DNA of 64,000 bases from Bacteroidales bacterium (GTDB lineage Bacteria > Bacteroidota > Bacteroidia > Bacteroidales > PXBB01). Within the stretch, counting starts at the first letter, position 1, and each line of letters opens with the position of its first letter. The notes beneath the pieces were generated by a model that did no database searches, was not told the origin of the DNA, and was given only the letters and a program-made list of their open reading frames with translations. A program made the position numbers and the translations under genes. The DNA is taken from assembly GCA_028698995.1 (NCBI GenBank), contig JAQVVM010000008.1, positions 23,384 through 87,383 of the forward strand, read 5' to 3'. Shown in pieces: positions 1 to 64,000 of this stretch.

Positions 1-1
1 A

Positions 2-409
2 TTTGAAAAGGATAGCGTCAATAAAGCATTAGGCGACTATAGTAAAGCAATTGAAATAGACCCCAACTATGCAGATGCGTATAATAACAGGGGCTTGGTT
101 TATACAGAAATGAAGAATTATGACAGCGCACTTGCAGATTTTAATAATGCCATTGAAGCTAATGACCATCTTCATAATGCATTTAATAACCGTGGGAAAT
201 TATTGGTTGAAGTTGAAGATTATCCCGCCGCCATTTTAGATTTCAACAAGGCAATAGAGTTAAATGATAAGTTTACTACTGCATATCTAAATAAAGGCAT
301 TGCTCATTTTTATATGAATAATATTGAAAAAGCATGTTCAAACTGGCAAATTTCGTCAATTCAAGGGAGTACTTATGCTAATGAATTGTTGAAGGAATTT
401 TGTAAATAA
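2..409 (+). CDS. TPR-repeat protein, 3' part only
   Basis: The reading frame is open to the left edge, so only the C-terminal part of about 135 residues is visible. It holds roughly three TPR units, each with the usual pattern of small and aromatic residues (A-Y-N-N-R-G, A-I-x-D-F-N-K-A-I-E-L). The tail (E-K-A-C-x-x-W near the end, then a final F-C-K) matches the tails of the next two genes on the same strand. It is therefore probably a third member of the same tandem family, and it may also carry an N-terminal membrane domain outside the window. The gap to the next gene is 6 bases, so the genes are probably co-transcribed. TPRs mediate protein-protein contacts; the partner is unknown. Confidence 0.85.
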   Translation, partial: FEKDSVNKALGDYSKAIEIDPNYADAYNNRGLVYTEMKNYDSALADFNNAIEANDHLHNAFNNRGKLLVEVEDYPAAILDFNKAIELNDKFTTAYLNKGIAHFYMNNIEKACSNWQISSIQGSTYANELLKEFCK

Positions 410-415
410 AAATTT

Positions 416-2341
416 ATGAAGAAGGCAAAAGTTTCCAAACAATTTCCAAACAAAGAAACTAATATTAAAAAATCACATAACTCTTTTGCGGGTAAGCGTC
501 AGAATTTATATGTTGGTTTTATATTAGTATTGACAGCACTTGTTTTTTTAAATACAATTAATAATGATTTTACAAATTGGGATGATGAAACATACATTCA
601 TGATAACCCTTATATCAAAGACTTAAGTGCTGCGGGTATAAAAAATATTTTTAGTAATGCTTATTTTGGTAACTATCACCCTTTCACAACATTGAGCTAT
701 GCTATTGAATATAAATACTTTGGATTAAATCCAAAAATTTTTCATTTCACAAATTTATTGCTCCACCTCCTCAACACTTTGATGGTTTTTGTACTTTTTA
801 AACTGATATCGAAAAGGGTTGAAATACCTCTTATTACAGCATTGCTTTTTGCTCTACACCCCATGCATGTTGAGTCTGTTGCATGGATCTCAGAAAGAAA
901 AGATGTTTTATACACATTTTTCTTTCTTGGTTCTCTAATATTTTATCTAAAACATCTTCAAAGTAAGAGTGGTCATGTAAAATATCTAGTTTATGCATTT
1001 CTTTTATTTATAGCATCCTTAATGTCAAAGTCCGCAGCAGTAACATTATCACCGGTGTTGCTTTTAATGGCCTTTTATATAAATAAAAAAATCTCAGTTA
1101 AAGACATTATTTCAACACTTCCTTTTTTTGCCTTATCAATATTATTTGGCCTAATCGCAATAAAAACACAGGTGGGAGCTATAGGAGATTTGGGTAATTT
1201 ATATTCAGTTATCAACAGGATATTCTTACCTGCTTATGCTTTGTTTTTTTATATTTTTCGATTTATTATTCCCTACAGTTTTTCTCCTTTACATCCATAT
1301 CCATCTTTGGAAGATAACTTTCTGCCTGTAATATATTATATCGCTCCTTTTGTTTTAATTGCTATAGTAATACTTGTTATAAAAGCTAGGAAAGAATATA
1401 AACAGGTGCTGATTTTTGGGCTTCTTTTCTTCTTAATAAATATTTCATTGGTTATTCAGGTTATTGGGATTGGACAAGCTGTTGTTGCTGAGCGATATAC
1501 TTATGTGCCTTATATTGGTCTATCGTTTATTGCTTCTTTTTTCTTTGCGGAGTTTTACAAAAGGTACAAAAATTTTATGTTGGTTTTCGGTCTGATCTTT
1601 TTGGCTTATTTAACATTTACAACATGGCAACAGAATAAGGTTTGGAAAGACAGTGGAACACTCTGGACTCACGCATTGGAAATGAATCCCGTATTGGAAG
1701 CAGGACTCAATAATTTGGGTTTACATCTGAGCAAACAAGACAGAGATGAAGAAGCTTACGATTTATTTACGCGTTTGATAGAAATTAATCCCGATTATGA
1801 AGATGTGCATAACAACAGGGCTACATCTTGTTTTAAGCTAAAGGATTTTGACTGTGTTATTAGAGACCTTAACATCTCGATAGAAAAAAAACCTGATAAG
1901 CCCAAGCTTTATAACAACAGAGGTTTGGCACATCATCAGCTTAAGGAATATGATAAAGCCCTTTTGGATTTCAATAAGGCAATTGAGCTAGACTCGGTTT
2001 ATACAGATGCTTATTCCAACCGAAGTAATCTTAGAAGTGATATGAATGACTTTCACGGTGCAATAAATGATATTGATGCAGTTATCTTACTTTCCTCCGG
2101 TAATTCTTTTCTTTATAACACAAGAGGCATTATAAAAGGGAAAATGAATGATTTTTCAGGAGCCCTTAATGATTTTACAGAAGCTTTTAATCTTGATAAT
2201 AATAATTCAGAAGCATTAATTAATTCAGGCATTGCATTGTTAAATCTTGGCCGCATAGAAGAAGCATGTGAAAAATGGTATTCAGCCCATAATCAGGGAA
2301 ATTCGAATGCGATGTACTGGGTAAATCAATATTGTAAATAA
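416..2341 (+). CDS. TMTC-like GT-C membrane protein with C-terminal TPRs
   Basis: A 641-residue protein. The N-terminal 400 or so residues form about ten hydrophobic helices starting near residue 31. The first external loop contains the acidic motif N-W-D-D-E-T-Y (D56, D57), typical of GT-C glycosyltransferases, and L-H-P-M-H-V-E-S-V-A-W-I-S-E-R-K lies further on, as in the TMTC/DUF1736 family. From about residue 425 there are about six TPRs ending in the E-A-C-E-K-W ... Y-C-K tail. TMTC relatives in eukaryotes are protein O-mannosyltransferases using a lipid-linked sugar; a similar role at the bacterial membrane is inference. The stop overlaps the start of the next paralogue by one base, which indicates an operon. 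Confidence 0.85.
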   Translation: MKKAKVSKQFPNKETNIKKSHNSFAGKRQNLYVGFILVLTALVFLNTINNDFTNWDDETYIHDNPYIKDLSAAGIKNIFSNAYFGNYHPFTTLSYAIEYKYFGLNPKIFHFTNLLLHLLNTLMVFVLFKLISKRVEIPLITALLFALHPMHVESVAWISERKDVLYTFFFLGSLIFYLKHLQSKSGHVKYLVYAFLLFIASLMSKSAAVTLSPVLLLMAFYINKKISVKDIISTLPFFALSILFGLIAIKTQVGAIGDLGNLYSVINRIFLPAYALFFYIFRFIIPYSFSPLHPYPSLEDNFLPVIYYIAPFVLIAIVILVIKARKEYKQVLIFGLLFFLINISLVIQVIGIGQAVVAERYTYVPYIGLSFIASFFFAEFYKRYKNFMLVFGLIFLAYLTFTTWQQNKVWKDSGTLWTHALEMNPVLEAGLNNLGLHLSKQDRDEEAYDLFTRLIEINPDYEDVHNNRATSCFKLKDFDCVIRDLNISIEKKPDKPKLYNNRGLAHHQLKEYDKALLDFNKAIELDSVYTDAYSNRSNLRSDMNDFHGAINDIDAVILLSSGNSFLYNTRGIIKGKMNDFSGALNDFTEAFNLDNNNSEALINSGIALLNLGRIEEACEKWYSAHNQGNSNAMYWVNQYCK

Positions 2342-4197
2342 TGAGTAAAGACAAAAACAGATTCAAAAAAAATCAATCACAAAAGATATTAAAACAACAG
2401 CCAAATATTAAGACTGTTGCACAAAAAAAATCTTTTCCTTATGAATGGTTATTGATCCTAATAATCATTTTAACAGCTTTTATTTATTCTAACAGTCTGG
2501 ATAACGAGATTTTAAACTTTGATGATAATGAGTATTTTGCTGACTATCCTGAGATTGTAAATTTCAGTGCATCACAAATCAGTACCTATTTCAGTAATTA
2601 TTATGTGTTGATGTATCAACCTCTGCCCATTCTTTCTTTTGCTATTACATATAAATATTTTGGGATGGACCCTACGCCATACCACATGCTCAATATTTTA
2701 TTTCATTTATTAAATATTATTGTCCTTTTTGTTTTTGTAAGAAAACTTACCAATAATAAAGTTATAGCTCTTTTCTCTGCTTTTCTTTTTGCTGTTCATC
2801 CTATGAGTGTTGAGGCTGTAACATGGATTTCAGCTCGAAGCAGTTCTATGTTTGTATTCTTCTATCTATGGTCTTTATACTTCTATATCAGTTATATAAA
2901 AGATAATTTTAAACTTAAATTTTACTTTCTAACACTTATTTTTTTTCTGTTATCTCTTTTCTCCAAAGCTCATGCAGTAACCCTACCTCTAATAATTTTA
3001 GTGATAGATCTTTACCTTAAGCGTAAAATTGATAAGCGTTTTATCTTAGAAAAAATTCCACTTTTTATTTTATCTCTTATTTTCGGTATTATTACTATTT
3101 CCGATGAAGGAACAACCGGTAATATACTTCAAGGGCTCGATAAATTTACTTTTCTTGATAACTTCTTTTTGCTCTCATATTCTATTGTTTTCTATTTATA
3201 CAGGCTTTTTGTTCCTGTTAACTTATGCCCTGTTTACGTTTATCCTGAGAAGGTAAATAATCTCTTACCTCTTGTTTTTTATGTGGCTCCTTTTGTGTTA
3301 GCAATTGTAACTTTTCTGGTGGTTAAGTTTAGAAAAAAAAGATACATACTTTTTGGTTTTCTTTTCTTTATGGCAGCAATTTCTTTGACACTTCAAATAA
3401 TTCCTTCACGCTTATTTATTGTTACCGACCGTTATACTTATCTGTCTTACATTGGCCTTTACATTACCCTGGGATATTTGCTTTTTGAAATTAAAAATGT
3501 CAATATTAGAAAAGCTTTCATTTTTATAACTATCATAACAGGACTTATTTTTTCATATCTCACTTTTCAAAGGAATAAAGCATGGTCAAATGATTTTACC
3601 CTTGCTACCGATATTATAAGTAAGAATCCCGAAGTTCCTTACATTGCAAGAGCATTTGGTGTGAGGGCCAATTACTATCTTAATAAATTGGATTCATCAG
3701 AAAAAGCCCTTGATGATTACAATACCGCATTAATGCTTGATACAACTGATATGATCAGTTTTTATAACAGAGGCTATCTTAAAGATAAACTGGGTGATTA
3801 TCAGGGTGTGATTGAAGATATGAGTCGTGCACGCGATTTGGGTATTAATAACCATTTGCTGTATAATTTTTTAGGAGCTGCTTATTACAGAACTGAAAAT
3901 ACTCCCGAAGCGATTAAAAACTTTGAATTATCCATTGAAAAGAATCCCCGCTTTATAGAGCCTTATAATAATCTGGGAGCTATTTATGGAAATTTGTTTG
4001 AAATTGAAAAAGCCGATTATTATATTGACAAAGCACTTGAAATTGACCCCAATAATATTGAATCTGTAAGAAGTAAAGGCATCATTTACCTGAGACGGTT
4101 CAATTATGCAGAAGCCTGTAAACATTGGTATAAAGCTAAAGATTTAGGGAGTAAGAATGTTGATGAATTGATTGGATTGTATTGTACGAATCAATAA
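2341..4197 (+). CDS. TMTC-like GT-C membrane protein with C-terminal TPRs (second copy)
   Basis: A 618-residue paralogue of the preceding gene with the same plan. It has a polar N-terminus, about ten membrane helices from residue 34, an acidic loop motif N-F-D-D-N-E-Y (D61, D62), the helix-loop sequence V-H-P-M-S-V-E-A-V-T-W-I-S-A-R, then four to five TPRs from about residue 430 and the E-A-C-K-H-W ... Y-C tail. Sequence divergence from the first copy is clear throughout, so the duplication is not recent. The start overlaps the upstream stop by one base. The predicted role is transfer of a sugar from a polyprenyl carrier at the cytoplasmic membrane, inferred from family resemblance only. Confidence 0.85.
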   Translation: MSKDKNRFKKNQSQKILKQQPNIKTVAQKKSFPYEWLLILIIILTAFIYSNSLDNEILNFDDNEYFADYPEIVNFSASQISTYFSNYYVLMYQPLPILSFAITYKYFGMDPTPYHMLNILFHLLNIIVLFVFVRKLTNNKVIALFSAFLFAVHPMSVEAVTWISARSSSMFVFFYLWSLYFYISYIKDNFKLKFYFLTLIFFLLSLFSKAHAVTLPLIILVIDLYLKRKIDKRFILEKIPLFILSLIFGIITISDEGTTGNILQGLDKFTFLDNFFLLSYSIVFYLYRLFVPVNLCPVYVYPEKVNNLLPLVFYVAPFVLAIVTFLVVKFRKKRYILFGFLFFMAAISLTLQIIPSRLFIVTDRYTYLSYIGLYITLGYLLFEIKNVNIRKAFIFITIITGLIFSYLTFQRNKAWSNDFTLATDIISKNPEVPYIARAFGVRANYYLNKLDSSEKALDDYNTALMLDTTDMISFYNRGYLKDKLGDYQGVIEDMSRARDLGINNHLLYNFLGAAYYRTENTPEAIKNFELSIEKNPRFIEPYNNLGAIYGNLFEIEKADYYIDKALEIDPNNIESVRSKGIIYLRRFNYAEACKHWYKAKDLGSKNVDELIGLYCTNQ

Positions 4198-4241
4198 TAT
4201 TGTATGTGTTTTCTTTTGAAAAAATTATTTTCTACTTACGC

Positions 4242-5391
4242 TTATTTTATTAACCTGTCTTTCCAATAAAATTTCCCGCAAAAAATTGAATATGTTGCCA
4301 CATAAGCCATATAGAAAGGGTAGAGGATTTGAATCCAAAGGTAATGCTTCATTAAATCACTTCTGTTAACAAAACGTGAAAAGGATAAAAGCAAAGGGAA
4401 ATCAACAATAATTTTTATAATTAATAATGCTGCAGCAAGTTTTAAGAAAAAAATATTAAGAAAACCCAGAAAAAAGAGTGCAACAAAGGAGACACTCATA
4501 TCATAAACAGAAGCAGCAACAAACAAAGCAAAAAAATCCTCATAGCTTTTAGATTTAGAAGCCCAACGTACACGTTGATTAATTAACTCGTCAAGATTTT
4601 CTTTAGGTTCTGTATAAACAATTGCTTGTTTAGATTTTAGAAAACTTATTCCTTTTGCATGGTGTTTTTTTTATAGCATGTAATAAGAAAATATCATCGC
4701 CTGATGCTAAATTATCATCATTTCTGTTTTTTTGAAGAGCATTAAACGTTTCCTTATCAAAAGCCATATTCGCTGCATTCGACATAAAAGCTTTACCATT
4801 TCCAATAGCTCCAGCAGAAGATGCCACAAGGCTCAGAAAGTCAAGTAATTGAAATTGCTGAAAAAAACCTTTTTGTGGGAAATAACTGACAGGACCACAG
4901 ATGAGTTTTGCTTGGTTGTTGATATGAGAGGACACAAATAGGCTGATCCAGTTCTCAGGCACTACACAATCACCGTCTGTAGTTAAAATAAGATTGTTCA
5001 AAGCATGTCCAACCCCATACCTAATTGCCTCTTTTTTACCTACTGAACCTATATCTCCAAGTTTATAGACTTTTATTATAACATCTGGATGATTTTCAGA
5101 AAATTTATAAATCAAATTCAAACTGTTGTCATCAGAGTTATCATCAACAATGATTATTTCATAATATTCTTTTGCATAATTATTATTTACAATTGATTCA
5201 AGGCAGCGTATGATATAATCCTCTTCATTTCTGCAGGCAATTATTATTGAGACTTTTGTAAACTGTCGTGTTCGGGAAGGTGTAAGATTTGGTAACTTCA
5301 TCCAACCATCAAAAAAAGTAAGCACAATTACTGCATAGATCAGAGATGAAATTGACACCAATAGGGTAACTATAGTATAAAACAGACTCAT
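4242..5391 (-). pseudogene. Family 2 glycosyltransferase, frameshifted in a homopolymer
   Basis: Two reading frames together make one membrane-anchored GT2 enzyme of about 382 residues. The first frame (start at 5391) has an N-terminal membrane helix, V-D-D-N-S-D-D-N-S (nucleotide binding) and T-T-D-G-D-C-V (DxD-like). It runs out of frame just after H-A-I-K-K at an 8-base poly-T run on the plus strand (4665-4672). Removing one base restores the frame through Q-R-V-R-W (the Q-x-x-R-W motif of processive GT2 enzymes) and two C-terminal membrane helices to the stop at 4242. As written, the product would end after 253 residues, without Q-R-V-R-W. Homopolymer error, phase variation and true decay all fit. 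Its start overlaps the stop of the upstream flippase-like gene (ATGA). Confidence 0.85.
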
Positions 5392-6374
5392 TTATTTTTA
5401 AAAAAATTTAGACGTGTAATAAGCAAGGAACCAATCAATGCAGGAATAACCAAATTTATAACCCAAAGAAAAAAAGAAGCTGAAAGAGTGATAAGCTCAA
5501 TATTGTAAGTTTTATCGGTAAAATAAAAACCGAAAATGAAAATTGAAACAGCACCTCTTATACCCATTTCTGCCAATGCTACAGTAGGGATAATAGTAAT
5601 TATCAGAAAAACAATTGACGTTAACATGATACTCTCTGCAAATGAAATTTCAAGCCCAAAAAAAATCAATAATAAGTAAAATTGAGTCGAAAAAATGAGG
5701 TGTCTCAAAATGCTGTAAGATAATATTTTAGCTAATTGAATTGTTTGTATTTGTTTAAGAACAGCTAAATATCTGTCGTAGCGTTTAAATATCCTCAGAT
5801 ACATTAAAATGGAATAGAACTTTGGAATATTAAAAAATATCCAGAGAACAGTAAGTATTAATAAAAACAAAGTAAACTTAATTATGTAAAGGTTGCTTTG
5901 AGAAATTTCAATTAAAGGTAAGAAGAAGAAAAAAGCAGCAAACCCGAAAATTAATGTGCTGGAAAGTTGACTCAGACTGCCTGCAATTGTAAGAACTACA
6001 CCTTTCCATCTGTTTTCATAATTTAGAACAAATACCCTTCCTGCGTATTCACCGGTTCGATTGGGTGTGAATGTGCTCACTGTTATTCCTGAAAAAACTC
6101 CTGTAAAGGCTTTAGTAAAAGGTAATTCTTGCAAATTTTCCATCAGCAGGCGCCACTTTTTAATTTCAAAGAACCAATTGGCAAGCATAAGTACTATTGC
6201 GGAAATTAATGATGTAGAGGCAATAAGGCTTAAATCAATATCTATGAAAAAAGTAATTATATTGTTGATGTCTTTACGTAGAAAAATTTCATAGTAAATA
6301 AACCCAAAAGTTAAAAAAATGATTAAAATCTTTATGAATATGCCTGCTATTTTTAATACTTTTGTTTTATTCAT
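5388..6374 (-). CDS. Flippase-like / lysylphosphatidylglycerol synthase transmembrane-domain protein
   Basis: A 328-residue integral membrane protein with about eight hydrophobic helices and the family signature T-P-N-R-T-G-E-Y-A-G-R near residues 104-114. It resembles the N-terminal membrane domain of MprF and stand-alone members of the same family, often placed beside envelope glycosyltransferases. It lacks the soluble aminoacyl-transferase domain of MprF, so lipid flipping or an accessory role in glycolipid handling is more likely than lysyl transfer. The downstream GT2 start overlaps its stop by 4 bases, which suggests coupled translation and a joint envelope function. It diverges from ruvC with only 11 bases between the start codons chosen here. 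Confidence 0.8.
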   Translation of the reverse strand: MNKTKVLKIAGIFIKILIIFLTFGFIYYEIFLRKDINNIITFFIDIDLSLIASTSLISAIVLMLANWFFEIKKWRLLMENLQELPFTKAFTGVFSGITVSTFTPNRTGEYAGRVFVLNYENRWKGVVLTIAGSLSQLSSTLIFGFAAFFFFLPLIEISQSNLYIIKFTLFLLILTVLWIFFNIPKFYSILMYLRIFKRYDRYLAVLKQIQTIQLAKILSYSILRHLIFSTQFYLLLIFFGLEISFAESIMLTSIVFLIITIIPTVALAEMGIRGAVSIFIFGFYFTDKTYNIELITLSASFFLWVINLVIPALIGSLLITRLNFFKNK

Positions 6375-6385
6375 TATATGTAATC

Positions 6386-6943
6386 GTGTCAGATCTGAAA
6401 GAAAAAATTATTTTAGGCATAGATCCTGGAACCCGAATTATGGGTTACGGTGTAATAGCTGTTTACAATAAAAAGGTCGAACTTGTTACATTAGACGTTG
6501 TAAATTTAGAAAAAATTAAAGACCCTGCCGGCAAATTAAAGAAAATATTTGAATCAACACTTGAAATTATAGAAAAGTATCACCCTGATGAACTGGCAAT
6601 TGAATCTCAGTTTTTTGGTAAAAATGTTCAATCAATGCTGAAGTTAGGACGTGCCCAGGGAGTTGCTATTGCTGCTGCTCTTTACAGGACAATCCCTATA
6701 TTTGAATATTCGCCAAAAAAAATCAAACAATCTGTATGTGGAAATGGCAGTGCGTCAAAGGAGCAGGTTTCAGCCATGTTACAGCAAATTTTTAAATTGA
6801 TGGAAATGCCAAAATTTCTCGATGCTACTGATGCGATTGCAGTTGCACTATGTCATCATTATCAGGAGGGAGCATTAAGCTCCTCAAGCAATTATAAGGG
6901 CTGGAGTTCTTTTATAGACAAAAATCCAGATAGATTAGGATAA
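6386..6943 (+). CDS. ruvC: Crossover junction endodeoxyribonuclease RuvC
   Basis: A Holliday-junction resolvase of 185 residues from the GTG at 6386. The acidic catalytic set is present: D13 in G-I-D-P-G-T, E73 in A-I-E-S-Q-F-F, and D146/D149 in L-D-A-T-D-A-I-A-V-A. RuvC cleaves junctions symmetrically together with RuvAB during recombinational repair. A TTG at 6362 would extend the protein by eight residues but would lie inside the start of the divergent gene, and the family usually begins just before I-x-L-G-I-D-P-G; the GTG start is preferred. ruvA and ruvB are not in the window. Confidence 0.95.
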   Translation: MSDLKEKIILGIDPGTRIMGYGVIAVYNKKVELVTLDVVNLEKIKDPAGKLKKIFESTLEIIEKYHPDELAIESQFFGKNVQSMLKLGRAQGVAIAAALYRTIPIFEYSPKKIKQSVCGNGSASKEQVSAMLQQIFKLMEMPKFLDATDAIAVALCHHYQEGALSSSSNYKGWSSFIDKNPDRLG

Positions 6944-6973
6944 TATTAACTGTAATTAACAGCGAATAAGAAA

Positions 6974-7366
6974 TTAAACCAATGCACTTATTTCAGAAGC
7001 AATTTTCTGAAACTCTTCTGGTGTAAATTTAATTTTTTCTCTTTTAAAGTCAATATCATACACCGAATTAATTGGAACGAGATGTATATGGGCATGAGGA
7101 ACTTCAAGTCCTAGAACAGAAATACCAATTTTTTTGCAGGGAACAACTTTTTTAATTGCAAGTGCGACTTTCTTTGCAAAAAGAAATAAACCCTTAAAAC
7201 TCTCATCATTCATGTCGAATATATAATCTGTTTCATTTTTGGGGATTACTAAAGTATGTCCTTCAGCTAAAGGGTTTATGTCTAAAAAGGCTAAATAATC
7301 GTCATTTTCAGCTATTTTATAGCATGGAATTGTGCCGTCAATTATTTTCAAAAAAATATTTGCCAT
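6974..7366 (-). CDS. HIT family nucleotide-binding hydrolase
   Basis: A 130-residue histidine-triad protein. The triad H91-A-H93-I-H95-L-V-P is intact, and the N-terminal sequence I-F-L-K-I-I-D-G-T-I-P and N-P-L-A-E-G-H-T-L-V-I-P-K are typical of the Hint/HIT branch. Such enzymes hydrolyse purine nucleotide phosphoramidates or dinucleotides in the cytoplasm; the exact substrate cannot be read from sequence. It follows greA on the same strand after 17 bases, a common pairing in Bacteroidota, so the two are probably one transcript. Confidence 0.9.
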   Translation of the reverse strand: MANIFLKIIDGTIPCYKIAENDDYLAFLDINPLAEGHTLVIPKNETDYIFDMNDESFKGLFLFAKKVALAIKKVVPCKKIGISVLGLEVPHAHIHLVPINSVYDIDFKREKIKFTPEEFQKIASEISALV

Positions 7367-7383
7367 TCTCTTAGGTTTATAGA

Positions 7384-7854
7384 TTAACGTGAAATTTTAA
7401 TAATCTCGAAAGCAATAGAACCTGCAGGTACTTTTATATCTACCTTATCACCTGTTGATTTGCCTAATAATCCTCTGGCAACTGGGGAGCTGATAGATAT
7501 TTTCCCCTTTTTAATATCAGCTTCATTTTCAGGAACCAAAGTATAGGTAATATGGGAGTTGTTTTTGAGGTTTTTCAGCTCTACAGTTGAAAGCATTGCA
7601 ACTTTACTCACATCTATCTTAGTCTCATCAATAATACGGCTATTTCTAATAGTTTCTTCAAGTTGAGAAATCCTTAGTTCAAGCATTCCTTGTGCATTTT
7701 TTGCTGCATCATATTCTGCATTTTCAGACAAATCGCCTTTATCTCTTGCGTCTGCAATCTGCTGTGATATGGCAGGTCGTTCTGTGTTTATTAAGTAGCT
7801 TAATTCTGTTTTTAACTTCTCTAAGCTTTCAGTTGTGCAATATTTTATATTCAT
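7384..7854 (-). CDS. greA: Transcription elongation factor GreA
   Basis: A 156-residue protein of normal GreA length. The N-terminal coiled coil carries R-D-K-G-D-L-S-E-N-A-E-Y-D-A-A-K, whose acidic tip residues (D, E) enter the RNA polymerase secondary channel. The C-terminal FKBP-like domain holds I-S-S-P-V-A-R-G-L-L-G-K-S-x-G-D. GreA stimulates RNA cleavage in backtracked polymerase. A strong inverted repeat lies just upstream and separates it from the PorV-like gene. Confidence 0.96.
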   Translation of the reverse strand: MNIKYCTTESLEKLKTELSYLINTERPAISQQIADARDKGDLSENAEYDAAKNAQGMLELRISQLEETIRNSRIIDETKIDVSKVAMLSTVELKNLKNNSHITYTLVPENEADIKKGKISISSPVARGLLGKSTGDKVDIKVPAGSIAFEIIKISR

Positions 7855-7895
7855 ATCTTATAATAAATTAATTCTTTACCCTATTAAAAAACATT

Positions 7896-7922
7896 AAGAA
7901 TCCTGTATTACACAGGATTCTT
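7896..7922 (-). terminator. Intrinsic terminator of the PorV-like gene
   Basis: A perfect 11-bp inverted repeat (AAGAATCCTGT / ACAGGATTCTT, 5-base loop) between the PorV-like stop and the greA start. Read on the minus strand it is followed after a few bases by a six-T run. It would end transcription coming from the secretion locus. Confidence 0.7.
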
Positions 7923-7947
7923 AAAAAAATAAAAATAAAAATTTTGT

Positions 7948-9000
7948 TTACAAGTCCACTCTGACACCAAGGCTGTGAGATCCGAGGAAGGGATCAGAAG
8001 TCCTGTAGGAATAGTCAATTGAAAAGTTTGATGTGCTTTCTTTCTTTAAAGGAATCTGGATAGAAAGACCTGCTGTTGGTCCAGTGAGAGCGGTTGTTCG
8101 TTCGGCAATTTTTGTGATGCCGTTTTCATACATATAACCGGCTCTTAACATAAGATAGTTCTTTAAACCGTATTCAAGACCAAGCATAAATTGATCTTTA
8201 GTAAATGAATTTGATGTAAAATTACCTGCAATTGTTAATCGGTGAACATCAGGGACAATATGTATGTCATATGCACCGCCAATAGTCAGTAATGAAGGTA
8301 ATTCAAATTCTTCGGAGCGTTGAGCAACTGTCATTTGCTCTGGTGCACCAGGTACAAAACCCCTGAATGAAAGACCATCACCGGTAAATTGCATTCTTGG
8401 TCCAACATTTTTAAGAGAAATTCCAAATTTAATTTGTTCTTGCATACCTGTAACATATTGGATTCCTGCATCTAAAGCAACCCCCTGTGCTGAAGCATCT
8501 GGGATGGATTGAGAAATAATTTTCAGGTTGAATCCTCCATAAATGGCATTTGAAAATGCTTTGGCATAAGATATTGAAAGGTTCATATAACTGGGTGAAA
8601 ATCTTCCTATTTCTCCTTGCGCGTCGGGCTGTTCAACAGTTGTGATTGGGATATCACCAAAGGACATTGACATGACTCCAAGACCTAGGACTCCGGTTTC
8701 ACCAACTCTTTGAGCAATACCAAAGGAATTAATAAAGACACCTGAACCTTGTAACCAATTTGTTCTTGCAAGAATCAATTCGGTTTTTTTTGTAAAAGCC
8801 AATCCTGCAATATTCAGATATTGTGATTCCAAACCGCGTACATTGGCTACATTGGCACCTGCCCATCCTGAACTTCTTGCGAAGGGATTTATCAAAAGCT
8901 CTGAGGCACCGGCTTGACCTGATCTGTCAGGATTGCCACCAATACCGACACTTAGCTGAATTACTAATAAAAATGCTAAAACTAATTTTATATGTTTCAT
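7948..9000 (-). CDS. PorV/PorQ family outer-membrane protein
   Basis: A 350-residue beta-barrel protein. A signal peptide (about residues 1-19) precedes N-P-F-A-R-S-S-G-W-A-G-A-N-V-A and L-N-I-A-G-L-A-F, which match the start of PorV/PorQ-type proteins (UPF0164-like). Alternating hydrophobic strands follow up to a terminal S-L-G-V-R-V-D-L barrel strand. PorV and PorQ escort T9SS cargo at the outer membrane and hand it to the sortase PorU. This copy lies directly downstream of a giant secreted protein and a TonB receptor, so it is probably a dedicated paralogue rather than the central PorV (no porU next to it). Substrate specificity is inference. Confidence 0.8.
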   Translation of the reverse strand: MKHIKLVLAFLLVIQLSVGIGGNPDRSGQAGASELLINPFARSSGWAGANVANVRGLESQYLNIAGLAFTKKTELILARTNWLQGSGVFINSFGIAQRVGETGVLGLGVMSMSFGDIPITTVEQPDAQGEIGRFSPSYMNLSISYAKAFSNAIYGGFNLKIISQSIPDASAQGVALDAGIQYVTGMQEQIKFGISLKNVGPRMQFTGDGLSFRGFVPGAPEQMTVAQRSEEFELPSLLTIGGAYDIHIVPDVHRLTIAGNFTSNSFTKDQFMLGLEYGLKNYLMLRAGYMYENGITKIAERTTALTGPTAGLSIQIPLKKESTSNFSIDYSYRTSDPFLGSHSLGVRVDL

Positions 9001-9041
9001 GATTTTATATTTTTTCGTTTTTTTCTTTATTACATAAATGC

Positions 9042-12000
9042 TTAGAAAGATTGTAAGTCAGTTGGACGTAGAATACCAAACCACTTGATAACTTTTTCTC
9101 CTATACCATCAGCTTTAACATGGATAAGATAAACACCACCGGCTATAGGAATACCGGCATGGTTCTTCAGATCCCAATCAACTGATGTTTTTTCCTCATC
9201 TTTTGTATATTGTCTCACAAGTGTGCCATTAACAGTATATATAGAAACAGTACATTTTTGAGGAAGATTTGTAATTTTTATTCTGTTGTCTAACTGGTTA
9301 GTTTCGTAAGCACTGTATGCATAATAAGGATTAGGAACAACATTAATAAGATCGAGTGCATCTTTAGCAGCTTCAACATTATTAAATTCAGGTGCCAAAT
9401 CATCCATAGTGAAAGTGTAAAGAGGATAATTGTTGTTCAAAGGATTTGCAGCACCATAGGTAGAATAGTTTTTAGCATAGGGTTTAGAAACTCTGATTCT
9501 TATAGTAACATCATTACTTAACCACTCTTCACCTGGTATAGATAAAGGAATGCTTGTGTACATAACATCTCTAAAAACCAACATCTGGTTAGTAAGCTGT
9601 GGGCTTTGATTAGGTGCGGCATACAGTTTATTGTAAATCCATTGACCTTCATCATAAGAAGGACAGAAATCTGGTGTGTTTTGATTGCTTCCCATTACAT
9701 AAATGTAATGTTTGCCACCAAACATGACTTCAGGATCAGCATCAGCATACAGACCATAAGAATACAACATCTGACCAACTGATGTTAAATAAGTTGATGT
9801 AGGATTGAATTTCATATCCCTGCCATTTTCACCTAGTAATCTGGAATCTTCACCAAACATCATGTTTAATCTTTCACCTGTTTCTACATTGATAGCATAT
9901 CCGGGGAACCAACTCATACCGGTACCTGAATTATCAGGATTACCGTTTTTATCTACAGAAGCACCCCTGCGTAATTCAAAACGTTTTGATTTACCTTCGT
10001 TTAAAGCAAATTCATGACCCATTTCGATAACCGGGCATCGTGTCCATTTTGATTTATCTGATGTCAGTACAATATCAACGCTGGCAATATTTTGAATTTT
10101 ATTCTGATTGAAAGCGGTTGTCAACATAGGACCATTAGCATAGCGAGAACTTAATCTATAAGGAGCCCATGTACTACCAATAATTTTTTCATAAACTTCA
10201 TTGGCATCAAGAATTTCTTCACTGTCCTCATTGAAAATGTCATAGTCATTATTTGTATTGTCATCTGCGTCTCTTAAAGTTCCGGAACGTATCCAGTTAA
10301 AAGCGCCGGTACCATCAATATCAGGAACACCACCTAACCATCTTCTTGAGCTGTCAGCGTAAGATATGGAGGATGAAATCATTCCATTATTTTCCTCTAG
10401 TCCATAGCCAGGTGAATTTGTTTGTTTAATAGTAATTGAAATCCCTAAATCAAGGAAAAGCTGTTCATTTGCAATTACAATTGAAGTATCGGATTGATAT
10501 TGATGTCCGGTTTGATTGTCAATTAATGTCCATGTTGCTTTATTAATGCTATCAGTAGTAACATTAAATTTAAGAGTGTATTCACCTTGAGCAACTTTCA
10601 ATGGATCAATAACTTTAATGTCTACAGGTCCTCTTTTATTTTTATATGTAGGATGTAGGGTTTTCCAAGGTGCTCCTGACATTATTTCTGCAAGAGATTC
10701 ATCAGTAAGTTCAAGCCAGTTGCCCCCGTTTCCTTGTCCTTCAATTCTTGTAATTTTAGGTCCATCTCCATAAGCAGCATTTAAGATTTGACCTCCGGGT
10801 GTTGTAAAATGAGGAATACCGACTACTGCTTGAATAGGTCCACCTACAGCAGATTTACGACCAGCAAGATAAGGTTTTTTCTGACCATATAAGCCATTTA
10901 AAGTTCCTGGGTCTTGAGAATAAGACATATAGCTATTATAAGCATAAGCTATTGCTAAATAATAATATTGTTTATGATTTACAAGTCTTCTGTTTCCAGT
11001 AGCAAATTCATCATTTAAAATTTTAAATGTATGAGAAATGCCTTCATTACTTCCATTAACCTCTTCAGTGGGGATATTGCCGGCATGTTGATCAGAATAA
11101 TACCAATTAACCAATTGACCGACAGCTTGCCCTTGTTCATTGAAGTTTTCAATGTCGCACTGAGCAACCAATCTTGCTTTATTGGCATCATGAATATCTG
11201 ATACAGAAACAGTAGCGTCTTTAAGTTGGAAAATTTGATAACCTTCGAATCTGTATAGAGAATCCCATGGTTCTGTCAGATTCATGTGTTCAGGGGCTAT
11301 GATACTGGGATCCCATTCGTAATAACCTTCTTTTTTATTGTTAGAGTATGATGGGTTTGAAATATATAATATAAGTTCTCTGTCTAATTCTTGAATGGTT
11401 AATTCTGGTGCATCAGGACCATCAAGAACTTTAAAACAGTTGTCAAACAAACGTTGAGCTTTATCATCAACAAGTCTTAATAATTGTACAGAAGCAAAAG
11501 CTCCGCCTGTACTTGCTCTTGCCCAAACAATACCAACTGTGATATAATTTACTGCGCCGGGCTCAAGAGTAAAAGGTCCGGCAGATTGCATGAAACGTCT
11601 GTCATTTGGTTGGTTTCCAGCAGTTTCTTCAGTCCAGTAAACATCACCATTTGGTGGCATTCCACCTGTTCCCCAGTTGCATGGGTCTGAATCACCTGGA
11701 AACATAAAGTCACATTCAGGACCATAAGCACCAGCACTGTTATGAGCATTACCTCCATATAACATTTTGGTGTTGTCTTTCCAAATCCCTTTTAAATAGT
11801 TATAATATTGTATAGCAATATCGGGGTCATGCATATAAGGTGGTGCACCGGCAGTTGAGTTATTATGATAAACAAAACGTCTCATACCAAAACGTTCGTT
11901 GTCAATGATATCATCACCGAAATTTACACCATTGATACTTACATCGCATATTTGTTCGTTATTTGCATCATATTTAGGATTATCTAGACCGTCATGATCC

Positions 12001-13076
12001 ATGTAAGGCCCTTGGAAAAAGTCAACACCAATTGCTGGGGGTTGAGCACCGTAGTGATGTGGCGCACCATCACCATCAACGGCTGTACCATTATAACAAT
12101 AACCTAATCCTCTTAATACATCACAGCCTACAAAGTCGTCTAGGTGTGCACCTAAATCAGGGTCAACCCATTGGCTGAAGTAAGTTTCTGTTAAGCGATA
12201 GGTTGAACGATTTATAAGTTCATAACTGTAAAAAGTCATATTGTTAATTTCATCATTAGTGGCAAAAGCGAAAGCTTGTCCTCTGATTTCCATTCCAATG
12301 GCATCACCTTGTGTTTCGGTGTGAATATTACCTTTATCATTAAAGACCCACCATAAGGTCTGGTCTCCTTTTATAACTTGGTCGGCCAAAATTCCATTAC
12401 CTTCAGCGGTAGGAGTTGATGTACGACAAAGCTCATTAGTAATATCATAATAGGGATAATCACCATCCTCAGGTGTATAAACTGCATTACCATTTGGAGA
12501 ATAAAATGGTGCCAAATAGAAACTTTGACCTAAAGAAACATCGCCGTGTGCAGGCCATTCAAGGATTGATCTGGGTATTTCATAATCAGGGTAATCCTGT
12601 GGGCTGTTATACCATGCAATGTGTAAATTAACTTCTTGACGTGTCATTGCAAAATGCCTGTCATATTTTAGACAAACTTCAGGAGAAATTGCAGCTGCAC
12701 CATCTGTTGTTAAAGGTCCAGTCCAAAAATCGTTTCCAATTTGCCTATATCTTAAAGCAGCAAGTTTCAGCTGTCCATTAACATCTACACCACCAATCCA
12801 AAGTGAAGCAGAGTACATAGACATTTTTCCTGAACCCTTAGGTACCTCATATAATGCATTTCCCTGTAAGTCCCACCACATATCACCACCTGTATTAATA
12901 CGTGCTTTGACATTGTTTATGTCAATGTCTGTTTTGCCTGTTGCAGGAACGCAACCGGCTGCAGATGTAGACTTGTTTGCAACCAGATTTTCAGAAGGAA
13001 CTTTATGGGCATATACATTTAAAATGAAACTTACCGAAAGGACTGCTAAAAATACTTTTGTTATAGTTTTTTTCAT
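9042..13076 (-). CDS. Large secreted protein with T9SS-type C-terminal domain
   Basis: A 1344-residue exported protein. A signal peptide of about 23 residues is followed by a domain with M-W-W-D-L-Q-G-N-A-L-Y and S-A-S-L-W-I-G-G-V-D, seen in other large uncharacterised Bacteroidota surface proteins. The last 90 residues (N-V-V-P-N-P-Y-Y-A-Y-S, then I-A-G-G-V-Y-L-I-H-V and a final strand) look like a T9SS sorting beta-domain with an unusual extra tail after the usual end. No catalytic motif is recognisable. It sits between the PorV/PorQ-like gene and the TonB-dependent receptor with gaps of about 40 bases, so the three probably form one transcript and one surface apparatus. Confidence 0.75.
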   Translation of the reverse strand: MKKTITKVFLAVLSVSFILNVYAHKVPSENLVANKSTSAAGCVPATGKTDIDINNVKARINTGGDMWWDLQGNALYEVPKGSGKMSMYSASLWIGGVDVNGQLKLAALRYRQIGNDFWTGPLTTDGAAAISPEVCLKYDRHFAMTRQEVNLHIAWYNSPQDYPDYEIPRSILEWPAHGDVSLGQSFYLAPFYSPNGNAVYTPEDGDYPYYDITNELCRTSTPTAEGNGILADQVIKGDQTLWWVFNDKGNIHTETQGDAIGMEIRGQAFAFATNDEINNMTFYSYELINRSTYRLTETYFSQWVDPDLGAHLDDFVGCDVLRGLGYCYNGTAVDGDGAPHHYGAQPPAIGVDFFQGPYMDHDGLDNPKYDANNEQICDVSINGVNFGDDIIDNERFGMRRFVYHNNSTAGAPPYMHDPDIAIQYYNYLKGIWKDNTKMLYGGNAHNSAGAYGPECDFMFPGDSDPCNWGTGGMPPNGDVYWTEETAGNQPNDRRFMQSAGPFTLEPGAVNYITVGIVWARASTGGAFASVQLLRLVDDKAQRLFDNCFKVLDGPDAPELTIQELDRELILYISNPSYSNNKKEGYYEWDPSIIAPEHMNLTEPWDSLYRFEGYQIFQLKDATVSVSDIHDANKARLVAQCDIENFNEQGQAVGQLVNWYYSDQHAGNIPTEEVNGSNEGISHTFKILNDEFATGNRRLVNHKQYYYLAIAYAYNSYMSYSQDPGTLNGLYGQKKPYLAGRKSAVGGPIQAVVGIPHFTTPGGQILNAAYGDGPKITRIEGQGNGGNWLELTDESLAEIMSGAPWKTLHPTYKNKRGPVDIKVIDPLKVAQGEYTLKFNVTTDSINKATWTLIDNQTGHQYQSDTSIVIANEQLFLDLGISITIKQTNSPGYGLEENNGMISSSISYADSSRRWLGGVPDIDGTGAFNWIRSGTLRDADDNTNNDYDIFNEDSEEILDANEVYEKIIGSTWAPYRLSSRYANGPMLTTAFNQNKIQNIASVDIVLTSDKSKWTRCPVIEMGHEFALNEGKSKRFELRRGASVDKNGNPDNSGTGMSWFPGYAINVETGERLNMMFGEDSRLLGENGRDMKFNPTSTYLTSVGQMLYSYGLYADADPEVMFGGKHYIYVMGSNQNTPDFCPSYDEGQWIYNKLYAAPNQSPQLTNQMLVFRDVMYTSIPLSIPGEEWLSNDVTIRIRVSKPYAKNYSTYGAANPLNNNYPLYTFTMDDLAPEFNNVEAAKDALDLINVVPNPYYAYSAYETNQLDNRIKITNLPQKCTVSIYTVNGTLVRQYTKDEEKTSVDWDLKNHAGIPIAGGVYLIHVKADGIGEKVIKWFGILRPTDLQSF

Positions 13077-13117
13077 TTTTATATCTTGTTTTAAATTATC
13101 TTATTTTTAATTTTATC

Positions 13118-16100
13118 TTAGAAGTTTAATGAAACGCCAATTCTGATCAATCTAGGCAAACTGTAATTATAGGGATAGTTAACAGCTACACTATATAAAT
13201 CTCTGAAAGATTGTGGGTCAATTTGAGATTCAATACCTGCCTGAAATTCTGCTGCAGCCAAATAACCGTCATCATCTGGTACACCTGTAGCTCTGTAAAC
13301 ACTCATGATATTTTTTGTGTTAAGAACATTAAGAATTTGCAGGTAAACATTTTGGTTAGCAGTTTTGGTTTTATTTCCTTCAGCATCTTCACCAAATTTA
13401 ATTTCAATATCTCTGTCTATTCTGGCATCAACTCTGAACGACCATGGTAATCTTGAACTATTGACTGAGCCTTTTAATAAGGTCCTGCCACCACCCAAAG
13501 CATCTGCTGTGATGTTGCTCTGACGACTGTAGGGTGTGCCTGAACCACCTGTAATTTGAATGTTGGCCCCTGTATTTTCTAAAATAGGTATTGTTTTAAC
13601 CATATCCGTTCCTTTAACAACTCTTGTAATTACAGGTCCGTTGTATTCAGAGCCATTTCCAAAACGAAAATCAACAACAGTTGCAATAGCGTGGCGTCTG
13701 TCGTAAGATAAGGGGCTTGTAGTTCTTAAATTAGGTTGTCCAGATTGAACCAAGCTTACACCTGAAGTTGCAGTTGAACCAGTTCCATCAGCAAACTGAA
13801 TAGTGTAATTGGCTTTAACCCAAATATTATTTGTTTTTCTGAGGTCGTAAGAAATAGTTGCACCTTTTACAGTACCGAAGTCAATATTATTATAAGAATA
13901 ATAGGTGTTAGGATAAGCTTCAGAATAACGATAAGCCTGAACAAGATCCCTAAGTTCACGATAGTAACCTGAAATTTTAAGTGCTGATGCATTTGAAATT
14001 TTTTGCTGGAAACCCAATTCATAGTCAATTGTTTTTTCAGGTTTTAAGGCAGGATTTGATACAAAATTCTGTCCCATTGTTCTGATAAAATAATAATTGA
14101 TGGGGTCCATCCTAAGACCTGTTGTTGGCCTTTTTGTAAGAACATCATAATGTGCTAAGAATAATGCTTCATCAGAAATAGGGAATGAGAAAGAAATACG
14201 AGGCATTACTGAAATTTGAGGTTCATAATCTTTAAAAGCTTTTGAATTAATAGTTTCTTGTTCTGAATTTACTAAATAAGGGGCAATACCAGAAGCTGTT
14301 TGTAATACAGAAGGATCCTGAATTTCAGTGCCTTCAGCGTTGTACCAAACATAGCCGTCCCTGTAACCTACAATTCTTGAAGGATTTCGCAAATCGTTAA
14401 CATAGACGTAATAATCATCACCCATATTTGAAGGATGTGGTCCAAGATCATTTACTTCTTTAAGTGTTTTAGATTCAAAGAACAAGAATGGATCTTTTAA
14501 AACTGATTGGTTAGCGTCAAATCTGTCAACACGTATCCCTATATTAAAAATAAGATCTTCAAAAGAGAATTTATCTTGGATGTAACCTGCCATATAAATT
14601 GGCTCAAAAGGAGCTATATATCTTGTATAATTGCCATTTTCATCCTTTGCAGTAAAGAAATCATCAAAGCTTGGTTTATTCTTTAATAATTTTCCTGTGT
14701 GGTCGTAGCCATAATAGGTTACCAAATTGAACCCCTGATTAAATAATTCGTCGGCACTGAACATATCAATAGAAAATAAGTCAGGAGAATAGCTGTCAAG
14801 GTCAATCCAGTCAGTTCCTTCAACATCAAGACCTAGAAGTTCTCTCAGGTTTTTATCAAAAAATGATTGTGACTCTCCATCATACAAACGGTTGTAATAA
14901 ATGGTATCTTGGAAAAAGCCATAAGCATCGTACACACCAATAGGATTGTTTTTATCTAATTGCTCAATATGACTGTTAGTTAATCCTCTCATAAGAGTCC
15001 ATAAACCTACAGGACTATATGCATAGGATCTGTCTATGCGTTGTTCGTATTGAAAACCCAGTTGAATGTTATGATTTTTTATATCAGCACCGGCACTGGC
15101 GTTAATACCTATCTGAGTGCCATTAAATACAGAATAACTATTATATTGTGTACCTGTGTTAGACCATAAACCGGCATATACTGAATAAGGATTTTGACCA
15201 TTTAATAAAGCACCACCGTTTTGCACAAGAGTTGAATTGTAATAGTGTGGGTAGGTCTCATCATATAAACCGTAATATTGAGTGGTATAATTTGCTAATT
15301 CAGGATTAATCTCACTTCTTTCATACTCATACAAGGTATCAGCAAATCCGTTATGAATATATACATCGCTGTAGCCTAGAATAGTATCGGAGCCGAGTTC
15401 GTATGATTTAATTTTATGTGTGGTAAATTTACCTACATATCCGTAGTTAAACAGATTGTCTTTGTGGTTTTCATTCTGAACTGTCTGGTAGTATTTTGAG
15501 TAGTCTGCCTGTATAGAATAGGAAATGTTTCTTATAAGGGATTTTGTAGAATCTGTTGCCGGAAATCTTTGTGAGAAACGACCGTAAACACGCCAAGTGT
15601 TGTCTATTACCTGTGGATTATTTTTATAGTTGTACAACGAATAGGAATATACCCATGAACGACCATAATTGTAATCAATAGAACCTCCAAATGTTAACAT
15701 GGTATTAGGAGCAGTCCTTACATCAATTTTTCCTGAAAGGTTAATACCGTTATTTCTTATGTTCTGGCGTGCTTTGATTTGTTCCAGATCTTCCATTCTA
15801 ACAAATTCGGAGTTTTGATATGAGCCATAACCAAGACCAGAAGGGCGAAGTGGGTTTTCTTCAAGGTAGGTCAATTTTTCATCATTGATTTTCCATGTTC
15901 CAATAGCAGATGGCCTCCCATCTTTTACGGTTGAAAGTTCACCTGAAATAAAGAAGCCTAAAAGGGAGCCCTGAGATGATTCGTTTTTACCTTTAATGAG
16001 TGGGCCTTGAACGCTAAAACCCAAAAGGTTATAACCATATTTATCTGTAAGTTCAGAAGTTAAAAATTCTATACCACCGCCGAATTCTCTTGCTGGTCCA

Positions 16101-16774
16101 CGGGTTGTGATATTAACAACACCACCAGTTGCATCTCCATATTGAGCAGGTAAACCTCCTGTCATTACAGTAACCTGATCAATTGCAGCTTGTGGTATTC
16201 CTGAAGAGCCTCTAACTCTAACCCCATCAATATATGTAACGGTTCCTTCTTCGCGGGCACCTCTGATGCTTCCCATTTCACCGTCAGCAGAGAATACACC
16301 TCCAACTGTAACAGCTACGGATTCGGCTGATCGACCTGGCATTTTTTGAATTTCTTCGGATGTCATTGTACCTCCGGAAGTAGTTTGATCCTTACTGATA
16401 AGAGGAACCGCATATTCTGTTACTACAAACTCAGTTAATATTTCAGCTGTTGGTTCCAAATTTACATTTTTAAATGTGATTTGGTCGGGACTGATTAACA
16501 CTCCGGTAACCATCACAGGTTGATAACCAACAGATGATGTTTTTAAATCATAACGTCCGGGAGTAATCGGAGAAATACGGTAATTACCGTTAAAATCACT
16601 ACTAGTGCCGGCAACCTGACGACCCGAGGCTTCAATTACAATATTTGCAAAAGGAATAGGTTCTCTGGTTTGAGCATCTATTATTTTTCCTTGTAATGAA
16701 CCTTGAGACTGTGCAAAGATGCCTGAGGCAAAAATCAAAACACATAAACATGCAAAGAATAAATTTTTAATCAT
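13118..16774 (-). CDS. TonB-dependent receptor with carboxypeptidase-regulatory-like domain
   Basis: A 1218-residue outer-membrane receptor. In order it has a signal peptide (1-21), a CarboxypepD_reg-like beta domain (about 25-110, G-K-I-I-D-A-Q-T-R-E-P-I-P-F-A-N), a plug domain (about 130-230, containing S-I-R-G-A-R-E-E-G-T-V-T-Y-I-D-G-V-R-V and G-G-V-V-N-I-T-T-R-G), and a long barrel ending in R-I-G-V-S-L-N-F with terminal Phe. The architecture is that of Oar/SusC-like importers, which take up bulky ligands with TonB energy. No SusD partner is present; instead it precedes a secreted protein and a PorV-like protein. Ligand unknown. Confidence 0.9.
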   Translation of the reverse strand: MIKNLFFACLCVLIFASGIFAQSQGSLQGKIIDAQTREPIPFANIVIEASGRQVAGTSSDFNGNYRISPITPGRYDLKTSSVGYQPVMVTGVLISPDQITFKNVNLEPTAEILTEFVVTEYAVPLISKDQTTSGGTMTSEEIQKMPGRSAESVAVTVGGVFSADGEMGSIRGAREEGTVTYIDGVRVRGSSGIPQAAIDQVTVMTGGLPAQYGDATGGVVNITTRGPAREFGGGIEFLTSELTDKYGYNLLGFSVQGPLIKGKNESSQGSLLGFFISGELSTVKDGRPSAIGTWKINDEKLTYLEENPLRPSGLGYGSYQNSEFVRMEDLEQIKARQNIRNNGINLSGKIDVRTAPNTMLTFGGSIDYNYGRSWVYSYSLYNYKNNPQVIDNTWRVYGRFSQRFPATDSTKSLIRNISYSIQADYSKYYQTVQNENHKDNLFNYGYVGKFTTHKIKSYELGSDTILGYSDVYIHNGFADTLYEYERSEINPELANYTTQYYGLYDETYPHYYNSTLVQNGGALLNGQNPYSVYAGLWSNTGTQYNSYSVFNGTQIGINASAGADIKNHNIQLGFQYEQRIDRSYAYSPVGLWTLMRGLTNSHIEQLDKNNPIGVYDAYGFFQDTIYYNRLYDGESQSFFDKNLRELLGLDVEGTDWIDLDSYSPDLFSIDMFSADELFNQGFNLVTYYGYDHTGKLLKNKPSFDDFFTAKDENGNYTRYIAPFEPIYMAGYIQDKFSFEDLIFNIGIRVDRFDANQSVLKDPFLFFESKTLKEVNDLGPHPSNMGDDYYVYVNDLRNPSRIVGYRDGYVWYNAEGTEIQDPSVLQTASGIAPYLVNSEQETINSKAFKDYEPQISVMPRISFSFPISDEALFLAHYDVLTKRPTTGLRMDPINYYFIRTMGQNFVSNPALKPEKTIDYELGFQQKISNASALKISGYYRELRDLVQAYRYSEAYPNTYYSYNNIDFGTVKGATISYDLRKTNNIWVKANYTIQFADGTGSTATSGVSLVQSGQPNLRTTSPLSYDRRHAIATVVDFRFGNGSEYNGPVITRVVKGTDMVKTIPILENTGANIQITGGSGTPYSRQSNITADALGGGRTLLKGSVNSSRLPWSFRVDARIDRDIEIKFGEDAEGNKTKTANQNVYLQILNVLNTKNIMSVYRATGVPDDDGYLAAAEFQAGIESQIDPQSFRDLYSVAVNYPYNYSLPRLIRIGVSLNF

Positions 16775-16845
16775 AATCTGTTACTTTATGTTGGGTCAAT
16801 AATTAAATTTTTAAGCGGGTAAAGATATATATATTTTTTTTATTC

Positions 16846-16892
16846 ACTTAACTTTTTTTTAACTTTACTTAACATTTTACTTAAGAACTTAA
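16846..16892 (-). promoter_or_regulatory. Cluster of TTAAGT direct repeats upstream of the TonB receptor gene
   Basis: Four copies of ACTTAA (plus strand; TTAAGT on the minus strand) start at 16846, 16867, 16879 and 16887, which is 70-120 bases upstream of the receptor start. The last copy runs into the stop of the preceding gene. A TATCTTTA element (16820-16827), close to the Bacteroidetes -7 consensus, lies between the repeats and the start codon. This could be an operator, but in such AT-rich DNA chance is a real alternative. Confidence 0.25.
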
Positions 16893-17401
16893 AAATAAGG
16901 TCTTTTTAATATTTCAGAATACAAAACTGCTTTTCGTAAATCAAAATTTTCGGGATTAAAAATACTTTCAGAAACTTGTTTAGAATCTTCATCTTCCAAA
17001 TCAATAACATTAAGGGTATTGCTTTTATCAAATAAAGCACGGTCTTGTAATCTTTCGAAACCACCCGTATTATTTGACAGTATTCCTTGGTATTCATTAT
17101 AAAAATCATTTTTGTCATTTTGTGATTTTTCTAAACTTTCATAAACTTCTTCAGGTTTATAGTTTTCATAGCTGGTATAATCATCAGTAACTGTCTCTGG
17201 TTGCTGATTTGGAATATTGTTTTTTTTACCGAGTATTAAATCTTCAAGAATTGATTCAAAGTCTTTTTCGGGTTCATTTTTTTGTTGAGAAGGGCGTTTG
17301 GTAGGGGTAGCATTTTTTGTTTTGCCTTTATTGACGGCTTTAATAATGCTTGTAACTATCCAAATCAAAGCTATAATTAAGTAAATTATATTTTTTTCCA
17401 T
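16889..17401 (-). CDS. Hypothetical membrane-anchored acidic protein
   Basis: A 170-residue protein with one N-terminal membrane helix (about residues 4-22), a Lys-rich stretch, then a polar acidic region of low complexity. The C-terminal segment F-D-L-R-K-A-V-L-Y-S-E-I-L-K-R-P-Y is the only part that looks conserved; similar R-K-A-x-x-Y-S-E-I-L endings occur on small hypothetical proteins of Bacteroidota. Most of the chain is probably cytoplasmic and disordered. No function can be assigned. Confidence 0.7.
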   Translation of the reverse strand: MEKNIIYLIIALIWIVTSIIKAVNKGKTKNATPTKRPSQQKNEPEKDFESILEDLILGKKNNIPNQQPETVTDDYTSYENYKPEEVYESLEKSQNDKNDFYNEYQGILSNNTGGFERLQDRALFDKSNTLNVIDLEDEDSKQVSESIFNPENFDLRKAVLYSEILKRPYF

Positions 17402-17496
17402 TTTTAAATTTTGTGTAAAGATATAATATTATATTAAAACAATAAAAGTTATAATCAGAAAACGGTCAATTCAGAAAAGTTAGTGGCATAAAAACA

Positions 17497-18249
17497 TTAT
17501 TTTAGTTGATGCAGAATTTCAATCATGCTTTCTCTTTTTCGTCGGGCAACAGGGATTCTATCTCCATTTAATAGCACAATAGTTCCTCCATCGATGCGGG
17601 AGTAGCTTTTTACATAATTAAGGTTAATCAGATGGGATTTATGTGGACGGATAAAGTTTTTGTCTGAAAGCAGTTCTTCATGCTCTTTAAGAGTTTTTGA
17701 TATGAGCATAGTTGACCCATCTTTAAAGAAAAAATTTGTGTAATAATTATCTGATTCACATCGGATAATGTCATCAGTATTGACTACATGCATCCCCTCG
17801 GCAGTTGACAAAACAATTTTTTTCTCCTTTTGCATTTTCTTGATTTCGTCAAGCACATTTTTGATGTTTTTTAGACCCTCTTTTTGTAATGTCAAATTCA
17901 GCTTCACTTTATCTACTGCACGAATAAGGTCTTCTGCGACGATGGGTTTTAAAATGTAATCAATGGCATTTACCTTAATAGCTTTTAGTGCATATTGCTC
18001 ATAAGCAGTTGTGAAAATGACAAAAAAATCAATTTCTGAAAAATGCTCTAACATTTTGAATCCGTTGCCATCAGGCATTTGTATGTCTAAAAAAACAATT
18101 TGAGGTGCGTACGTTTCAATATGCTCAATGCCCATTTTGTAGTTATCTGCTATGGCAACTACTTTGATGTCGGGGCAGTACCTCTCTAACATCAGTTTTA
18201 ATGTTTCTTGTGAGTTTTTTTCGTCTTCAACAATAATGGCTCGTAGCAT
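17497..18249 (-). CDS. LytTR-family response regulator
   Basis: A 250-residue regulator. The receiver domain (1-120) has E8/D9, phospho-acceptor D55 in V-F-L-D-I-Q-M-P-D-G and K101 in Y-I-L-K-P. The LytTR DNA-binding domain (about 150-250) includes R-P-H-K-S-H-L-I-N-L-N-Y-V and a final R-R-K-R-E-S-M. It lies 78 bases downstream of the propeller histidine kinase on the same strand and is its probable partner. Target genes are unknown. Confidence 0.92.
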   Translation of the reverse strand: MLRAIIVEDEKNSQETLKLMLERYCPDIKVVAIADNYKMGIEHIETYAPQIVFLDIQMPDGNGFKMLEHFSEIDFFVIFTTAYEQYALKAIKVNAIDYILKPIVAEDLIRAVDKVKLNLTLQKEGLKNIKNVLDEIKKMQKEKKIVLSTAEGMHVVNTDDIIRCESDNYYTNFFFKDGSTMLISKTLKEHEELLSDKNFIRPHKSHLINLNYVKSYSRIDGGTIVLLNGDRIPVARRKRESMIEILHQLK

Positions 18250-18327
18250 ATTTTTAGGAGTGTTTTTTTAATGGGATTACAAATTAACACAAAAATTTTT
18301 ACAAAAAAAAGTCATCAGGAAAAAAAA

Positions 18328-21300
18328 TTACAATTCTATAAAAGGAAGAATAATTTCTACTTTGGTACCACAGGCTTTGTCATTTTTATCCTTTATATCT
18401 GTGAAAATGAGTCTGGATGTTCCTTCCTCTAATTTATCAAAAAGATTTAGCCTGTCTGTTGTGATATTGATGCCTCTTGAACGATGTAACATACCGCTTT
18501 CCTTTTTTATCTGAAAAGCTTTTTCACGTCCTATGCCATCATCCTCAATGATGCACACCAAATTGCAAGAATTATAATTCTTTATTTGGATGATGATTTT
18601 CCCTTTATCGTCTTTTTGCAAAATTCCATGTAGAAGGGCATTCTCAACAAATGGTTGTAAAATCATAGGCGGAATACCAGCAAAGTCACTGTCAATACTT
18701 TCGTCAATATTAATTGAATAGTCAAATTTATTATCAAATCTTATTTTTTCAAGTTCTAAGTAATGGGTAATAACTTTTACTTCATCGATAACAGGAATAA
18801 AAGTATCACTTGTACTGTTCAATATCAGACGCATAAGTTGGGAGAGTTTACCCATGTAAAGAATGGCTTTATCAGTATTGTTTTTAAGGATGAAATTTTG
18901 TATGGCATTGAGGGTGTTGAAAATAAAATGAGGGTTCATTTGTGCACTCAGAGCCTTTTGTCGTAGTTGAAAAACCTGTTTTTCGTAGGCCAACATTTTT
19001 TTGTCGAGTCTGTGCTTATTTCTTATTTTCTGATACCTGTCAACAGCAATACTTACAGCAATTGATATAAAAAGAATAGTTAATAGAGAAAAAAACCACC
19101 ATGTTTTGTACCAGGCTTGCTTGATAATGAGTAAAATGGCCACTTCCTTTTCCGACCACCCACCTGTATTATTAGTAGCTCTTACTCTGAAAATATAATT
19201 ACCTGGAGGCACATTGGTGTATTCGGCAATTCGAGAATTGGCATCTCCATAAATCCAATCCTTGTTAAATCCTTCTAATTTATAAGCATATTTGTTTTTC
19301 TTGCTTTGAGATAATTCCAATGAAGCAAACTCAAAACTGAAAAAGTTCTCATGATGTTTAAGGATGATTGTGTCATTGTTTTTATACTGACGGGCCATGG
19401 TGTTTTCAAAAATTTTGAAACTTGTAATAACAACGTTTGGGTTTTGAGTTTTTATTGTAAATAATTCAGGAAGAAAAATGTTAAAGCCGTTCATACCTCC
19501 GAAAGCAATTTCTCCGTTAAGTGTTTTGCAAGCTGCACCAAGGTTAAATTCGCTGCTTTGGATACCGTCACTTATATCATAATTGATAAATGTTTCTGTA
19601 ACTGTATTAAAATAAGACAGGCCATTATTTGTGCTGATCCACAAATCTCCTTGGTTATCTTCTAAAATGTTGTAAATAATATTGTTGGCCAATCCATCAT
19701 CTGTAGTGTAAGCTTTAAATGAGTTGTTTCTTATATCAAATTTGTTTAAGCCTCCTCCCATGGTAGCTATCCAGTAAAAGCCCTTGCTGTCCTGCATTAC
19801 AGAAAAAATTCGGTTATTGGTTAAGCCGTTTTTATTTTGTTCATTAGAGAAGAACCTTTGGAAAATGTTGTTGTCGATATCATAAATCGCAAGGCCGTCG
19901 TAAGTCGAAATCCATAACCAATTGTGACTGTCAAAATATAGATTGAGAATGTAATTGTTTGGTATGGAGTTTTTATTCTCTGGAGAATGATAGTAGTTGG
20001 TTATTTTCTTTTCTCTGCGGTTGAAATGACTAAGTCCAGAAAAAGTACCTATCCAGAGGTTTTTATGATGATCTTCTATAATGCTCCAAATCTGATTGTT
20101 GGCTAAGCTATTTGGGTTATTTGGCTCATGCTTATAGTGGACAAATTGTCCAGTTTCTTTATTATAGCAGCTTAAACCATTGTTTAAGGTACCTATCCAA
20201 TATAAGCCCTCACTGTCTTCAAAAATAGTACGTGTTTGATTGCTGTTGATGGTATTTGGATTGGAAGGTTCGTTTTTCATAAATCTGAATTCATCATTGC
20301 GCCTGTCGTAGATGCTTATGCCATCTTCGGTTGCAATCCAGAGGCTGCTGTCGTTGTCTTCAAAAATATCCCATACGATATTGTTGCTTAATGTGTTTTG
20401 TTTTTCCGGAATTTGATAAATATGATTAAAATTATTTTTGTTAAGCTCCAAACGGTTTAAGCCTTTCCATGCAGCCACCCAAATATTACCGAAACAATCT
20501 TCGGTGATGGCATGGATGAAGTTATTTGATAGGGAACTTATTCTACCCTGAATATTTGTTATTTGTGAAAAGGTTTGGCTTTCATATTGATAAAAATTTA
20601 TACCGCCACCATAGGTGCCAATCCAAATATTACCCGCCTTGTCGGTATAAACAGCTGTAACGATGTCATTATTCAGTGAAGTTGGTATGTCGGGATTGTG
20701 TCTGAAAAATGTAATTTTATTTTGCTCCCTGCCAATAATTGAAATCCCTTTGCCTGTACCAAGCCATATCTGACCATTCAAATCTTTGGCTATAGAAAAA
20801 ATACTATCAGAAAGAATGAGAGGGTTGATGTCATGCTTACTAAAAGAAGAAATTTGCCCGGAAACAAGATCTAATATGCTTAACCCATTGTTCGTCCCTA
20901 TCCATAAAAATGCTGCAGAATCTAAAAAAAGGCAATTTATGGCGTTGCAACACAAGCTGTTATCTTGCTCTTTAAGTTCATAGAAGGAAGTAAAGTGATT
21001 GGTTCTTTTATCAAAAATACTAAGTCCATTGTTAGTGCCAATGTATAAAATGCCATCTTTATTTCCTGTTATAAAATTTATGGTATCGCTACATATACTG
21101 AACATGTCCTCAGGCTTATGATTAAATATTTCAATACTGTAGTTGTATCTGTTCATTCTGTTTAGACCGTTTTCGGTGCCTATCCACAATAATCCATCTT
21201 CATCTTCATATAAACACTTAATTGTCTCGTTGCTCAAAGAAAAGCCGATGTTTGATTTATTTGGACGAAAAAAAGTGAAATTATAACCGTCGAATTTATT

Positions 21301-21501
21301 AAGGCCGTCCCATGTACCTATCCATAAAAATCCGTCGCTGTCCTGAAGTATTGTAAAAACGGTGTTCTGTGATAAACCCTTTTCCACTTTTATCCATTCA
21401 GTAGTATAGTTCTGAATACCAATATTTTGAATACTTTGTGCTTCAACACAAATTAAAATGGGAAGAAATAATACTATTAAAATTAATTTAAGTCTCGTCA
21501 T
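18328..21501 (-). CDS. Two-component-propeller sensor histidine kinase (LytS/YehU type)
   Basis: A 1057-residue sensor. A signal peptide (1-21) is followed by about 14 propeller repeats (each near D-x-x-G-x-L-W-I-G-T-x-x-G-L-x) up to about residue 690, a Y_Y_Y beta domain (G-N-Y-I-F-R-V-R-A-T-N), and a membrane helix near 790-812 (W-W-F-F-S-L-L). The kinase is of LytS type: H858 in M-N-P-H-F-I-F-N-T-L-N, then P-P-M-I-L-Q-P-F-V-E-N-A-L-L-H-G of the ATP-binding domain. The propellers sit in the periplasm and in related hybrid sensors detect polysaccharide breakdown products. Unlike those hybrids, no DNA-binding domain is fused; the LytTR regulator is encoded next to it. Confidence 0.93.
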   Translation of the reverse strand: MTRLKLILIVLFLPILICVEAQSIQNIGIQNYTTEWIKVEKGLSQNTVFTILQDSDGFLWIGTWDGLNKFDGYNFTFFRPNKSNIGFSLSNETIKCLYEDEDGLLWIGTENGLNRMNRYNYSIEIFNHKPEDMFSICSDTINFITGNKDGILYIGTNNGLSIFDKRTNHFTSFYELKEQDNSLCCNAINCLFLDSAAFLWIGTNNGLSILDLVSGQISSFSKHDINPLILSDSIFSIAKDLNGQIWLGTGKGISIIGREQNKITFFRHNPDIPTSLNNDIVTAVYTDKAGNIWIGTYGGGINFYQYESQTFSQITNIQGRISSLSNNFIHAITEDCFGNIWVAAWKGLNRLELNKNNFNHIYQIPEKQNTLSNNIVWDIFEDNDSSLWIATEDGISIYDRRNDEFRFMKNEPSNPNTINSNQTRTIFEDSEGLYWIGTLNNGLSCYNKETGQFVHYKHEPNNPNSLANNQIWSIIEDHHKNLWIGTFSGLSHFNRREKKITNYYHSPENKNSIPNNYILNLYFDSHNWLWISTYDGLAIYDIDNNIFQRFFSNEQNKNGLTNNRIFSVMQDSKGFYWIATMGGGLNKFDIRNNSFKAYTTDDGLANNIIYNILEDNQGDLWISTNNGLSYFNTVTETFINYDISDGIQSSEFNLGAACKTLNGEIAFGGMNGFNIFLPELFTIKTQNPNVVITSFKIFENTMARQYKNNDTIILKHHENFFSFEFASLELSQSKKNKYAYKLEGFNKDWIYGDANSRIAEYTNVPPGNYIFRVRATNNTGGWSEKEVAILLIIKQAWYKTWWFFSLLTILFISIAVSIAVDRYQKIRNKHRLDKKMLAYEKQVFQLRQKALSAQMNPHFIFNTLNAIQNFILKNNTDKAILYMGKLSQLMRLILNSTSDTFIPVIDEVKVITHYLELEKIRFDNKFDYSINIDESIDSDFAGIPPMILQPFVENALLHGILQKDDKGKIIIQIKNYNSCNLVCIIEDDGIGREKAFQIKKESGMLHRSRGINITTDRLNLFDKLEEGTSRLIFTDIKDKNDKACGTKVEIILPFIEL

Positions 21502-21573
21502 GAAAAACTGATAAACAATTTGTATAACAGGTTATTAGTTGTTAACCAATTTAACAAATATCAAAAAAATAAA

Positions 21574-21897
21574 TTATCGGGTGCTTCTCCCTGCAGGATC
21601 AGCTTTTTTTCTTTTTGGTTTAAACCATCTCTTGAGGAAAAACCAAGATTCCTCTTCGCCTGTACGTACACTTTCGGAAGTTCTTGCATTTTGCCTCATG
21701 CGTCTGCGTGTTTCTTTCGATTGCATCTCCATATGCCTTTTAACAGCTTCTTCATATTGTTTCTGATCTTCTTCTTCTCTCTCAATACGGGTTCTCTCGA
21801 TTTCCCGTTCTCTGGCACTCATTCTGTTGTGCCGGTTACAAGAAAAACTAAGCATTACAATTAAAACCAATATGAAATAACAAAATCTTTTTTGCAT
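21574..21897 (-). CDS. Small charged lipoprotein, unknown function
   Basis: A 107-residue protein with a lipoprotein signal peptide: hydrophobic residues 8-18 and lipobox L-S-F-S-C with C20 as the lipidation site. The mature part is very rich in Arg, Glu and Lys and is predicted to be one long helix or coiled coil (about residues 25-75). No domain is recognised. It lies 72 bases upstream of the sensor kinase on the same strand. Confidence 0.6.
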   Translation of the reverse strand: MQKRFCYFILVLIVMLSFSCNRHNRMSAREREIERTRIEREEEDQKQYEEAVKRHMEMQSKETRRRMRQNARTSESVRTGEEESWFFLKRWFKPKRKKADPAGRSTR

Positions 21898-21972
21898 AAT
21901 AATTTCTTTAAAAAACTGTTAGTGAAAAAAAAGCATAATTAATAAAAATTTATAAATTTACAAAAAAAAATC

Positions 21973-22434
21973 ATGCTTCATTTTATTAAACGGTTTAAAC
22001 TTCTTAGTATTATAAGGTACCGCTATGCTTTATTGATATTTATATTTGTTGGTTTTTTACACTTGAATTGTAATAAAAATGATGACCCTATTCCTTATGT
22101 TTATGTCAATTTTTATGTCAATCTGAATTTACCACAATACGTCGAATTAACTTCTGTGGGAGGATGGCTCTATGTTACAGGAGGTTTTAGGGGTATTGTT
22201 ATTTACCGTAAGTCTGTTGAAGAGTTTATGGCTTTTGAGAGAGCCTGTCCTTATAAACCTTCTCTGGAATCTGAGCGTATTGAAGTTGAGTCAAGCGGAA
22301 TTACTGCTGTCGATTCTTCATGCGGGTCACGCTTTTTGCTTATTGATGGCTCGGTTGTAAACGGACCTGCGACAATTTCACTAAAAAGTTATAGAACCTA
22401 TTTGAGTGGAAGTACTTTACAGGTTACCAATTAA
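21973..22434 (+). CDS. Lipoprotein with a degenerate Rieske-like domain
   Basis: A 153-residue exported protein with a long N-terminal hydrophobic segment (about 19-31) and a possible lipidation Cys at 33. The region from about residue 65 follows the order of a Rieske domain: G-I-V-I-Y-R, then A-C-P-Y (C92, Y94 where C-x-H is expected), D-S-S-C-G-S-R-F (C117, no histidine where C-x-x-H is expected), then D-G-S-V-V-N-G-P-A and L-K-S-Y. Both histidine ligands are missing, so it probably cannot hold a Rieske [2Fe-2S] cluster; the two cysteines might form a disulfide. The fold assignment is by motif order only. Confidence 0.6.
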   Translation: MLHFIKRFKLLSIIRYRYALLIFIFVGFLHLNCNKNDDPIPYVYVNFYVNLNLPQYVELTSVGGWLYVTGGFRGIVIYRKSVEEFMAFERACPYKPSLESERIEVESSGITAVDSSCGSRFLLIDGSVVNGPATISLKSYRTYLSGSTLQVTN

Positions 22435-22435
22435 T

Positions 22436-24154
22436 TTACAAAGCAATTATTCTCTTTAGGAATGTTTTAAAGTTACCTGATTGTATTGATATGAAGTAAA
22501 TACCACTATCAATTCCACTTCTATAAACAATAATTTTGTCGCCGTTGACAGAAAAGTCCGGATGTAAAGTTCTTCCCGTAATATCAGTCAGATTAACCGA
22601 AGTGTTTTCTGTGATTATGGGAGATTGAATTGTAAAACTTTCTTCAAAAGGCATCGGATATAATTGAATATTATAATCTGTTGATAAAGATATACCTGCA
22701 TCTTCTGAAATAGTAATATTGATTTGAGATGTATTCGTACAACCATTGCTGTCAATGACTGTAACGCTAATTGTGTGTGTGCCAATTGAATTTTCTATTG
22801 CTTTGAAGATTAGGGTTTGGGTGATATCGCCTGTATTCCAGTAATAGTTTGAAAAACCGGTTCCCGCATCAAGAACAAAGTAAGCATCGGTTGGTACGAC
22901 TGTATCGTTACCTAAAAAGACATAGGGAATAGGGTATAGGTTTATCATTAATGTGTCGCTTGCATTACAGTTATTGGAATCTGCGACCCAAACAAAATAA
23001 TTACCGGAAGTATAAACAGTTAGAAACTGAGATAATGAAAGACCGTTGTTCCATTCATAGGTTGAAAAATTATTGCCTGCATTAAGGGTGAGGCTGTTTC
23101 CACAAGCACTTATATCATTACCGAGGTTTAGCTGAGGTTTATCAAACAAGTTAACAAGAATAGTATCTGTTGAAATACATTCGTTTGTGTCTTTAACTAC
23201 AACATAGTACACCCCGCTTTGATGAACCTCTAATGCGGGAAGAGTTGAAAGACCGTTGTTCCAGTTATAGTACAGATATCCATACCCGGGTTCAAGCATC
23301 AGACTATTATTACATACATTTGTATCATTTCCCAGCTCAATTTGAGGAGCATCCATAAAATCAACGTTTATGGTGTCCTTATTTCTGCAACCGTGAGAAT
23401 CAATTACTTCCACATAGTACAAGCCGGGCGTGGTTACTGTTAAGTGGGGTGCATAAGACATGCCGTTATTCCAGTTATAAATCGTATATAATGAATCGGC
23501 TTCAAGAATCAGGCTCTGCCCCTGACAAATAATTGTGTCATTTCCAAATGAAATGGAAGGCAAGGGATTTACAGTAATATCAATCGGAGCAGCGCTAACC
23601 TGACAATTGGTGAGAAAATTTGTAACAGTTACACTGTAAGATCCGGATTCAGTAACTGTAATACTTTGGGTCGTGTCGCCGGTTGACCAGAAGTAACCCT
23701 GATTATAATTCGCTGTTAAGGTTATTGACTCACCATCGCAAGTTACTGTTGAAGGATAAGGTATAACTGTTGCAGTTATAGCACTGTTTGTAATAATTAT
23801 TGGTGGGTCTGGGCTTACAGAACCGATAACTGCTGGGTTACTGGATACGACCCTAATGCGGTAGTTAATACCAAAAGGAGTATTTGTTGGAATAACCCCA
23901 ACAATAGTCCCTGAATTTACGGGCATAGATCCTATGTTAACCGGATTATTGAAAGAGCCATAAGCATTGGATAGCTGAGCTGTAAAAGTACATCCCATTG
24001 GAAAAGTACCATCGGTTTCATATTCAATTATGACATTCCCTCCGGCACATCCCGAAGTCTGAGTTGGGGCGAGTGTGGTTATAGTTTGACTTATAAGCTG
24101 ACAAGAAAACACGAATGAAAAAAGTATCCCTATGAATGCTATTTTTAATTTCAT
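22436..24154 (-). CDS. T9SS-exported adhesin-like protein with repeated Ig-like domains
   Basis: A 572-residue secreted protein. A signal peptide (1-22) is followed by about five beta-sandwich repeats of roughly 75 residues, each starting near L-G-N-D-T-x-x-C and containing Y-N-W-N-N-G-L, with closing V-x-D-S-N-x-C. The paired cysteines in each repeat suggest disulfides. The last 75 residues (L-Y-P-M-P-F-E-E-S-F ... I-D-S-G-I-Y-F-I-S-I) form a type A T9SS sorting domain. Surface adhesion or cell-wall display is likely; no enzymatic motif is seen. It converges with the Rieske-like gene, one base apart. Confidence 0.8.
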   Translation of the reverse strand: MKLKIAFIGILFSFVFSCQLISQTITTLAPTQTSGCAGGNVIIEYETDGTFPMGCTFTAQLSNAYGSFNNPVNIGSMPVNSGTIVGVIPTNTPFGINYRIRVVSSNPAVIGSVSPDPPIIITNSAITATVIPYPSTVTCDGESITLTANYNQGYFWSTGDTTQSITVTESGSYSVTVTNFLTNCQVSAAPIDITVNPLPSISFGNDTIICQGQSLILEADSLYTIYNWNNGMSYAPHLTVTTPGLYYVEVIDSHGCRNKDTINVDFMDAPQIELGNDTNVCNNSLMLEPGYGYLYYNWNNGLSTLPALEVHQSGVYYVVVKDTNECISTDTILVNLFDKPQLNLGNDISACGNSLTLNAGNNFSTYEWNNGLSLSQFLTVYTSGNYFVWVADSNNCNASDTLMINLYPIPYVFLGNDTVVPTDAYFVLDAGTGFSNYYWNTGDITQTLIFKAIENSIGTHTISVTVIDSNGCTNTSQINITISEDAGISLSTDYNIQLYPMPFEESFTIQSPIITENTSVNLTDITGRTLHPDFSVNGDKIIVYRSGIDSGIYFISIQSGNFKTFLKRIIAL

Positions 24155-24171
24155 CTATTGAAAATTTGTAG

Positions 24172-24179
24172 CAAATATA
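24172..24179 (-). promoter_or_regulatory. Bacteroidetes-type -7 element (TATATTTG) of the adhesin-like gene
   Basis: TATATTTG on the minus strand fits TAnnTTTG and lies 17 bases upstream of the ATG. No clear -33 TTG is visible at the expected distance, so this is a partial match. Confidence 0.35.
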
Positions 24180-24202
24180 AAATAAGTTTTGATTATAAAA
24201 TG

Positions 24203-25117
24203 TTATTCTGTAAAAAACTCAGCGAAAACATCTTCTGTAAAGGTTCTGTAGCTATATCTGTTCATTATTTTGCCATTTTCAACCAAAAGAATGGCCGGTA
24301 ATTTTCCTTTAGCAATATGCATTAGTTCATCAAATGAAATGATGGCGTGTGGAAAAACAGTAGAATTGCTTTTTTGCCAAAACTGTGGTAGATTTTCGGG
24401 TTCGCCGAAAAAATAATACAAGATGTTGTCTTTAATACCGGTTCTTTTGCTTATAATAGAGATTTTCTTGGCAGCTAAAAGGCAGTATTTACATTTCATA
24501 CTATAAAAAGCAATGAGTTTTTTCCCTTGTTTATAGGGAAGGGTGTTATTGTCTAGTTCCAGATATTGTTCTTTCTCAGTAATTTCAGTTGTATTAAAGA
24601 TTTTATAGTATATAAAATCAGGTGAGGAAATTATTAGTGGAAGTGACACCGTAAGTATTATTGTTGAAATAAAAATAATTCTTCTGTATTTAAATCCCCA
24701 TGTTTTGTTCTGACGAATAACAAAAAGAAGAATAATGAGGATGATATTCTTAAATATTGATTCAACTGCATTCAGGGGTAGTATATTTCCAAAACAATTG
24801 CAATTTTCGTCAGGAGCTTTGAATATGGCATAAATGAGAAAAAATGTAAAAAAGGTTATCAGAAAAAATGTAAACATTAAAATTTTTTCAAAATATAAAT
24901 TTAATATCAGCATTACTCCAATAAATAATTCTCCGGAGATTATCAGCCGTGCAATCAATGAAGAAAAATCAAACCCAAAGAAATTCTGACTGAAAATATA
25001 AACTTCAAAATGATCTATCCCCCATATTTTTGATATGGCCGAGAAAATAAATATAAGACCAACTAATATTCTAATTAGCGAAATAACTTGGGTTTTAATT
25101 GAGCGGGAATTCAGCAT
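24203..25117 (-). CDS. MauE/DoxX-like membrane protein with C-terminal thioredoxin-like domain
   Basis: A 304-residue protein of the BT_3928-like type. Four membrane helices (about residues 8-30, 52-75, 80-100 and 120-136) match the MauE/DoxX family, with the motif C106-N-C108-F-G after helix three. A further helix (about 146-164) leads to a periplasmic thioredoxin-like part with C209-K-Y-C212 and a late cis-Pro region (K-L-P-A-I-L-L-V). The combination suggests passage of reducing equivalents across the membrane to a periplasmic thiol exchanger. It ends the run that begins with rsmE (9 bases upstream). Confidence 0.78.
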   Translation of the reverse strand: MLNSRSIKTQVISLIRILVGLIFIFSAISKIWGIDHFEVYIFSQNFFGFDFSSLIARLIISGELFIGVMLILNLYFEKILMFTFFLITFFTFFLIYAIFKAPDENCNCFGNILPLNAVESIFKNIILIILLFVIRQNKTWGFKYRRIIFISTIILTVSLPLIISSPDFIYYKIFNTTEITEKEQYLELDNNTLPYKQGKKLIAFYSMKCKYCLLAAKKISIISKRTGIKDNILYYFFGEPENLPQFWQKSNSTVFPHAIISFDELMHIAKGKLPAILLVENGKIMNRYSYRTFTEDVFAEFFTE

Positions 25118-25126
25118 GTGTTGAAA

Positions 25127-25852
25127 TTATTTTAAAAGAGAAGCATTACAACTGTTAATAATAGCACAGGCATAGAGTGCAGCAGTTTCAGTCCTTAATC
25201 TGTTCATGCCCAGATTAACAATTTCAAAATCATTTTTAATTGCAATTTCAATTTCATCCTTCGAGAAATCACCTTCAGGACCAATCAAAACAATGGCATC
25301 TTTACCTTCTGTACATCTTTTGCTCAAGTGAATGCTTTTATCATCCTGAAAAGCCAAGAATTTTTGAGTATTTTTGAAAGAAGATATATCATTCAAGAAT
25401 GAAGTCATTTTCTGTAAATTATTGATTTGAGGAAGATGTGTGTTGTATGATTGTTTCATAGCGCTTACAGCAATTTTCAAGAACCTGTCGGGCTTAAAAT
25501 TTGTTCTTTCACTATGCTGACAAATAAGGGGTGTAAAGCTGTAAATGCCAAGTTCTACAGCTTTTTCAATAAAAAACTCCATGCGTGACAAGTTTTTTGT
25601 AATAGCTGCTGCAATATGTATCCTAAAGCTTCTTGCGTTGAAATTTTGTTTTTTATCAGTAATTTCAAGTAAACAAATTGTTTTATTAACCTCAATGATT
25701 CGGCAAGTAAAAAGGGAGCCTTCTCCATCAGTAAGGTTGATTGTGTCATTCACCGACATTCTTAAAGTTTTGAGACAGTGTCTGCTCTCATCTTCATTTA
25801 AAGAAATAATGTTATTTTCTTCAGGAATAGGATTTTGGTAAAATAGATGCAT
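25127..25852 (-). CDS. rsmE: 16S rRNA (uracil(1498)-N(3))-methyltransferase RsmE
   Basis: A 241-residue SPOUT methyltransferase of normal length. An N-terminal PUA-like part (H-C-L-K-T-L-R-M, about 25-32) leads to the knotted C-terminal domain with the SAM-binding loops V-L-I-G-P-E-G-D-F-S and L-G-M-N-R-L-R-T-E-T-A. RsmE methylates N3 of U1498 in 16S rRNA. A TATTTTTG sequence (25866-25873) upstream resembles the -7 promoter box and would give a very short leader. Confidence 0.95.
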   Translation of the reverse strand: MHLFYQNPIPEENNIISLNEDESRHCLKTLRMSVNDTINLTDGEGSLFTCRIIEVNKTICLLEITDKKQNFNARSFRIHIAAAITKNLSRMEFFIEKAVELGIYSFTPLICQHSERTNFKPDRFLKIAVSAMKQSYNTHLPQINNLQKMTSFLNDISSFKNTQKFLAFQDDKSIHLSKRCTEGKDAIVLIGPEGDFSKDEIEIAIKNDFEIVNLGMNRLRTETAALYACAIINSCNASLLK

Positions 25853-25878
25853 AAAATATTTTTTGCAAAAATAAAAAA

Positions 25879-25905
25879 ATTACCCCACATTGCTGCGGGG
25901 TAATT
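25879..25905 (-). terminator. Intrinsic terminator after the 241-residue lipoprotein gene
   Basis: On the minus strand, AATTACCCCGCA pairs with TGTGGGGTAATT across a 4-base loop (one G-T pair), followed directly by a run of T. This is a canonical Rho-independent terminator for the gene at 25947, just upstream of rsmE. Confidence 0.85.
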
Positions 25906-25946
25906 AAACAACTAAACTAAAGCAACTTGTTGTGCAAGCTGTATTT

Positions 25947-26672
25947 TTATGGCAAAGAGTTCAGGTATTGAATCTCCTGCGATGTAAGCGTTTGGGCATA
26001 ATCGGTAATGTTCCAGATTATGGTTTGTAAAGAATATTCTTCACCAAAAGGATATTGTTTTGGATTCATAATTGTGACCATCTGATTAAGTTCAGGATTA
26101 TTGGTAACAGGTCCGATATAATATACGGAATTGTAATTGCTTGGTGCCAAATTATGGTTCAGACAATATGCGCGAAGGTGAGCAAAAGCTGTATCTAATG
26201 CAGGTAGAAATATGTTAACTGGTTGAAGAATAAGGCCTCTCTGATACATGCCATTTGTAGAGTCGGTATCCAATGTGTCACAAAAAATGAGGCCCCCGGG
26301 CAGTGTAAGAGTCGCATTCGTACCAAGTGTGTTGAAAAATGTAATATATAAATCAACATATGTTCCGGTTCCATAACTGATCCATGATTTTGGAACTAGG
26401 CCAGTAGGGAAAGGACCTTGATACGTGTCTTTGTCAATATAATTTGCTTTATTAGGGGTGCCACCTCTGATTTCACCGATAATCTCAACATAACTCGGTA
26501 ATTCGTATTGTATGCCTGATGGATAACCGGGAGTGTTACCTAATCCTGCATTGTAATTTATTGTGGGATTTGGCTTTGGCTTTGGAGCCGGAGTTTGGTC
26601 TGTGTCTTTTTTACAAGAAAAAAGAAAAACAACAAGCATTAAGCAAGCACTAAGAATAATAGTTTTTTTCAT
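25947..26672 (-). CDS. Lipoprotein, unknown function
   Basis: A 241-residue lipoprotein from the ATG at 26672; an in-frame ATG eight codons earlier is less likely because the signal peptide (M-K-K-T-I-I-L) begins at the later one. Lipobox L-F-S-C with C20, then a Lys/Pro linker (about 24-38) and a globular part of about 190 residues. The C-terminal S-L-Q-T-I-I-W-N-I-T-D faintly recalls the Q-x-x-I-W motif of thioester adhesin domains, but the partner Cys is not convincing. Stand-alone gene with its own terminator. Function not recognised. Confidence 0.7.
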   Translation of the reverse strand: MKKTIILSACLMLVVFLFSCKKDTDQTPAPKPKPNPTINYNAGLGNTPGYPSGIQYELPSYVEIIGEIRGGTPNKANYIDKDTYQGPFPTGLVPKSWISYGTGTYVDLYITFFNTLGTNATLTLPGGLIFCDTLDTDSTNGMYQRGLILQPVNIFLPALDTAFAHLRAYCLNHNLAPSNYNSVYYIGPVTNNPELNQMVTIMNPKQYPFGEEYSLQTIIWNITDYAQTLTSQEIQYLNSLP

Positions 26673-26854
26673 AAGATTTAAATTAAATAAATACAAGAAT
26701 TTTAGTATAAAAAATTTCCTTTAAAAGACGATGTTTAAAAAAATAGTTGCTAATTTAAAAACATTTAAAATTAATATATAATTAACAAAAAAGCAAGTTT
26801 TTTTTAATTTAATTTTAATCATAAAAAGTCATTTTCCTAATATTTAATCTTTAT

Positions 26855-26862
26855 TAACTTTG
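26855..26862 (+). promoter_or_regulatory. Bacteroidetes-type -7 element (TAACTTTG) of pfkA
   Basis: TAACTTTG matches TAnnTTTG and lies 83 bases upstream of the pfkA ATG in a gene-free stretch. The -33 region is AT-rich without a clean TTG. Confidence 0.4.
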
Positions 26863-26945
26863 TAGCCATAATAAACAAAAAATCATTCTTAAGAAATCCT
26901 TGAGATATGAGTTTACTCATTTTTTTCTTTAAAAAATTATAACAA

Positions 26946-28040
26946 ATGAAAAGAGTATTAGTTGTTACAGGCGGTGGGGACTGTCCTGGATTGAATGCTG
27001 TCATAAGGGCAATTGTTAAAAGAGCCATGCATGAGAAAGACTGGGAAGTTGTTGGTAGCATTCAGGCTTTTGATGGCATTTTAAGAGAGCCTACAGAAAT
27101 AGTCATTTTGGATAACAAAGCAGTTTCGGGGATTCATGTGAGGGGAGGAACAATTTTAGGTACTACAAACAAGGGAGGTCCTTTTGCATGGCCTGTAAAG
27201 AATGATGATGGTACTTGGTCGGGTGTGGATAGGTCAGATGAGATGTTAAGAAAGCTTAAGCATTTAGGTATTGATGCAGTCATTAATATTGGGGGAGATG
27301 GTTCTCAGCGGATATCTCAGGCTTTGTATGAAAAAGGTTGCAACATTATCGGTATTCCTAAAACTATTGATAATGACCTGTCGGGAACTGATTTTACATT
27401 TGGTTTTCAGACAGCTGTTCAAACAGCTACAGAGGCTGTTGATAAGCTTGTTACCACAGCCGCAAGCCATAACAGGGTTTTAATTCTCGAAGTAATGGGC
27501 AGGGATGCCGGATGGATTGCTTTACATGCATCTATTGCCGCAGGTGCAGAAGTCTGCCTGATACCCGAAATTCCCTATGATCCCGTGAAGTTGGTCAAAC
27601 GTCTCAATGAAAGGTTTGATAAAGGAAAAGGTTTTGCAAATATTGTTATTGCAGAGGGAGCCAAATCTGTGGATGGCAGTATGCATTTCAGAGAAAGTAC
27701 AGATAAGTCGTATGCCAATAAACATTTAGGCGGGGTTGCGTACAAACTTATGAAAGAACTTAAAGATGCCGGTTTAGAAGTAGATATGAGAGAAACTGTC
27801 CTGGGTCACCTTCAAAGAGGAGGTATGCCAACTGCCAATGACCGAATTTTGGCTGCTCAATTTGGTGTTAAGGCTTTTGAGATGGTGCTTGAGAAGGATT
27901 TTGGAAAAATGGTGGCTTACCATCACCCTAATGTAATTTCAGTTCCTTTGGTTGAAGCTATCGGGAAGTATAATTATGTTTTACCCGATTCTGACATTGT
28001 CCGAACAGCCTATGGACTTGGTATTTGTTTTGGGAATTGA
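26946..28040 (+). CDS. pfkA: 6-phosphofructokinase
   Basis: A 364-residue phosphofructokinase that phosphorylates fructose 6-phosphate in glycolysis. Seen: G-G-G-D-C-P-G-L-N near the start, G116-G-D-G119-S, P138-K139-T-I-D142-N-D with D142 as catalytic base, M-G-R-D-A-G-W, and R-E-T-V-L-G-H-L-Q-R-G-G. G119 corresponds to the Gly of ATP-dependent enzymes (PPi enzymes have Asp), while K139 corresponds to the Lys usual in PPi enzymes; this mixed pair occurs in the group III (long-insert) PFKs, generally considered ATP-dependent. Three bases separate it from priA, so they may be co-transcribed. Confidence 0.93.
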   Translation: MKRVLVVTGGGDCPGLNAVIRAIVKRAMHEKDWEVVGSIQAFDGILREPTEIVILDNKAVSGIHVRGGTILGTTNKGGPFAWPVKNDDGTWSGVDRSDEMLRKLKHLGIDAVINIGGDGSQRISQALYEKGCNIIGIPKTIDNDLSGTDFTFGFQTAVQTATEAVDKLVTTAASHNRVLILEVMGRDAGWIALHASIAAGAEVCLIPEIPYDPVKLVKRLNERFDKGKGFANIVIAEGAKSVDGSMHFRESTDKSYANKHLGGVAYKLMKELKDAGLEVDMRETVLGHLQRGGMPTANDRILAAQFGVKAFEMVLEKDFGKMVAYHHPNVISVPLVEAIGKYNYVLPDSDIVRTAYGLGICFGN

Positions 28041-28043
28041 TTT

Positions 28044-30529
28044 ATGGAAAGAGAAACTCTTTTTGTTGATGTTATTCTTCCTCTGTCATTAGAAGGTGCT
28101 TTTACATATAGAGTTCCCTTTATGTTTAATAATGATATTGGTGTAGGAAAAAGAGTTGTAGTGCAGTTTGGGAAAAAAAAGATATATACTGCTCTTATTT
28201 ATAAAATACATAACGTTGCTCCTTCAACTTTTAATGTTAAATATATTCTATCTGTTTTAGATATTGAACCAATAGTTCTTCCCAAACAATTTGAACTATG
28301 GGAATGGATAGCCCATTATTATTGCAGCACGATGGGGGAGGTTATGAATGCTGCCTTACCAAATGCTTTTAAATTGGCAAGTGAGACAAAAATTGTATTA
28401 AATCCCAATTTTGTTATTGACCCTGCTCAACTTTCGGAAAAGGAATACCTGATTGTTGAGGCCCTTACCATAAATAAAATTTTGACACTAACAGAAGTGA
28501 CCAAAATTCTGGAGCGGTTGAAAATTTTTCCAACTGTAAAAAATTTAATTGAAAAAGGCGCTGTTTTGTTGGAAGAAGAGCTTACAGAAAAATTTAAACC
28601 AAAAACCGAAGTTTTTGTAAGCCTTTCAGAAAAATATAAAGATGAATCTGAGCTTGTTTTACTATTCAATATTTTGAATCGGAAGGCTTTCAAGCAGTTG
28701 GAAATACTTATGGCACATCAGATGCTCACAAAGGAATATGAAGATAGGTTTGCTCCGCTTAAGAAATCTGATTTACTGAAGAAATCGGGAGCAGCTCCTT
28801 CTGTACTTGATGCCATGATAAAAAAAGGAATTTTTATTTCTGAAAAACAGCAAGTATCACGTTTGCCAATATTCAAGAAACCATTATCGGCATCTTATAG
28901 CTGTCTGAAGCGCAACAAGAAGCCTTCGATGGGGTTAAAAAAAGCTTTGAAACAAAGGATGTGGTACTGCTTCACGGAGTAGCTTCAAGCGGCAAAACAG
29001 AGGTTTATGTTAAATTAATACAGGAAGTTATTGATAGGGGGCAGCAGGTTTTGTATTTGCTGCCCGAAATTGCATTGACAACCCAAATGATAGAGCGTCT
29101 CAGACGTTTTTTTGGTAACGACATTGGTGTGTATCATTCGAAATTTAATTCGACTGAGCGTGTGGAGGTATGGTATGCTGTTCTTCATGCAAAGTCAAAG
29201 GAACATACTGTTCCCTATAAAATTATATTAGGCGCACGTTCTTCTTTATTTCTTCCTTATAACAATCTGGGCCTTATTATTATTGATGAAGAGCATGATA
29301 CGAGTTATAAACAACACAATTCGCCCAGGTATCATGCCAGGGATACAGCTCTTTATATGTGTCGCCTCTATGGTTGTAAAGCCCTTTTAGGTACAGCAAC
29401 ACCAGCCATCGAAACGTATTATAATACAAAAACAGAAAAATTCAATCTGGTTACCCTGAAAGAAAGGTTTGGCAATTTACCGACACCAGAAGTTGAAGTG
29501 GTTAATATAAAGGATCTGGCCAAAAAAAGAGCCATGAAATCCATATTTTCTCCTGCAATGCTCAAAGGTATTGAAGAAGCTTTGCAAAAAAAAGAACAGG
29601 TCATTGTTTTTCAGAACAGAAGGGGTTTTGCTTTATGGCTAGAATGTCAGAGCTGTTCTTATATACCGATGTGCAAATATTGTGATGTGACTCTTACCTA
29701 CCATAAAAACGATAATTTGTTACGTTGTCATTATTGTGGTTATACAAGTAAAATTCCTGCAGAATGTCCTTCCTGTAAATCGGGAAAAATTGTTCTGAAA
29801 AGTTATGGAACACAACGCGTTGAGGATGAGTTGAAGATTTTTTTTCCTCAGCTTATAATTGGACGGTTGGATTATGATTCAACACGAAGCAAAACGGCTT
29901 TTGAGGATATCTTAACCGATTTTTCAGATGGCAAAATACAGATTCTTGTTGGTACGCAAATGCTTAGTAAAGGACTGAACTTCGAAAACATTGGTCTGGT
30001 AGGTATTATGAATGCAGATAACATCCTGAATTTTCCTGATTTCCGGTCTTTTGAGAGGGGGTTTCAGGTATTAACTCAGGTGTGTGGCAGAAGTGGACGG
30101 AAATATAAGCAAGGAAAGGTTGTAATGCAAACTTTTAATCCCGACCACTTTGTAATCAACAGTGTTTTGTCAAATGACTATGAAGGGTTTTACAACCAGC
30201 AGATACAAGAGCGCAACAAGTTTATTTACCCACCCTTTTGTCGCCTGATTCTGGTGTCATTTAAAAGTAGAAACATGAAATTGCTGAATGAAGCCTCTGC
30301 CTTTTTTGCCGAGAACATGCGTTACAGCCTTCCAAAAAGAGTTCTTGGGCCTGAATACCCATTTGTTGGAAAGATTAAAAACGAATTCATTAAAAATGTG
30401 CTGATAAAAGTGGATAAAAAAATAAATGTTGACAGCATGAGAATACTTTTGACAAAACAAATCAATCAAATACGAAACCATAACGACTTTAAATCCGTTA
30501 AAGTGATTGTTGATGTTGATCCGGTATAA
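28044..30529 (+). pseudogene. priA: Primosomal helicase PriA, interrupted by one frameshift
   Basis: Two frames add up to a full PriA of about 828 residues. The first (28044 to about 28898) covers the N-terminal DNA-binding domain, up to L-S-A-S-Y. The second, open from 28901, begins L-S-E-A-Q-Q-E-A-F and continues with Walker A G-V-A-S-S-G-K-T-E, D-E-E-H and two zinc-binding sets (C-x-x-C-x5-C-x-x-C, then C-x-x-C and C-x-x-C). Adding one base at about 28899 joins them exactly. PriA reloads the replisome at collapsed forks. Because loss is costly and there is no other decay, a sequence error is plausible; the site is not a homopolymer. Confidence 0.9.
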
Positions 30530-30540
30530 ATTAATTATTT

Positions 30541-31293
30541 ATGATTAAGGCAGTTTTAATTGATGACGACAGAGCTTCTTTAATGCTTGTCAAAAAGATT
30601 GTTCTTGATAACTTCAAAAATATTTATGTTGTTGGAGAAGCTTTTTCAGTTTCTGAAGCTGTAAGCGTAATAAACGAAACAAAACCGGATATTGTTTTTC
30701 TTGATGTTGAAATGCCTGATGGAAACTCTTTTGACCTTTTAAGGGCATTGGATTCAATTAATTTTGAAATCATTTTCATTACAACTTACGATCAGTATGC
30801 CATAAAAGCTATTAAATTAAGTGCTTTAGATTATATTTTGAAACCGGTAAATAAGTTGGAGATTATTAAAGCTGTCAATAAATTTTTTAGCAGACGCACT
30901 TCAAAGTCAACGGAGATAAGGTATAATGTTTTAAAAGGGGAACTTCATGATGAAGAAAAGGGCAAAACAATTATTTTGCCTTCAACAAAAGAATTCCTTG
31001 TTGTCAGCCCGAATGATATCGTTAGGTGTCAATCGGATAGTTATTATTCTAAAGTTTATCTTTCTGATGGGAAAGTTGTAATGGTATCTAAAACGTTAAA
31101 GCAATTTGAACATATATTTGATGATTCGAAATTTATAAGAATTCATAATTCTCACCTGATTAATGTAAAATATGTTGTTCAGTTTATCAACACAAAAGAA
31201 AGCCATGTTGTTATGAAGGGTGGTGAGATTTTACCTGTTTCCAGAAGGAAAAAGGAGAATATATTAAGTGTTTTTAAATCTTCGAAGATTTAA
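30541..31293 (+). CDS. LytTR-family response regulator, no adjacent kinase
   Basis: A 250-residue regulator with D55 in V-F-L-D-V-E-M-P-D-G, K101 in Y-I-L-K-P, and a C-terminal LytTR domain (about 150-248, R-I-H-N-S-H-L-I-N-V-K-Y-V and R-R-K-K-E-N). It has the same length and key-residue positions as the regulator at 17497-18249 and is its paralogue, but here no histidine kinase is next to it. It begins 11 bases after priA, so it could be transcribed with pfkA-priA. Confidence 0.9.
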   Translation: MIKAVLIDDDRASLMLVKKIVLDNFKNIYVVGEAFSVSEAVSVINETKPDIVFLDVEMPDGNSFDLLRALDSINFEIIFITTYDQYAIKAIKLSALDYILKPVNKLEIIKAVNKFFSRRTSKSTEIRYNVLKGELHDEEKGKTIILPSTKEFLVVSPNDIVRCQSDSYYSKVYLSDGKVVMVSKTLKQFEHIFDDSKFIRIHNSHLINVKYVVQFINTKESHVVMKGGEILPVSRRKKENILSVFKSSKI

Positions 31294-31326
31294 TTTCTTG
31301 ATTACCACGCCATTTTAAAAAAATAC

Positions 31327-31334
31327 TACCTTTG
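31327..31334 (+). promoter_or_regulatory. Bacteroidetes-type -7 element (TACCTTTG) of tatAC
   Basis: TACCTTTG matches TAnnTTTG 23 bases upstream of the tatA ATG. A TTG occurs at 31298-31300, but the 26-base spacing is longer than the usual 19-20. Confidence 0.4.
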
Positions 31335-31357
31335 TTATAATTTTAAACATATTCAAT

Positions 31358-31561
31358 ATGAGTTGGAATTTTATTTTGTCTATGATTGGACCTACAGAGG
31401 TAATTGTTGTTCTCATTGTTGTACTGTTACTTTTTGGTGGTAAAAAGATTCCCGAATTAATGAGGGGCCTTGGAAAGGGGATGAAGGAGTTTAAAGATGC
31501 TTCCAGAGGCATTACCGAAGATGATGAAAATGACTCAAAAAAGAAAACAGAAAGAGAATAA
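31358..31561 (+). CDS. tatA: Twin-arginine translocase subunit TatA
   Basis: A 67-residue protein: one N-terminal membrane helix (about 10-27), a short F-G-G-K-K-I-P-E-L hinge and an amphipathic helix ([10 protein letters not shown]), then a charged tail. TatA oligomers form the passage for folded Tat substrates. It lies 24 bases before tatC. A separate tatB is absent, as is usual when TatA is bifunctional. Confidence 0.93.
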
Positions 31562-31585
31562 ATTTTTTCTCAACTTCTTATTTTA

Positions 31586-32407
31586 ATGGAAGAAAAATCT
31601 GAATTTACCCCACTTGAGGAAGCTCCTGTTCTGATGTCGATGGGTGAACACCTGGAAGAATTAAGACGTTATCTTATCAGAATGATACTGGCTGTCTTAT
31701 CAGCCTTTATAATTGTATTATTCAATAAAAATTTATTATTTTCCAAGATAATTTTAGCTCCTTTAAAAAGCGATTTTGCTACAAATGCATTGATGTGCAA
31801 GCTATCAGCAAAATTTGATATGCCCTTTCTATGTCTAAATGCCGAACCCTTAAAACTTATTAATATTCATTTAACAGGTCAGTTTACAGCACACATGATG
31901 GTTTCTTTCATTGCCTCCATCATCATTGTATTTCCTTTTTTACTGTGGCAACTTTGGCTGTTTATTAAACCTGCATTGTTTGTTGAAGAGCGGGAAAAAA
32001 TCAAGTGCTTTATTGCATGGGCGAGTATGCTTTTTTTTATAGGTATTCTTTTTTCTTATTACATCATTGTTCCTTTGGCCATCAATTTCCTTGGAACTTA
32101 TAAGGTTGATGCTGAAGTTGACAACACCATCACTCTGATGTCTTACATATCATCTGTTACGATGATTACGTTAGCCATGGGCATTGTTTTTCAGTTGCCT
32201 TTACTTGTTGCAATTCTAACAAGAATTGGCATCCTGACACCCTCTTATATGAAAAGTAACAGAAAAATAGTGATTGTCATTATTCTCATTGTTTCAGCAA
32301 TAATAACACCTCCGGATGTATTCAGCCAGCTTTTAGTTGCTTTTCCGTTATATGGCTTGTACGAAATCAGTATTAGTATCAGTAAAGCAAATGTCAGGAA
32401 TATTTAA
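31586..32407 (+). CDS. tatC: Twin-arginine translocase subunit TatC
   Basis: A 273-residue membrane protein of normal TatC length with six helices. The N-terminal M-G-E-H-L-E-E-L-R-R (about 18-27) is the signature region that recognises the twin-arginine signal, and F-Y-x-x-x-P-L-A-type and T-P-P-D-V-F-S-Q-L sequences are conserved further on. It forms a unit with tatA and converges with dacB, overlapping it by 4 bases at the stop codons. Confidence 0.95.
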   Translation: MEEKSEFTPLEEAPVLMSMGEHLEELRRYLIRMILAVLSAFIIVLFNKNLLFSKIILAPLKSDFATNALMCKLSAKFDMPFLCLNAEPLKLINIHLTGQFTAHMMVSFIASIIIVFPFLLWQLWLFIKPALFVEEREKIKCFIAWASMLFFIGILFSYYIIVPLAINFLGTYKVDAEVDNTITLMSYISSVTMITLAMGIVFQLPLLVAILTRIGILTPSYMKSNRKIVIVIILIVSAIITPPDVFSQLLVAFPLYGLYEISISISKANVRNI

Positions 32408-33954
32408 TTGGTTTTCAAAGTGTCCATTAAAATAAGATGTTTGACAATTTCTTCAAATTTTGGGGTTATTTCACGCGGGTCACAAATGAAATTGTTCACA
32501 ATAATTGCAAAAGCAAGAGTGTCTCCATTTTGGGCATGAGCAAAACCTGCTAAACTTTTAACCCTGTCCATAGTACCGCTTTTAGCAACAATTTTATCTT
32601 GAGCAGCAGTATTCAGGCAAAAGTTACGAAGTGTTCCCGAAATACCTGAACGGGCTAGAGAATGATAGTATAAATTAAATACATCTGAATTCCTCATATA
32701 AATCAAAACATCGAGTAAAAATTGGGCTGTTACTGCATTATAACGGGAAAGTCCACTCCCGTCGTACATAAACAAACCGGACACATCCATGCCTTTGTCT
32801 TTGAAAAAGTTTTTTACAGCTCTGCAACCGGATTCAGTTTCGCCTATGCCATATTTTTTTAAGCTGATATGTTTGATAAGGTGCTCTGCAAACATGTTGT
32901 TGCTGTACGTGTTAACATTTTGTACGATGGAAGCAACAGGCGGGGAGTATGATGTGTATATGTTTTCAAGTTCTTCTTTAACCGGTTTGATGGAATCTGC
33001 ATCAAAAATATTAATGGCTTTCCCTGTTATATATTTGCCTTTTTCAGTGAGCTTTTCAAAAACTTGTTGTGCTACAAGGGAAGCCGGATCGGAAATGCTG
33101 CTTTTAATAGTAAGTGCAGGCGTGTTTCTGGGGTAAGCACCTTTGATAACTCTGATATTTTTGCTTTCAACCGAACTTATAAATAGATTTTCAGTTTCAT
33201 CGTTGGAAATACCATAATTGCAAAAGATAAGCTGTCCCTTAATAAAAGGGACCATATTTCTTGTTCCTGTTGTTATGAAGCCTTTATCTCTTTCTGTGAT
33301 TTTAATAGAAAAGGTATTGTCGTATGCACTAAGACCATGAGCAGCGGCTGCATAGGAGGCATTTGAAACGCCAACAGGCCATGTGTAGGGAATAGCGTCA
33401 ATCGTAAAGATTGAAGGGTCGGCTATGATATGCCCGTCAAGAGTGTCAATTTTTAATGAGTCTATGGCATTGACCCATTCGTTAATGAAGAACCTGTTGT
33501 AAACTTCTGATCCAAGCGTAGGATCCCCACCACCAATTATATAGATATTTCCTGTAAGTGTTTTTCCTGTAATGCTGCCATCGTAGGCCAGTCTGGTTCT
33601 GAATCTGGTATTTGGTCCTAATATTTCTAGAGCTGCTGCCGTTGTCAACAGTTTTAATGTTGAAGCCGGCATCAGACTAAGCTCAGGATTATGAGAAGAT
33701 ATGATAGTATCTTTGGTTAGATTATAAAAGATATAAGATAAAGAAGCATGATGTAAATTGCTGTCGGTTTTCAAATTTTCAAGAAGAATAAAGAATGAAT
33801 CAGGCAGATTTTCGATTATTACAGTATCAGACAAAACACTGTCTTTTGCTGTGTCAGCTGTTTCTTTATTGCTTTTTTCAGGCTGTGAGCAAGAGAAGTG
33901 GATTATTACAAGTGAGCTTATCAAGCTCATCAAGAATTTGTTATTTAATGTCAT
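32404..33954 (-). CDS. dacB: D-alanyl-D-alanine carboxypeptidase/endopeptidase (PBP4, DacB)
   Basis: A 516-residue class C penicillin-binding protein. Lipoprotein signal with C22 (F-S-C), then catalytic S98-T-L-K101 in M-P-A-S-T-L-K-L-L-T-T, S-N-N in T-Y-S-N-N-M-F-A, and K-S-G-T in V-A-K-S-G-T-M. The long insert between the first two motifs is typical of PBP4. It trims or cleaves cross-links in peptidoglycan; the lipoprotein signal indicates membrane attachment. TATATTTG at 34036-34043 (minus strand), 81 bases upstream, is a possible promoter -7 box. Confidence 0.93.
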   Translation of the reverse strand: MTLNNKFLMSLISSLVIIHFSCSQPEKSNKETADTAKDSVLSDTVIIENLPDSFFILLENLKTDSNLHHASLSYIFYNLTKDTIISSHNPELSLMPASTLKLLTTAAALEILGPNTRFRTRLAYDGSITGKTLTGNIYIIGGGDPTLGSEVYNRFFINEWVNAIDSLKIDTLDGHIIADPSIFTIDAIPYTWPVGVSNASYAAAAHGLSAYDNTFSIKITERDKGFITTGTRNMVPFIKGQLIFCNYGISNDETENLFISSVESKNIRVIKGAYPRNTPALTIKSSISDPASLVAQQVFEKLTEKGKYITGKAINIFDADSIKPVKEELENIYTSYSPPVASIVQNVNTYSNNMFAEHLIKHISLKKYGIGETESGCRAVKNFFKDKGMDVSGLFMYDGSGLSRYNAVTAQFLLDVLIYMRNSDVFNLYYHSLARSGISGTLRNFCLNTAAQDKIVAKSGTMDRVKSLAGFAHAQNGDTLAFAIIVNNFICDPREITPKFEEIVKHLILMDTLKTN

Positions 33955-34192
33955 AAAGGATTGTGATTAAATACATATAAACAGTGGGTTCTTTTATTTT
34001 GCTATTAGAGCCTGTTCTTAGTTAGAATTTAACTGCAAATATACTGAATTTATAAATTAATGTTCAGAAGCAGGAATTGTTGGAAAACATATATAAAAGT
34101 CGGTTTACAATCAAATTTATCGCACAGCAAATAAAATTTATGATAAAATCGTTAAAAATTAATTATATTTGTATTCAGTTAAAAAAAACAAT

Positions 34193-34296
34193 TTGTGTGA
34201 GGGAAAATAAAATTAAGTTTTACAATGTGCGAAGCACTTACCTTTCGGCAAGCTCAATGCAGCGCAATTTGCAATTTACAATACTTTGGAACTATG
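34193..34296 (+). repeat. Dispersed repeat, copy A, with a 24-base insertion
   Basis: Begins TTGTGTGAGGGAAAATAAA and ends ATACTTTGGAACTATG. It includes GTGCGAAGCAC, a short perfect palindrome (GTGC-GAA-GCAC). Compared with copy B it carries 24 extra bases at 34241-34264 and lacks the CCTGTCGGCAGACAGG hairpin. The RHS-like reading frame starts at its last ATG. Confidence 0.8.
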
Positions 34297-34416
34297 AATA
34301 GAAACTGGAGCACGGACTATAAGTTTAACGGTAAAGAAAAAGATGAGGAGACGGGGATGTACTATTATGGGGTGTGGATGAGAAGTTGTTTTTTTATTTC
34401 AAATTGTAAAATGTAA
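34294..34416 (+). pseudogene. RHS-repeat core remnant
   Basis: A 40-codon fragment whose central part reads D-Y-K-F-N-G-K-E-K-D-E-E-T-G-M-Y-Y-Y-G, a very close match to the RHS-repeat-associated core motif (Y-x-F-N-G-K-E-x-D-E-E-T-G-L-Y-Y-Y-G-A-R-Y-Y). It breaks off just before A-R-Y-Y and soon stops. No upstream RHS/YD repeats and no toxin tail are present. This is a relic of an RHS protein gene, perhaps moved here with the flanking repeats. Confidence 0.75.
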
Positions 34417-34440
34417 ATTTTTAATTGTAAATTTGAAATA
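34395..34440. repeat. 11-bp perfect inverted repeat after the RHS remnant
   Basis: TATTTCAAATT at 34395-34405 pairs with AATTTGAAATA at 34430-34440. The sequence between is itself built of AATTGTAAA-type units, like the AATTTGCAATTTACAA tract in the dispersed repeats. It could form a hairpin or mark the edge of a former insertion. Confidence 0.5.
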
Positions 34441-34564
34441 CAGTAATTTTTATTGGTATGGAAAATAAAGCTGAATTATTATCTGAAAGATTTTAAATTT
34501 TGGAGCAGCTATTGTCAAGCTTGTTAAAACATTAAAAAACAACAAATTGAAATAAAAATACGGC

Positions 34565-34665
34565 TTGTGTGAGGGAAAATAAATTTAAAATCGTGCCTGT
34601 CGGCAGACAGGTTTACAATGTGCGAAGCACTTACAATTTGCAATTTACAATACTTTGGAACTATG
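34565..34665 (+). repeat. Dispersed repeat, copy B
   Basis: The fullest copy: TTGTGTGAGGGAAAATAAA, then the hairpin CCTGTCGGCAGACAGG (stem CCTGTC/GACAGG), then TTTACAATGTGCGAAGCACT and an end identical to copy A. Confidence 0.8.
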
Positions 34666-34736
34666 TGAGAAGGAAAATAAATTTACAATCTTACCTGGTC
34701 GGCAGACAGGGTTACAATGTGCAAAGCACTTACAAT
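34664..34736 (+). repeat. Dispersed repeat, copy C, truncated
   Basis: Starts within the last bases of copy B: TGTGAGAAGGAAAATAAATT, an imperfect version of the GTCGGCAGACAGG hairpin, then TTACAATGTGCAAAGCACTT. It lacks the AATTTGCAATTTACAATAC end. Confidence 0.7.
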
Positions 34737-34768
34737 GCCTTTAAATACCCAACAAAAAATCAGTTCAA

Positions 34769-35029
34769 CTACTGATTAAAAACAATTTTCTTTACCTCAA
34801 TACCTTCAAGAGCCAGTAGTTCATTTTCCAGCTTAAGGCATTCATTGATATCTCCAACCAGTTCAAGCAAAATAAGCCCATCGGAACTGCAATGTGAATC
34901 ACTTACTTCATGAAGTCCTAAACGTGTTTTTATGGAACAGCCATATTTAGTGAGAATACCCTGAATTTTGTAGGCTTCTTTAGAACGGTCTTTAATGTGT
35001 ACACCCAATATTCTGATTTCTGATTTCAT
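34769..35029 (-). CDS. TM1266-like iron-only hydrogenase system regulator (copy 1)
   Basis: An 86-residue protein resembling the ACT-like family named after TM1266, found beside [FeFe]-hydrogenase genes. Seen: I-L-G-V-H-I-K-D-R near the start, G-L-H-E-V-S-D-S-H-C in the middle and G-I-E-V-K-K-I-V-F at the end. A regulatory role in hydrogenase expression or maturation is presumed from genomic association in the family. It is the last gene of a run with a paralogue and hydG. Confidence 0.78.
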   Translation of the reverse strand: MKSEIRILGVHIKDRSKEAYKIQGILTKYGCSIKTRLGLHEVSDSHCSSDGLILLELVGDINECLKLENELLALEGIEVKKIVFNQ

Positions 35030-35057
35030 GATTTTATGTTTAAATAATATGTTTGAT

Positions 35058-35312
35058 TTAATTGAAAAGCATTGTTTTAACTTCTATTCCTCCAATAAGA
35101 GATAAATCATTGAGCAGGTTTTGCCATTTTTCAGGTCCCCCTTTAATGTGTAAAATGATAACACCAACTCTGCTGCAAACATTATCTGTTACTTCGTGAA
35201 AGCCTAATCTGTTGCAAATGATGTCAGCGTTTTGAGCCAATACATTTAATGTTTTTCCTGCTTCTTTTATGCGGTCTTTAACAAGAATGGCAATAATAAT
35301 AGTCTGATTCAT
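35058..35312 (-). CDS. TM1266-like iron-only hydrogenase system regulator (copy 2)
   Basis: An 84-residue paralogue of the next gene: A-I-L-V-K-D-R, G-F-H-E-V-T-D-N-V-C and G-G-I-E-V-K-T-M-L-F occur at the same positions. It starts 11 bases after hydG, so co-expression with hydG is likely. The two copies differ over much of their length, which argues for distinct roles or a heteromer. Confidence 0.78.
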   Translation of the reverse strand: MNQTIIIAILVKDRIKEAGKTLNVLAQNADIICNRLGFHEVTDNVCSRVGVIILHIKGGPEKWQNLLNDLSLIGGIEVKTMLFN

Positions 35313-35323
35313 ATTTCACTGAA

Positions 35324-36751
35324 TTAAAAGTATATATCCCTTTTGCCTTGTTTAATAAGTTCAATTTTTTCCTGAACGACACCTGTTTTATATTCTTTGG
35401 ACAGCTCATTGATTTTTTCCTGAATAAGTAAATATCCTTTGTTTTTTACTTCTTCAGATGCATAATCTTCGAGGTATTCAGCCAAGGTGAGAAGTGCATT
35501 TGGAGAGCAAAACCGTTTTATAAAACCCGGTACCGAAAATTCCATAAAGTGCTCTCCCGTTCGTCCTTTTCGATAACAGGCCGTACAGAAAGACGGAATG
35601 TATTTTTTATCAATCAGCTCTTCTATAATTTCGGCAAGGGAGCGTGTGTCGTTAATACGAAATTGTTCTTTTTCAATATCTTGTTGAATTTCATCCTTCT
35701 TACTGTAGGCACCCATTTCAATTTTTGTTCCCCCATCAATCTGTGAAACACCAAAACTCATGATTTCATCTCTGATATGGGCAGGTTCTCTGGCAGTTAA
35801 AATAAGTCCTGTGTAGGGTACAGCGAGACGTAGGATGGAGACTATTCTCAGAAAATCATTATCGCTGACAAGATGGGATTTGTCAATATTTAGTTGTGAT
35901 GCAAACTGAATTCTGGGGAATGAAATTGTGTGAGGACCAACGTTATAGACAGCTTCGAAATGATTTACATGGCGGAGCAGACCTAAAACTTCAAAACGCC
36001 AGTCGTAAAGGCCAAAAAGAGCTCCAATTCCAACATCATCAATGCCGGCTTCCTGAGCCCTGTCCAAAGATGTAAGCCGCCATTCGTAATTCTTTTTTAC
36101 ACCGCTCAGATGTACTTTATCATAAGTAGGAGCATGATAGGTTTCTTGAAAAACCTGATAAGTGCCAATCTTTGCATCTGCAATGGTTCTGAAACCATCA
36201 ATATCAAGTGGTGCTGCATTGATATTTACACGTCTTATTTCTCCATTTTTACTTTTTACACCATAAACAGTTTTTACCGATTCAGCAATAAACTCGGGTG
36301 TGTATTTGGGGTGTTCCCCAAAAACAAGAATTAATCTTTTATGTCCGTTGTCAACGAGTGCTTTGGCCTCAGTAATTAATTGTTCGTTGTCGAGGGTTAT
36401 TCTGTGAATGTCTTTATTCTTAGCCTTAAAGCCACAGTAGGCGCAATTGTTTATGCAAAGATTTCCTATGTATAGAGGAGCAAAAAGGACAATACGCTCA
36501 CCATAAACTTTTATTTTTAGTTGACGTGCACCATCTTTAATTTCATCAATCAGGTCGGGGTCAGTGGCATTAAGCAATATGGCCGTTTCTTCAAGGCTTA
36601 AACGTTTTTTTTCGAGTGATGCGCTTATTACTTCTCTTACCCTTTCTTTGCTTGATTTCACTGAATTGATATAATGCCATATCTCATCGGCATCAATAAA
36701 GGCTTGCATGCGCTTGTCGGGTAGTTTGTATTTTTCGGGTGTGTAAATCAT
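35324..36751 (-). CDS. hydG: [FeFe]-hydrogenase H-cluster maturase HydG
   Basis: A 475-residue radical SAM tyrosine lyase. The SAM cluster motif is C99-x3-C103-x2-C106 (C-I-N-N-C-A-Y-C), and the C-terminal cluster motif C-T-A-C followed 22 residues later by C (exactly C-x2-C-x22-C) is intact, which separates HydG from ThiH. HydG cleaves tyrosine to give the CO and CN- ligands of the H-cluster. hydE, hydF and a hydrogenase gene are not in the window and must be elsewhere if the enzyme is active. Confidence 0.96.
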   Translation of the reverse strand: MIYTPEKYKLPDKRMQAFIDADEIWHYINSVKSSKERVREVISASLEKKRLSLEETAILLNATDPDLIDEIKDGARQLKIKVYGERIVLFAPLYIGNLCINNCAYCGFKAKNKDIHRITLDNEQLITEAKALVDNGHKRLILVFGEHPKYTPEFIAESVKTVYGVKSKNGEIRRVNINAAPLDIDGFRTIADAKIGTYQVFQETYHAPTYDKVHLSGVKKNYEWRLTSLDRAQEAGIDDVGIGALFGLYDWRFEVLGLLRHVNHFEAVYNVGPHTISFPRIQFASQLNIDKSHLVSDNDFLRIVSILRLAVPYTGLILTAREPAHIRDEIMSFGVSQIDGGTKIEMGAYSKKDEIQQDIEKEQFRINDTRSLAEIIEELIDKKYIPSFCTACYRKGRTGEHFMEFSVPGFIKRFCSPNALLTLAEYLEDYASEEVKNKGYLLIQEKINELSKEYKTGVVQEKIELIKQGKRDIYF

Positions 36752-36874
36752 GTCTTATAATTCAATACAATTGCAAGTATAGAAAAAAAATATGGATTTG
36801 TTTTTTAATAAGGGGAAATAATTTTTAATCTAAAAGGAAATGACAGCTTTATTAAAATTTAAAGAAATGAGAAA

Positions 36875-37885
36875 TTACTTATAGAAAGTATTCTTAAAAG
36901 CGGAAAATTCATCCTTCCCCAGCACTATTCGCTTCCAGAAAGCAATTAGAAAACCGCTTCCATAGCCTGTCAATTGGAAAAATGCTGCAAAGATGGAGTA
37001 GAAGCCAATAAGTAAGTTTTTGTTTTTAATACTGGCATCTGCAAAAAGCAGCAATGCAAATAGAATGATCGGTGTGATAAATAGGAAGGAAATGAATATT
37101 GACAAAACAATAAGTAAAAGAGACCCTGCACAAAATATTGCAGGCAAGGTATGCACGGCTTTCAGAGAGTTTTTATGTTTTTTGTACAAATTAATTCGGG
37201 CAATTCCTGAGTTATGCACCTGTTTGAAAAATTGTTTCAGATTTGTTCTTCTTTTGTGAAAAACATAGGCATCCTTAATAAGTCTTGTTTTAAAGGCATT
37301 GGAAAGAATTCTGATGCTCATGTCAATATCCTCTCCGAATCTCATTTTTGAAAATCCTCCGGTGGTTTTGAATACTTCTTTTGAATAGCCCATATTAAAA
37401 CTTCTTGGATAGAATTTATCCATTTTTTCGCTGCCACCTCGAATGCCCCCGGTTGTCAGAAATGAAGTCATGGCGTAATTAATGGCTTTCTGAAGGATTG
37501 TAAAATTCTCATGAGCTTTGTCGGGGCCTCCAAAGGCATCAATAAAATTATTGTTTAAGGCCGACAATACCGTCTCAGCATAGTGAGGTGGTATGATGCA
37601 ATCAGAATCGAGAAAAATGAAATAATTCCCCGATGCTCTTTCTGCTCCGTAATTCCTGCTTTGTCCAGGTCCGGAGTTGCTTTTAAAGAAGTATTTAATG
37701 TTCAGAAATTGCTTGTATTTAGCAACAATACTCTCACAAGTCAGGGTTGAGCCATCTTCAACAATAATAACCTCAAATTCTGTTTTTGTTTGTTTTGTCA
37801 GGCTTTCGAGTAACTCTTCAACTTCTGATGGCCTATTGAATACAGGAATTATTATTGATAAATCAATGCTTGGTCTTTCCATCAT
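36875..37885 (-). CDS. Family 2 glycosyltransferase, membrane-anchored
   Basis: A 336-residue GT2 enzyme: nucleotide-binding V-E-D-G-S, DxD-type F-L-D-S-D-C, acceptor-side F-G-E-D-I-D-M-S, then two to three C-terminal membrane helices (about 250-310). It probably adds a sugar to a lipid-linked or envelope glycan at the inner face of the membrane. It follows the next glycosyltransferase gene by 36 bases on the same strand. Confidence 0.88.
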   Translation of the reverse strand: MMERPSIDLSIIIPVFNRPSEVEELLESLTKQTKTEFEVIIVEDGSTLTCESIVAKYKQFLNIKYFFKSNSGPGQSRNYGAERASGNYFIFLDSDCIIPPHYAETVLSALNNNFIDAFGGPDKAHENFTILQKAINYAMTSFLTTGGIRGGSEKMDKFYPRSFNMGYSKEVFKTTGGFSKMRFGEDIDMSIRILSNAFKTRLIKDAYVFHKRRTNLKQFFKQVHNSGIARINLYKKHKNSLKAVHTLPAIFCAGSLLLIVLSIFISFLFITPIILFALLLFADASIKNKNLLIGFYSIFAAFFQLTGYGSGFLIAFWKRIVLGKDEFSAFKNTFYK

Positions 37886-37921
37886 TCTGAATTTGTGTTC
37901 AATAATTGTTTTAAATGGCTT

Positions 37922-38875
37922 CTATAGATTGATTTTGTCTTTTATCAGGTATTTATTTCTCTCGGTAGAATTTCTTGAAATCATTTCTGCAAGAAAACCG
38001 GTTAAAAAGAGCTGGGAACCAATAATCATGGCTAATAAAGCTAGGTAAAACAAGGGTTGATCTGTAATATCTCTGATTTTCAGGTTGTTTGCCAAGCCAT
38101 AAATTTTATAAATTACAAGCCACACAGAAATAATACCTCCTGCGAAAAATGATAAGGTTCCTAAAGAACCAAAAAGATGCATGGGGCGTTTCCCAAAGCG
38201 ACTGACAAACGAAATTGAAAGAAGGTCAAGAAAACCATTAACAAAACGCTCCATCCCGAATTTAGTAGTGCCATATTTTCTTTTCTGATGTTTTACGACC
38301 TTTTCACCAATTTTTTTAAATCCGGCCCTTCGGGCTATAACAGGAATGTATCTGTGCATTTCGCCATAAACTTCAATGGTTTTAATGACATCTCTTTTAT
38401 ACGCTTTCAATCCGCAGTTAAAGTCGTGTAGTTTGATTTTAGTCATGCGACGGGTAGCCCAATTGTACAATTTTGTCGGAATGGTTTTACTGATGGGGTC
38501 GTATCTTTTTTTCTTCCAACCTGAGACCAAATCATAATTATCATTCATAATCATCGTGTACATTTCGGGGATTTCTTCGGGATTGTCCTGAAGGTCTGAG
38601 TCCATGGTGAAAACAACATCTCCGCAGGCAGCTTCAAAGCCCGAATTTAGAGCTGCTGACTTTCCATAATTACGCCTGAAGCGTATGGCTTTAATGTTAA
38701 TGTTTTCTTTCGATAGGCTTGTAATTATTTCCCATGACTTGTCGGTACTGCCATCGTCAATGTAAATAATTTCGTAGCTGTAGTTATGTTTAATCATAAC
38801 CGAAACAATCCAATCTGTAAGCTCACGCAGGGATTCTTCTTCGTTGTAGGTTGGGATAACTAATGATATGTCCAT
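37922..38875 (-). CDS. GtrB/DPM1-like polyprenyl-phosphate glycosyltransferase
   Basis: A 317-residue GT2 enzyme: I-D-D-G-S-T-D-K-S-W, M-D-S-D-L-Q-D-N-P-E-E (D-x-D-L-Q of the dolichyl/undecaprenyl-phosphate transferase group), F-N-C-G-L-K-A-Y, R-K-Y-G-T-T-K-F-G and two C-terminal membrane helices (about 230-250 and 270-295). These enzymes make undecaprenyl-phosphate sugars that GT-C transferases use as donors outside the membrane, so a link to the TMTC-like proteins at the window start is possible but untested. Confidence 0.88.
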   Translation of the reverse strand: MDISLVIPTYNEEESLRELTDWIVSVMIKHNYSYEIIYIDDGSTDKSWEIITSLSKENINIKAIRFRRNYGKSAALNSGFEAACGDVVFTMDSDLQDNPEEIPEMYTMIMNDNYDLVSGWKKKRYDPISKTIPTKLYNWATRRMTKIKLHDFNCGLKAYKRDVIKTIEVYGEMHRYIPVIARRAGFKKIGEKVVKHQKRKYGTTKFGMERFVNGFLDLLSISFVSRFGKRPMHLFGSLGTLSFFAGGIISVWLVIYKIYGLANNLKIRDITDQPLFYLALLAMIIGSQLFLTGFLAEMISRNSTERNKYLIKDKINL

Positions 38876-39025
38876 ATATGGATTTATTATAAATACTTAA
38901 TAAAGCATCAAGAAACAAAAATATTAAAATTTACTAAGACTTGGCATTAAATTGTTTTGAAAGTTTACTTTTAATATTGTTTGTGAATAGATTTTATAGG
39001 TAATTATGCCATAAAAATTATTTTT

Positions 39026-39925
39026 TCAATCTCCAAATTTATCGGATTCTATTACATTCTCAATGTTGTCGGGCAACAACATGAAAAAATCATAGCCGGT
39101 TGAATTCTGAATGGCATCAATTGTTGTGATGTAGTGTTGCCAGGGGGTGCGTCTTATGCCCTCAATATTTGGCATTTTAACGGCAATAGATTGGAAATCT
39201 GTTATGCTGAGGTTGTCATTCAGATTGTAATGAGATGTGAAAAGTGCAATTTTGAAGCAACTGTCAGGAATGGCTATTTGCCCTTTATTGTTTAAAGTTG
39301 TGTTGTTATTATATATGCCACCCGCAATGAGAAATATTCTTTTGCCTTCATCAATGACCCTGTTTAAGTAATAATCTTCAAAACGGAGCCACACTCCTCT
39401 GTTTAAATCTGGTGTTTGAGGCATCACATTGGTGAGCAGAAAGGTGGCTTTATTGTCACGGGTGTTTAGGGTGCGCTCTTTACTTCTTACGATATGCCCA
39501 CGGTCGTAACCACTGTTTGTATAATCATCGTGTGTTGTCCTGTAGAAATGAGTCGGAAGTGTGGTGTCGCTTATAAAACGACCATCATAACGATCCTCTT
39601 CACCTATCCAGTTTCTATCCAATGTCCATGCAACCCAATTGGCCTGATTTTTTTCAGCAGAATAGCTTAAAACATATTGCTCTTTTTCGAGAATGTAATC
39701 ATCAGTTGTGTCCCCATCCATTGGATAACCATAGGGACAATGAATGTTTTGTCTATTTTTGTACACATATTTTGGGTTTGCCAATAAACCTGACGTTGAA
39801 TCTGGATTTATTAAGTGTGTTTTTTCTGAAACAATAGTTTGCGATTTTGTAGATAAAACACAAACCCAAAAGAAGGTAGAAAGAACCAATATGAATATAA
39901 ATAGGATTATATAAAGCTTTTTCAT
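39026..39925 (-). CDS. Secreted DNA/RNA non-specific endonuclease
   Basis: A 299-residue nuclease of the EndoG/NucA beta-beta-alpha-metal family. N-terminal signal or anchor helix (about 4-24), then the active site D141-R-G-H144 with H144 as general base, and N-V-M-P-Q-T-P-D-L-N-R-G-V-W supplying the metal-binding Asn. Likely periplasmic or exported, with a role in nucleic-acid scavenging. Single-gene unit. Confidence 0.92.
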   Translation of the reverse strand: MKKLYIILFIFILVLSTFFWVCVLSTKSQTIVSEKTHLINPDSTSGLLANPKYVYKNRQNIHCPYGYPMDGDTTDDYILEKEQYVLSYSAEKNQANWVAWTLDRNWIGEEDRYDGRFISDTTLPTHFYRTTHDDYTNSGYDRGHIVRSKERTLNTRDNKATFLLTNVMPQTPDLNRGVWLRFEDYYLNRVIDEGKRIFLIAGGIYNNNTTLNNKGQIAIPDSCFKIALFTSHYNLNDNLSITDFQSIAVKMPNIEGIRRTPWQHYITTIDAIQNSTGYDFFMLLPDNIENVIESDKFGD

Positions 39926-40130
39926 GTATGCTTTTGAGTTTTAAATTTTAGAAACCCTTTTTAAATAGTGTTTTTTGATATTTAATTAATTATGGATTAA
40001 ATCCTGTTCAGAGAGTCTTCTCAATAATATAAATAATTATTTAAATTTATCACATTCAGCCATCTGACTTCAAAAGTAGAAAATTAATTCTCAATTTCTT
40101 AAAACAAAAGGTTTAGAAGGCATATTTTTT

Positions 40131-40138
40131 TATTTTTG
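40131..40138 (+). promoter_or_regulatory. Bacteroidetes-type -7 element (TATTTTTG) of the AAA+ gene
   Basis: TATTTTTG fits TAnnTTTG 33 bases upstream of the ATG. The region about 20 bases further upstream has GTTTAG rather than a clean TTG. Confidence 0.4.
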
Positions 40139-40171
40139 TAAAAATTATATTATTTTATTATTCCCAATACA

Positions 40172-42847
40172 ATGGATACTTACGAGAATATTGAGTTAGA
40201 AAATACTTCGGAGTTTTTTCGTTCTAAAAGTTTGAAGACTTATATTTCACTTTTAAAATTACATGAGGATAAGCGTTTATACCGTACTGTTTTTGAAAAG
40301 AATGAACTTTCTTTTATTTATGTAGAATTCAGTTTTTACAATAAACTGTTTGATGATGAGGATTGGGATGCAACTGTACTTTTTGAGTTATATAAAATTA
40401 AAGGGAATAAAACAGAACTGTTGGATTCTACCGTATATGAAGAGGTTGTTTCAAAAGACAATAATATTGTAAGCCTTACTGATAATTGGGGTGATGAGAA
40501 AGGTCATAAATGGGAGCCCGGACATTATTTGTATAAAGTTTATGTAAACGATTGTTTCGCTGATAAATATGATTTTTATGTGCAGGATTTTGGTTTAATA
40601 ATAGACAGGTATAACCCGTATTTTAATATTTATTCATTTAAAGTTTTTGAGTCCACATCTGTTCCTGAACTTCCTGAAAACAGACAGTACATGAGTAGTT
40701 TTCGATCAGATATAACCCGTTTTGTATGGGCTGAACTGGAAATAGAAAACAGAAATCCAAAGAAAGAGTGGATGGGTGAGTTTTCTTTTAATTTTTATAA
40801 CGATGCCAAATTACTTATAGGTACTAAAAATATACTCATACCTGTTGTTACAAAAAATTTAAATAATTCGTTCAGAATTGAGGCGGGAATTGGTAATGAT
40901 AACACCATTACATGGTTTAAAGACAACTATACTGTTGAAGTATGGTTTTTAGGAAAAAAGGTTGCAGTAACAGCATTTCAGGTAGGAGATAGGGCTGTCA
41001 GCGGCTACGTAAAGTTCGAAGAGCCCATAAAACAAACCTTACCGGTAATTGATGTCAACAAAGAAAACGAAAACGCTGACGCTGAAAGAAAATTTAAACC
41101 CGATTATGAAATACTGAAAGATCTTGATGGAATGGTAGGTTTGGAGACCATCAGGAAAAAACTTAATGACTACATCTCTTATGTGAAGTACATGCAATTG
41201 ATGTCGAAAAAAGGCTTGAAAAGCGATGACAAGATAAATCTTCATGCTGTTTTTCTTGGAAACCCGGGAACAGGGAAAACCACCGTTGCCCGTACTCTGG
41301 GAAAGATATATAATTACCTGGGTTTGCTTCCTCGTGATACTGTTTTTGAAGCTGACAGAACAAGCCTGATTGGTCGTTATATTGGAGAAACAGCACCTAT
41401 GACTAAGGATGTCATTGAAAAAGCAAGGGGTGGAGTTCTCTTCATTGATGAAGCCTATGCCTTATCAAAACAAGGGGATGAAAAGGACTTTGGAAAGGAA
41501 TCTTTAGAAATTATACTCAAGGAGATGTCTGATGGCCCCGGTGATATTGCAGTGGTTGTTGCCGGTTACCCCAAGGAAATGTTGCAGTTTCTGGAAACAA
41601 ATCCCGGCCTAAGGTCCAGGTTTCAGAATATTTATGATTTTCCTGATTACCTTCCCGATGAGCTTATTCAAATCGCTCATATTAAAGCAGAAAAGAAAAA
41701 ACTTAGTATAGATTCTGAGGCTGAATATTATCTCAGTCAGATTTTAAATGAGGAGTTTCGGAACAGAAACAGAACATTTGGTAATGCCCGACTGGTAGGA
41801 TCAATAATTGAAGCAGCACAGCTTAATTTGGGTGTCAGGATTATGAGCCATAAAGAACCTGAAAAGCTTTCTGTAAAGGAAATTTCAACCTTGATGAAAC
41901 AAGATTTGATGGGCATTTCGCTTAAACCGGGTAAAAGAAAGGCCAGCTTACCCATTAATGAAGAATTACTTCAGTCGGCTTTACTTCAACTAAACTCATT
42001 ATCGGGTATTATTAAAGTTAAAGAAGAAGTCAATAATCTTGTGAAACTTGTCCGCTATCATAAAGAGATTAATAAGGATGTTCTTAATACTTTTAGTCTT
42101 CATAATGTGTTTCTTGGTAACCCCGGTACCGGAAAAACAACTGTTGCACGTCTGATGTCTCAGATTTTTAAAGCCTTAGGAATCCTGGAACGCGGACATT
42201 TGGTTGAGTGTAGCAGGGAAGATTTTGTTGCCGGATTTGAAGGACAAACAGCTCTTAAAACGAAGTCGCTTGTTGAAGATGCCATAGGAGGCGTATTATT
42301 TATTGATGAGGCTTATGCCTTAGACAACGTTCGTGGAAGTGTTGATTTTGGTAGAGAAGCCATTGATGTTATTATTAAAATGATGGAAGATGAGCGAGGT
42401 CAGTTTGCTGTTATCATGGCTGGATACACTAATGAAATGCAGAGTTTTTTGGACAGTAATCCGGGTTTAAGATCAAGAATTGACAATTTGATTATGTTTG
42501 AAGATTTTTCTTCTGACGAATTGCTTTATATAGCCCGATCAATGCTTAGAGAACAAGAAATGAAACCAACAGAAGAGGCACTGAAAGTGTTACGGAATTA
42601 TTTGGATATTCATTATGAAAATCGAAACCGATTTTTTGGGAATGCACGTTTTGTCAGAAAAGTTATTGAAAAAGCTGTAAAGAATCAGAATTTACGCATG
42701 GGTACTCTGAAAGCAGATGAAAGAACCCCCGATGAGATGTATACTCTTACTTATGAGGATGTGAAAGAATTTGCTTCGGGAATGGATGAATTACAAAATA
42801 AACCCAGGCTTGGATTTACATCGAATAAAAATGAAAAAAACAAATAA
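40172..42847 (+). CDS. Tandem AAA+ ATPase, CbbX/SpoVK type, with N-terminal beta domains
   Basis: An 891-residue protein. Residues 1 to about 300 are beta-rich with no recognised domain. Two AAA+ modules follow: Walker A G-N-P-G-T-G-K-T-T near residues 364 and 649, each with Walker B V-L-F-I-D-E-A-Y and an arginine-finger region N-P-G-L-R-S-R. Both modules match the CbbX/CfxQ/SpoVK clade, whose members remodel protein complexes (CbbX reactivates Rubisco; EccA acts in type VII secretion). Both ATPase sites look active. The target is unknown; the N-terminal part may bind it. The downstream IscX-like gene overlaps its 3' end. Confidence 0.9.
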   Translation: MDTYENIELENTSEFFRSKSLKTYISLLKLHEDKRLYRTVFEKNELSFIYVEFSFYNKLFDDEDWDATVLFELYKIKGNKTELLDSTVYEEVVSKDNNIVSLTDNWGDEKGHKWEPGHYLYKVYVNDCFADKYDFYVQDFGLIIDRYNPYFNIYSFKVFESTSVPELPENRQYMSSFRSDITRFVWAELEIENRNPKKEWMGEFSFNFYNDAKLLIGTKNILIPVVTKNLNNSFRIEAGIGNDNTITWFKDNYTVEVWFLGKKVAVTAFQVGDRAVSGYVKFEEPIKQTLPVIDVNKENENADAERKFKPDYEILKDLDGMVGLETIRKKLNDYISYVKYMQLMSKKGLKSDDKINLHAVFLGNPGTGKTTVARTLGKIYNYLGLLPRDTVFEADRTSLIGRYIGETAPMTKDVIEKARGGVLFIDEAYALSKQGDEKDFGKESLEIILKEMSDGPGDIAVVVAGYPKEMLQFLETNPGLRSRFQNIYDFPDYLPDELIQIAHIKAEKKKLSIDSEAEYYLSQILNEEFRNRNRTFGNARLVGSIIEAAQLNLGVRIMSHKEPEKLSVKEISTLMKQDLMGISLKPGKRKASLPINEELLQSALLQLNSLSGIIKVKEEVNNLVKLVRYHKEINKDVLNTFSLHNVFLGNPGTGKTTVARLMSQIFKALGILERGHLVECSREDFVAGFEGQTALKTKSLVEDAIGGVLFIDEAYALDNVRGSVDFGREAIDVIIKMMEDERGQFAVIMAGYTNEMQSFLDSNPGLRSRIDNLIMFEDFSSDELLYIARSMLREQEMKPTEEALKVLRNYLDIHYENRNRFFGNARFVRKVIEKAVKNQNLRMGTLKADERTPDEMYTLTYEDVKEFASGMDELQNKPRLGFTSNKNEKNK

Positions 42848-43274
42848 GGAAACAATTATTACTGACATCTGTCAGAAAATCATCACAGAAAATCCTAACA
42901 TCTTGCCTCCCGATAAGGCTGGTATTAGTCTTGACTTTAATTTGCTGGCCGAAAGTGTTAAGAATTTTCACCCCGAAATAGAACCAACTCAGGACTTATT
43001 ACAAGAAGTGGAACTTTGTTTATGTAAGATGCTTAAATTAAATCTAAATAATTATGCTGCCATTGCCCTCTGCCTCAATGATGCCTATCCCAATGCAGAC
43101 CTTGTAAATATTACAGATAAAGAAGTGATTGAGCTGATAAAAAAAATGCCAAATATTGAGAAAAGTAATTTGAACCTTTTTGATAAAGATACCATTGACG
43201 CCATTATTTATGTTTGGATTGAATTAAGTAACGAAAACACATACAATGATTCAAAATGGGATGCCTATATTTAA
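42831..43274 (+). CDS. IscX-like domain protein
   Basis: A 147-residue acidic protein from the ATG at 42831, which overlaps the AAA+ stop by 17 bases; the longer frame begins inside the AAA+ gene with no family support. Residues about 75-135 follow IscX closely in pattern: N-Y-A-A-I-A-L-C-L-N-D-A-Y-P-N-A-D, then a K-M-P-N region and D-A-I-I-Y-V-W-I-E-L (compare A-Y-P-D-x-D-P and E-A-I-L-L-V-W-L-D-E of IscX). The N-terminal half has a similar E-S-V-K-N-F-H-P-E-I-E-P, hinting at a duplication. IscX binds IscS and iron in cluster assembly; here the partner is more likely the AAA+ protein. Confidence 0.5.
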   Translation: MKKTNKETIITDICQKIITENPNILPPDKAGISLDFNLLAESVKNFHPEIEPTQDLLQEVELCLCKMLKLNLNNYAAIALCLNDAYPNADLVNITDKEVIELIKKMPNIEKSNLNLFDKDTIDAIIYVWIELSNENTYNDSKWDAYI

Positions 43275-43302
43275 TCCCGAGTTTGAAACCTTCATATTTG
43301 GG

Positions 43303-44640
43303 TTAATTTAGTTTTTGCAGAAAATCAGACATAATTCCTTCAGCATCCATTCTTTCAAGTAATGCTTGTTTCACATAGTCGCGTGTAAAATCGCAAATCA
43401 CATCAAGATAAGCACTGCTATAAGTGTCATTAGGGCACATACAGCCTCCCCCACAATGCCATTTGGCAAAACAATCAGAACATTTGCTGAAACTGTACAC
43501 ATTTTCATTGTGAATAGAAAGAAACTTTTTCTGGTTTAAAGAAATAGAAAGGTCGTTTTTAATTTTACCAAAAACCCTTCTTTCATAATGCGTTTCTTTA
43601 GGAGAGGAGCTGCAATAGCATATAGTCAAATCTCCTTGAGGAGTAACAGTAAATTTACTGGGGCAACCTCTGTCAATGATGTCGTTAAGATTTCGCGAGA
43701 GCCTGCTTTCAATTTTTTTACCATACTTTTCTCCAAGTTTACGAACTTTAGTAAAATAAACTCTGTAATCATTGTAAAACTTTTTGAAGGATTCTACAGT
43801 CTGAAATAATTTTGCATCCACCACCGGTTCAAATATCATATTGTCCACAAAGTTGAATCGGCTGATTATTTCCTGTAACATGTGCTCCTGAAAACATACA
43901 TTTGATGGTGTGATGGTGGCATTTACAGAGGGCTTAAGATTATTTGCTGCCAACATGTCCAATGTATTGCAAACCTTTTCGTATTGACCCCTTTCTTTTT
44001 CCTGAAATTCATTTAATATATCGAATGAAATATCAGGCAATACATTGTATTTCTTTAAGACACTTAAAATTTCTTCATTCATAATGGTGCCATTAGTAAT
44101 GAGTGTCATGCCCAGCGTAAACCCCCCTTTTGTGGCAAGTTCGGCAGCATATTCAATACCGTATTTTACAATATCCCACGATAGTAAAGGTTCTCCTCCT
44201 CCGATAAATGAGATGGACAGAAAACGATTTTCAAGTCGTGCAGGGTTGATAAAATATTCTAAGGCTGTTTTCAGTTTTGTCTTGTTGAGTACCATATTTG
44301 TTCTTCCCTGAGAGGAATAACAGTAGGTGCACGATAAATTGCAAATATGATTGGGAAGGATAGACATTTTTTGTAAATCATCCGTTCCTCTGATTTTTCT
44401 GATTTTTTTATTTATAGGGACATGATTGATAAGTTGTTCAATAGCTTCTTTAATTTGTGGTATGGCTTTTTCGGGTTCAGAAATAGCTGATTCCAAGTCC
44501 CTTACACTGTCGGGTGTAGCAATAAGCATGACATGTGCCAAGGGAGAATACACCAGGTAAAGAGCATTTGGTTGAAGGTTGTAATACGAACCAACTGGAA
44601 TGGGGAATATATTTGACTGTATCAGTGATTTAAAAGTCAT
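43303..44640 (-). CDS. Radical SAM/SPASM peptide-maturase-like enzyme 5
   Basis: A 445-residue enzyme, last of five tandem paralogues. The N-terminal region (I-F-P-I-P-V-G ... Y-L-V-Y-S-P-L-A) looks like a peptide-binding RRE/PqqD-like module. The SAM cluster motif is C100-x3-C104-x2-C107-Y, with the glycine-rich I-G-G-G-E-P-L. The SPASM domain has C-x9-G-x4-C (C-P-S-K-F-T-V-T-P-Q-G-D-L-T-I-C) and C-S-D-C-F-A-K-W-H-C-G-G-G-C, so two auxiliary 4Fe-4S clusters are expected. Such enzymes install thioether, C-C or epimer changes on ribosomal peptides. It follows the previous gene by 9 bases. Confidence 0.88.
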   Translation of the reverse strand: MTFKSLIQSNIFPIPVGSYYNLQPNALYLVYSPLAHVMLIATPDSVRDLESAISEPEKAIPQIKEAIEQLINHVPINKKIRKIRGTDDLQKMSILPNHICNLSCTYCYSSQGRTNMVLNKTKLKTALEYFINPARLENRFLSISFIGGGEPLLSWDIVKYGIEYAAELATKGGFTLGMTLITNGTIMNEEILSVLKKYNVLPDISFDILNEFQEKERGQYEKVCNTLDMLAANNLKPSVNATITPSNVCFQEHMLQEIISRFNFVDNMIFEPVVDAKLFQTVESFKKFYNDYRVYFTKVRKLGEKYGKKIESRLSRNLNDIIDRGCPSKFTVTPQGDLTICYCSSSPKETHYERRVFGKIKNDLSISLNQKKFLSIHNENVYSFSKCSDCFAKWHCGGGCMCPNDTYSSAYLDVICDFTRDYVKQALLERMDAEGIMSDFLQKLN

Positions 44641-44649
44641 AGGTCATTA

Positions 44650-46557
44650 TTAATCTGGTTTAAAATTTTTAAAACAATAGTAGTCCTTGATCAATTTCTC
44701 TTCATTTGTACTGCTTTCATTCGATAGTATTATAAATGCATTAAGTTCAAGGACATCAATAATCTTCAATTTGCAATTTTTTAGCATGGAGTTGAAAATT
44801 TTTTTATATAATTTTAATTTGCGCGAAATATCTTTTTTGTCCTCCAAAGGCTCATAGCTTCCGCTTATAACCATGGCTGCATTTTGATTCAAAGGAAGAA
44901 ATTCCCGTATAAAAATTATTAGGCTCGTTACAGAAAGTTTCTTCATATTTACAAATACACCTTCTTTACTAGTCAAACGCTCAAAACAATTTCTTTCGTT
45001 TTCCCATGCAGCCGGAAAAATATCAGTAATTTGCATGTATACGCCAAATTCATAAAAATTTAGTAAGTAATTTATTGGTTCCATGGTATTTAAACTCCGT
45101 GCTTTGATTTCAAACTGAATTTTCTTTTTAAATATGCCTTCGGAGAAATTTTCTTCTTTATGAAAACAATATTCATAAAAGCTATACATCGAATCTAAAT
45201 TATCTTTCATTTCGTCAATTATCTGCTCTAAGCTTTTTCTAAAGTTTTGTATATAAAACTTGTCCAAGCGAAAAAGCAGTGTTTTTGCCATGAATTCTCT
45301 AGTGAATGTGCATATTTCATTTATCCTGTCATCGTCATAAGTATAGGCTGTAGCTAAACATCCACCACCACAGTGCCATTTTGAAAAGCAGTTTAAACAT
45401 TTTTCATCGTGATGCATGTCATGAGCTATAAGATTGTTAAAGGATTCCTCATCAAAATCCATCTTTTGATTGTAAACATGCCCATAAACAAACTCCTTGT
45501 AGTGCTTCTCTTGTGGTGATGAAATTCTGTGACAGATGCTGATGCTGCCTTCAGGGGTGAGACACATTTCTCCTCCGCAGAAATGCTCCATGATATAATT
45601 CATGTTGCTGTAAGTAGGGCAATATAAATCCAATCCAAGAGCTTCTGCCTTTTTTAACGCATTAAAGAAAGAGTCGGAAAATTGATTAAAGAATAACTTA
45701 AGTTCTTCTGAATTTGAAAACATTGAGCTGTCTTCTACTGGTTGCAGTTTCAAGCTTTTAACTGCAGGGAAACGGGTACTCATTTCTACAACCATTTCAT
45801 CGAGTAGATTCACGTTATTTGGAGTGATGATAGATTTAAAAGTAACACTTATACCGCTCTCACAAAGTGTATCAATAGTCGTGCATACATTTTTATACTG
45901 CTCTCTTTGTGTATTTTGGACATGAGGTAAAATTTCAAATGACACACTTGCTTTTACATCATTCTCTTGTAATATTTTAATTATTTCTTTGTTGATTATT
46001 GAACCATTTGTTGTTAGGCCTATCCCTAAAGTAAAATTGTATTTATTTGCTCTTTGACGGGCATAAGAAATTACATGTTTACATATATCCCAAGCCATAA
46101 AAGGCTCACCTCCCCCTAAAACAGAAAGAAAAATTTTGCGACCTGCCAATCTCTTTGGATCTATAAAAAAGTCAATAGTAGCTTTTGCATCCTCTTTTTT
46201 TAAAATTTTTGTAGAACGCCCTTCTTGTGCATAGCAGTAACTGCATGAGAAATTGCAATCATATGTGGGAAGTATGGTCAGCTTAGTTAGTTCGTTTAGT
46301 TTTCTTGAAGGACAAACATAACCATTAATTCTCTCATACTCAAGAAGGTCCTTAAGCGCTTCGGATAAATATTCAGGGATAGGCAAAGCATTAGTTAAAT
46401 TGCTTTCCATAAGCCTTAATTCATGTGGTCTGACAAGCAATGTTTTATCAGCCAAGGGAGAATAAAGAAGGTATATCTCTTCGGAATTAGCTTTGAAATA
46501 TTTGCCAACCGGCATATTGAAAATATTTGCTTTATGAAGTCCGGGTGTTGGTATCAT
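44650..46557 (-). CDS. Radical SAM/SPASM peptide-maturase-like enzyme 4, with C-terminal extension
   Basis: A 635-residue member of the tandem set. The first 425 residues match the other four: I-F-N-M-P-V-G, Y-L-L-Y-S-P-L-A, C101-x3-C105-x2-C108, L-G-G-G-E-P-F, C-x9-G-x4-C and C-L-N-C-F-S-K-W-H-C-G-G-G-C. About 200 further residues, absent from its paralogues, have no recognised domain; they are partly helical and could bind the peptide, an exporter or another maturase. The start overlaps the upstream stop by 4 bases (ATGA), pointing to translational coupling. Confidence 0.88.
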   Translation of the reverse strand: MIPTPGLHKANIFNMPVGKYFKANSEEIYLLYSPLADKTLLVRPHELRLMESNLTNALPIPEYLSEALKDLLEYERINGYVCPSRKLNELTKLTILPTYDCNFSCSYCYAQEGRSTKILKKEDAKATIDFFIDPKRLAGRKIFLSVLGGGEPFMAWDICKHVISYARQRANKYNFTLGIGLTTNGSIINKEIIKILQENDVKASVSFEILPHVQNTQREQYKNVCTTIDTLCESGISVTFKSIITPNNVNLLDEMVVEMSTRFPAVKSLKLQPVEDSSMFSNSEELKLFFNQFSDSFFNALKKAEALGLDLYCPTYSNMNYIMEHFCGGEMCLTPEGSISICHRISSPQEKHYKEFVYGHVYNQKMDFDEESFNNLIAHDMHHDEKCLNCFSKWHCGGGCLATAYTYDDDRINEICTFTREFMAKTLLFRLDKFYIQNFRKSLEQIIDEMKDNLDSMYSFYEYCFHKEENFSEGIFKKKIQFEIKARSLNTMEPINYLLNFYEFGVYMQITDIFPAAWENERNCFERLTSKEGVFVNMKKLSVTSLIIFIREFLPLNQNAAMVISGSYEPLEDKKDISRKLKLYKKIFNSMLKNCKLKIIDVLELNAFIILSNESSTNEEKLIKDYYCFKNFKPD

Positions 46558-47915
46558 ACAGTTCTTTTAATCATGTCTGCCAAGGATGTATAATGGTCAT
46601 TATAATACTCATACTCGAGTCGCTCTAACAGTAAGCGTTTAAAAAAGTTTTTATTAAAATGGCAAACAGCAAAATGCATGTCTTTACTGAAATGATTGCG
46701 GTGAGCAAGGCATCCACCACCACAATGCCATTTGGCGAAACAATTTTCACATTCTGAATAACTTTTGACATTAATGTTTATTAAAGTGTCAAACTTTTGA
46801 AGGTTATAAACAATTTTTCCGTTTTTGGTATCACCATAATTGCACAATTCAAAATAATCTTCCACGGGCGAAGAAACTTTATGACAAGCACTGATGGTTC
46901 CTTCAGGGGTCAGACACAGAAACCCGGGACAGTATCTATTGTTAATGCCTTCAAACTTATCACGGATGGTACAATTAAGCCCTCTATGGTCAGCCTTAGC
47001 TATCTTTCGAGCCACAAAATACTGATTGGTAAAATCGTCATAAAATTTTTTAAGATCTTCAATTGAATTAAAGGCATTTCTGTCCATTACAGGGTCGAAA
47101 TTGATACTGTTTATTTTAGGAAAACGGGAAATTAATGTCTCAACCATTTCTTTCTGAAGAAAAACATTATTCTTGGTAATAGTAGCATTGACAGAAGGTA
47201 TCAAGCCTTTTTCAATCATGTGAGAAATATTTTTTGTAACGGTTTCAAAATGCCCCCTTTGTAAATTTTGAATGTCTTCAAGAATCTCATAAGATACGCA
47301 GACAAAAACTTTATACTTTAAAAATGTTTCGATCATATCATCTGTGATAATACCACCGTTTGTAATAATTTTAAAGTAAATTTTTAATCCATATTCTTTT
47401 GTCAGCGTGTGGGCGTAAGTCAGGCCGTATTTAACCAGAGGCCAAGAAAGTAAAGGTTCGCCTCCACCTGCAAAAAAAATTCCGAGTTCACCTTTTCCCT
47501 GCTTTTCTGGAGTAATAAAACCATCAAGCATTGTGGTGAGGCCTTTTTTTGTAAGTTCTTTGCCGGAGCGCCCTTTAGCTGAATAACAGTATGAACAAGA
47601 GAAATTACATTTATAATTTGGTAAAATGGAAATTTTTGTTGAATCAGATGGCCATCTCAGGGGTTTAATTAAATCCTCCAAGGGTTCATGATCCAGCAAT
47701 GTATCCAGTGTTTGTAAACTTTCTTCATCAATGAGGCTCTTATCTTTGTTTTTAAGGTAGGATTCCATTTTGATAATATTTTCCGGCAAAGAAAGGGTAA
47801 CTCCTTTACTTAATGGGGCATAAATCAAAAAAATCGCTTCATCAGGTTTCCCGAAGTTACTCCCGCAAGGAATTGGATAAATGTTGTGATTATTTAAATA
47901 AGGTGTATAAAGCAT
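46554..47915 (-). CDS. Radical SAM/SPASM peptide-maturase-like enzyme 3
   Basis: A 453-residue paralogue: N-terminal I-Y-P-I-P-C-G and F-L-I-Y-A-P-L-S, SAM cluster C103-x3-C107-x2-C110-Y-S, F-A-G-G-G-E-P-L, SPASM C-P-G-F-L-C-L-T-P-E-G-T-I-S-A-C and C-E-N-C-F-A-K-W-H-C-G-G-G-C. All expected cluster ligands are present. Its start directly follows the stop of enzyme 2 with no spacing. An extra Cys occurs within the first SPASM segment, as also in enzyme 4. Confidence 0.88.
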   Translation of the reverse strand: MLYTPYLNNHNIYPIPCGSNFGKPDEAIFLIYAPLSKGVTLSLPENIIKMESYLKNKDKSLIDEESLQTLDTLLDHEPLEDLIKPLRWPSDSTKISILPNYKCNFSCSYCYSAKGRSGKELTKKGLTTMLDGFITPEKQGKGELGIFFAGGGEPLLSWPLVKYGLTYAHTLTKEYGLKIYFKIITNGGIITDDMIETFLKYKVFVCVSYEILEDIQNLQRGHFETVTKNISHMIEKGLIPSVNATITKNNVFLQKEMVETLISRFPKINSINFDPVMDRNAFNSIEDLKKFYDDFTNQYFVARKIAKADHRGLNCTIRDKFEGINNRYCPGFLCLTPEGTISACHKVSSPVEDYFELCNYGDTKNGKIVYNLQKFDTLININVKSYSECENCFAKWHCGGGCLAHRNHFSKDMHFAVCHFNKNFFKRLLLERLEYEYYNDHYTSLADMIKRTV

Positions 47916-49232
47916 CTAAAATTTACTTAATTGGGTTTCTTCATATTTTACAATAAGAGCATTTAAAGTAAAATCTCTTATAAAATTACATAAAATTTCT
48001 TTTGTTTTCTGATTGTAACTACGATTCTGGAAATAACAGCCACCCCCACAATGCCATTTTGCAAAACACTTTTTACAAATGTCGTTGTTGATATCATTGC
48101 TTATCATATTTTGAAATTTTTCCAAGTCAAACTCCATCAATCCGTTATCATTTACTTTTCCATAAATAAAATCTTTATATAAAGGTTCCAATGGGGATGA
48201 AATAAAGAAGCATATACTTATAGTACCCTCAGGAGTAAGATCAAATCCACCCGGACAAGCTCTGTCTCTTAAGAGTTCTGTGTTTTTAAGCTTGATGCAA
48301 CTTACATCCACACCATGTTCTTTACCTGTTCTATAGGCATCAAAAAAGTTTTGTGTATAGGATTTAAAGAATTTTTCAAATTCAACAGGATTATCATAAA
48401 GAGAAGCATCAACAACAGCATCAAAACTGAGTCTTTTAATTTTAGGGAAACGTTTGGCCATAAAAATTACCATTTCTTTCTGTAGATTGACATTGGCTGG
48501 CGTAATCACAGTATTAATCGAAGGGATAATATCAGATTCAAGCAATTTGTCGAGTGTTCTGCAAACAGAGTTAAAGTCTTTACGTTGCAATTCCTGAATA
48601 TGTTCTAATATATCAAAAGAAATATTGGCTTTTATTTTATACTTTATTATAGAGTCGATAATCTCATCATTTATTATTGACCCGTTTGACGCAAATGAAA
48701 AATGTAACGTAAAGCCATAATGAGAGGCTCGATCTTGAGCATAAGAAATTCCTTTTATTACCAGGGGCCACATTAAAAAAGGTTCTCCTCCGCCACCAAA
48801 TGAAATATAAAGATCTCTTTTTTTGAGCCTTTTGGGATCAATGAAAAAATCCAGAACTTGAACCATCTGCTTTTCGTCCAATTCTTTATTTGCGTGGCCA
48901 TTGGCAGCATAGCAATAGGAGCATGAAAAATTACATCTTGCTGTAGGCAATATCGTAAGAGCACATACATCATAAGGGCTTTTAACGTAATTTACAGGTT
49001 TTGAATTTTCATTATCCAATAACAGTTTAAGAACCTCTTTTGTTTCTGAATCACTTTCGGATTTTATATCTAAACATGTTTTTTCGAGCTTAACTATTTC
49101 ATCCTTAGTAAGTTGCATGAGGATGCCTGAAATAGGAGCGTAGAGCCAGAAAGAAGCACAGTTAAAAGCATCTTTTTCAAGGGGAGGGATGATGTATATC
49201 TCGTTTTTATTTAGAAAAGGTACTGCAAACAT
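47916..49232 (-). CDS. Radical SAM/SPASM peptide-maturase-like enzyme 2
   Basis: A 438-residue paralogue: SAM cluster C100-x3-C104-x2-C107-Y-A, F-G-G-G-G-E-P-F, SPASM C-P-G-G-F-D-L-T-P-E-G-T-I-S-I-C and C-K-K-C-F-A-K-W-H-C-G-G-G-C. The N-terminal module is the most diverged of the five (I-Y-I-I-P-P-L-E in place of P-I-P-V-G), which may mean a different peptide register or partner. It lies 11 bases after enzyme 1. Confidence 0.88.
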   Translation of the reverse strand: MFAVPFLNKNEIYIIPPLEKDAFNCASFWLYAPISGILMQLTKDEIVKLEKTCLDIKSESDSETKEVLKLLLDNENSKPVNYVKSPYDVCALTILPTARCNFSCSYCYAANGHANKELDEKQMVQVLDFFIDPKRLKKRDLYISFGGGGEPFLMWPLVIKGISYAQDRASHYGFTLHFSFASNGSIINDEIIDSIIKYKIKANISFDILEHIQELQRKDFNSVCRTLDKLLESDIIPSINTVITPANVNLQKEMVIFMAKRFPKIKRLSFDAVVDASLYDNPVEFEKFFKSYTQNFFDAYRTGKEHGVDVSCIKLKNTELLRDRACPGGFDLTPEGTISICFFISSPLEPLYKDFIYGKVNDNGLMEFDLEKFQNMISNDINNDICKKCFAKWHCGGGCYFQNRSYNQKTKEILCNFIRDFTLNALIVKYEETQLSKF

Positions 49233-49243
49233 GAAATTAGAAT

Positions 49244-50611
49244 TTATCCGTTTCTTTCATTCTCGGCAATTATTTCTTGCAAAGAGGTTCCATAGTTATT
49301 TCTATATTCATTGTCAAGTTTTTCAATCACCATACGTTTTATAAATTCTCTGGTGTGTTCACAAATAATTTCCAGGATTTCAGGTTTATATACATACTTG
49401 TGAGCCATACAGCCACCCCCACAATGCCATTTTGCAAAACAAGTCAGGCATTTCTCATAGCTGTGAACATTATCGTTCGAAAGTTTTTTAAACTTTTGAT
49501 AGTCAATTTCGATTTGTCCAAATGAATTTACCTTTCCGTATATACTGTCAGCATAACCTGGGTCAAGAGGTGAGGTAATACGTGTGCACATACTTATTTC
49601 GCCCTCAGGTGTGATGGCAAATTCACCGGGGCAAAAACGTTCAATGAGTAAATTGAAATTGCGTGATGCTGAACATTCAACATTTTTCCCATGAGAACGA
49701 CCCAGTTTCCAAGCATCAAAAAAATTATTTATATATTCTTTAAAAAAGTGACGGATATCCTCCGTTGATTCAAAAGATTCTGAGTCTGTTACTGCCTCCA
49801 TCATAATATCTTTAACTTGTGGGAAACGGGTAATGACTTCTTGCACCATTTCTGTTTGAAGCAAAACATTGTCATTTGTTATAGTTGACCTTAGCTTAGG
49901 TGACATGCCGGCTTTAATCAATTTGTCAATATTTTTTACAACATCGTCATAATGACTTCTTTGCAAATTCTGAATGTCTTTTAGTATTTCAAAAGAAAAA
50001 CTGGTTGTAACTTTATATTCTTTTAATACATCTATCATGCTCTCAGTAAGTATAGAGCCGTTAGTTACCAAGGAAAAGTCAGGAGTAAAGCCATATTTGT
50101 TACAAAGCTTTCCGGCATAGCTGAATGTGAATTCTACTTTATCCCATGACAGCATAGGCTCACCACCTCCGAGTATGGCAATAAATAAAACCTTGCTTTT
50201 TACTCTGTTGGGGTCAATAAAATAATCAAGAGTTTTTTTAATTACATCAATGTTTAAAACCTTATTAGTTCTTCCCTGAGCTGAGTAACAGTAACTGCAT
50301 TTGAAATTACAGGTGTTATTTGGAAGAATAGCCAGTCGTGAAAATGAATCCGGTGATTCTAAAATCATTGCTTTTTTTTCGGGATCATTTTCCAATAGCT
50401 GCTCCATAAGCTCTTTAAGGGCTTCATCTGAATTTTTATTGCCATTTGTTAAATAATCTTCTATTTGAATCAGATACTCAGGAGAAACAATAATGGCATT
50501 ATCGGAAAGTGGCGCATAAACAAGATAATATTTTTCGGCTGCGTGACCGAAATTGGTTCCAACGGGTATAGGGAAAATGTTAGACTTCTGCATATAGGGA
50601 AATCTGCTCAT
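49244..50611 (-). CDS. Radical SAM/SPASM peptide-maturase-like enzyme 1
   Basis: A 455-residue enzyme, first of the five and nearest the peptide gene. N-terminal I-F-P-I-P-V-G-T-N-F-G and Y-L-V-Y-A-P-L-S (probable leader-binding module), SAM cluster C101-x3-C105-x2-C108-Y-S-A-Q-G-R, L-G-G-G-E-P-M, SPASM C-P-G-E-F-A-I-T-P-E-G-E-I-S-M-C and C-L-T-C-F-A-K-W-H-C-G-G-G-C, then a last Cys in I-I-C-E-H-T. It begins 96 bases after the peptide stop, beyond a terminator-like hairpin, so it is probably expressed by read-through from the peptide promoter. Confidence 0.9.
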   Translation of the reverse strand: MSRFPYMQKSNIFPIPVGTNFGHAAEKYYLVYAPLSDNAIIVSPEYLIQIEDYLTNGNKNSDEALKELMEQLLENDPEKKAMILESPDSFSRLAILPNNTCNFKCSYCYSAQGRTNKVLNIDVIKKTLDYFIDPNRVKSKVLFIAILGGGEPMLSWDKVEFTFSYAGKLCNKYGFTPDFSLVTNGSILTESMIDVLKEYKVTTSFSFEILKDIQNLQRSHYDDVVKNIDKLIKAGMSPKLRSTITNDNVLLQTEMVQEVITRFPQVKDIMMEAVTDSESFESTEDIRHFFKEYINNFFDAWKLGRSHGKNVECSASRNFNLLIERFCPGEFAITPEGEISMCTRITSPLDPGYADSIYGKVNSFGQIEIDYQKFKKLSNDNVHSYEKCLTCFAKWHCGGGCMAHKYVYKPEILEIICEHTREFIKRMVIEKLDNEYRNNYGTSLQEIIAENERNG

Positions 50612-50634
50612 ATTTTTTTTGGATTAGAAGTCTT

Positions 50635-50688
50635 AAAAAAGGCACTGTCAAAGCTGATAAACAATGTTTCAATCAGTTGGACAGTACC
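50635..50688 (-). terminator. Terminator/attenuator between the peptide gene and the maturases
   Basis: On the minus strand GGTACTGTC pairs with GACAGTGCC (one G-T pair), with an inner CTGAT/ATCAG stem, followed at once by TTTTTT. It lies between the peptide stop (50708) and enzyme 1 start (50611). Such an element would make the short peptide transcript abundant and let a minor fraction read into the enzymes. Confidence 0.75.
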
Positions 50689-50707
50689 TCATTACAGAAA
50701 CAAAAAA

Positions 50708-50797
50708 TTAATTATTGCACTGGCAGCCACCACAATGGTCGCAGCAACCATGAGCATTTTTCTTTGTCTCTTTTACTTTTACTACTTTTGTAATCAT
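50708..50797 (-). CDS. Cys-rich 29-residue peptide, candidate RiPP precursor
   Basis: A short gene encoding 29 residues. The N-terminal half is Lys/Val-rich without cysteine (K4, K7, K9, K12, K13), like a leader; the C-terminal half is G-C-C-D-H-C-G-G-C-Q-C-N-N with five cysteines (18, 19, 22, 25, 27). There is no in-frame upstream start before a stop. A promoter-like pair lies 70 bases upstream and a terminator-like hairpin downstream, then five radical SAM/SPASM genes on the same strand. It has no signal peptide and no obvious Gly-Gly cleavage site before the core, though G-G occurs inside the core. I do not recognise it as a named precursor family. A metal-binding peptide is the main alternative. 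Confidence 0.75.
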   Translation of the reverse strand: MITKVVKVKETKKNAHGCCDHCGGCQCNN

Positions 50798-50867
50798 AGC
50801 GCTTTGATTTTTAAAGTGTTAAAAAAATCCCCTTTTAAAATGGATTAAAAAAGGAAAATGATTGATG

Positions 50868-50897
50868 CAAATATAAAAAAAAAATAAAAAATGACAA
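50868..50897 (-). promoter_or_regulatory. Bacteroidetes-type promoter of the Cys-rich peptide operon
   Basis: On the minus strand TTG (50897-50895) and TATATTTG (50875-50868) are 19 bases apart, matching the -33/-7 consensus (TTG, N19, TAnnTTTG) of the Bacteroidetes primary sigma factor. The expected leader to the peptide ATG is about 60-65 bases. Confidence 0.6.
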
Positions 50898-50951
50898 TTT
50901 TTAATAAATAATAAGCTGAATTTTTAATTTGGTTTTTTGTAAATGTATTTA

Positions 50952-51116
50952 TTACGAATTGTCCTTGTTTTTCAACTTGTTAACGAATCCGTAAATCAAT
51001 AAAATCCCCATAATACCAAAAAAAATCTTATAAATGAGATTGTCTGATTTAATTATAAACCAAATAAAAGTAACTAGATAGGCTATTATAATAAAAATAT
51101 GATGGTTACGAGACAT
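50952..51116 (-). CDS. Small two-helix membrane protein, unknown
   Basis: A 54-residue frame upstream of the peptide gene on the same strand. Short polar start (M-S-R-N-H-H), then two hydrophobic helices (about 7-21 and 28-43) joined by K-S-D-N-L-I-Y-K, and a Lys/Asn-rich end. No homologue is recognised. The composition is clearly that of a membrane protein rather than noise, but in AT-rich DNA such frames can arise by chance. It could be a small immunity or partner protein of the peptide locus, or unrelated. Confidence 0.45.
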   Translation of the reverse strand: MSRNHHIFIIIAYLVTFIWFIIKSDNLIYKIFFGIMGILLIYGFVNKLKNKDNS

Positions 51117-51521
51117 GATTTTTTATTTCAAAAATACATAAAATCTCCTTTGTAATTGAAATTTATAAGTTGACTTTTTTATAGATGAATCTTTTTAAGA
51201 TTTCACCAATATATCAACGTATATACAATCCATTAATACATTTCACAAAAAGCAATATTGTTTTCCTTTATGGGCATCAACATCAATAAAATCAAATCAC
51301 ATATAATAGCTTTTTCATCTTTGTGAATTATCATAGGATTGAAGAACATTTCATTCTTGTTAATGTCCATACGAACAATAGATTTTATCCTTGTATTTTT
51401 TTGGCATTAAAGCCCTTACGGACTATTTCAATAGTGTCATCATACAAATTTGTAAATATTTGTTATGCATTAAATAAAGTAATTATGACATTAAATTTCT
51501 TATATTTGCAAATAAAAAACC
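51117..51521. other. Intergenic stretch before tpx
   Basis: About 400 bases with no convincing gene on either strand. The only clear signal is TATATTTG at 51501-51508, listed separately. Confidence 0.5.
51501..51508 (+). promoter_or_regulatory. Bacteroidetes-type -7 element (TATATTTG) of tpx
   Basis: TATATTTG lies 13 bases upstream of the tpx ATG. This would give a leader of only a few bases. No clear -33 TTG at the expected spacing. Confidence 0.45.
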
Positions 51522-52025
51522 ATGGCAAAAATAACATTAAAAGGTAATCCTATAAATACTATTGGAGAATTACCAGCTGTTGGACAAACAGCAAAAGATT
51601 TCAATCTGGCAAAAGCCGATTTAGGACGTGTAAACCTTGACTATTATAAGGGTAAGCGACTTGTTTTAAATATTTTTCCAAGTCTTGATACAGGCACCTG
51701 TGCTCTTTCTGTTCAAAGATTTAATCAGATTGCTGCTACTCTTAATAATACTTTGGTATTGTGTATTTCAAGGGATCTTCCTTTTGCACACGGTCGCTTT
51801 TGCAAAACAGAAGGTTTAAATAATATCATCACTCTTTCTGATTTTGAAACGGGAGCTTTTGGTAAAGATTACGGACTTGAAATTATTGATGGCATTCTGA
51901 AAGGATTGCATTCAAGGGCTGTCATTATCATAGATGAAAATTGTAAAGTTATTTATACACAGCAGGTGCCCGAAATTGTTGATGAACCAAACTACGATAA
52001 AGTATTGGAAGCTTTGAAACAGTAA
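51522..52025 (+). CDS. tpx: Thiol peroxidase Tpx
   Basis: A 167-residue atypical 2-Cys peroxiredoxin. The peroxidatic cysteine C60 lies in P-S-L-D-T-G-T-C and the resolving C94 in G-R-F-C-K-T-E-G, spaced as in Tpx of other bacteria. P-S-L-D-T-G-T-C differs slightly from the common P-S-x-D-T-P-V-C. The enzyme reduces lipid and other hydroperoxides with thioredoxin in the cytoplasm or periplasm; no signal peptide is present here. Single-gene unit. Confidence 0.95.
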   Translation: MAKITLKGNPINTIGELPAVGQTAKDFNLAKADLGRVNLDYYKGKRLVLNIFPSLDTGTCALSVQRFNQIAATLNNTLVLCISRDLPFAHGRFCKTEGLNNIITLSDFETGAFGKDYGLEIIDGILKGLHSRAVIIIDENCKVIYTQQVPEIVDEPNYDKVLEALKQ

Positions 52026-52156
52026 TGGTATTTGTTTTAGCTTGAATTCTTTTAGTTTAGAAAGAGAACTTTTTTAGTCATACATTTTCTGGAATGATGA
52101 TAATAGGATGTTTTGTATTTTGTAAAATTATTATTAATAAGATAAGATGTTTTAAG

Positions 52157-53710
52157 ATGAAAAAGCTTTATTTTTCCTTTATTTTTATTCTTTTGAGTAT
52201 TTCTTTGAGTGCTCAAATACTAACAACCCACGTGAATACTCTTGGGGGAACTTTAAATGATTACGCAAGGTGTTTATACCCTTTGAATAATAGTAGTTTT
52301 ATTTTTGCCGGCAACTCCTATTCTACTGATGGAGATTTGACTGTAAATAATGGTTCATCTGATTGTTGGTTTGTGCAATTTGATACAACTTTAAGCGTAT
52401 TAAATTCTGTTTCATTTGGAGAAAGTGGTTCTGAAACAATAAAAGATGTTCATGTCCTTAATGATACATCCTTTGTTTTTTTAATAGAGAGTAATTCAAC
52501 CACTGGTGTTTTTTCTACTAACAATGGTGGTGTTGATGTTTGGATAAGAACTCATTATTTACCGGATTGGTTATCACCGGCTATTCCATTTGGTGGTTCT
52601 TCTAACGATTTTGCGAGTAGTATTGTCCCTAAATCAAGTGGGGGCTATCTAATTTGTGGAAGTTCTACTTCAAACGATGGACATTTATCCGGAAATTTTG
52701 GGCAGACTGATTTTTGGGCACTTAATTTATCTCCTACTTATTCGGTTGTGTGGAGTAAAAATTTTGGTGGGTCAAGTTATGATGAAGCTGTTAAAATATT
52801 CCAATTAGATGATGGTAATATCCTGGTTTTTGGCAATACCAATTCAAATGATAATATGATAAGTGATTTTGGAGGTGTTAAGGATGTATGGGTGTTGAAA
52901 CTTAACTCTTTGGGCGATACACTCTGGACAAAAACTTATGGCGGGAATGGCTATGATGAAATTGTTACAGTTAAACAACTTGATAACGGTCATTTTGCTT
53001 TGATAGGAAATAGCAATAGCAGTAATGGGGATTTTTTTTACGTTAAAAATCAAGAGGAAAAATTGTCAAATAGTTTTGGCTTCTACCATGTCATTAATGC
53101 AGATGGTCAATTTGTTTTTGGCGCAAATAAAGTCATTCAAAACAACAATATTTTTTTTCAGGATATGGTTTTTACCAACCAGCAAAATGTTGAAATATTT
53201 GGACATCTAGATACTGATACAAACGAATTAATAACAAATGATGATATTTTAATTCTTAATTTCAGTAATGGTATCATTACTAAAGCAGATACTTTCGGAG
53301 GCAATAGTGCTGATGCCTTTTCCTACTTATACGCACATGGTTTATCAGAAACAGATTTTTTAGTAGTTGCTTCAACTTTTTCAAATGATTTAACAAATGA
53401 TTATATGGGGGCTAACGATGTTCTGTTAGCCATATTAAGAAAATCGAACAGTTCGGGAATTGATGAAAATAAGATGCTTGGATTCAGTATATTCCCTAAT
53501 CCTGTTTCCGACTTTCTTAATGTGTCTTTGCAACCCAATGGAAGTTCATGGAATTACGTTTTGACAGATATTACAGGAAAACCTTTAACAGCTGAACAAC
53601 AGCTTGATAATGATTGTATTGATGTGTCCTTTTTGTCAAAAGGAATGTATATTCTTGTATTGACCAATACCAAATTGGTGATGGCACAACGTTTTATTAA
53701 AGTGGAATAA
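52157..53710 (+). CDS. T9SS-exported beta-propeller-like protein
   Basis: A 517-residue secreted protein from the ATG at 52157; an in-frame ATG 21 codons earlier would add a Cys/Ile-rich stretch before the evident signal peptide (M-K-K-L-Y-F-S-F, cleavage near S-A-Q). The central part has repeats of about 55 residues with F-G-G-S-x-x-D-x-A and D-x-W-V-x-K-L-N, as in propeller proteins of Bacteroidota. The last 75 residues (I-F-P-N-P-V-S-D-F-L-N-V ... S-K-G-M-Y-I-L-V-L) are a type A T9SS sorting domain. Function unknown. Confidence 0.8.
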   Translation: MKKLYFSFIFILLSISLSAQILTTHVNTLGGTLNDYARCLYPLNNSSFIFAGNSYSTDGDLTVNNGSSDCWFVQFDTTLSVLNSVSFGESGSETIKDVHVLNDTSFVFLIESNSTTGVFSTNNGGVDVWIRTHYLPDWLSPAIPFGGSSNDFASSIVPKSSGGYLICGSSTSNDGHLSGNFGQTDFWALNLSPTYSVVWSKNFGGSSYDEAVKIFQLDDGNILVFGNTNSNDNMISDFGGVKDVWVLKLNSLGDTLWTKTYGGNGYDEIVTVKQLDNGHFALIGNSNSSNGDFFYVKNQEEKLSNSFGFYHVINADGQFVFGANKVIQNNNIFFQDMVFTNQQNVEIFGHLDTDTNELITNDDILILNFSNGIITKADTFGGNSADAFSYLYAHGLSETDFLVVASTFSNDLTNDYMGANDVLLAILRKSNSSGIDENKMLGFSIFPNPVSDFLNVSLQPNGSSWNYVLTDITGKPLTAEQQLDNDCIDVSFLSKGMYILVLTNTKLVMAQRFIKVE

Positions 53711-53715
53711 TTATT

Positions 53716-54378
53716 TTACCTGTTGAAGACATATTCTATAATATTGGCACCCATTTGAAGAGCCTTTAATCTTGTTTCAGGGCTGTCATTATGTACGTCT
53801 GCATCTTCCCAACCGTCGCTAAGATCGGATTCGTAAGAGTAATATATTACCAGGCGTCCTTCCCAGAAATAACCAAACCCCTGAGCCGGTTTCCCATCGT
53901 GTTCATGTATTTTGGGTATGCCGTTCTGGAACTTATATTTCTGATTATAAATAGGGTAATCAAAAGGCAATTCAACCATTTCAAGCTCAGGGAATATTTT
54001 CTGCATCTGTGGCCTTATGAATTCATCCATTCCATAGTTATCGTCAATGTGTAAAAAGCCACCGGCAATGAGGTAGTTTCTCAAATTCTGAGCTTCTGCA
54101 TCCGAAAAAATTACATTCCCGTGGCCGGTCATGTGGACAAAAGGATAATTAAAAATGTCTGGACTACCTACTTCCACCACATCATGAATACGGTAAATGT
54201 TTGTACCAAGATTGGTGTTGCAAAACGCTATTAAATTTGGTAGTGCGGTTGGATCGGCATACCAGTCACCGCCACCACGGTATTTAAGCAAACCGATTTT
54301 AACTGAAGCCTGAACCTGAGCGTGTGATGCTGAAATAAAAATGGTGAATATTAATAAAATAACAAATTGTTTTTTCAT
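53716..54378 (-). CDS. DUF4159 domain protein, exported
   Basis: A 220-residue protein with a signal peptide (1-20) and a single DUF4159 domain: G-L-L-K-Y-R-G-G-G-D-W-Y near the start, F-V-H-M-T-G-H-G-N-V-I-F, G-G-F-L-H-I-D-D-N-Y-G and L-V-I-Y-Y-S-Y-E-S-D-L-S-D-G-W-E. The fold is thought to be related to glutamine-amidotransferase-like domains; no enzymatic activity is established. It lies 15 bases downstream of the first C25 peptidase gene on the same strand. Confidence 0.85.
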   Translation of the reverse strand: MKKQFVILLIFTIFISASHAQVQASVKIGLLKYRGGGDWYADPTALPNLIAFCNTNLGTNIYRIHDVVEVGSPDIFNYPFVHMTGHGNVIFSDAEAQNLRNYLIAGGFLHIDDNYGMDEFIRPQMQKIFPELEMVELPFDYPIYNQKYKFQNGIPKIHEHDGKPAQGFGYFWEGRLVIYYSYESDLSDGWEDADVHNDSPETRLKALQMGANIIEYVFNR

Positions 54379-54393
54379 TAAATGGGTAAAAGA

Positions 54394-57300
54394 TTAAAAG
54401 ACAACTATTTTTTTAACAATATTGTAGGATGTACTTTTCAAATTCAGGAAATATATGCCGGAAGCAAACTCTGAAGTGTTGAAAGATTTTTGAGTAGTGA
54501 CGGATGTCGGTTCAAATTTCTCGGAATAAGCCAATGCTCCCTCTGCACTTATTATACTGATTTCAAATTGCTCAGAAACAATGTTTATTTCAATAGAAAA
54601 AATATCTTCGGCAGGATTTGGATATACAGAAAGTTCCGGAATATGAGTTAATTCTTCATCTGATGTAGAGATAATACAAGTAAATTGTGCTTTCCATCCT
54701 TCCAATTCAACATAATCATCCGAAGCAAATTTAAAAGTCAGAGCACCTGTTGGATGTGTTGATGTAATAACCGGTGGTAGGTCTTCACCACAATACGAAC
54801 CAATCAATTGCGAAGCAGTATTGGGCCCATTATAGATAAAAAGTTCATCCCAACATCCTCCTGCCCATTCATTGGCTTCGACATCAAATTCAGAAAATTG
54901 CACCCTCAGGTGGGCTTCGTTAAGTGGAACTGATGAGTTGGGGAAAAAGGTCATTGTTTTATTTTCACTGATGCTATACTCACTGTCAGGGCCATTAGAA
55001 TCATAAAAATAAGCATCACAGATATATACAGTGGTGTCCTTCATCAGGAATGTTGGTAATAACCCAATGTAAAACGTGAAATTTTTAGTAATGCTGTATG
55101 CACCTGCGCTCAGTGTATAAACAATAGTTGCTTCTGTTTCATTTGGAGTTTGTGGATCTGCAGTGATTGTGAAAAGGGCATTATCTGTAGTTCCGGCTGG
55201 AAAGCTGGCAAAGGAATGAGTGCCATTGTTGATTGTCAGATACGGACTTGCTGTTGAGATGGATGCTGTAATGTTGTTGATACCTGCATTTCCCAAATTT
55301 GATGTTGAAATGCTTACGATGGAATTTTCACCAGGGTCAATTATATTATTTGAGTTCCCGCTTGCATCGTCAAAAGCTATAGCCCCTGCTATAAAATCAG
55401 GTGCATTAGCTGAAAGGATAAATGACGAATGCCATATATTGGTATCATTGTCGCGCACAACAAGACTCATCAAATTTGAATAATTGTTGGGAATATCATC
55501 AGAAATTGTAATCTCAAAGGCATTATTTACCATTAGTTGTTGGGCAGGAATAAAATCTCCCCAAAGATTCTGATTATTGTCCACTGTTATGTAGGGGCTG
55601 TTGGTTGATAAAACTGCCCAAACACTGTCTGCATTGTTGATACCGACATTTTTTAAAGACACATTCAAAAATAATGTTTCATCAAAATCAGCAAGGTTGT
55701 TATTATTCCCTGTTGAATCATTTATGGTGTGACTGTTATAAATAACATAAGGACCTGATGGGGGAATGATATATACTTCACCAAGATAAGGAATGTGGTT
55801 GTAAGCTGTAACAGCAACTGTTATGGTATCAATTGTTGATAAAGGAGGAAAATTTAGAAGGACATTACCTCCCAAAATATGGCCTGTAGCAATAATCTGA
55901 TTGTTTATGGTAAGACAAACAAAAGCACCTTCGGTTGGGCAAAGCACCATAAGGTTATCACTTCCTAAAAATTCAACGCTGTTGTGTGTGACAGTTAATG
56001 GATCAGGGTTATCTGTTCTTACCATTAAAGAAGGGTCTCCGAAAATAGTCCAAGTATCCGTCATTTCAGTACCACCCTGTCCAAATTCATCATTCATTTT
56101 CATACAACCGTTCATTGACAAACCGCCAAATGTTCTTTTGATGTTGTTTGAAAAGCTTTCCGTAAGGAGATTGTTCATTTCAAGTTGCGCTGCCATAGGA
56201 GGGTTCCAACTTTGATTTACAGTTGACATAAGTGCAGCAACTGCTCCTGTTGGTTGATTGTTATTTGTAGCTCTTAACCAAGCTTCCGCAAAACAAGTGG
56301 CCCCCACAAAATTACCGTTTACACAAGCGACCGACCAAATAAAAGGTAATTTGTCTGTATTAACCAAACTGTTGACTTCTGTATTGCTAAATCCAGATGT
56401 CCCCCAGCCTTGATCCCAGCCATGCCCGCAATAGTTTATTAGTCCAAGACCTTCATTCACCTCATCGACTATAAGAGAAGGAGTAGGGTCACCGGCAGCA
56501 TCAAGACCTCCTTGTGAACCTTCATACATCTCGCTGATGTTTAAATAGTTATAATTTAAAAGTGTATCGCGTATTAATCGTATATGTTCATAGTCTAATA
56601 AATTGTTATAACCAGGCCCTTCCTGTGATCCAATTCCACAGGCTTTATTAAATATATTGGTTTGTGAAGTTGGAGAAAGTTCATAGTCGATGCTTCTTTG
56701 TACTTGAGTTTGAACCTCAGCAATATTTTCTGCAGAAAATCTGCCGATAAAAACTTCAGAATAAGAGTCGTTACCGCTCAAATACCCGTAAGCATTGTCA
56801 GAATGATAACTGTTTATAGTCATTGTAGAAACCTGAGCACCATCTCCAACAAGAAGTACAAAAGCAAGGTCTGATGTGTCATAAACAGCCTGAATATAAT
56901 TTTTTATGGATGTAGGGTTGTTGCCTATTGAAGCAACATCAACAATAGATGTAGGTATTCCAATGGTGTTTTTCCAGTTTACAAAGGGCATCATAGATGG
57001 TATGAACGAACCATGGCTAATAATTAACATACTGCCATGTTCTTCAATGGGTGTGTATTTTGTGTTACCTATGGCTGTATAATTAAGAAAACGATTGCTG
57101 TAAATTTGGTCAAATTCATTCACAACACCTTGCTCCGATTTTGTTCTGGTAATGATATTTTGTCCTTGAGAACCTTGTTTGGGTACTAATTTAATTTCCA
57201 GTTTATGATAAACTCTTAAAATTTTTTGAACAGGATTGTATTGAAATGGAAAAATATCGACAGCTTGTCCTCTAAAATCTCTGATAATGTAAGGCGTGTT

Positions 57301-57756
57301 TAGCGCTGTCAACTTTCCTGGAAAAAACTGGTTGTTTTCATAGACATCTCCAAACTCATAAGGCATATCATCAGGGTTAATATTTCGGTATAGATTTCCT
57401 TTTGAAGGTAATATTTCAATATTTGAATAATCAGTATATTCTGAAGCAGTAACCTGTGCTTCCATATTCATAATGTCGGGAATAATTAATGAAAATGAAT
57501 ACTTGGGAAGATCGGGGAAGCCTTTTTTAAGCATTTTTGAGCTGTTTTCAGCAGAAATCCTTAAAGCAGAACCCCTTTCTGTTATAACTGTTTCTGTGTT
57601 AAATCCCTTCAATGAGAAAGAAATAACATTGGTATTGTTTTCAAAACTTTTAAGCTCTAAAGCCTGACTGTCTGATGTTTTTACAAAGCTTATCTGTCCA
57701 CATACAATGGCATGAGAGAACATCATTACCATTGAAATAATTATTAATTTGCGCAT
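54394..57756 (-). CDS. Gingipain-type C25 peptidase with CUB domain, T9SS-exported
   Basis: A 1120-residue secreted protease. Signal peptide (1-20), gingipain-like propeptide (about 21-220), C25 catalytic domain with H445 in Y-C-G-H-G-W and C478 in S-V-A-C-V-N-G-N-F; the 33-residue spacing equals that of H211/C244 in RgpB. An Ig-like domain and repeated beta domains follow, then a CUB-like domain (about 905-1035) and a T9SS sorting domain (V-Y-P-N-P-A-E-D-I-F). The catalytic pair is intact, so an active cysteine endopeptidase is likely; specificity for Arg or Lys cannot be read. It is not obviously the sortase PorU, which lacks this C-terminal sorting domain. Confidence 0.9.
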   Translation of the reverse strand: MRKLIIISMVMMFSHAIVCGQISFVKTSDSQALELKSFENNTNVISFSLKGFNTETVITERGSALRISAENSSKMLKKGFPDLPKYSFSLIIPDIMNMEAQVTASEYTDYSNIEILPSKGNLYRNINPDDMPYEFGDVYENNQFFPGKLTALNTPYIIRDFRGQAVDIFPFQYNPVQKILRVYHKLEIKLVPKQGSQGQNIITRTKSEQGVVNEFDQIYSNRFLNYTAIGNTKYTPIEEHGSMLIISHGSFIPSMMPFVNWKNTIGIPTSIVDVASIGNNPTSIKNYIQAVYDTSDLAFVLLVGDGAQVSTMTINSYHSDNAYGYLSGNDSYSEVFIGRFSAENIAEVQTQVQRSIDYELSPTSQTNIFNKACGIGSQEGPGYNNLLDYEHIRLIRDTLLNYNYLNISEMYEGSQGGLDAAGDPTPSLIVDEVNEGLGLINYCGHGWDQGWGTSGFSNTEVNSLVNTDKLPFIWSVACVNGNFVGATCFAEAWLRATNNNQPTGAVAALMSTVNQSWNPPMAAQLEMNNLLTESFSNNIKRTFGGLSMNGCMKMNDEFGQGGTEMTDTWTIFGDPSLMVRTDNPDPLTVTHNSVEFLGSDNLMVLCPTEGAFVCLTINNQIIATGHILGGNVLLNFPPLSTIDTITVAVTAYNHIPYLGEVYIIPPSGPYVIYNSHTINDSTGNNNNLADFDETLFLNVSLKNVGINNADSVWAVLSTNSPYITVDNNQNLWGDFIPAQQLMVNNAFEITISDDIPNNYSNLMSLVVRDNDTNIWHSSFILSANAPDFIAGAIAFDDASGNSNNIIDPGENSIVSISTSNLGNAGINNITASISTASPYLTINNGTHSFASFPAGTTDNALFTITADPQTPNETEATIVYTLSAGAYSITKNFTFYIGLLPTFLMKDTTVYICDAYFYDSNGPDSEYSISENKTMTFFPNSSVPLNEAHLRVQFSEFDVEANEWAGGCWDELFIYNGPNTASQLIGSYCGEDLPPVITSTHPTGALTFKFASDDYVELEGWKAQFTCIISTSDEELTHIPELSVYPNPAEDIFSIEINIVSEQFEISIISAEGALAYSEKFEPTSVTTQKSFNTSEFASGIYFLNLKSTSYNIVKKIVVF

Positions 57757-57773
57757 AGAATTGGTTTAAAATA

Positions 57774-60700
57774 TTATTTTACAAAAAATTTAATAGTTTG
57801 AGAATCAGTATTATCTGAAAAATGAAGAACATACATTCCTGAAGATAAATTGAGTGTATTTAACTGAATTGGAGAAGTAGGTTTTTCAAAGTAGTTTGAA
57901 AAAATAATTTCCCCCAAAACGTTACAAATATTTACATGGACATTGCTCTTATTTCCTTCAAATTGAATAAATAGATTGCTATTTGAGAGAGGGTTTGGAT
58001 ATAAAACAATAGGAGGAATGTTATTGTTTAACTGATTGATTGAATTAGGATCAACTTGTATGTAAAGAGCTTTGTGTTCATATCCATTGCCATAAGTGTT
58101 TCCGGCTACTAATGTTACATAGTAAGTTCCTGCTGTGTTATAAGTTATAACCGGGTTCTGTAAATTAGAAGATGAAGGGGATCCTCCCTCAAAAATCCAA
58201 CTCCATGTATCTGGTTGAAACAAAGACAGATCATTAAATTGTATAGAATCTCCGGCAGTTATAAGTGTTTCAGAGGCCGAAAAATCAACATCCGGGGCCA
58301 TGCCCTGTAATGTGATATAGGTTTCTGTTGAGTCTTCACCACAGATATTGACAACATTTAACTTGACTGTATATTGCCCTGGTGTTATGTAGGTGTGCAT
58401 AGGGTTTGTTAATGTTGAGGTATTTCCATCTCCAAAATCCCATAAATTAGACATGGCATAAGAAGATAAATTCGTAAAGCTAACTGTATAGCCAGAGACA
58501 TTATATGAAAAATCACTTTGAGGCATATCGAGAACATAGGCTGTTACTGTTTCAAATACACTAAGGCAATCTTCTTTTTTTACCTCCCAATCATAAAAAT
58601 AGTAGTAATTACCATTCACATTATATGGTGGTAAAGATGCGCTGGACTCAGTAATGCTTAAAACTCCCGGTAATTCGTAAGGATATGTGGCACTGTTATT
58701 ATTATTTCGGTAAAGATCTACGGCACCTGCGCCGACAAGCTGATAATTACTTCCTACAGGAATGTCCATGTTAAGAGTAACCCTGCTTTCGCCATCAGGT
58801 ATAAAAATATTAAGAGAATCTAATGTATTGCCTGCTGCATCCCTTAATAAAATATCGCGTTGTCCGCCACCACTGGCATATACTTTTACAGAAATAAGTT
58901 TGAAAGGTGTATAGGTATTAAAAATTTGATAGTGCCAGTTTGATGCGTTGTTAAAGTTTCCGCCACTTCCTGAATTATCATATTTACCGGCACTTTGACT
59001 TTGTTGTTCAATAGCACCCTGAACATAAAAGGAGGTTGTAGTGTCGAGGTAAGGAATCGAGTAATTTGTACCCGAATAAATTGGAACTGTATCATTTGGC
59101 GAAGCATACCAGTTTATTATTCCATAACCGCTTGCTGTGAGTGTGAAACTTCCTGCACCACAACTTTGGGCATTAACAACATTGGGAGCAGACAACCCAA
59201 CGCTGATAGCATAGGGTAAATTATATGTAGAAGTACCGCAAATTCCTGCATCAGCTACTAGTGTAACATTATAAGTTCCTATATTCTGATAGGTGTGGCT
59301 TGGGTTTGAATCGGAAGAAGTAAACCCATCACCGAAATTCCACTGATAAGATGTCGCATTCATACTTTGATTTATAAATTCGACTGTTACCGGTGCATTG
59401 CAAAATACAGAATCTGAGGTAACAAATACAGCCTGAACTGGTAAATTCTGTGTAGTAATCGTTTTTATAAGAGTATCATTGACATTGTTTTCGTCATTAA
59501 CGTTATTTGGTGAATTGACAAAAACTCTTATTATCTGACTGCCACTAGCTAAGATAAGGCTTTGCAAAGTAATGGTATCTTGTTCAAAAGTGTTTAGGTT
59601 TCCTGTCCAATTGTGTGATATTAAGGTTCCATTATTGATTTGGTATTTAATTTCTAAACTCGTCAATGCTGTTAAGCCGAAATTGCGAATAAGCACTTTT
59701 GGACTTACACTAATTCCTAAACATGGATAGTTGTCTAAAGGTTCAATAATCTGGACAATAGAAGCATCGTTTTGAAACTGTGGAGCTGTAATAAACAACT
59801 GTCCTATAAAAGGTTGTTTGTTTTGTTTTGTTACGACTATATCTGCTGTATCCGGTAGCAAAAATGGTGTGAAATTAAGTGTTACTACACCATTGCTGTC
59901 AGCTTTGGCAGCATTCAGTAATATACCATTGTGTGAAATGGCGGCATAAGCATAAGGATCTGTGTTAATAGTAAGGGTTCCTTCGCCTGCCAGAATGGGG
60001 TTTGTATATATGGCCGTTAAAGGAAGAGGTTTGTGCAGATACGTCATCACAGATGGATCTCCCATGAGATGATATTCTTCCCAAACATAAGTTTTTCGCG
60101 AAGAATTGCTTGCTTGAACAGATAAGCAACCTGCATTTAATACCTGTCCGTTGGTAATAAACCACTCACTTTCGGGCTCTCCATGTGTATGGAATAGACG
60201 GTCATATGCACCTAAACCGGTTCCCTGATAAGTAGGGTTTGAAACTATGTTAGAAGTATAGCCGACAGCAAAATAATAGTCTTCATCCCAGTACGTGTTA
60301 TTGGATGCTCCTACATGTCCTATAGCCCCTTTATTGCTGGCTCTTAATAAAGCTTCTCCAAAACATTCCGGTTCGTTGAATTTATTGGGCAGACAACAAT
60401 TACTTACTATAAAAGAAAATTTACCTTCAGCCATACTTGGAACATTTGAATTCGTAAATGTGGGTCCACCCCAGCCATTGTAATTGCAATGAGCTGTGTA
60501 GTTTGCAAACCCAACCCCTTTATAAATGTCTGCCCTCATTTGTGCACCCGCACTTGCTGAGGCAGGGTAAAGATAGGTATAGGAATAAAGACTATTTGAA
60601 GAATTGACATAATTGTTAGTGGCATAGTTAATCTGACCGTTTGCATATACAGGAGCATAATTACTGTCATCACCTGCTACAAGTACTGCTGTGTCAAGAA

Positions 60701-61844
60701 AATTTTTATGAAACATGGTGTATTGTTCATACAAAAGAGTTTTATCTATTTGTGGTTGAAGTTCAGTCAGGTTATTTGCTGAAAACCTTCCATAATAAAT
60801 TTCAGGAAGATAGTCTCCGCCTCCGTCATACTCAGCATAATATAAATCCGTAACATGGCTTCCTGTTGTTCCTGTAAAAGTAGGTATTTGTGCAATATCT
60901 CCTACAAATAAAACATAGCTGGGGGCAGGATTACCTGATGAAGCACTGTTGTAAAGTCCTTGCAGATAGCTTTTAATACTGGTTGTTGTTGTGCCTACCA
61001 AAGGATTATTTGTATATGCCTCAACGACAGTAAACCCTTTTCTTACTTTCCAAGCTATAAATGGTTGTAATACAGATTGAAAGGCAGGGTCAGAAACTAT
61101 AACATATTTTATCGGATAAGTTGAAAGGAAATCTTTTGTAGCAGGAGGTTGATAATTAATCAGCTGATTATGTGCTTGTTCAAACAAAGGGGAATAATAC
61201 TTCTCTTTCATTTCAACAGTTTTTACAATCTCAGGATTTTTATATTTGATAACAAATTCAATATTTTTATAAACCCTTAGGATGTTTTTTGCCGGATTAT
61301 AACTAAAAGGCGAAATTGAAACCATACCAATCCTTACACCCCTCATAATGCCACAGACTTCAGTTTTAATCAGTGGGCTTTGATCAAAAAAATCTGTCTG
61401 ATAATAATTTTCATCATACATGAATGTTATATCTGAAGGTTCCGAGCTTTTTGAATAAGAAGGTTGCGAAGGCATTATTTTGTGTGTATAACCCATAGTG
61501 TTCAAATCAAAATCTTCAAACTGAGAATGATTTATCTGAACTTCTAAATCAGCTCCATAAGGGATTTCTAACATGCAGTTTTTCGTTGGTAACTGTGCTT
61601 TTCCAATACTATAAGACTTGGTAAAACCATTAGCCTCTATGTTGTAGAACAAACCTTCTGGAGTATTTTCCTGATTTAATAAAAAATTTGATAAGGAAAA
61701 CTTAAGTGCTGTTTGATAATAGTTGTTTGAAACAACATCAAGAGAATTATTCCTGACTCCTTTGGTTTTAATCTCCTGTGCAATTGTTTGATAACTGATA
61801 AGTATCAGTAGAACTGCAAATATGCTGATTTTTTGTGATTTCAT
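57774..61844 (-). CDS. C25 peptidase with PKD domains, T9SS-exported
   Basis: A 1356-residue secreted protease from the ATG at 61844 (the frame extends 15 codons upstream, but the signal peptide M-K-S-Q-K-I-S fits the later start). Propeptide, then C25 domain with H452 in Y-T-A-H-C-N-Y and the nucleophile region S-N-C-C-L-P-N-K-F; C484 aligns best with the gingipain Cys. C-terminal part: PKD domain (W-N-F-G-D-G-F-T-S-S), a beta module with D-L-Y-R-N-N-N-N-S-A-T-Y-P-Y, two more PKD domains and a T9SS sorting domain (L-Y-P-N-P-L-S-N-S-N). It lies 17 bases before the CUB-bearing peptidase gene. Confidence 0.88.
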   Translation of the reverse strand: MKSQKISIFAVLLILISYQTIAQEIKTKGVRNNSLDVVSNNYYQTALKFSLSNFLLNQENTPEGLFYNIEANGFTKSYSIGKAQLPTKNCMLEIPYGADLEVQINHSQFEDFDLNTMGYTHKIMPSQPSYSKSSEPSDITFMYDENYYQTDFFDQSPLIKTEVCGIMRGVRIGMVSISPFSYNPAKNILRVYKNIEFVIKYKNPEIVKTVEMKEKYYSPLFEQAHNQLINYQPPATKDFLSTYPIKYVIVSDPAFQSVLQPFIAWKVRKGFTVVEAYTNNPLVGTTTTSIKSYLQGLYNSASSGNPAPSYVLFVGDIAQIPTFTGTTGSHVTDLYYAEYDGGGDYLPEIYYGRFSANNLTELQPQIDKTLLYEQYTMFHKNFLDTAVLVAGDDSNYAPVYANGQINYATNNYVNSSNSLYSYTYLYPASASAGAQMRADIYKGVGFANYTAHCNYNGWGGPTFTNSNVPSMAEGKFSFIVSNCCLPNKFNEPECFGEALLRASNKGAIGHVGASNNTYWDEDYYFAVGYTSNIVSNPTYQGTGLGAYDRLFHTHGEPESEWFITNGQVLNAGCLSVQASNSSRKTYVWEEYHLMGDPSVMTYLHKPLPLTAIYTNPILAGEGTLTINTDPYAYAAISHNGILLNAAKADSNGVVTLNFTPFLLPDTADIVVTKQNKQPFIGQLFITAPQFQNDASIVQIIEPLDNYPCLGISVSPKVLIRNFGLTALTSLEIKYQINNGTLISHNWTGNLNTFEQDTITLQSLILASGSQIIRVFVNSPNNVNDENNVNDTLIKTITTQNLPVQAVFVTSDSVFCNAPVTVEFINQSMNATSYQWNFGDGFTSSDSNPSHTYQNIGTYNVTLVADAGICGTSTYNLPYAISVGLSAPNVVNAQSCGAGSFTLTASGYGIINWYASPNDTVPIYSGTNYSIPYLDTTTSFYVQGAIEQQSQSAGKYDNSGSGGNFNNASNWHYQIFNTYTPFKLISVKVYASGGGQRDILLRDAAGNTLDSLNIFIPDGESRVTLNMDIPVGSNYQLVGAGAVDLYRNNNNSATYPYELPGVLSITESSASLPPYNVNGNYYYFYDWEVKKEDCLSVFETVTAYVLDMPQSDFSYNVSGYTVSFTNLSSYAMSNLWDFGDGNTSTLTNPMHTYITPGQYTVKLNVVNICGEDSTETYITLQGMAPDVDFSASETLITAGDSIQFNDLSLFQPDTWSWIFEGGSPSSSNLQNPVITYNTAGTYYVTLVAGNTYGNGYEHKALYIQVDPNSINQLNNNIPPIVLYPNPLSNSNLFIQFEGNKSNVHVNICNVLGEIIFSNYFEKPTSPIQLNTLNLSSGMYVLHFSDNTDSQTIKFFVK

Positions 61845-61868
61845 AAAGGTATTTATTAGTATAAAAAA

Positions 61869-61898
61869 GAAAAACCATTGTATTTTCAATGGTTTTTC
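61869..61898. terminator. Bidirectional-looking terminator between two large T9SS genes
   Basis: A perfect 12-bp inverted repeat (GAAAAACCATTG / CAATGGTTTTTC, 6-base loop) between the stop of the partial gene at 61910 and the start of the C25 gene. The stem ends in T-rich arms on both strands. It would end transcription from the upstream gene and so separate the two units. Confidence 0.75.
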
Positions 61899-61909
61899 TC
61901 AAAGAATTA

Positions 61910-64000
61910 TTAATTGGCAATCAAGAATTTTTGAATTTTTTGGAACTTATCAGTTTGAAGGACCAGATAATAAACACCGGAACTTAAATTATTCAAAACA
62001 AAATGTTTATTATGTATGCCTCTATCAAAAGTTTCATTGTTAATCAAAACAAATGATAAATCTCCAATGGCATTAAAAATTTTCAAACTTAAAGCATTTG
62101 ATCCTTTAAGATTAAAGCTAACATCAATAAATCCTTCTGAAGCAGGGTTGGGGTATATTGACAATATACCATCTGTGGATTCCTCTTCATTAATGCTTGT
62201 TGTTAGGACTGTAATATAAGAGGGTTTATTCATAAAATTGGTTCCGAATGCATTGGTTGCAACCAGAGTAACATAATAAGTGCCTGCAGTGTTGTATTGA
62301 ACAATGGGATTTTGAAGTGTTGATGAACTGGGTGTTCCTCCCTCAAAAATCCAATGCCAGTCGTTTGGTGCATTGGCGCTGATATCATGAAAATTAACGA
62401 AATCCCCTTCAGAAACAGTAATATTGTCAGCATAAAAGTCTGCCAATGGAGCTGCAGCAGTAGTTGTTATAGTTTCTGAAATTGAATCTGTACCACAATC
62501 ATTTGTTATTAAAAGTGTAACAGTAAATGTGCCGACAGAAGAAAAAATATGTGTTGGGTTTTGAGCTGTAGATGTAGTTCCGTCTCCAAAATTCCAAAGG
62601 TAAGTAGATGCATATTGAGATGTATTTGTGAAATCAACAACAGTCCCGTTTGTTAAGTAAGTGAAATTTGCAGTTGGTGCATAAATAATTGATGCAGTTG
62701 CGTTCTGAACAGCACTGAAACAATCTTCTTCTTTAGCTTCCCAGTCATAGAAATAATAGTAATTACCAAATGTATTGTACTGAGGTAAAGATGCACTGGA
62801 TTCTGTTATTGAAAACATTCCTGCAGTAGTATACGGATAGGTTGCAGAATTGTTGTTATTTCTGAATAAATCGGGACTGCCATCACCCTGAAGTCTTAAC
62901 CCTGTTCCAACTGGGATATTGAAATTAAGGGTAGCACGGCTTTCACCGGCTGGAAGGGTAACAGTAATTGATTGAATAATGTTTCCATAAGAATCTCGTA
63001 GGGATATAATCCTGACTCCGGCTGAACCGGCATAGACTTTTACGGATATGAGTTTAAAAGGAACAAATGCATTAAATATCAGGTAATGTTGATTTTGAAT
63101 ATTCCCGAAATAGTCACCACTTCCCGAATTATTGGCTTTACCACCATTAACCGGTGGGTTTACCATTTCTTCTCTTACATAATATGTTGTACTGTTGTTT
63201 AAAACAGGAGTAACAAAAGTGTTTCCTGTATTTACTAAATTGGTTGTAGCAGCATCATCGTACCATTTAATTGTACCACTGCCATTAGCTTGAAGTGTAA
63301 CAGAACCTGGTCCGCAATGAGAGGCAGAAACTATTTGAGGGGGTGTCAGACCTACCTTGATGTAAGCAGTTTTTGTTTGAGTTTCCTGCCCACATATTCC
63401 TGCATCAGCAACAAGTGTGACTGTGTATATGCCAAGACTGTCATAAATATGAACAGGGTTTAAGTCGGTACTTTCTTGTCCGTCACCAAAATTCCATGTG
63501 TAGGAAAGACCGTTTTGGCTCTGATTTGTAAAGCTTACTACAGCAGGACGGTTACAGAATTCTAACATGTCTGCAACAAAATCTGCTGTAAGAGTTAAAT
63601 TGTCAACCTGAAATGAAACTGATTTACTGTCATTTCCTGTATTTTGATCGGTAGCACCATTTGGAAGGCTTGAATATACGACAAATGTATGGGCTCCTTG
63701 TTGAAGTGTCAGCTGAGGTAAAGTAATGGTATCTTTGTCTAAACTAGCTAGATTGCCTGCCCACGCAAATTGACTTACAGTTCCATTATCAAGTTTATAG
63801 TTTATTGTAACAGAAGTTAAGGGGTTGAGACCGTTGTTGCGTAAAACCACTTCAGGGGAAACATTAATATTATCACAAATATAGCTTGACTCAGGTGAAA
63901 TTATAGCAGTAATACCTGCATCAACATTATAAAGAAAGTCGAGAACAGCTATTTTCCCAATATATGGTATACGGTTATATGCTGTTACTGCTACAGTGAT
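61910..64000 (-). CDS. Large T9SS-exported protein, C25-associated C-terminal part
   Basis: The frame is open to the right edge, so the N-terminus is missing; about 696 residues are visible. The visible part begins in the Ig-like region that follows C25 domains (V-T-A-Y-N-R-I-P-Y-I-G-K), then a PKD domain (W-N-F-G-D-G-Q-E-S-T), the D-L-F-R-N-N-N-N-S-A-T-Y-P-Y beta module, two more PKD domains and a T9SS sorting domain (I-Y-P-N-P-A-S-E-G-F). Order and sequence parallel the neighbour at 57774, so it is very likely a third C25 peptidase, though the catalytic domain lies outside the window. Confidence 0.85.
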   Translation of the reverse strand: MTVAVTAYNRIPYIGKIAVLDFLYNVDAGITAIISPESSYICDNINVSPEVVLRNNGLNPLTSVTINYKLDNGTVSQFAWAGNLASLDKDTITLPQLTLQQGAHTFVVYSSLPNGATDQNTGNDSKSVSFQVDNLTLTADFVADMLEFCNRPAVVSFTNQSQNGLSYTWNFGDGQESTDLNPVHIYDSLGIYTVTLVADAGICGQETQTKTAYIKVGLTPPQIVSASHCGPGSVTLQANGSGTIKWYDDAATTNLVNTGNTFVTPVLNNSTTYYVREEMVNPPVNGGKANNSGSGDYFGNIQNQHYLIFNAFVPFKLISVKVYAGSAGVRIISLRDSYGNIIQSITVTLPAGESRATLNFNIPVGTGLRLQGDGSPDLFRNNNNSATYPYTTAGMFSITESSASLPQYNTFGNYYYFYDWEAKEEDCFSAVQNATASIIYAPTANFTYLTNGTVVDFTNTSQYASTYLWNFGDGTTSTAQNPTHIFSSVGTFTVTLLITNDCGTDSISETITTTAAAPLADFYADNITVSEGDFVNFHDISANAPNDWHWIFEGGTPSSSTLQNPIVQYNTAGTYYVTLVATNAFGTNFMNKPSYITVLTTSINEEESTDGILSIYPNPASEGFIDVSFNLKGSNALSLKIFNAIGDLSFVLINNETFDRGIHNKHFVLNNLSSGVYYLVLQTDKFQKIQKFLIAN

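Follow-up and report, generated by a model that had tools for sequence, protein, structure and literature searches.

A candidate new-family RiPP operon encoding one cysteine-rich peptide and five radical SAM/SPASM maturases in a Bacteroidales bacterium

A Bacteroidales contig carries on its minus strand a gene for a 29-residue peptide with five cysteines. Downstream of it lie a strong hairpin and, arranged head to tail, five genes for radical SAM/SPASM enzymes, here designated e1 to e5 in order of transcription (43303-50611 of the 64,000-nucleotide stretch that was analysed, hereafter the window; Table 1). The status of this locus as a RiPP operon is well supported by inference, a short precursor gene being conserved beside modifying enzymes. 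It probably represents a new family in which five non-redundant maturases resembling CteB and PapB share one precursor, divide the labour and install thioether-type links. An earlier note on the same DNA had proposed a cysteine-rich RiPP operon of a new type, and that proposal is supported by the conserved precursor and by its low Ka/Ks. No NCBIfam family claims either the peptide or e1-e5.

Organization of the locus

A recount of the open reading frames, a match to a promoter box and RNA folding confirmed the layout described in the earlier note, from promoter through peptide gene and hairpin to the sizes and spacing of the five enzymes. Successive enzyme genes are separated by +11, 0, -4 and +9 bases, a spacing tight enough to make translational coupling probable. 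In the putative promoter, approximately 70 nt separate the -7 box from the start of the peptide gene downstream; the motif was not enriched across the window as a whole. A sigma-70 scan of the operon region detected nothing above shuffled sequences, and an Rfam search of the hairpin and leader region returned zero matches over threshold.

Table 1. Features of the candidate operon, in order of transcription (window coordinates)
Feature	Position	Strand	Remarks
Possible upstream element of the putative promoter	50892-50897	-	TTGTCA
-7 promoter box, Bacteroidetes type	50867-50875	-	TATATTTGC; pattern match, putative promoter function
Precursor peptide gene, 29 aa	50708-50797	-	presumed leader MITKVVKVKETKKNAH, presumed core GCCDHCGGCQCNN
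Hairpin followed by T run	50638-50690	-	between precursor and e1; read-through terminator or mRNA stabiliser
Maturase e1, radical SAM/SPASM, 455 aa	49244-50611	-	residues 1-85, RRE-like module
Maturase e2, radical SAM/SPASM, 438 aa	47916-49232	-	groups with L033_e2 and L034_e4, support 100/97
Maturase e3, radical SAM/SPASM, 453 aa	46554-47915	-	groups with L033_e3, L034_e1 and L034_e5, support 93/93
Maturase e4, radical SAM/SPASM, 635 aa	44650-46557	-	C-terminal extension; groups with L033_e4 and L034_e6
e4 C-terminal domain, ~195 aa	44653-45240	-	weakly GNAT-like fold, no Pfam family
Maturase e5, radical SAM/SPASM, 445 aa	43303-44640	-	groups with L033_e5 and L034_e2, support 100/99

The hairpin folds with a dG of -25.3 kcal/mol (z -4.9), and none of 200 shuffled sequences was equally stable. 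A hairpin lies directly after the precursor gene in all seven loci that were folded (the window, L033, L034, L037, L035, L039 and L179), the one in L035 being no better than its own shuffles. A terminator scan of the operon region found nothing above shuffles, and it misses the window hairpin because the loop is long and interrupted. According to the model, an abundant short transcript spanning the precursor and the hairpin would be made from the promoter to supply substrate, while read-through past the hairpin would yield the five maturases.

A conserved cysteine-rich precursor

In the full peptide, MITKVVKVKETKKNAHGCCDHCGGCQCNN, the cysteines of CCDHCGGCQC are spaced CX2CX2CXC. Homologous peptides were found beside homologous enzyme clusters at L033, L034, L129/G302, G1130 and L039, and more diverged peptides of the CC[DE] type at L037, L035 and L179. 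The N-terminus MITKVxKVK is conserved among the homologs, and the closest relatives of the window peptide keep all five cysteines, tightly clustered. The pooled pN/pS of the small frame was 0.25, with values of 0.07 for the core and 0.12 for its non-cysteine codons, indicating strong purifying selection. Since close homologs sit in the same place elsewhere and the frame is under purifying selection, it is not a chance open reading frame. None of the results that the earlier note named as refuting its reading was obtained: the frame recurs beside homologous clusters (in Bacteroides, three Lentimicrobiaceae genomes and one Prevotellaceae genome), has a Ka/Ks far below 1, and is nowhere replaced by another conserved precursor. 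Its position and copy number vary: within the clusters of L034 and G302 it comes after two of the enzyme genes, and distinct cysteine-rich frames occur in tandem in L035 (two) and L160 (at least four).

When the single peptide sequence was searched against 60 relatives, every match outside the source genome was a chance one. Several candidates were rejected: the best-looking match, L012, lies within an apparent respiratory complex I gene region; a match of the peptide profile in G259 (L130) had no family enzyme alongside within the 3 kb fetched; and four short or cysteine-repeat frames from a motif scan of viral contigs were taken for chance. The plasmids searched yielded one distant radical SAM protein and nothing more, and the core motifs of the peptide were not found in a literature search.

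Five maturases and their nearest relatives

Alignment of e1-e5 with 20 relatives showed that ten cluster cysteines, those of CX3CX2C and the seven of the SPASM region (C-x9-G-x4-C, CX2CX5CX3C and one further cysteine), are invariant in 25 of 25 sequences, so that the radical SAM and full SPASM ligands previously attributed to each enzyme are present and the proteins qualify as SPASM radical SAM enzymes. The Pfam SPASM model missed all five, and the NCBIfam SPASM model TIGR04085 scored e1, e2 and e3 over its cut-off. In phylogenetic trees e1-e5 fall into five old, separate ortholog groups that are kept as a set and are common to three genomes, with identical enzyme order in the window and L033. 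Four of the five groups are strongly supported (that of e4 with 100/99 in one tree and 88/86 in another), the e3 group moderately. Judged by these trees, the five enzymes are ancient, separately conserved paralogs rather than recent copies. Enzyme number does not strictly track the number of precursor cysteines: L034 has 6 enzymes and 5 cysteines, L037 has 4 and 6, and L179 has 2 and 6. Tandem SPASM genes on another contig of the same genome (C30) were set aside as an apparent polysaccharide/export locus without a cysteine-rich precursor.

The AF2 model of e1 (pLDDT 92.8) matched CteB with a Z of 29.7 over 384 residues, model residues 9-433 aligning with chain residues 1-448, RRE included. Residues 13-73 follow the strand/helix order b-b-b-a-a, and the alignment begins at model residue 9 and chain residue 1; in the e1 model, therefore, the N-terminal module that had been suggested to bind a leader appears RRE-like at the level of the fold. 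The second full-length fold match was TigE (PDB 8vpo; Z 27.3), which also covers the N-terminal module but has 16% identity to e1 and differs in precursor type and chemistry; TigE is a cyclopropylglycine RiPP maturase and is not known to form thioethers.

Among NCBIfam models, PapB (NF047865) was the best match for all five enzymes, at 107-116 bits against a cut-off of 340, and the SCIFF/CteB model (TIGR03974) scored 78-105 bits against 425. Among the matches listed, the CXXX-repeat (TIGR04115, cut-off 350) and CcpM (TIGR04068, cut-off 500) models reached at most 44 and 65 bits, respectively, and sactisynthase models were far below their own cut-offs. A profile match to CteB had an E-value of 2e-40. 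By profile and modelled fold, the closest enzymes to e1-e5 are ranthipeptide maturases.

The RRE of CteB binds the leader peptide, and the auxiliary cluster of this enzyme leaves a site open to the substrate (PMC8326336). Like SCIFF CteA/CteB (PDB 5wgg, 5why), the window pairs an RRE, radical SAM and SPASM architecture, matched over its full length, with an adjoining cysteine-rich precursor and no clear antimicrobial role; however, CteB is a single maturase per precursor, against five here, and makes a gamma-thioether to Thr. The window peptide, with five cysteines and 29 residues, also differs from SCIFF precursors, which have six cysteines and ~45 residues. Freyrasin PapA/PapB has similarly clustered cysteines as sulfur donors, but a single PapB makes its six thioethers, Cys-Asp links in CX3D motifs (PMC9413430), and therefore five enzymes need not equal five links. 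The CX3D/E motif of PapA is absent from the window precursor, in which no Asp or Glu stands four residues after any cysteine. More than one radical SAM/SPASM maturase per cysteine-rich RiPP cluster is found in thuricin CD (TrnC/TrnD) and ruminococcin C (RumMC1/RumMC2), but these pairs make secreted antibiotics (PMC12093266, PMC8188230), whereas here five ancient paralogs serve one 29-aa peptide and occur without an exporter. In the literature on clusters with several radical SAM enzymes the nearest parallels were such two-enzyme systems, and none of the known peptide-modifying systems covered by the search combined five such enzymes with one peptide.

Proposed chemistry and alternatives

In the favoured reading, the RRE-like N-terminal domain of each maturase would hold the precursor by its N-terminal segment (MITKVVKVK). 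Reductive cleavage of SAM at the radical cluster would then allow a hydrogen atom to be removed from a specific core residue, and the carbon thus activated would be bonded to the sulfur of a cysteine guided by the SPASM clusters, giving a thioether such as CteB and PapB make in ranthipeptides. With labour divided, no two maturases would install the same link, the simplest case being one link for each cysteine, and the outcome would be a compact C-terminal peptide with several cross-links. The statement in the earlier note that no protease is present holds for the window, which has no M42 aminopeptidase gene (nor does the source genome have an M42 peptidase over cut-off), but fails for the family, since five related clusters contain an M42 aminopeptidase gene or have one alongside. 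N-terminal leader trimming is therefore likely in those relatives, where the aminopeptidase might proceed until it met the first cross-link. Because exporter and immunity genes are absent, the product is probably intracellular, serving as a cofactor-like peptide that binds metal or is redox-active.

It is possible that the peptides carry few or no thioethers and that radical chemistry instead makes C-C links, cyclopropanes, epimers or other changes, leaving free thiols in CCDHCGGCQC to bind a metal or Fe-S cluster. The CX2CX2CXC spacing is reminiscent of metal-binding motifs, the retention of clustered cysteines would suit such a role, e1 is nearly as near in fold to TigE as to CteB, and the enzymes are not assigned to any curated family of thioether maturases. 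We nonetheless consider this unlikely, since the best profile and fold matches are thioether maturases and since all family precursors found are cysteine-rich with an otherwise variable core, as expected if cysteine is the donor residue. Less probable still is that e1-e5 form one complex, as TrnC/TrnD of thuricin CD, in which one or two are catalytic and the others position the substrate; the tight gene spacing would fit, but retention of every cluster ligand in all five across phyla argues that each is catalytic, an argument that is inconclusive because TrnD is also an active radical SAM enzyme.

A further alternative discards the peptide as substrate: the small frame would be a cysteine-sensing leader peptide, stalling at its cysteine codons would control the hairpin and thereby an operon of Fe-S enzymes, and the enzymes would modify something else. 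A cysteine-rich frame of 29 codons ahead of a recurrent hairpin and a T run does fit attenuation. We regard it as very improbable, however, as the non-cysteine core codons are also under strong protein-level selection, the N-terminus is conserved, the peptide gene can sit inside the cluster after two enzymes, and distinct cysteine-rich frames can occur in tandem.

Returning to the thioether reading, its strictest form is an assembly line with one radical SAM enzyme per cysteine, all acting through the same leader on a core of ~12 residues to produce a thioether-dense intracellular metal-binding or redox cofactor. We advance this form only tentatively and lean against it; if true, it would describe a RiPP-derived cofactor built by ordered, non-redundant paralogous radical enzymes. 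The ranthipeptide and sactipeptide systems used for comparison rely on one or two maturases for all their links, whereas here five different ones are kept for one tiny peptide, across gut and lake bacteria as distant as Bacteroides and Lentimicrobium. The family is thus a natural experiment in the way radical SAM/SPASM enzymes pick one cysteine or carbon among neighbours, is a possible source of position-specific peptide-stapling tools, and may lead to a cofactor-like peptide of anaerobes.

The C-terminal domain of e4 may be a separate tailoring or binding partner. A Pfam search with it found no family; its best Foldseek match, to SpeG, was weak (E 0.07), and VIA Z values of up to 7.4 to RimL/p300 folds lie below the reliable level of that tool. 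In L033, L034, G302 and G1130 the same domain is a free-standing protein whose gene immediately follows e4, and in L037 it is fused.

The radical SAM/SPASM enzymes and the fold of e1

An open-frame check confirmed the positions that the earlier note had assigned to the five enzyme frames and the small frame. The genes are closely packed, with junctions of +11, 0, −4 and +9 bases from e1 to e5, and the remaining enzymes are 39–41% identical to e1. The radical SAM motif CX3CX2C, the SPASM ligands (C-x9-G-x4-C and CX2CX5CX3C) and the final cysteine are invariant both in all five and in an alignment of 25 relatives. The Pfam SPASM model missed the window enzymes in a whole-genome search, and three of the five exceed the cut-off of the NCBIfam SPASM model. 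No NCBIfam equivalog family claimed any of e1–e5; the best family was PapB, the freyrasin maturase (NF047865; 107–116 bits, cut-off 340). Each enzyme carries an alignable N-terminal module, the least conserved stretch of these proteins.

Enzymes and presumed precursor peptide of the window, in transcription order
Feature	Position	Strand	Type
peptide	50708-50797	minus	29-residue frame
e1	49244-50611	minus	open frame
e2	47916-49232	minus	open frame
e3	46554-47915	minus	open frame
e4	44650-46557	minus	open frame
e5	43303-44640	minus	open frame

An AlphaFold model of e1 (pLDDT 92.8) was matched best by CteB, the SCIFF ranthipeptide maturase (Z 29.7 over 384 residues, model 9–433), which was also the closest solved structure by profile (2e-40). 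The next full-length match was TigE (PDB 8vpo; Z 27.3), and the others covered the catalytic core only. In CteB an N-terminal leader-binding domain (RRE) binds the leader, and the auxiliary cluster has an open site toward the substrate (PMC8326336). The window system resembles ranthipeptide systems in fold and arrangement and would work like one, although by sequence tests of membership it falls outside the named ranthipeptide families.

Elsewhere in the same genome, contig 30 (L131:4488-20000) has seven SPASM matches in 15 kb; they lie in an apparent polysaccharide/ABC export locus that lacks a Cys-rich precursor.

The presumed precursor peptide and its hairpin

The window peptide matches no NCBIfam family, and its Pfam match was at chance level. 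The enzyme alignment was used to scan about 85,000 species genomes for related clusters, and the small frame proved to be conserved beside homologous enzymes. It lies just upstream of the e1 ortholog in Bacteroides (L033, MLTKVFKVKDTNTNAYGCCDQCGGCQCNN, one unrelated frame intervening) and Lentimicrobium (L034, MITVVFKVKTVKKGVYACCDHCGGCKCNN), and immediately precedes the first enzymes in a Prevotellaceae locus (L039, MTMKVVKVKNAKSNSAGCCDCFGGGCRCND). The L034 peptide recurs in G302 and G1130, among 19 genomes of its family searched, one of which (G1127) appears to be L034's own. More diverged clusters hold related CC[DE] peptides: L037 from Lentisphaeria (MLTEIMNIAEPSTQDSSCCECFGMCSCDCK), L035 from Akkermansia (MLTPIVTTGSAQVEGGCCDCFYMRCACDYQ, with a second frame) and L179 (MLTDVYTVNEKNCSNATAGCCDVFGYGCSCACNNS). 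Nor is Ka/Ks near 1, the value the earlier note had held to count against the frame: pN/pS across the window, L033 and L034 was 0.25 over the full peptide, 0.47 in the presumed leader and 0.07 in the core, where it came to 0.12 once every Cys codon was excluded. When an equal number of changes was placed randomly, amino-acid changes this few arose in at most 1 in 10,000 simulations. Judged from these comparisons, the small gene is real.

Downstream of the precursor's stop codon, the window has a stable hairpin (dG −25.3, z −4.9). Hairpins of unrelated sequence occupy the same place in L033, L034, L037, L035, L039 and L179; that of L035 has a clear stem, yet the full stretch shows no folding advantage over its shuffled versions. 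The window peptide is preceded by a putative promoter box, TATATTTGC, and that of L034 by the related GATATTTGC. Precursor-only transcripts would end, or gain protection, at the hairpin, while read-through would allow the enzymes to be made.

Paralog history and variable cluster parts

In maximum-likelihood trees of 33 and 18 enzymes, each window enzyme grouped with one L033 and one L034 partner (18-enzyme tree: e1 99/99, e2 100/97, e3 93/93, e4 88/86, e5 100/99; e4 in the 33-enzyme tree, 100/99), and simple identities concur for e1, e2, e4 and e5. Gene order is identical in L033 and runs e3, e5, peptide, e1, e2, e3-like, e4 in L034. Because of this one-to-one pairing, the five are, on these trees, not a recent expansion but distinct enzymes. 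They have either stayed together as a set since before the families diverged or travelled jointly by horizontal transfer. Among 393 genomes of the order, the window's own counted, two have the multi-enzyme set, as do 3 of 19 in the L034 family, with no further case in a phylum sample of 395; this rare, patchy distribution suggests horizontal transfer.

In L033, L034, G302 and G1130 the counterpart of e4's last 195 residues is encoded on its own, directly 3′ of the e4 ortholog, and in L037 it is fused to the fourth enzyme. The domain belongs to no Pfam family and at best weakly matches a GNAT-like fold. The same four genomes additionally carry a short-chain dehydrogenase, at the cluster end in Bacteroides and Lentimicrobium (L033:17061-17912, L034:16200-16928), which may either help to tailor the product or, if that product is cofactor-like, be one of its clients. 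A second subtype (L039:15899-18863, L179:10728-13624, L035:12535-14645) adds a B12-binding radical SAM enzyme and a formyltransferase-like protein, assigned in L035 and L179 by similarity to L039 or gene order, hinting at peptide C-methylation and formylation. M42-type aminopeptidases (mutual identity 29–42%), natural candidates for removing a leader from its N-terminus, lie in or beside L033, L039, L036, L179 and L160. None of these parts occurs as an extra gene beside the window cluster, and no protein of its genome exceeds the M42 family cut-off; the earlier note's absence of an adjacent protease therefore holds for the window but not for these relatives.

A Muribaculaceae locus (L036:5836-14534) combines a candidate 39-aa precursor, MKTLNFQVVAAAQNVNSMFEYSNFSESGPCDMCWGDLSL, with two SPASM-type enzymes, S9 and M42 peptidases and three MiaB/RimO-type methylthiotransferase genes, one above the RimO cut-off; its product is possibly a methylthiolated RiPP. 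L160:4543-7627 (G183 contig 23) carries a tandem array of four or more Cys-rich, precursor-like frames (37–41 aa) next to a single enzyme of the e1–e5 family and an M42-like aminopeptidase. An Oscillospiraceae relative (L040:9679-11251) combines a single enzyme with a precursor of 48 aa and eight Cys, SECCGYEESCCSDSCDGSCPSDSCTCEE. In Bacteroides, a ThiF-family protein and its neighbours (L033:7105-8340) end shortly 5′ of the precursor.

Proposed chemistry, rival readings and neighbouring genes

The best-supported reading is a RiPP pathway in which CteB/PapB-type thioether chemistry is shared out among five enzymes. What the analysis demonstrates is how the genes are ordered, that the cluster ligands are complete, that peptide and enzymes are conserved as a set, and how e1 folds in its model. 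The peptide would be the substrate of e1–e5, whose RRE-like modules would bind the presumed leader segment MITKVVKVK, and the enzymes would form sulfur–carbon links, each at its own site. Enzymes and cysteines number five each in the window, L033 and L039; the counts disagree in L034 (6 versus 5), L037 (4 versus 6) and L179 (2 versus 6), so one enzyme per cysteine is only a hypothesis. A different radical chemistry, leaving free metal-binding cysteines, may apply instead. If the small frame were a cysteine-attenuation leader, a Cys-rich frame with a hairpin would likewise result, but protein-level selection at non-Cys codons, the peptide's position inside the L034 cluster and the multiple different precursors of L035 and L160 would go unexplained.

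The system is unusual, because a single PapB makes all six links of freyrasin (PMC9413430) and thuricin CD uses two enzymes working as one complex (PMC12093266), whereas here five enzymes accompany one peptide. The databases and literature searched yielded no match for the five-paralog arrangement.

The clusters of the window and L039 each have an AAA protein region of the CbxX/CfqX type nearby (40172-42847 and L039:366-3758), with about 35% identity between the two; none was seen near L033 or L034, so their presence is possibly coincidence. HydG, the [FeFe] hydrogenase H-cluster maturase (35324-36751; 514 bits), adjoins glycosyltransferase genes in the window, with no further hydrogenase maturase identified beside it. 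At 54394-61889 stand two neighbouring C25 peptidases of the gingipain type, which carry type IX secretion tails.
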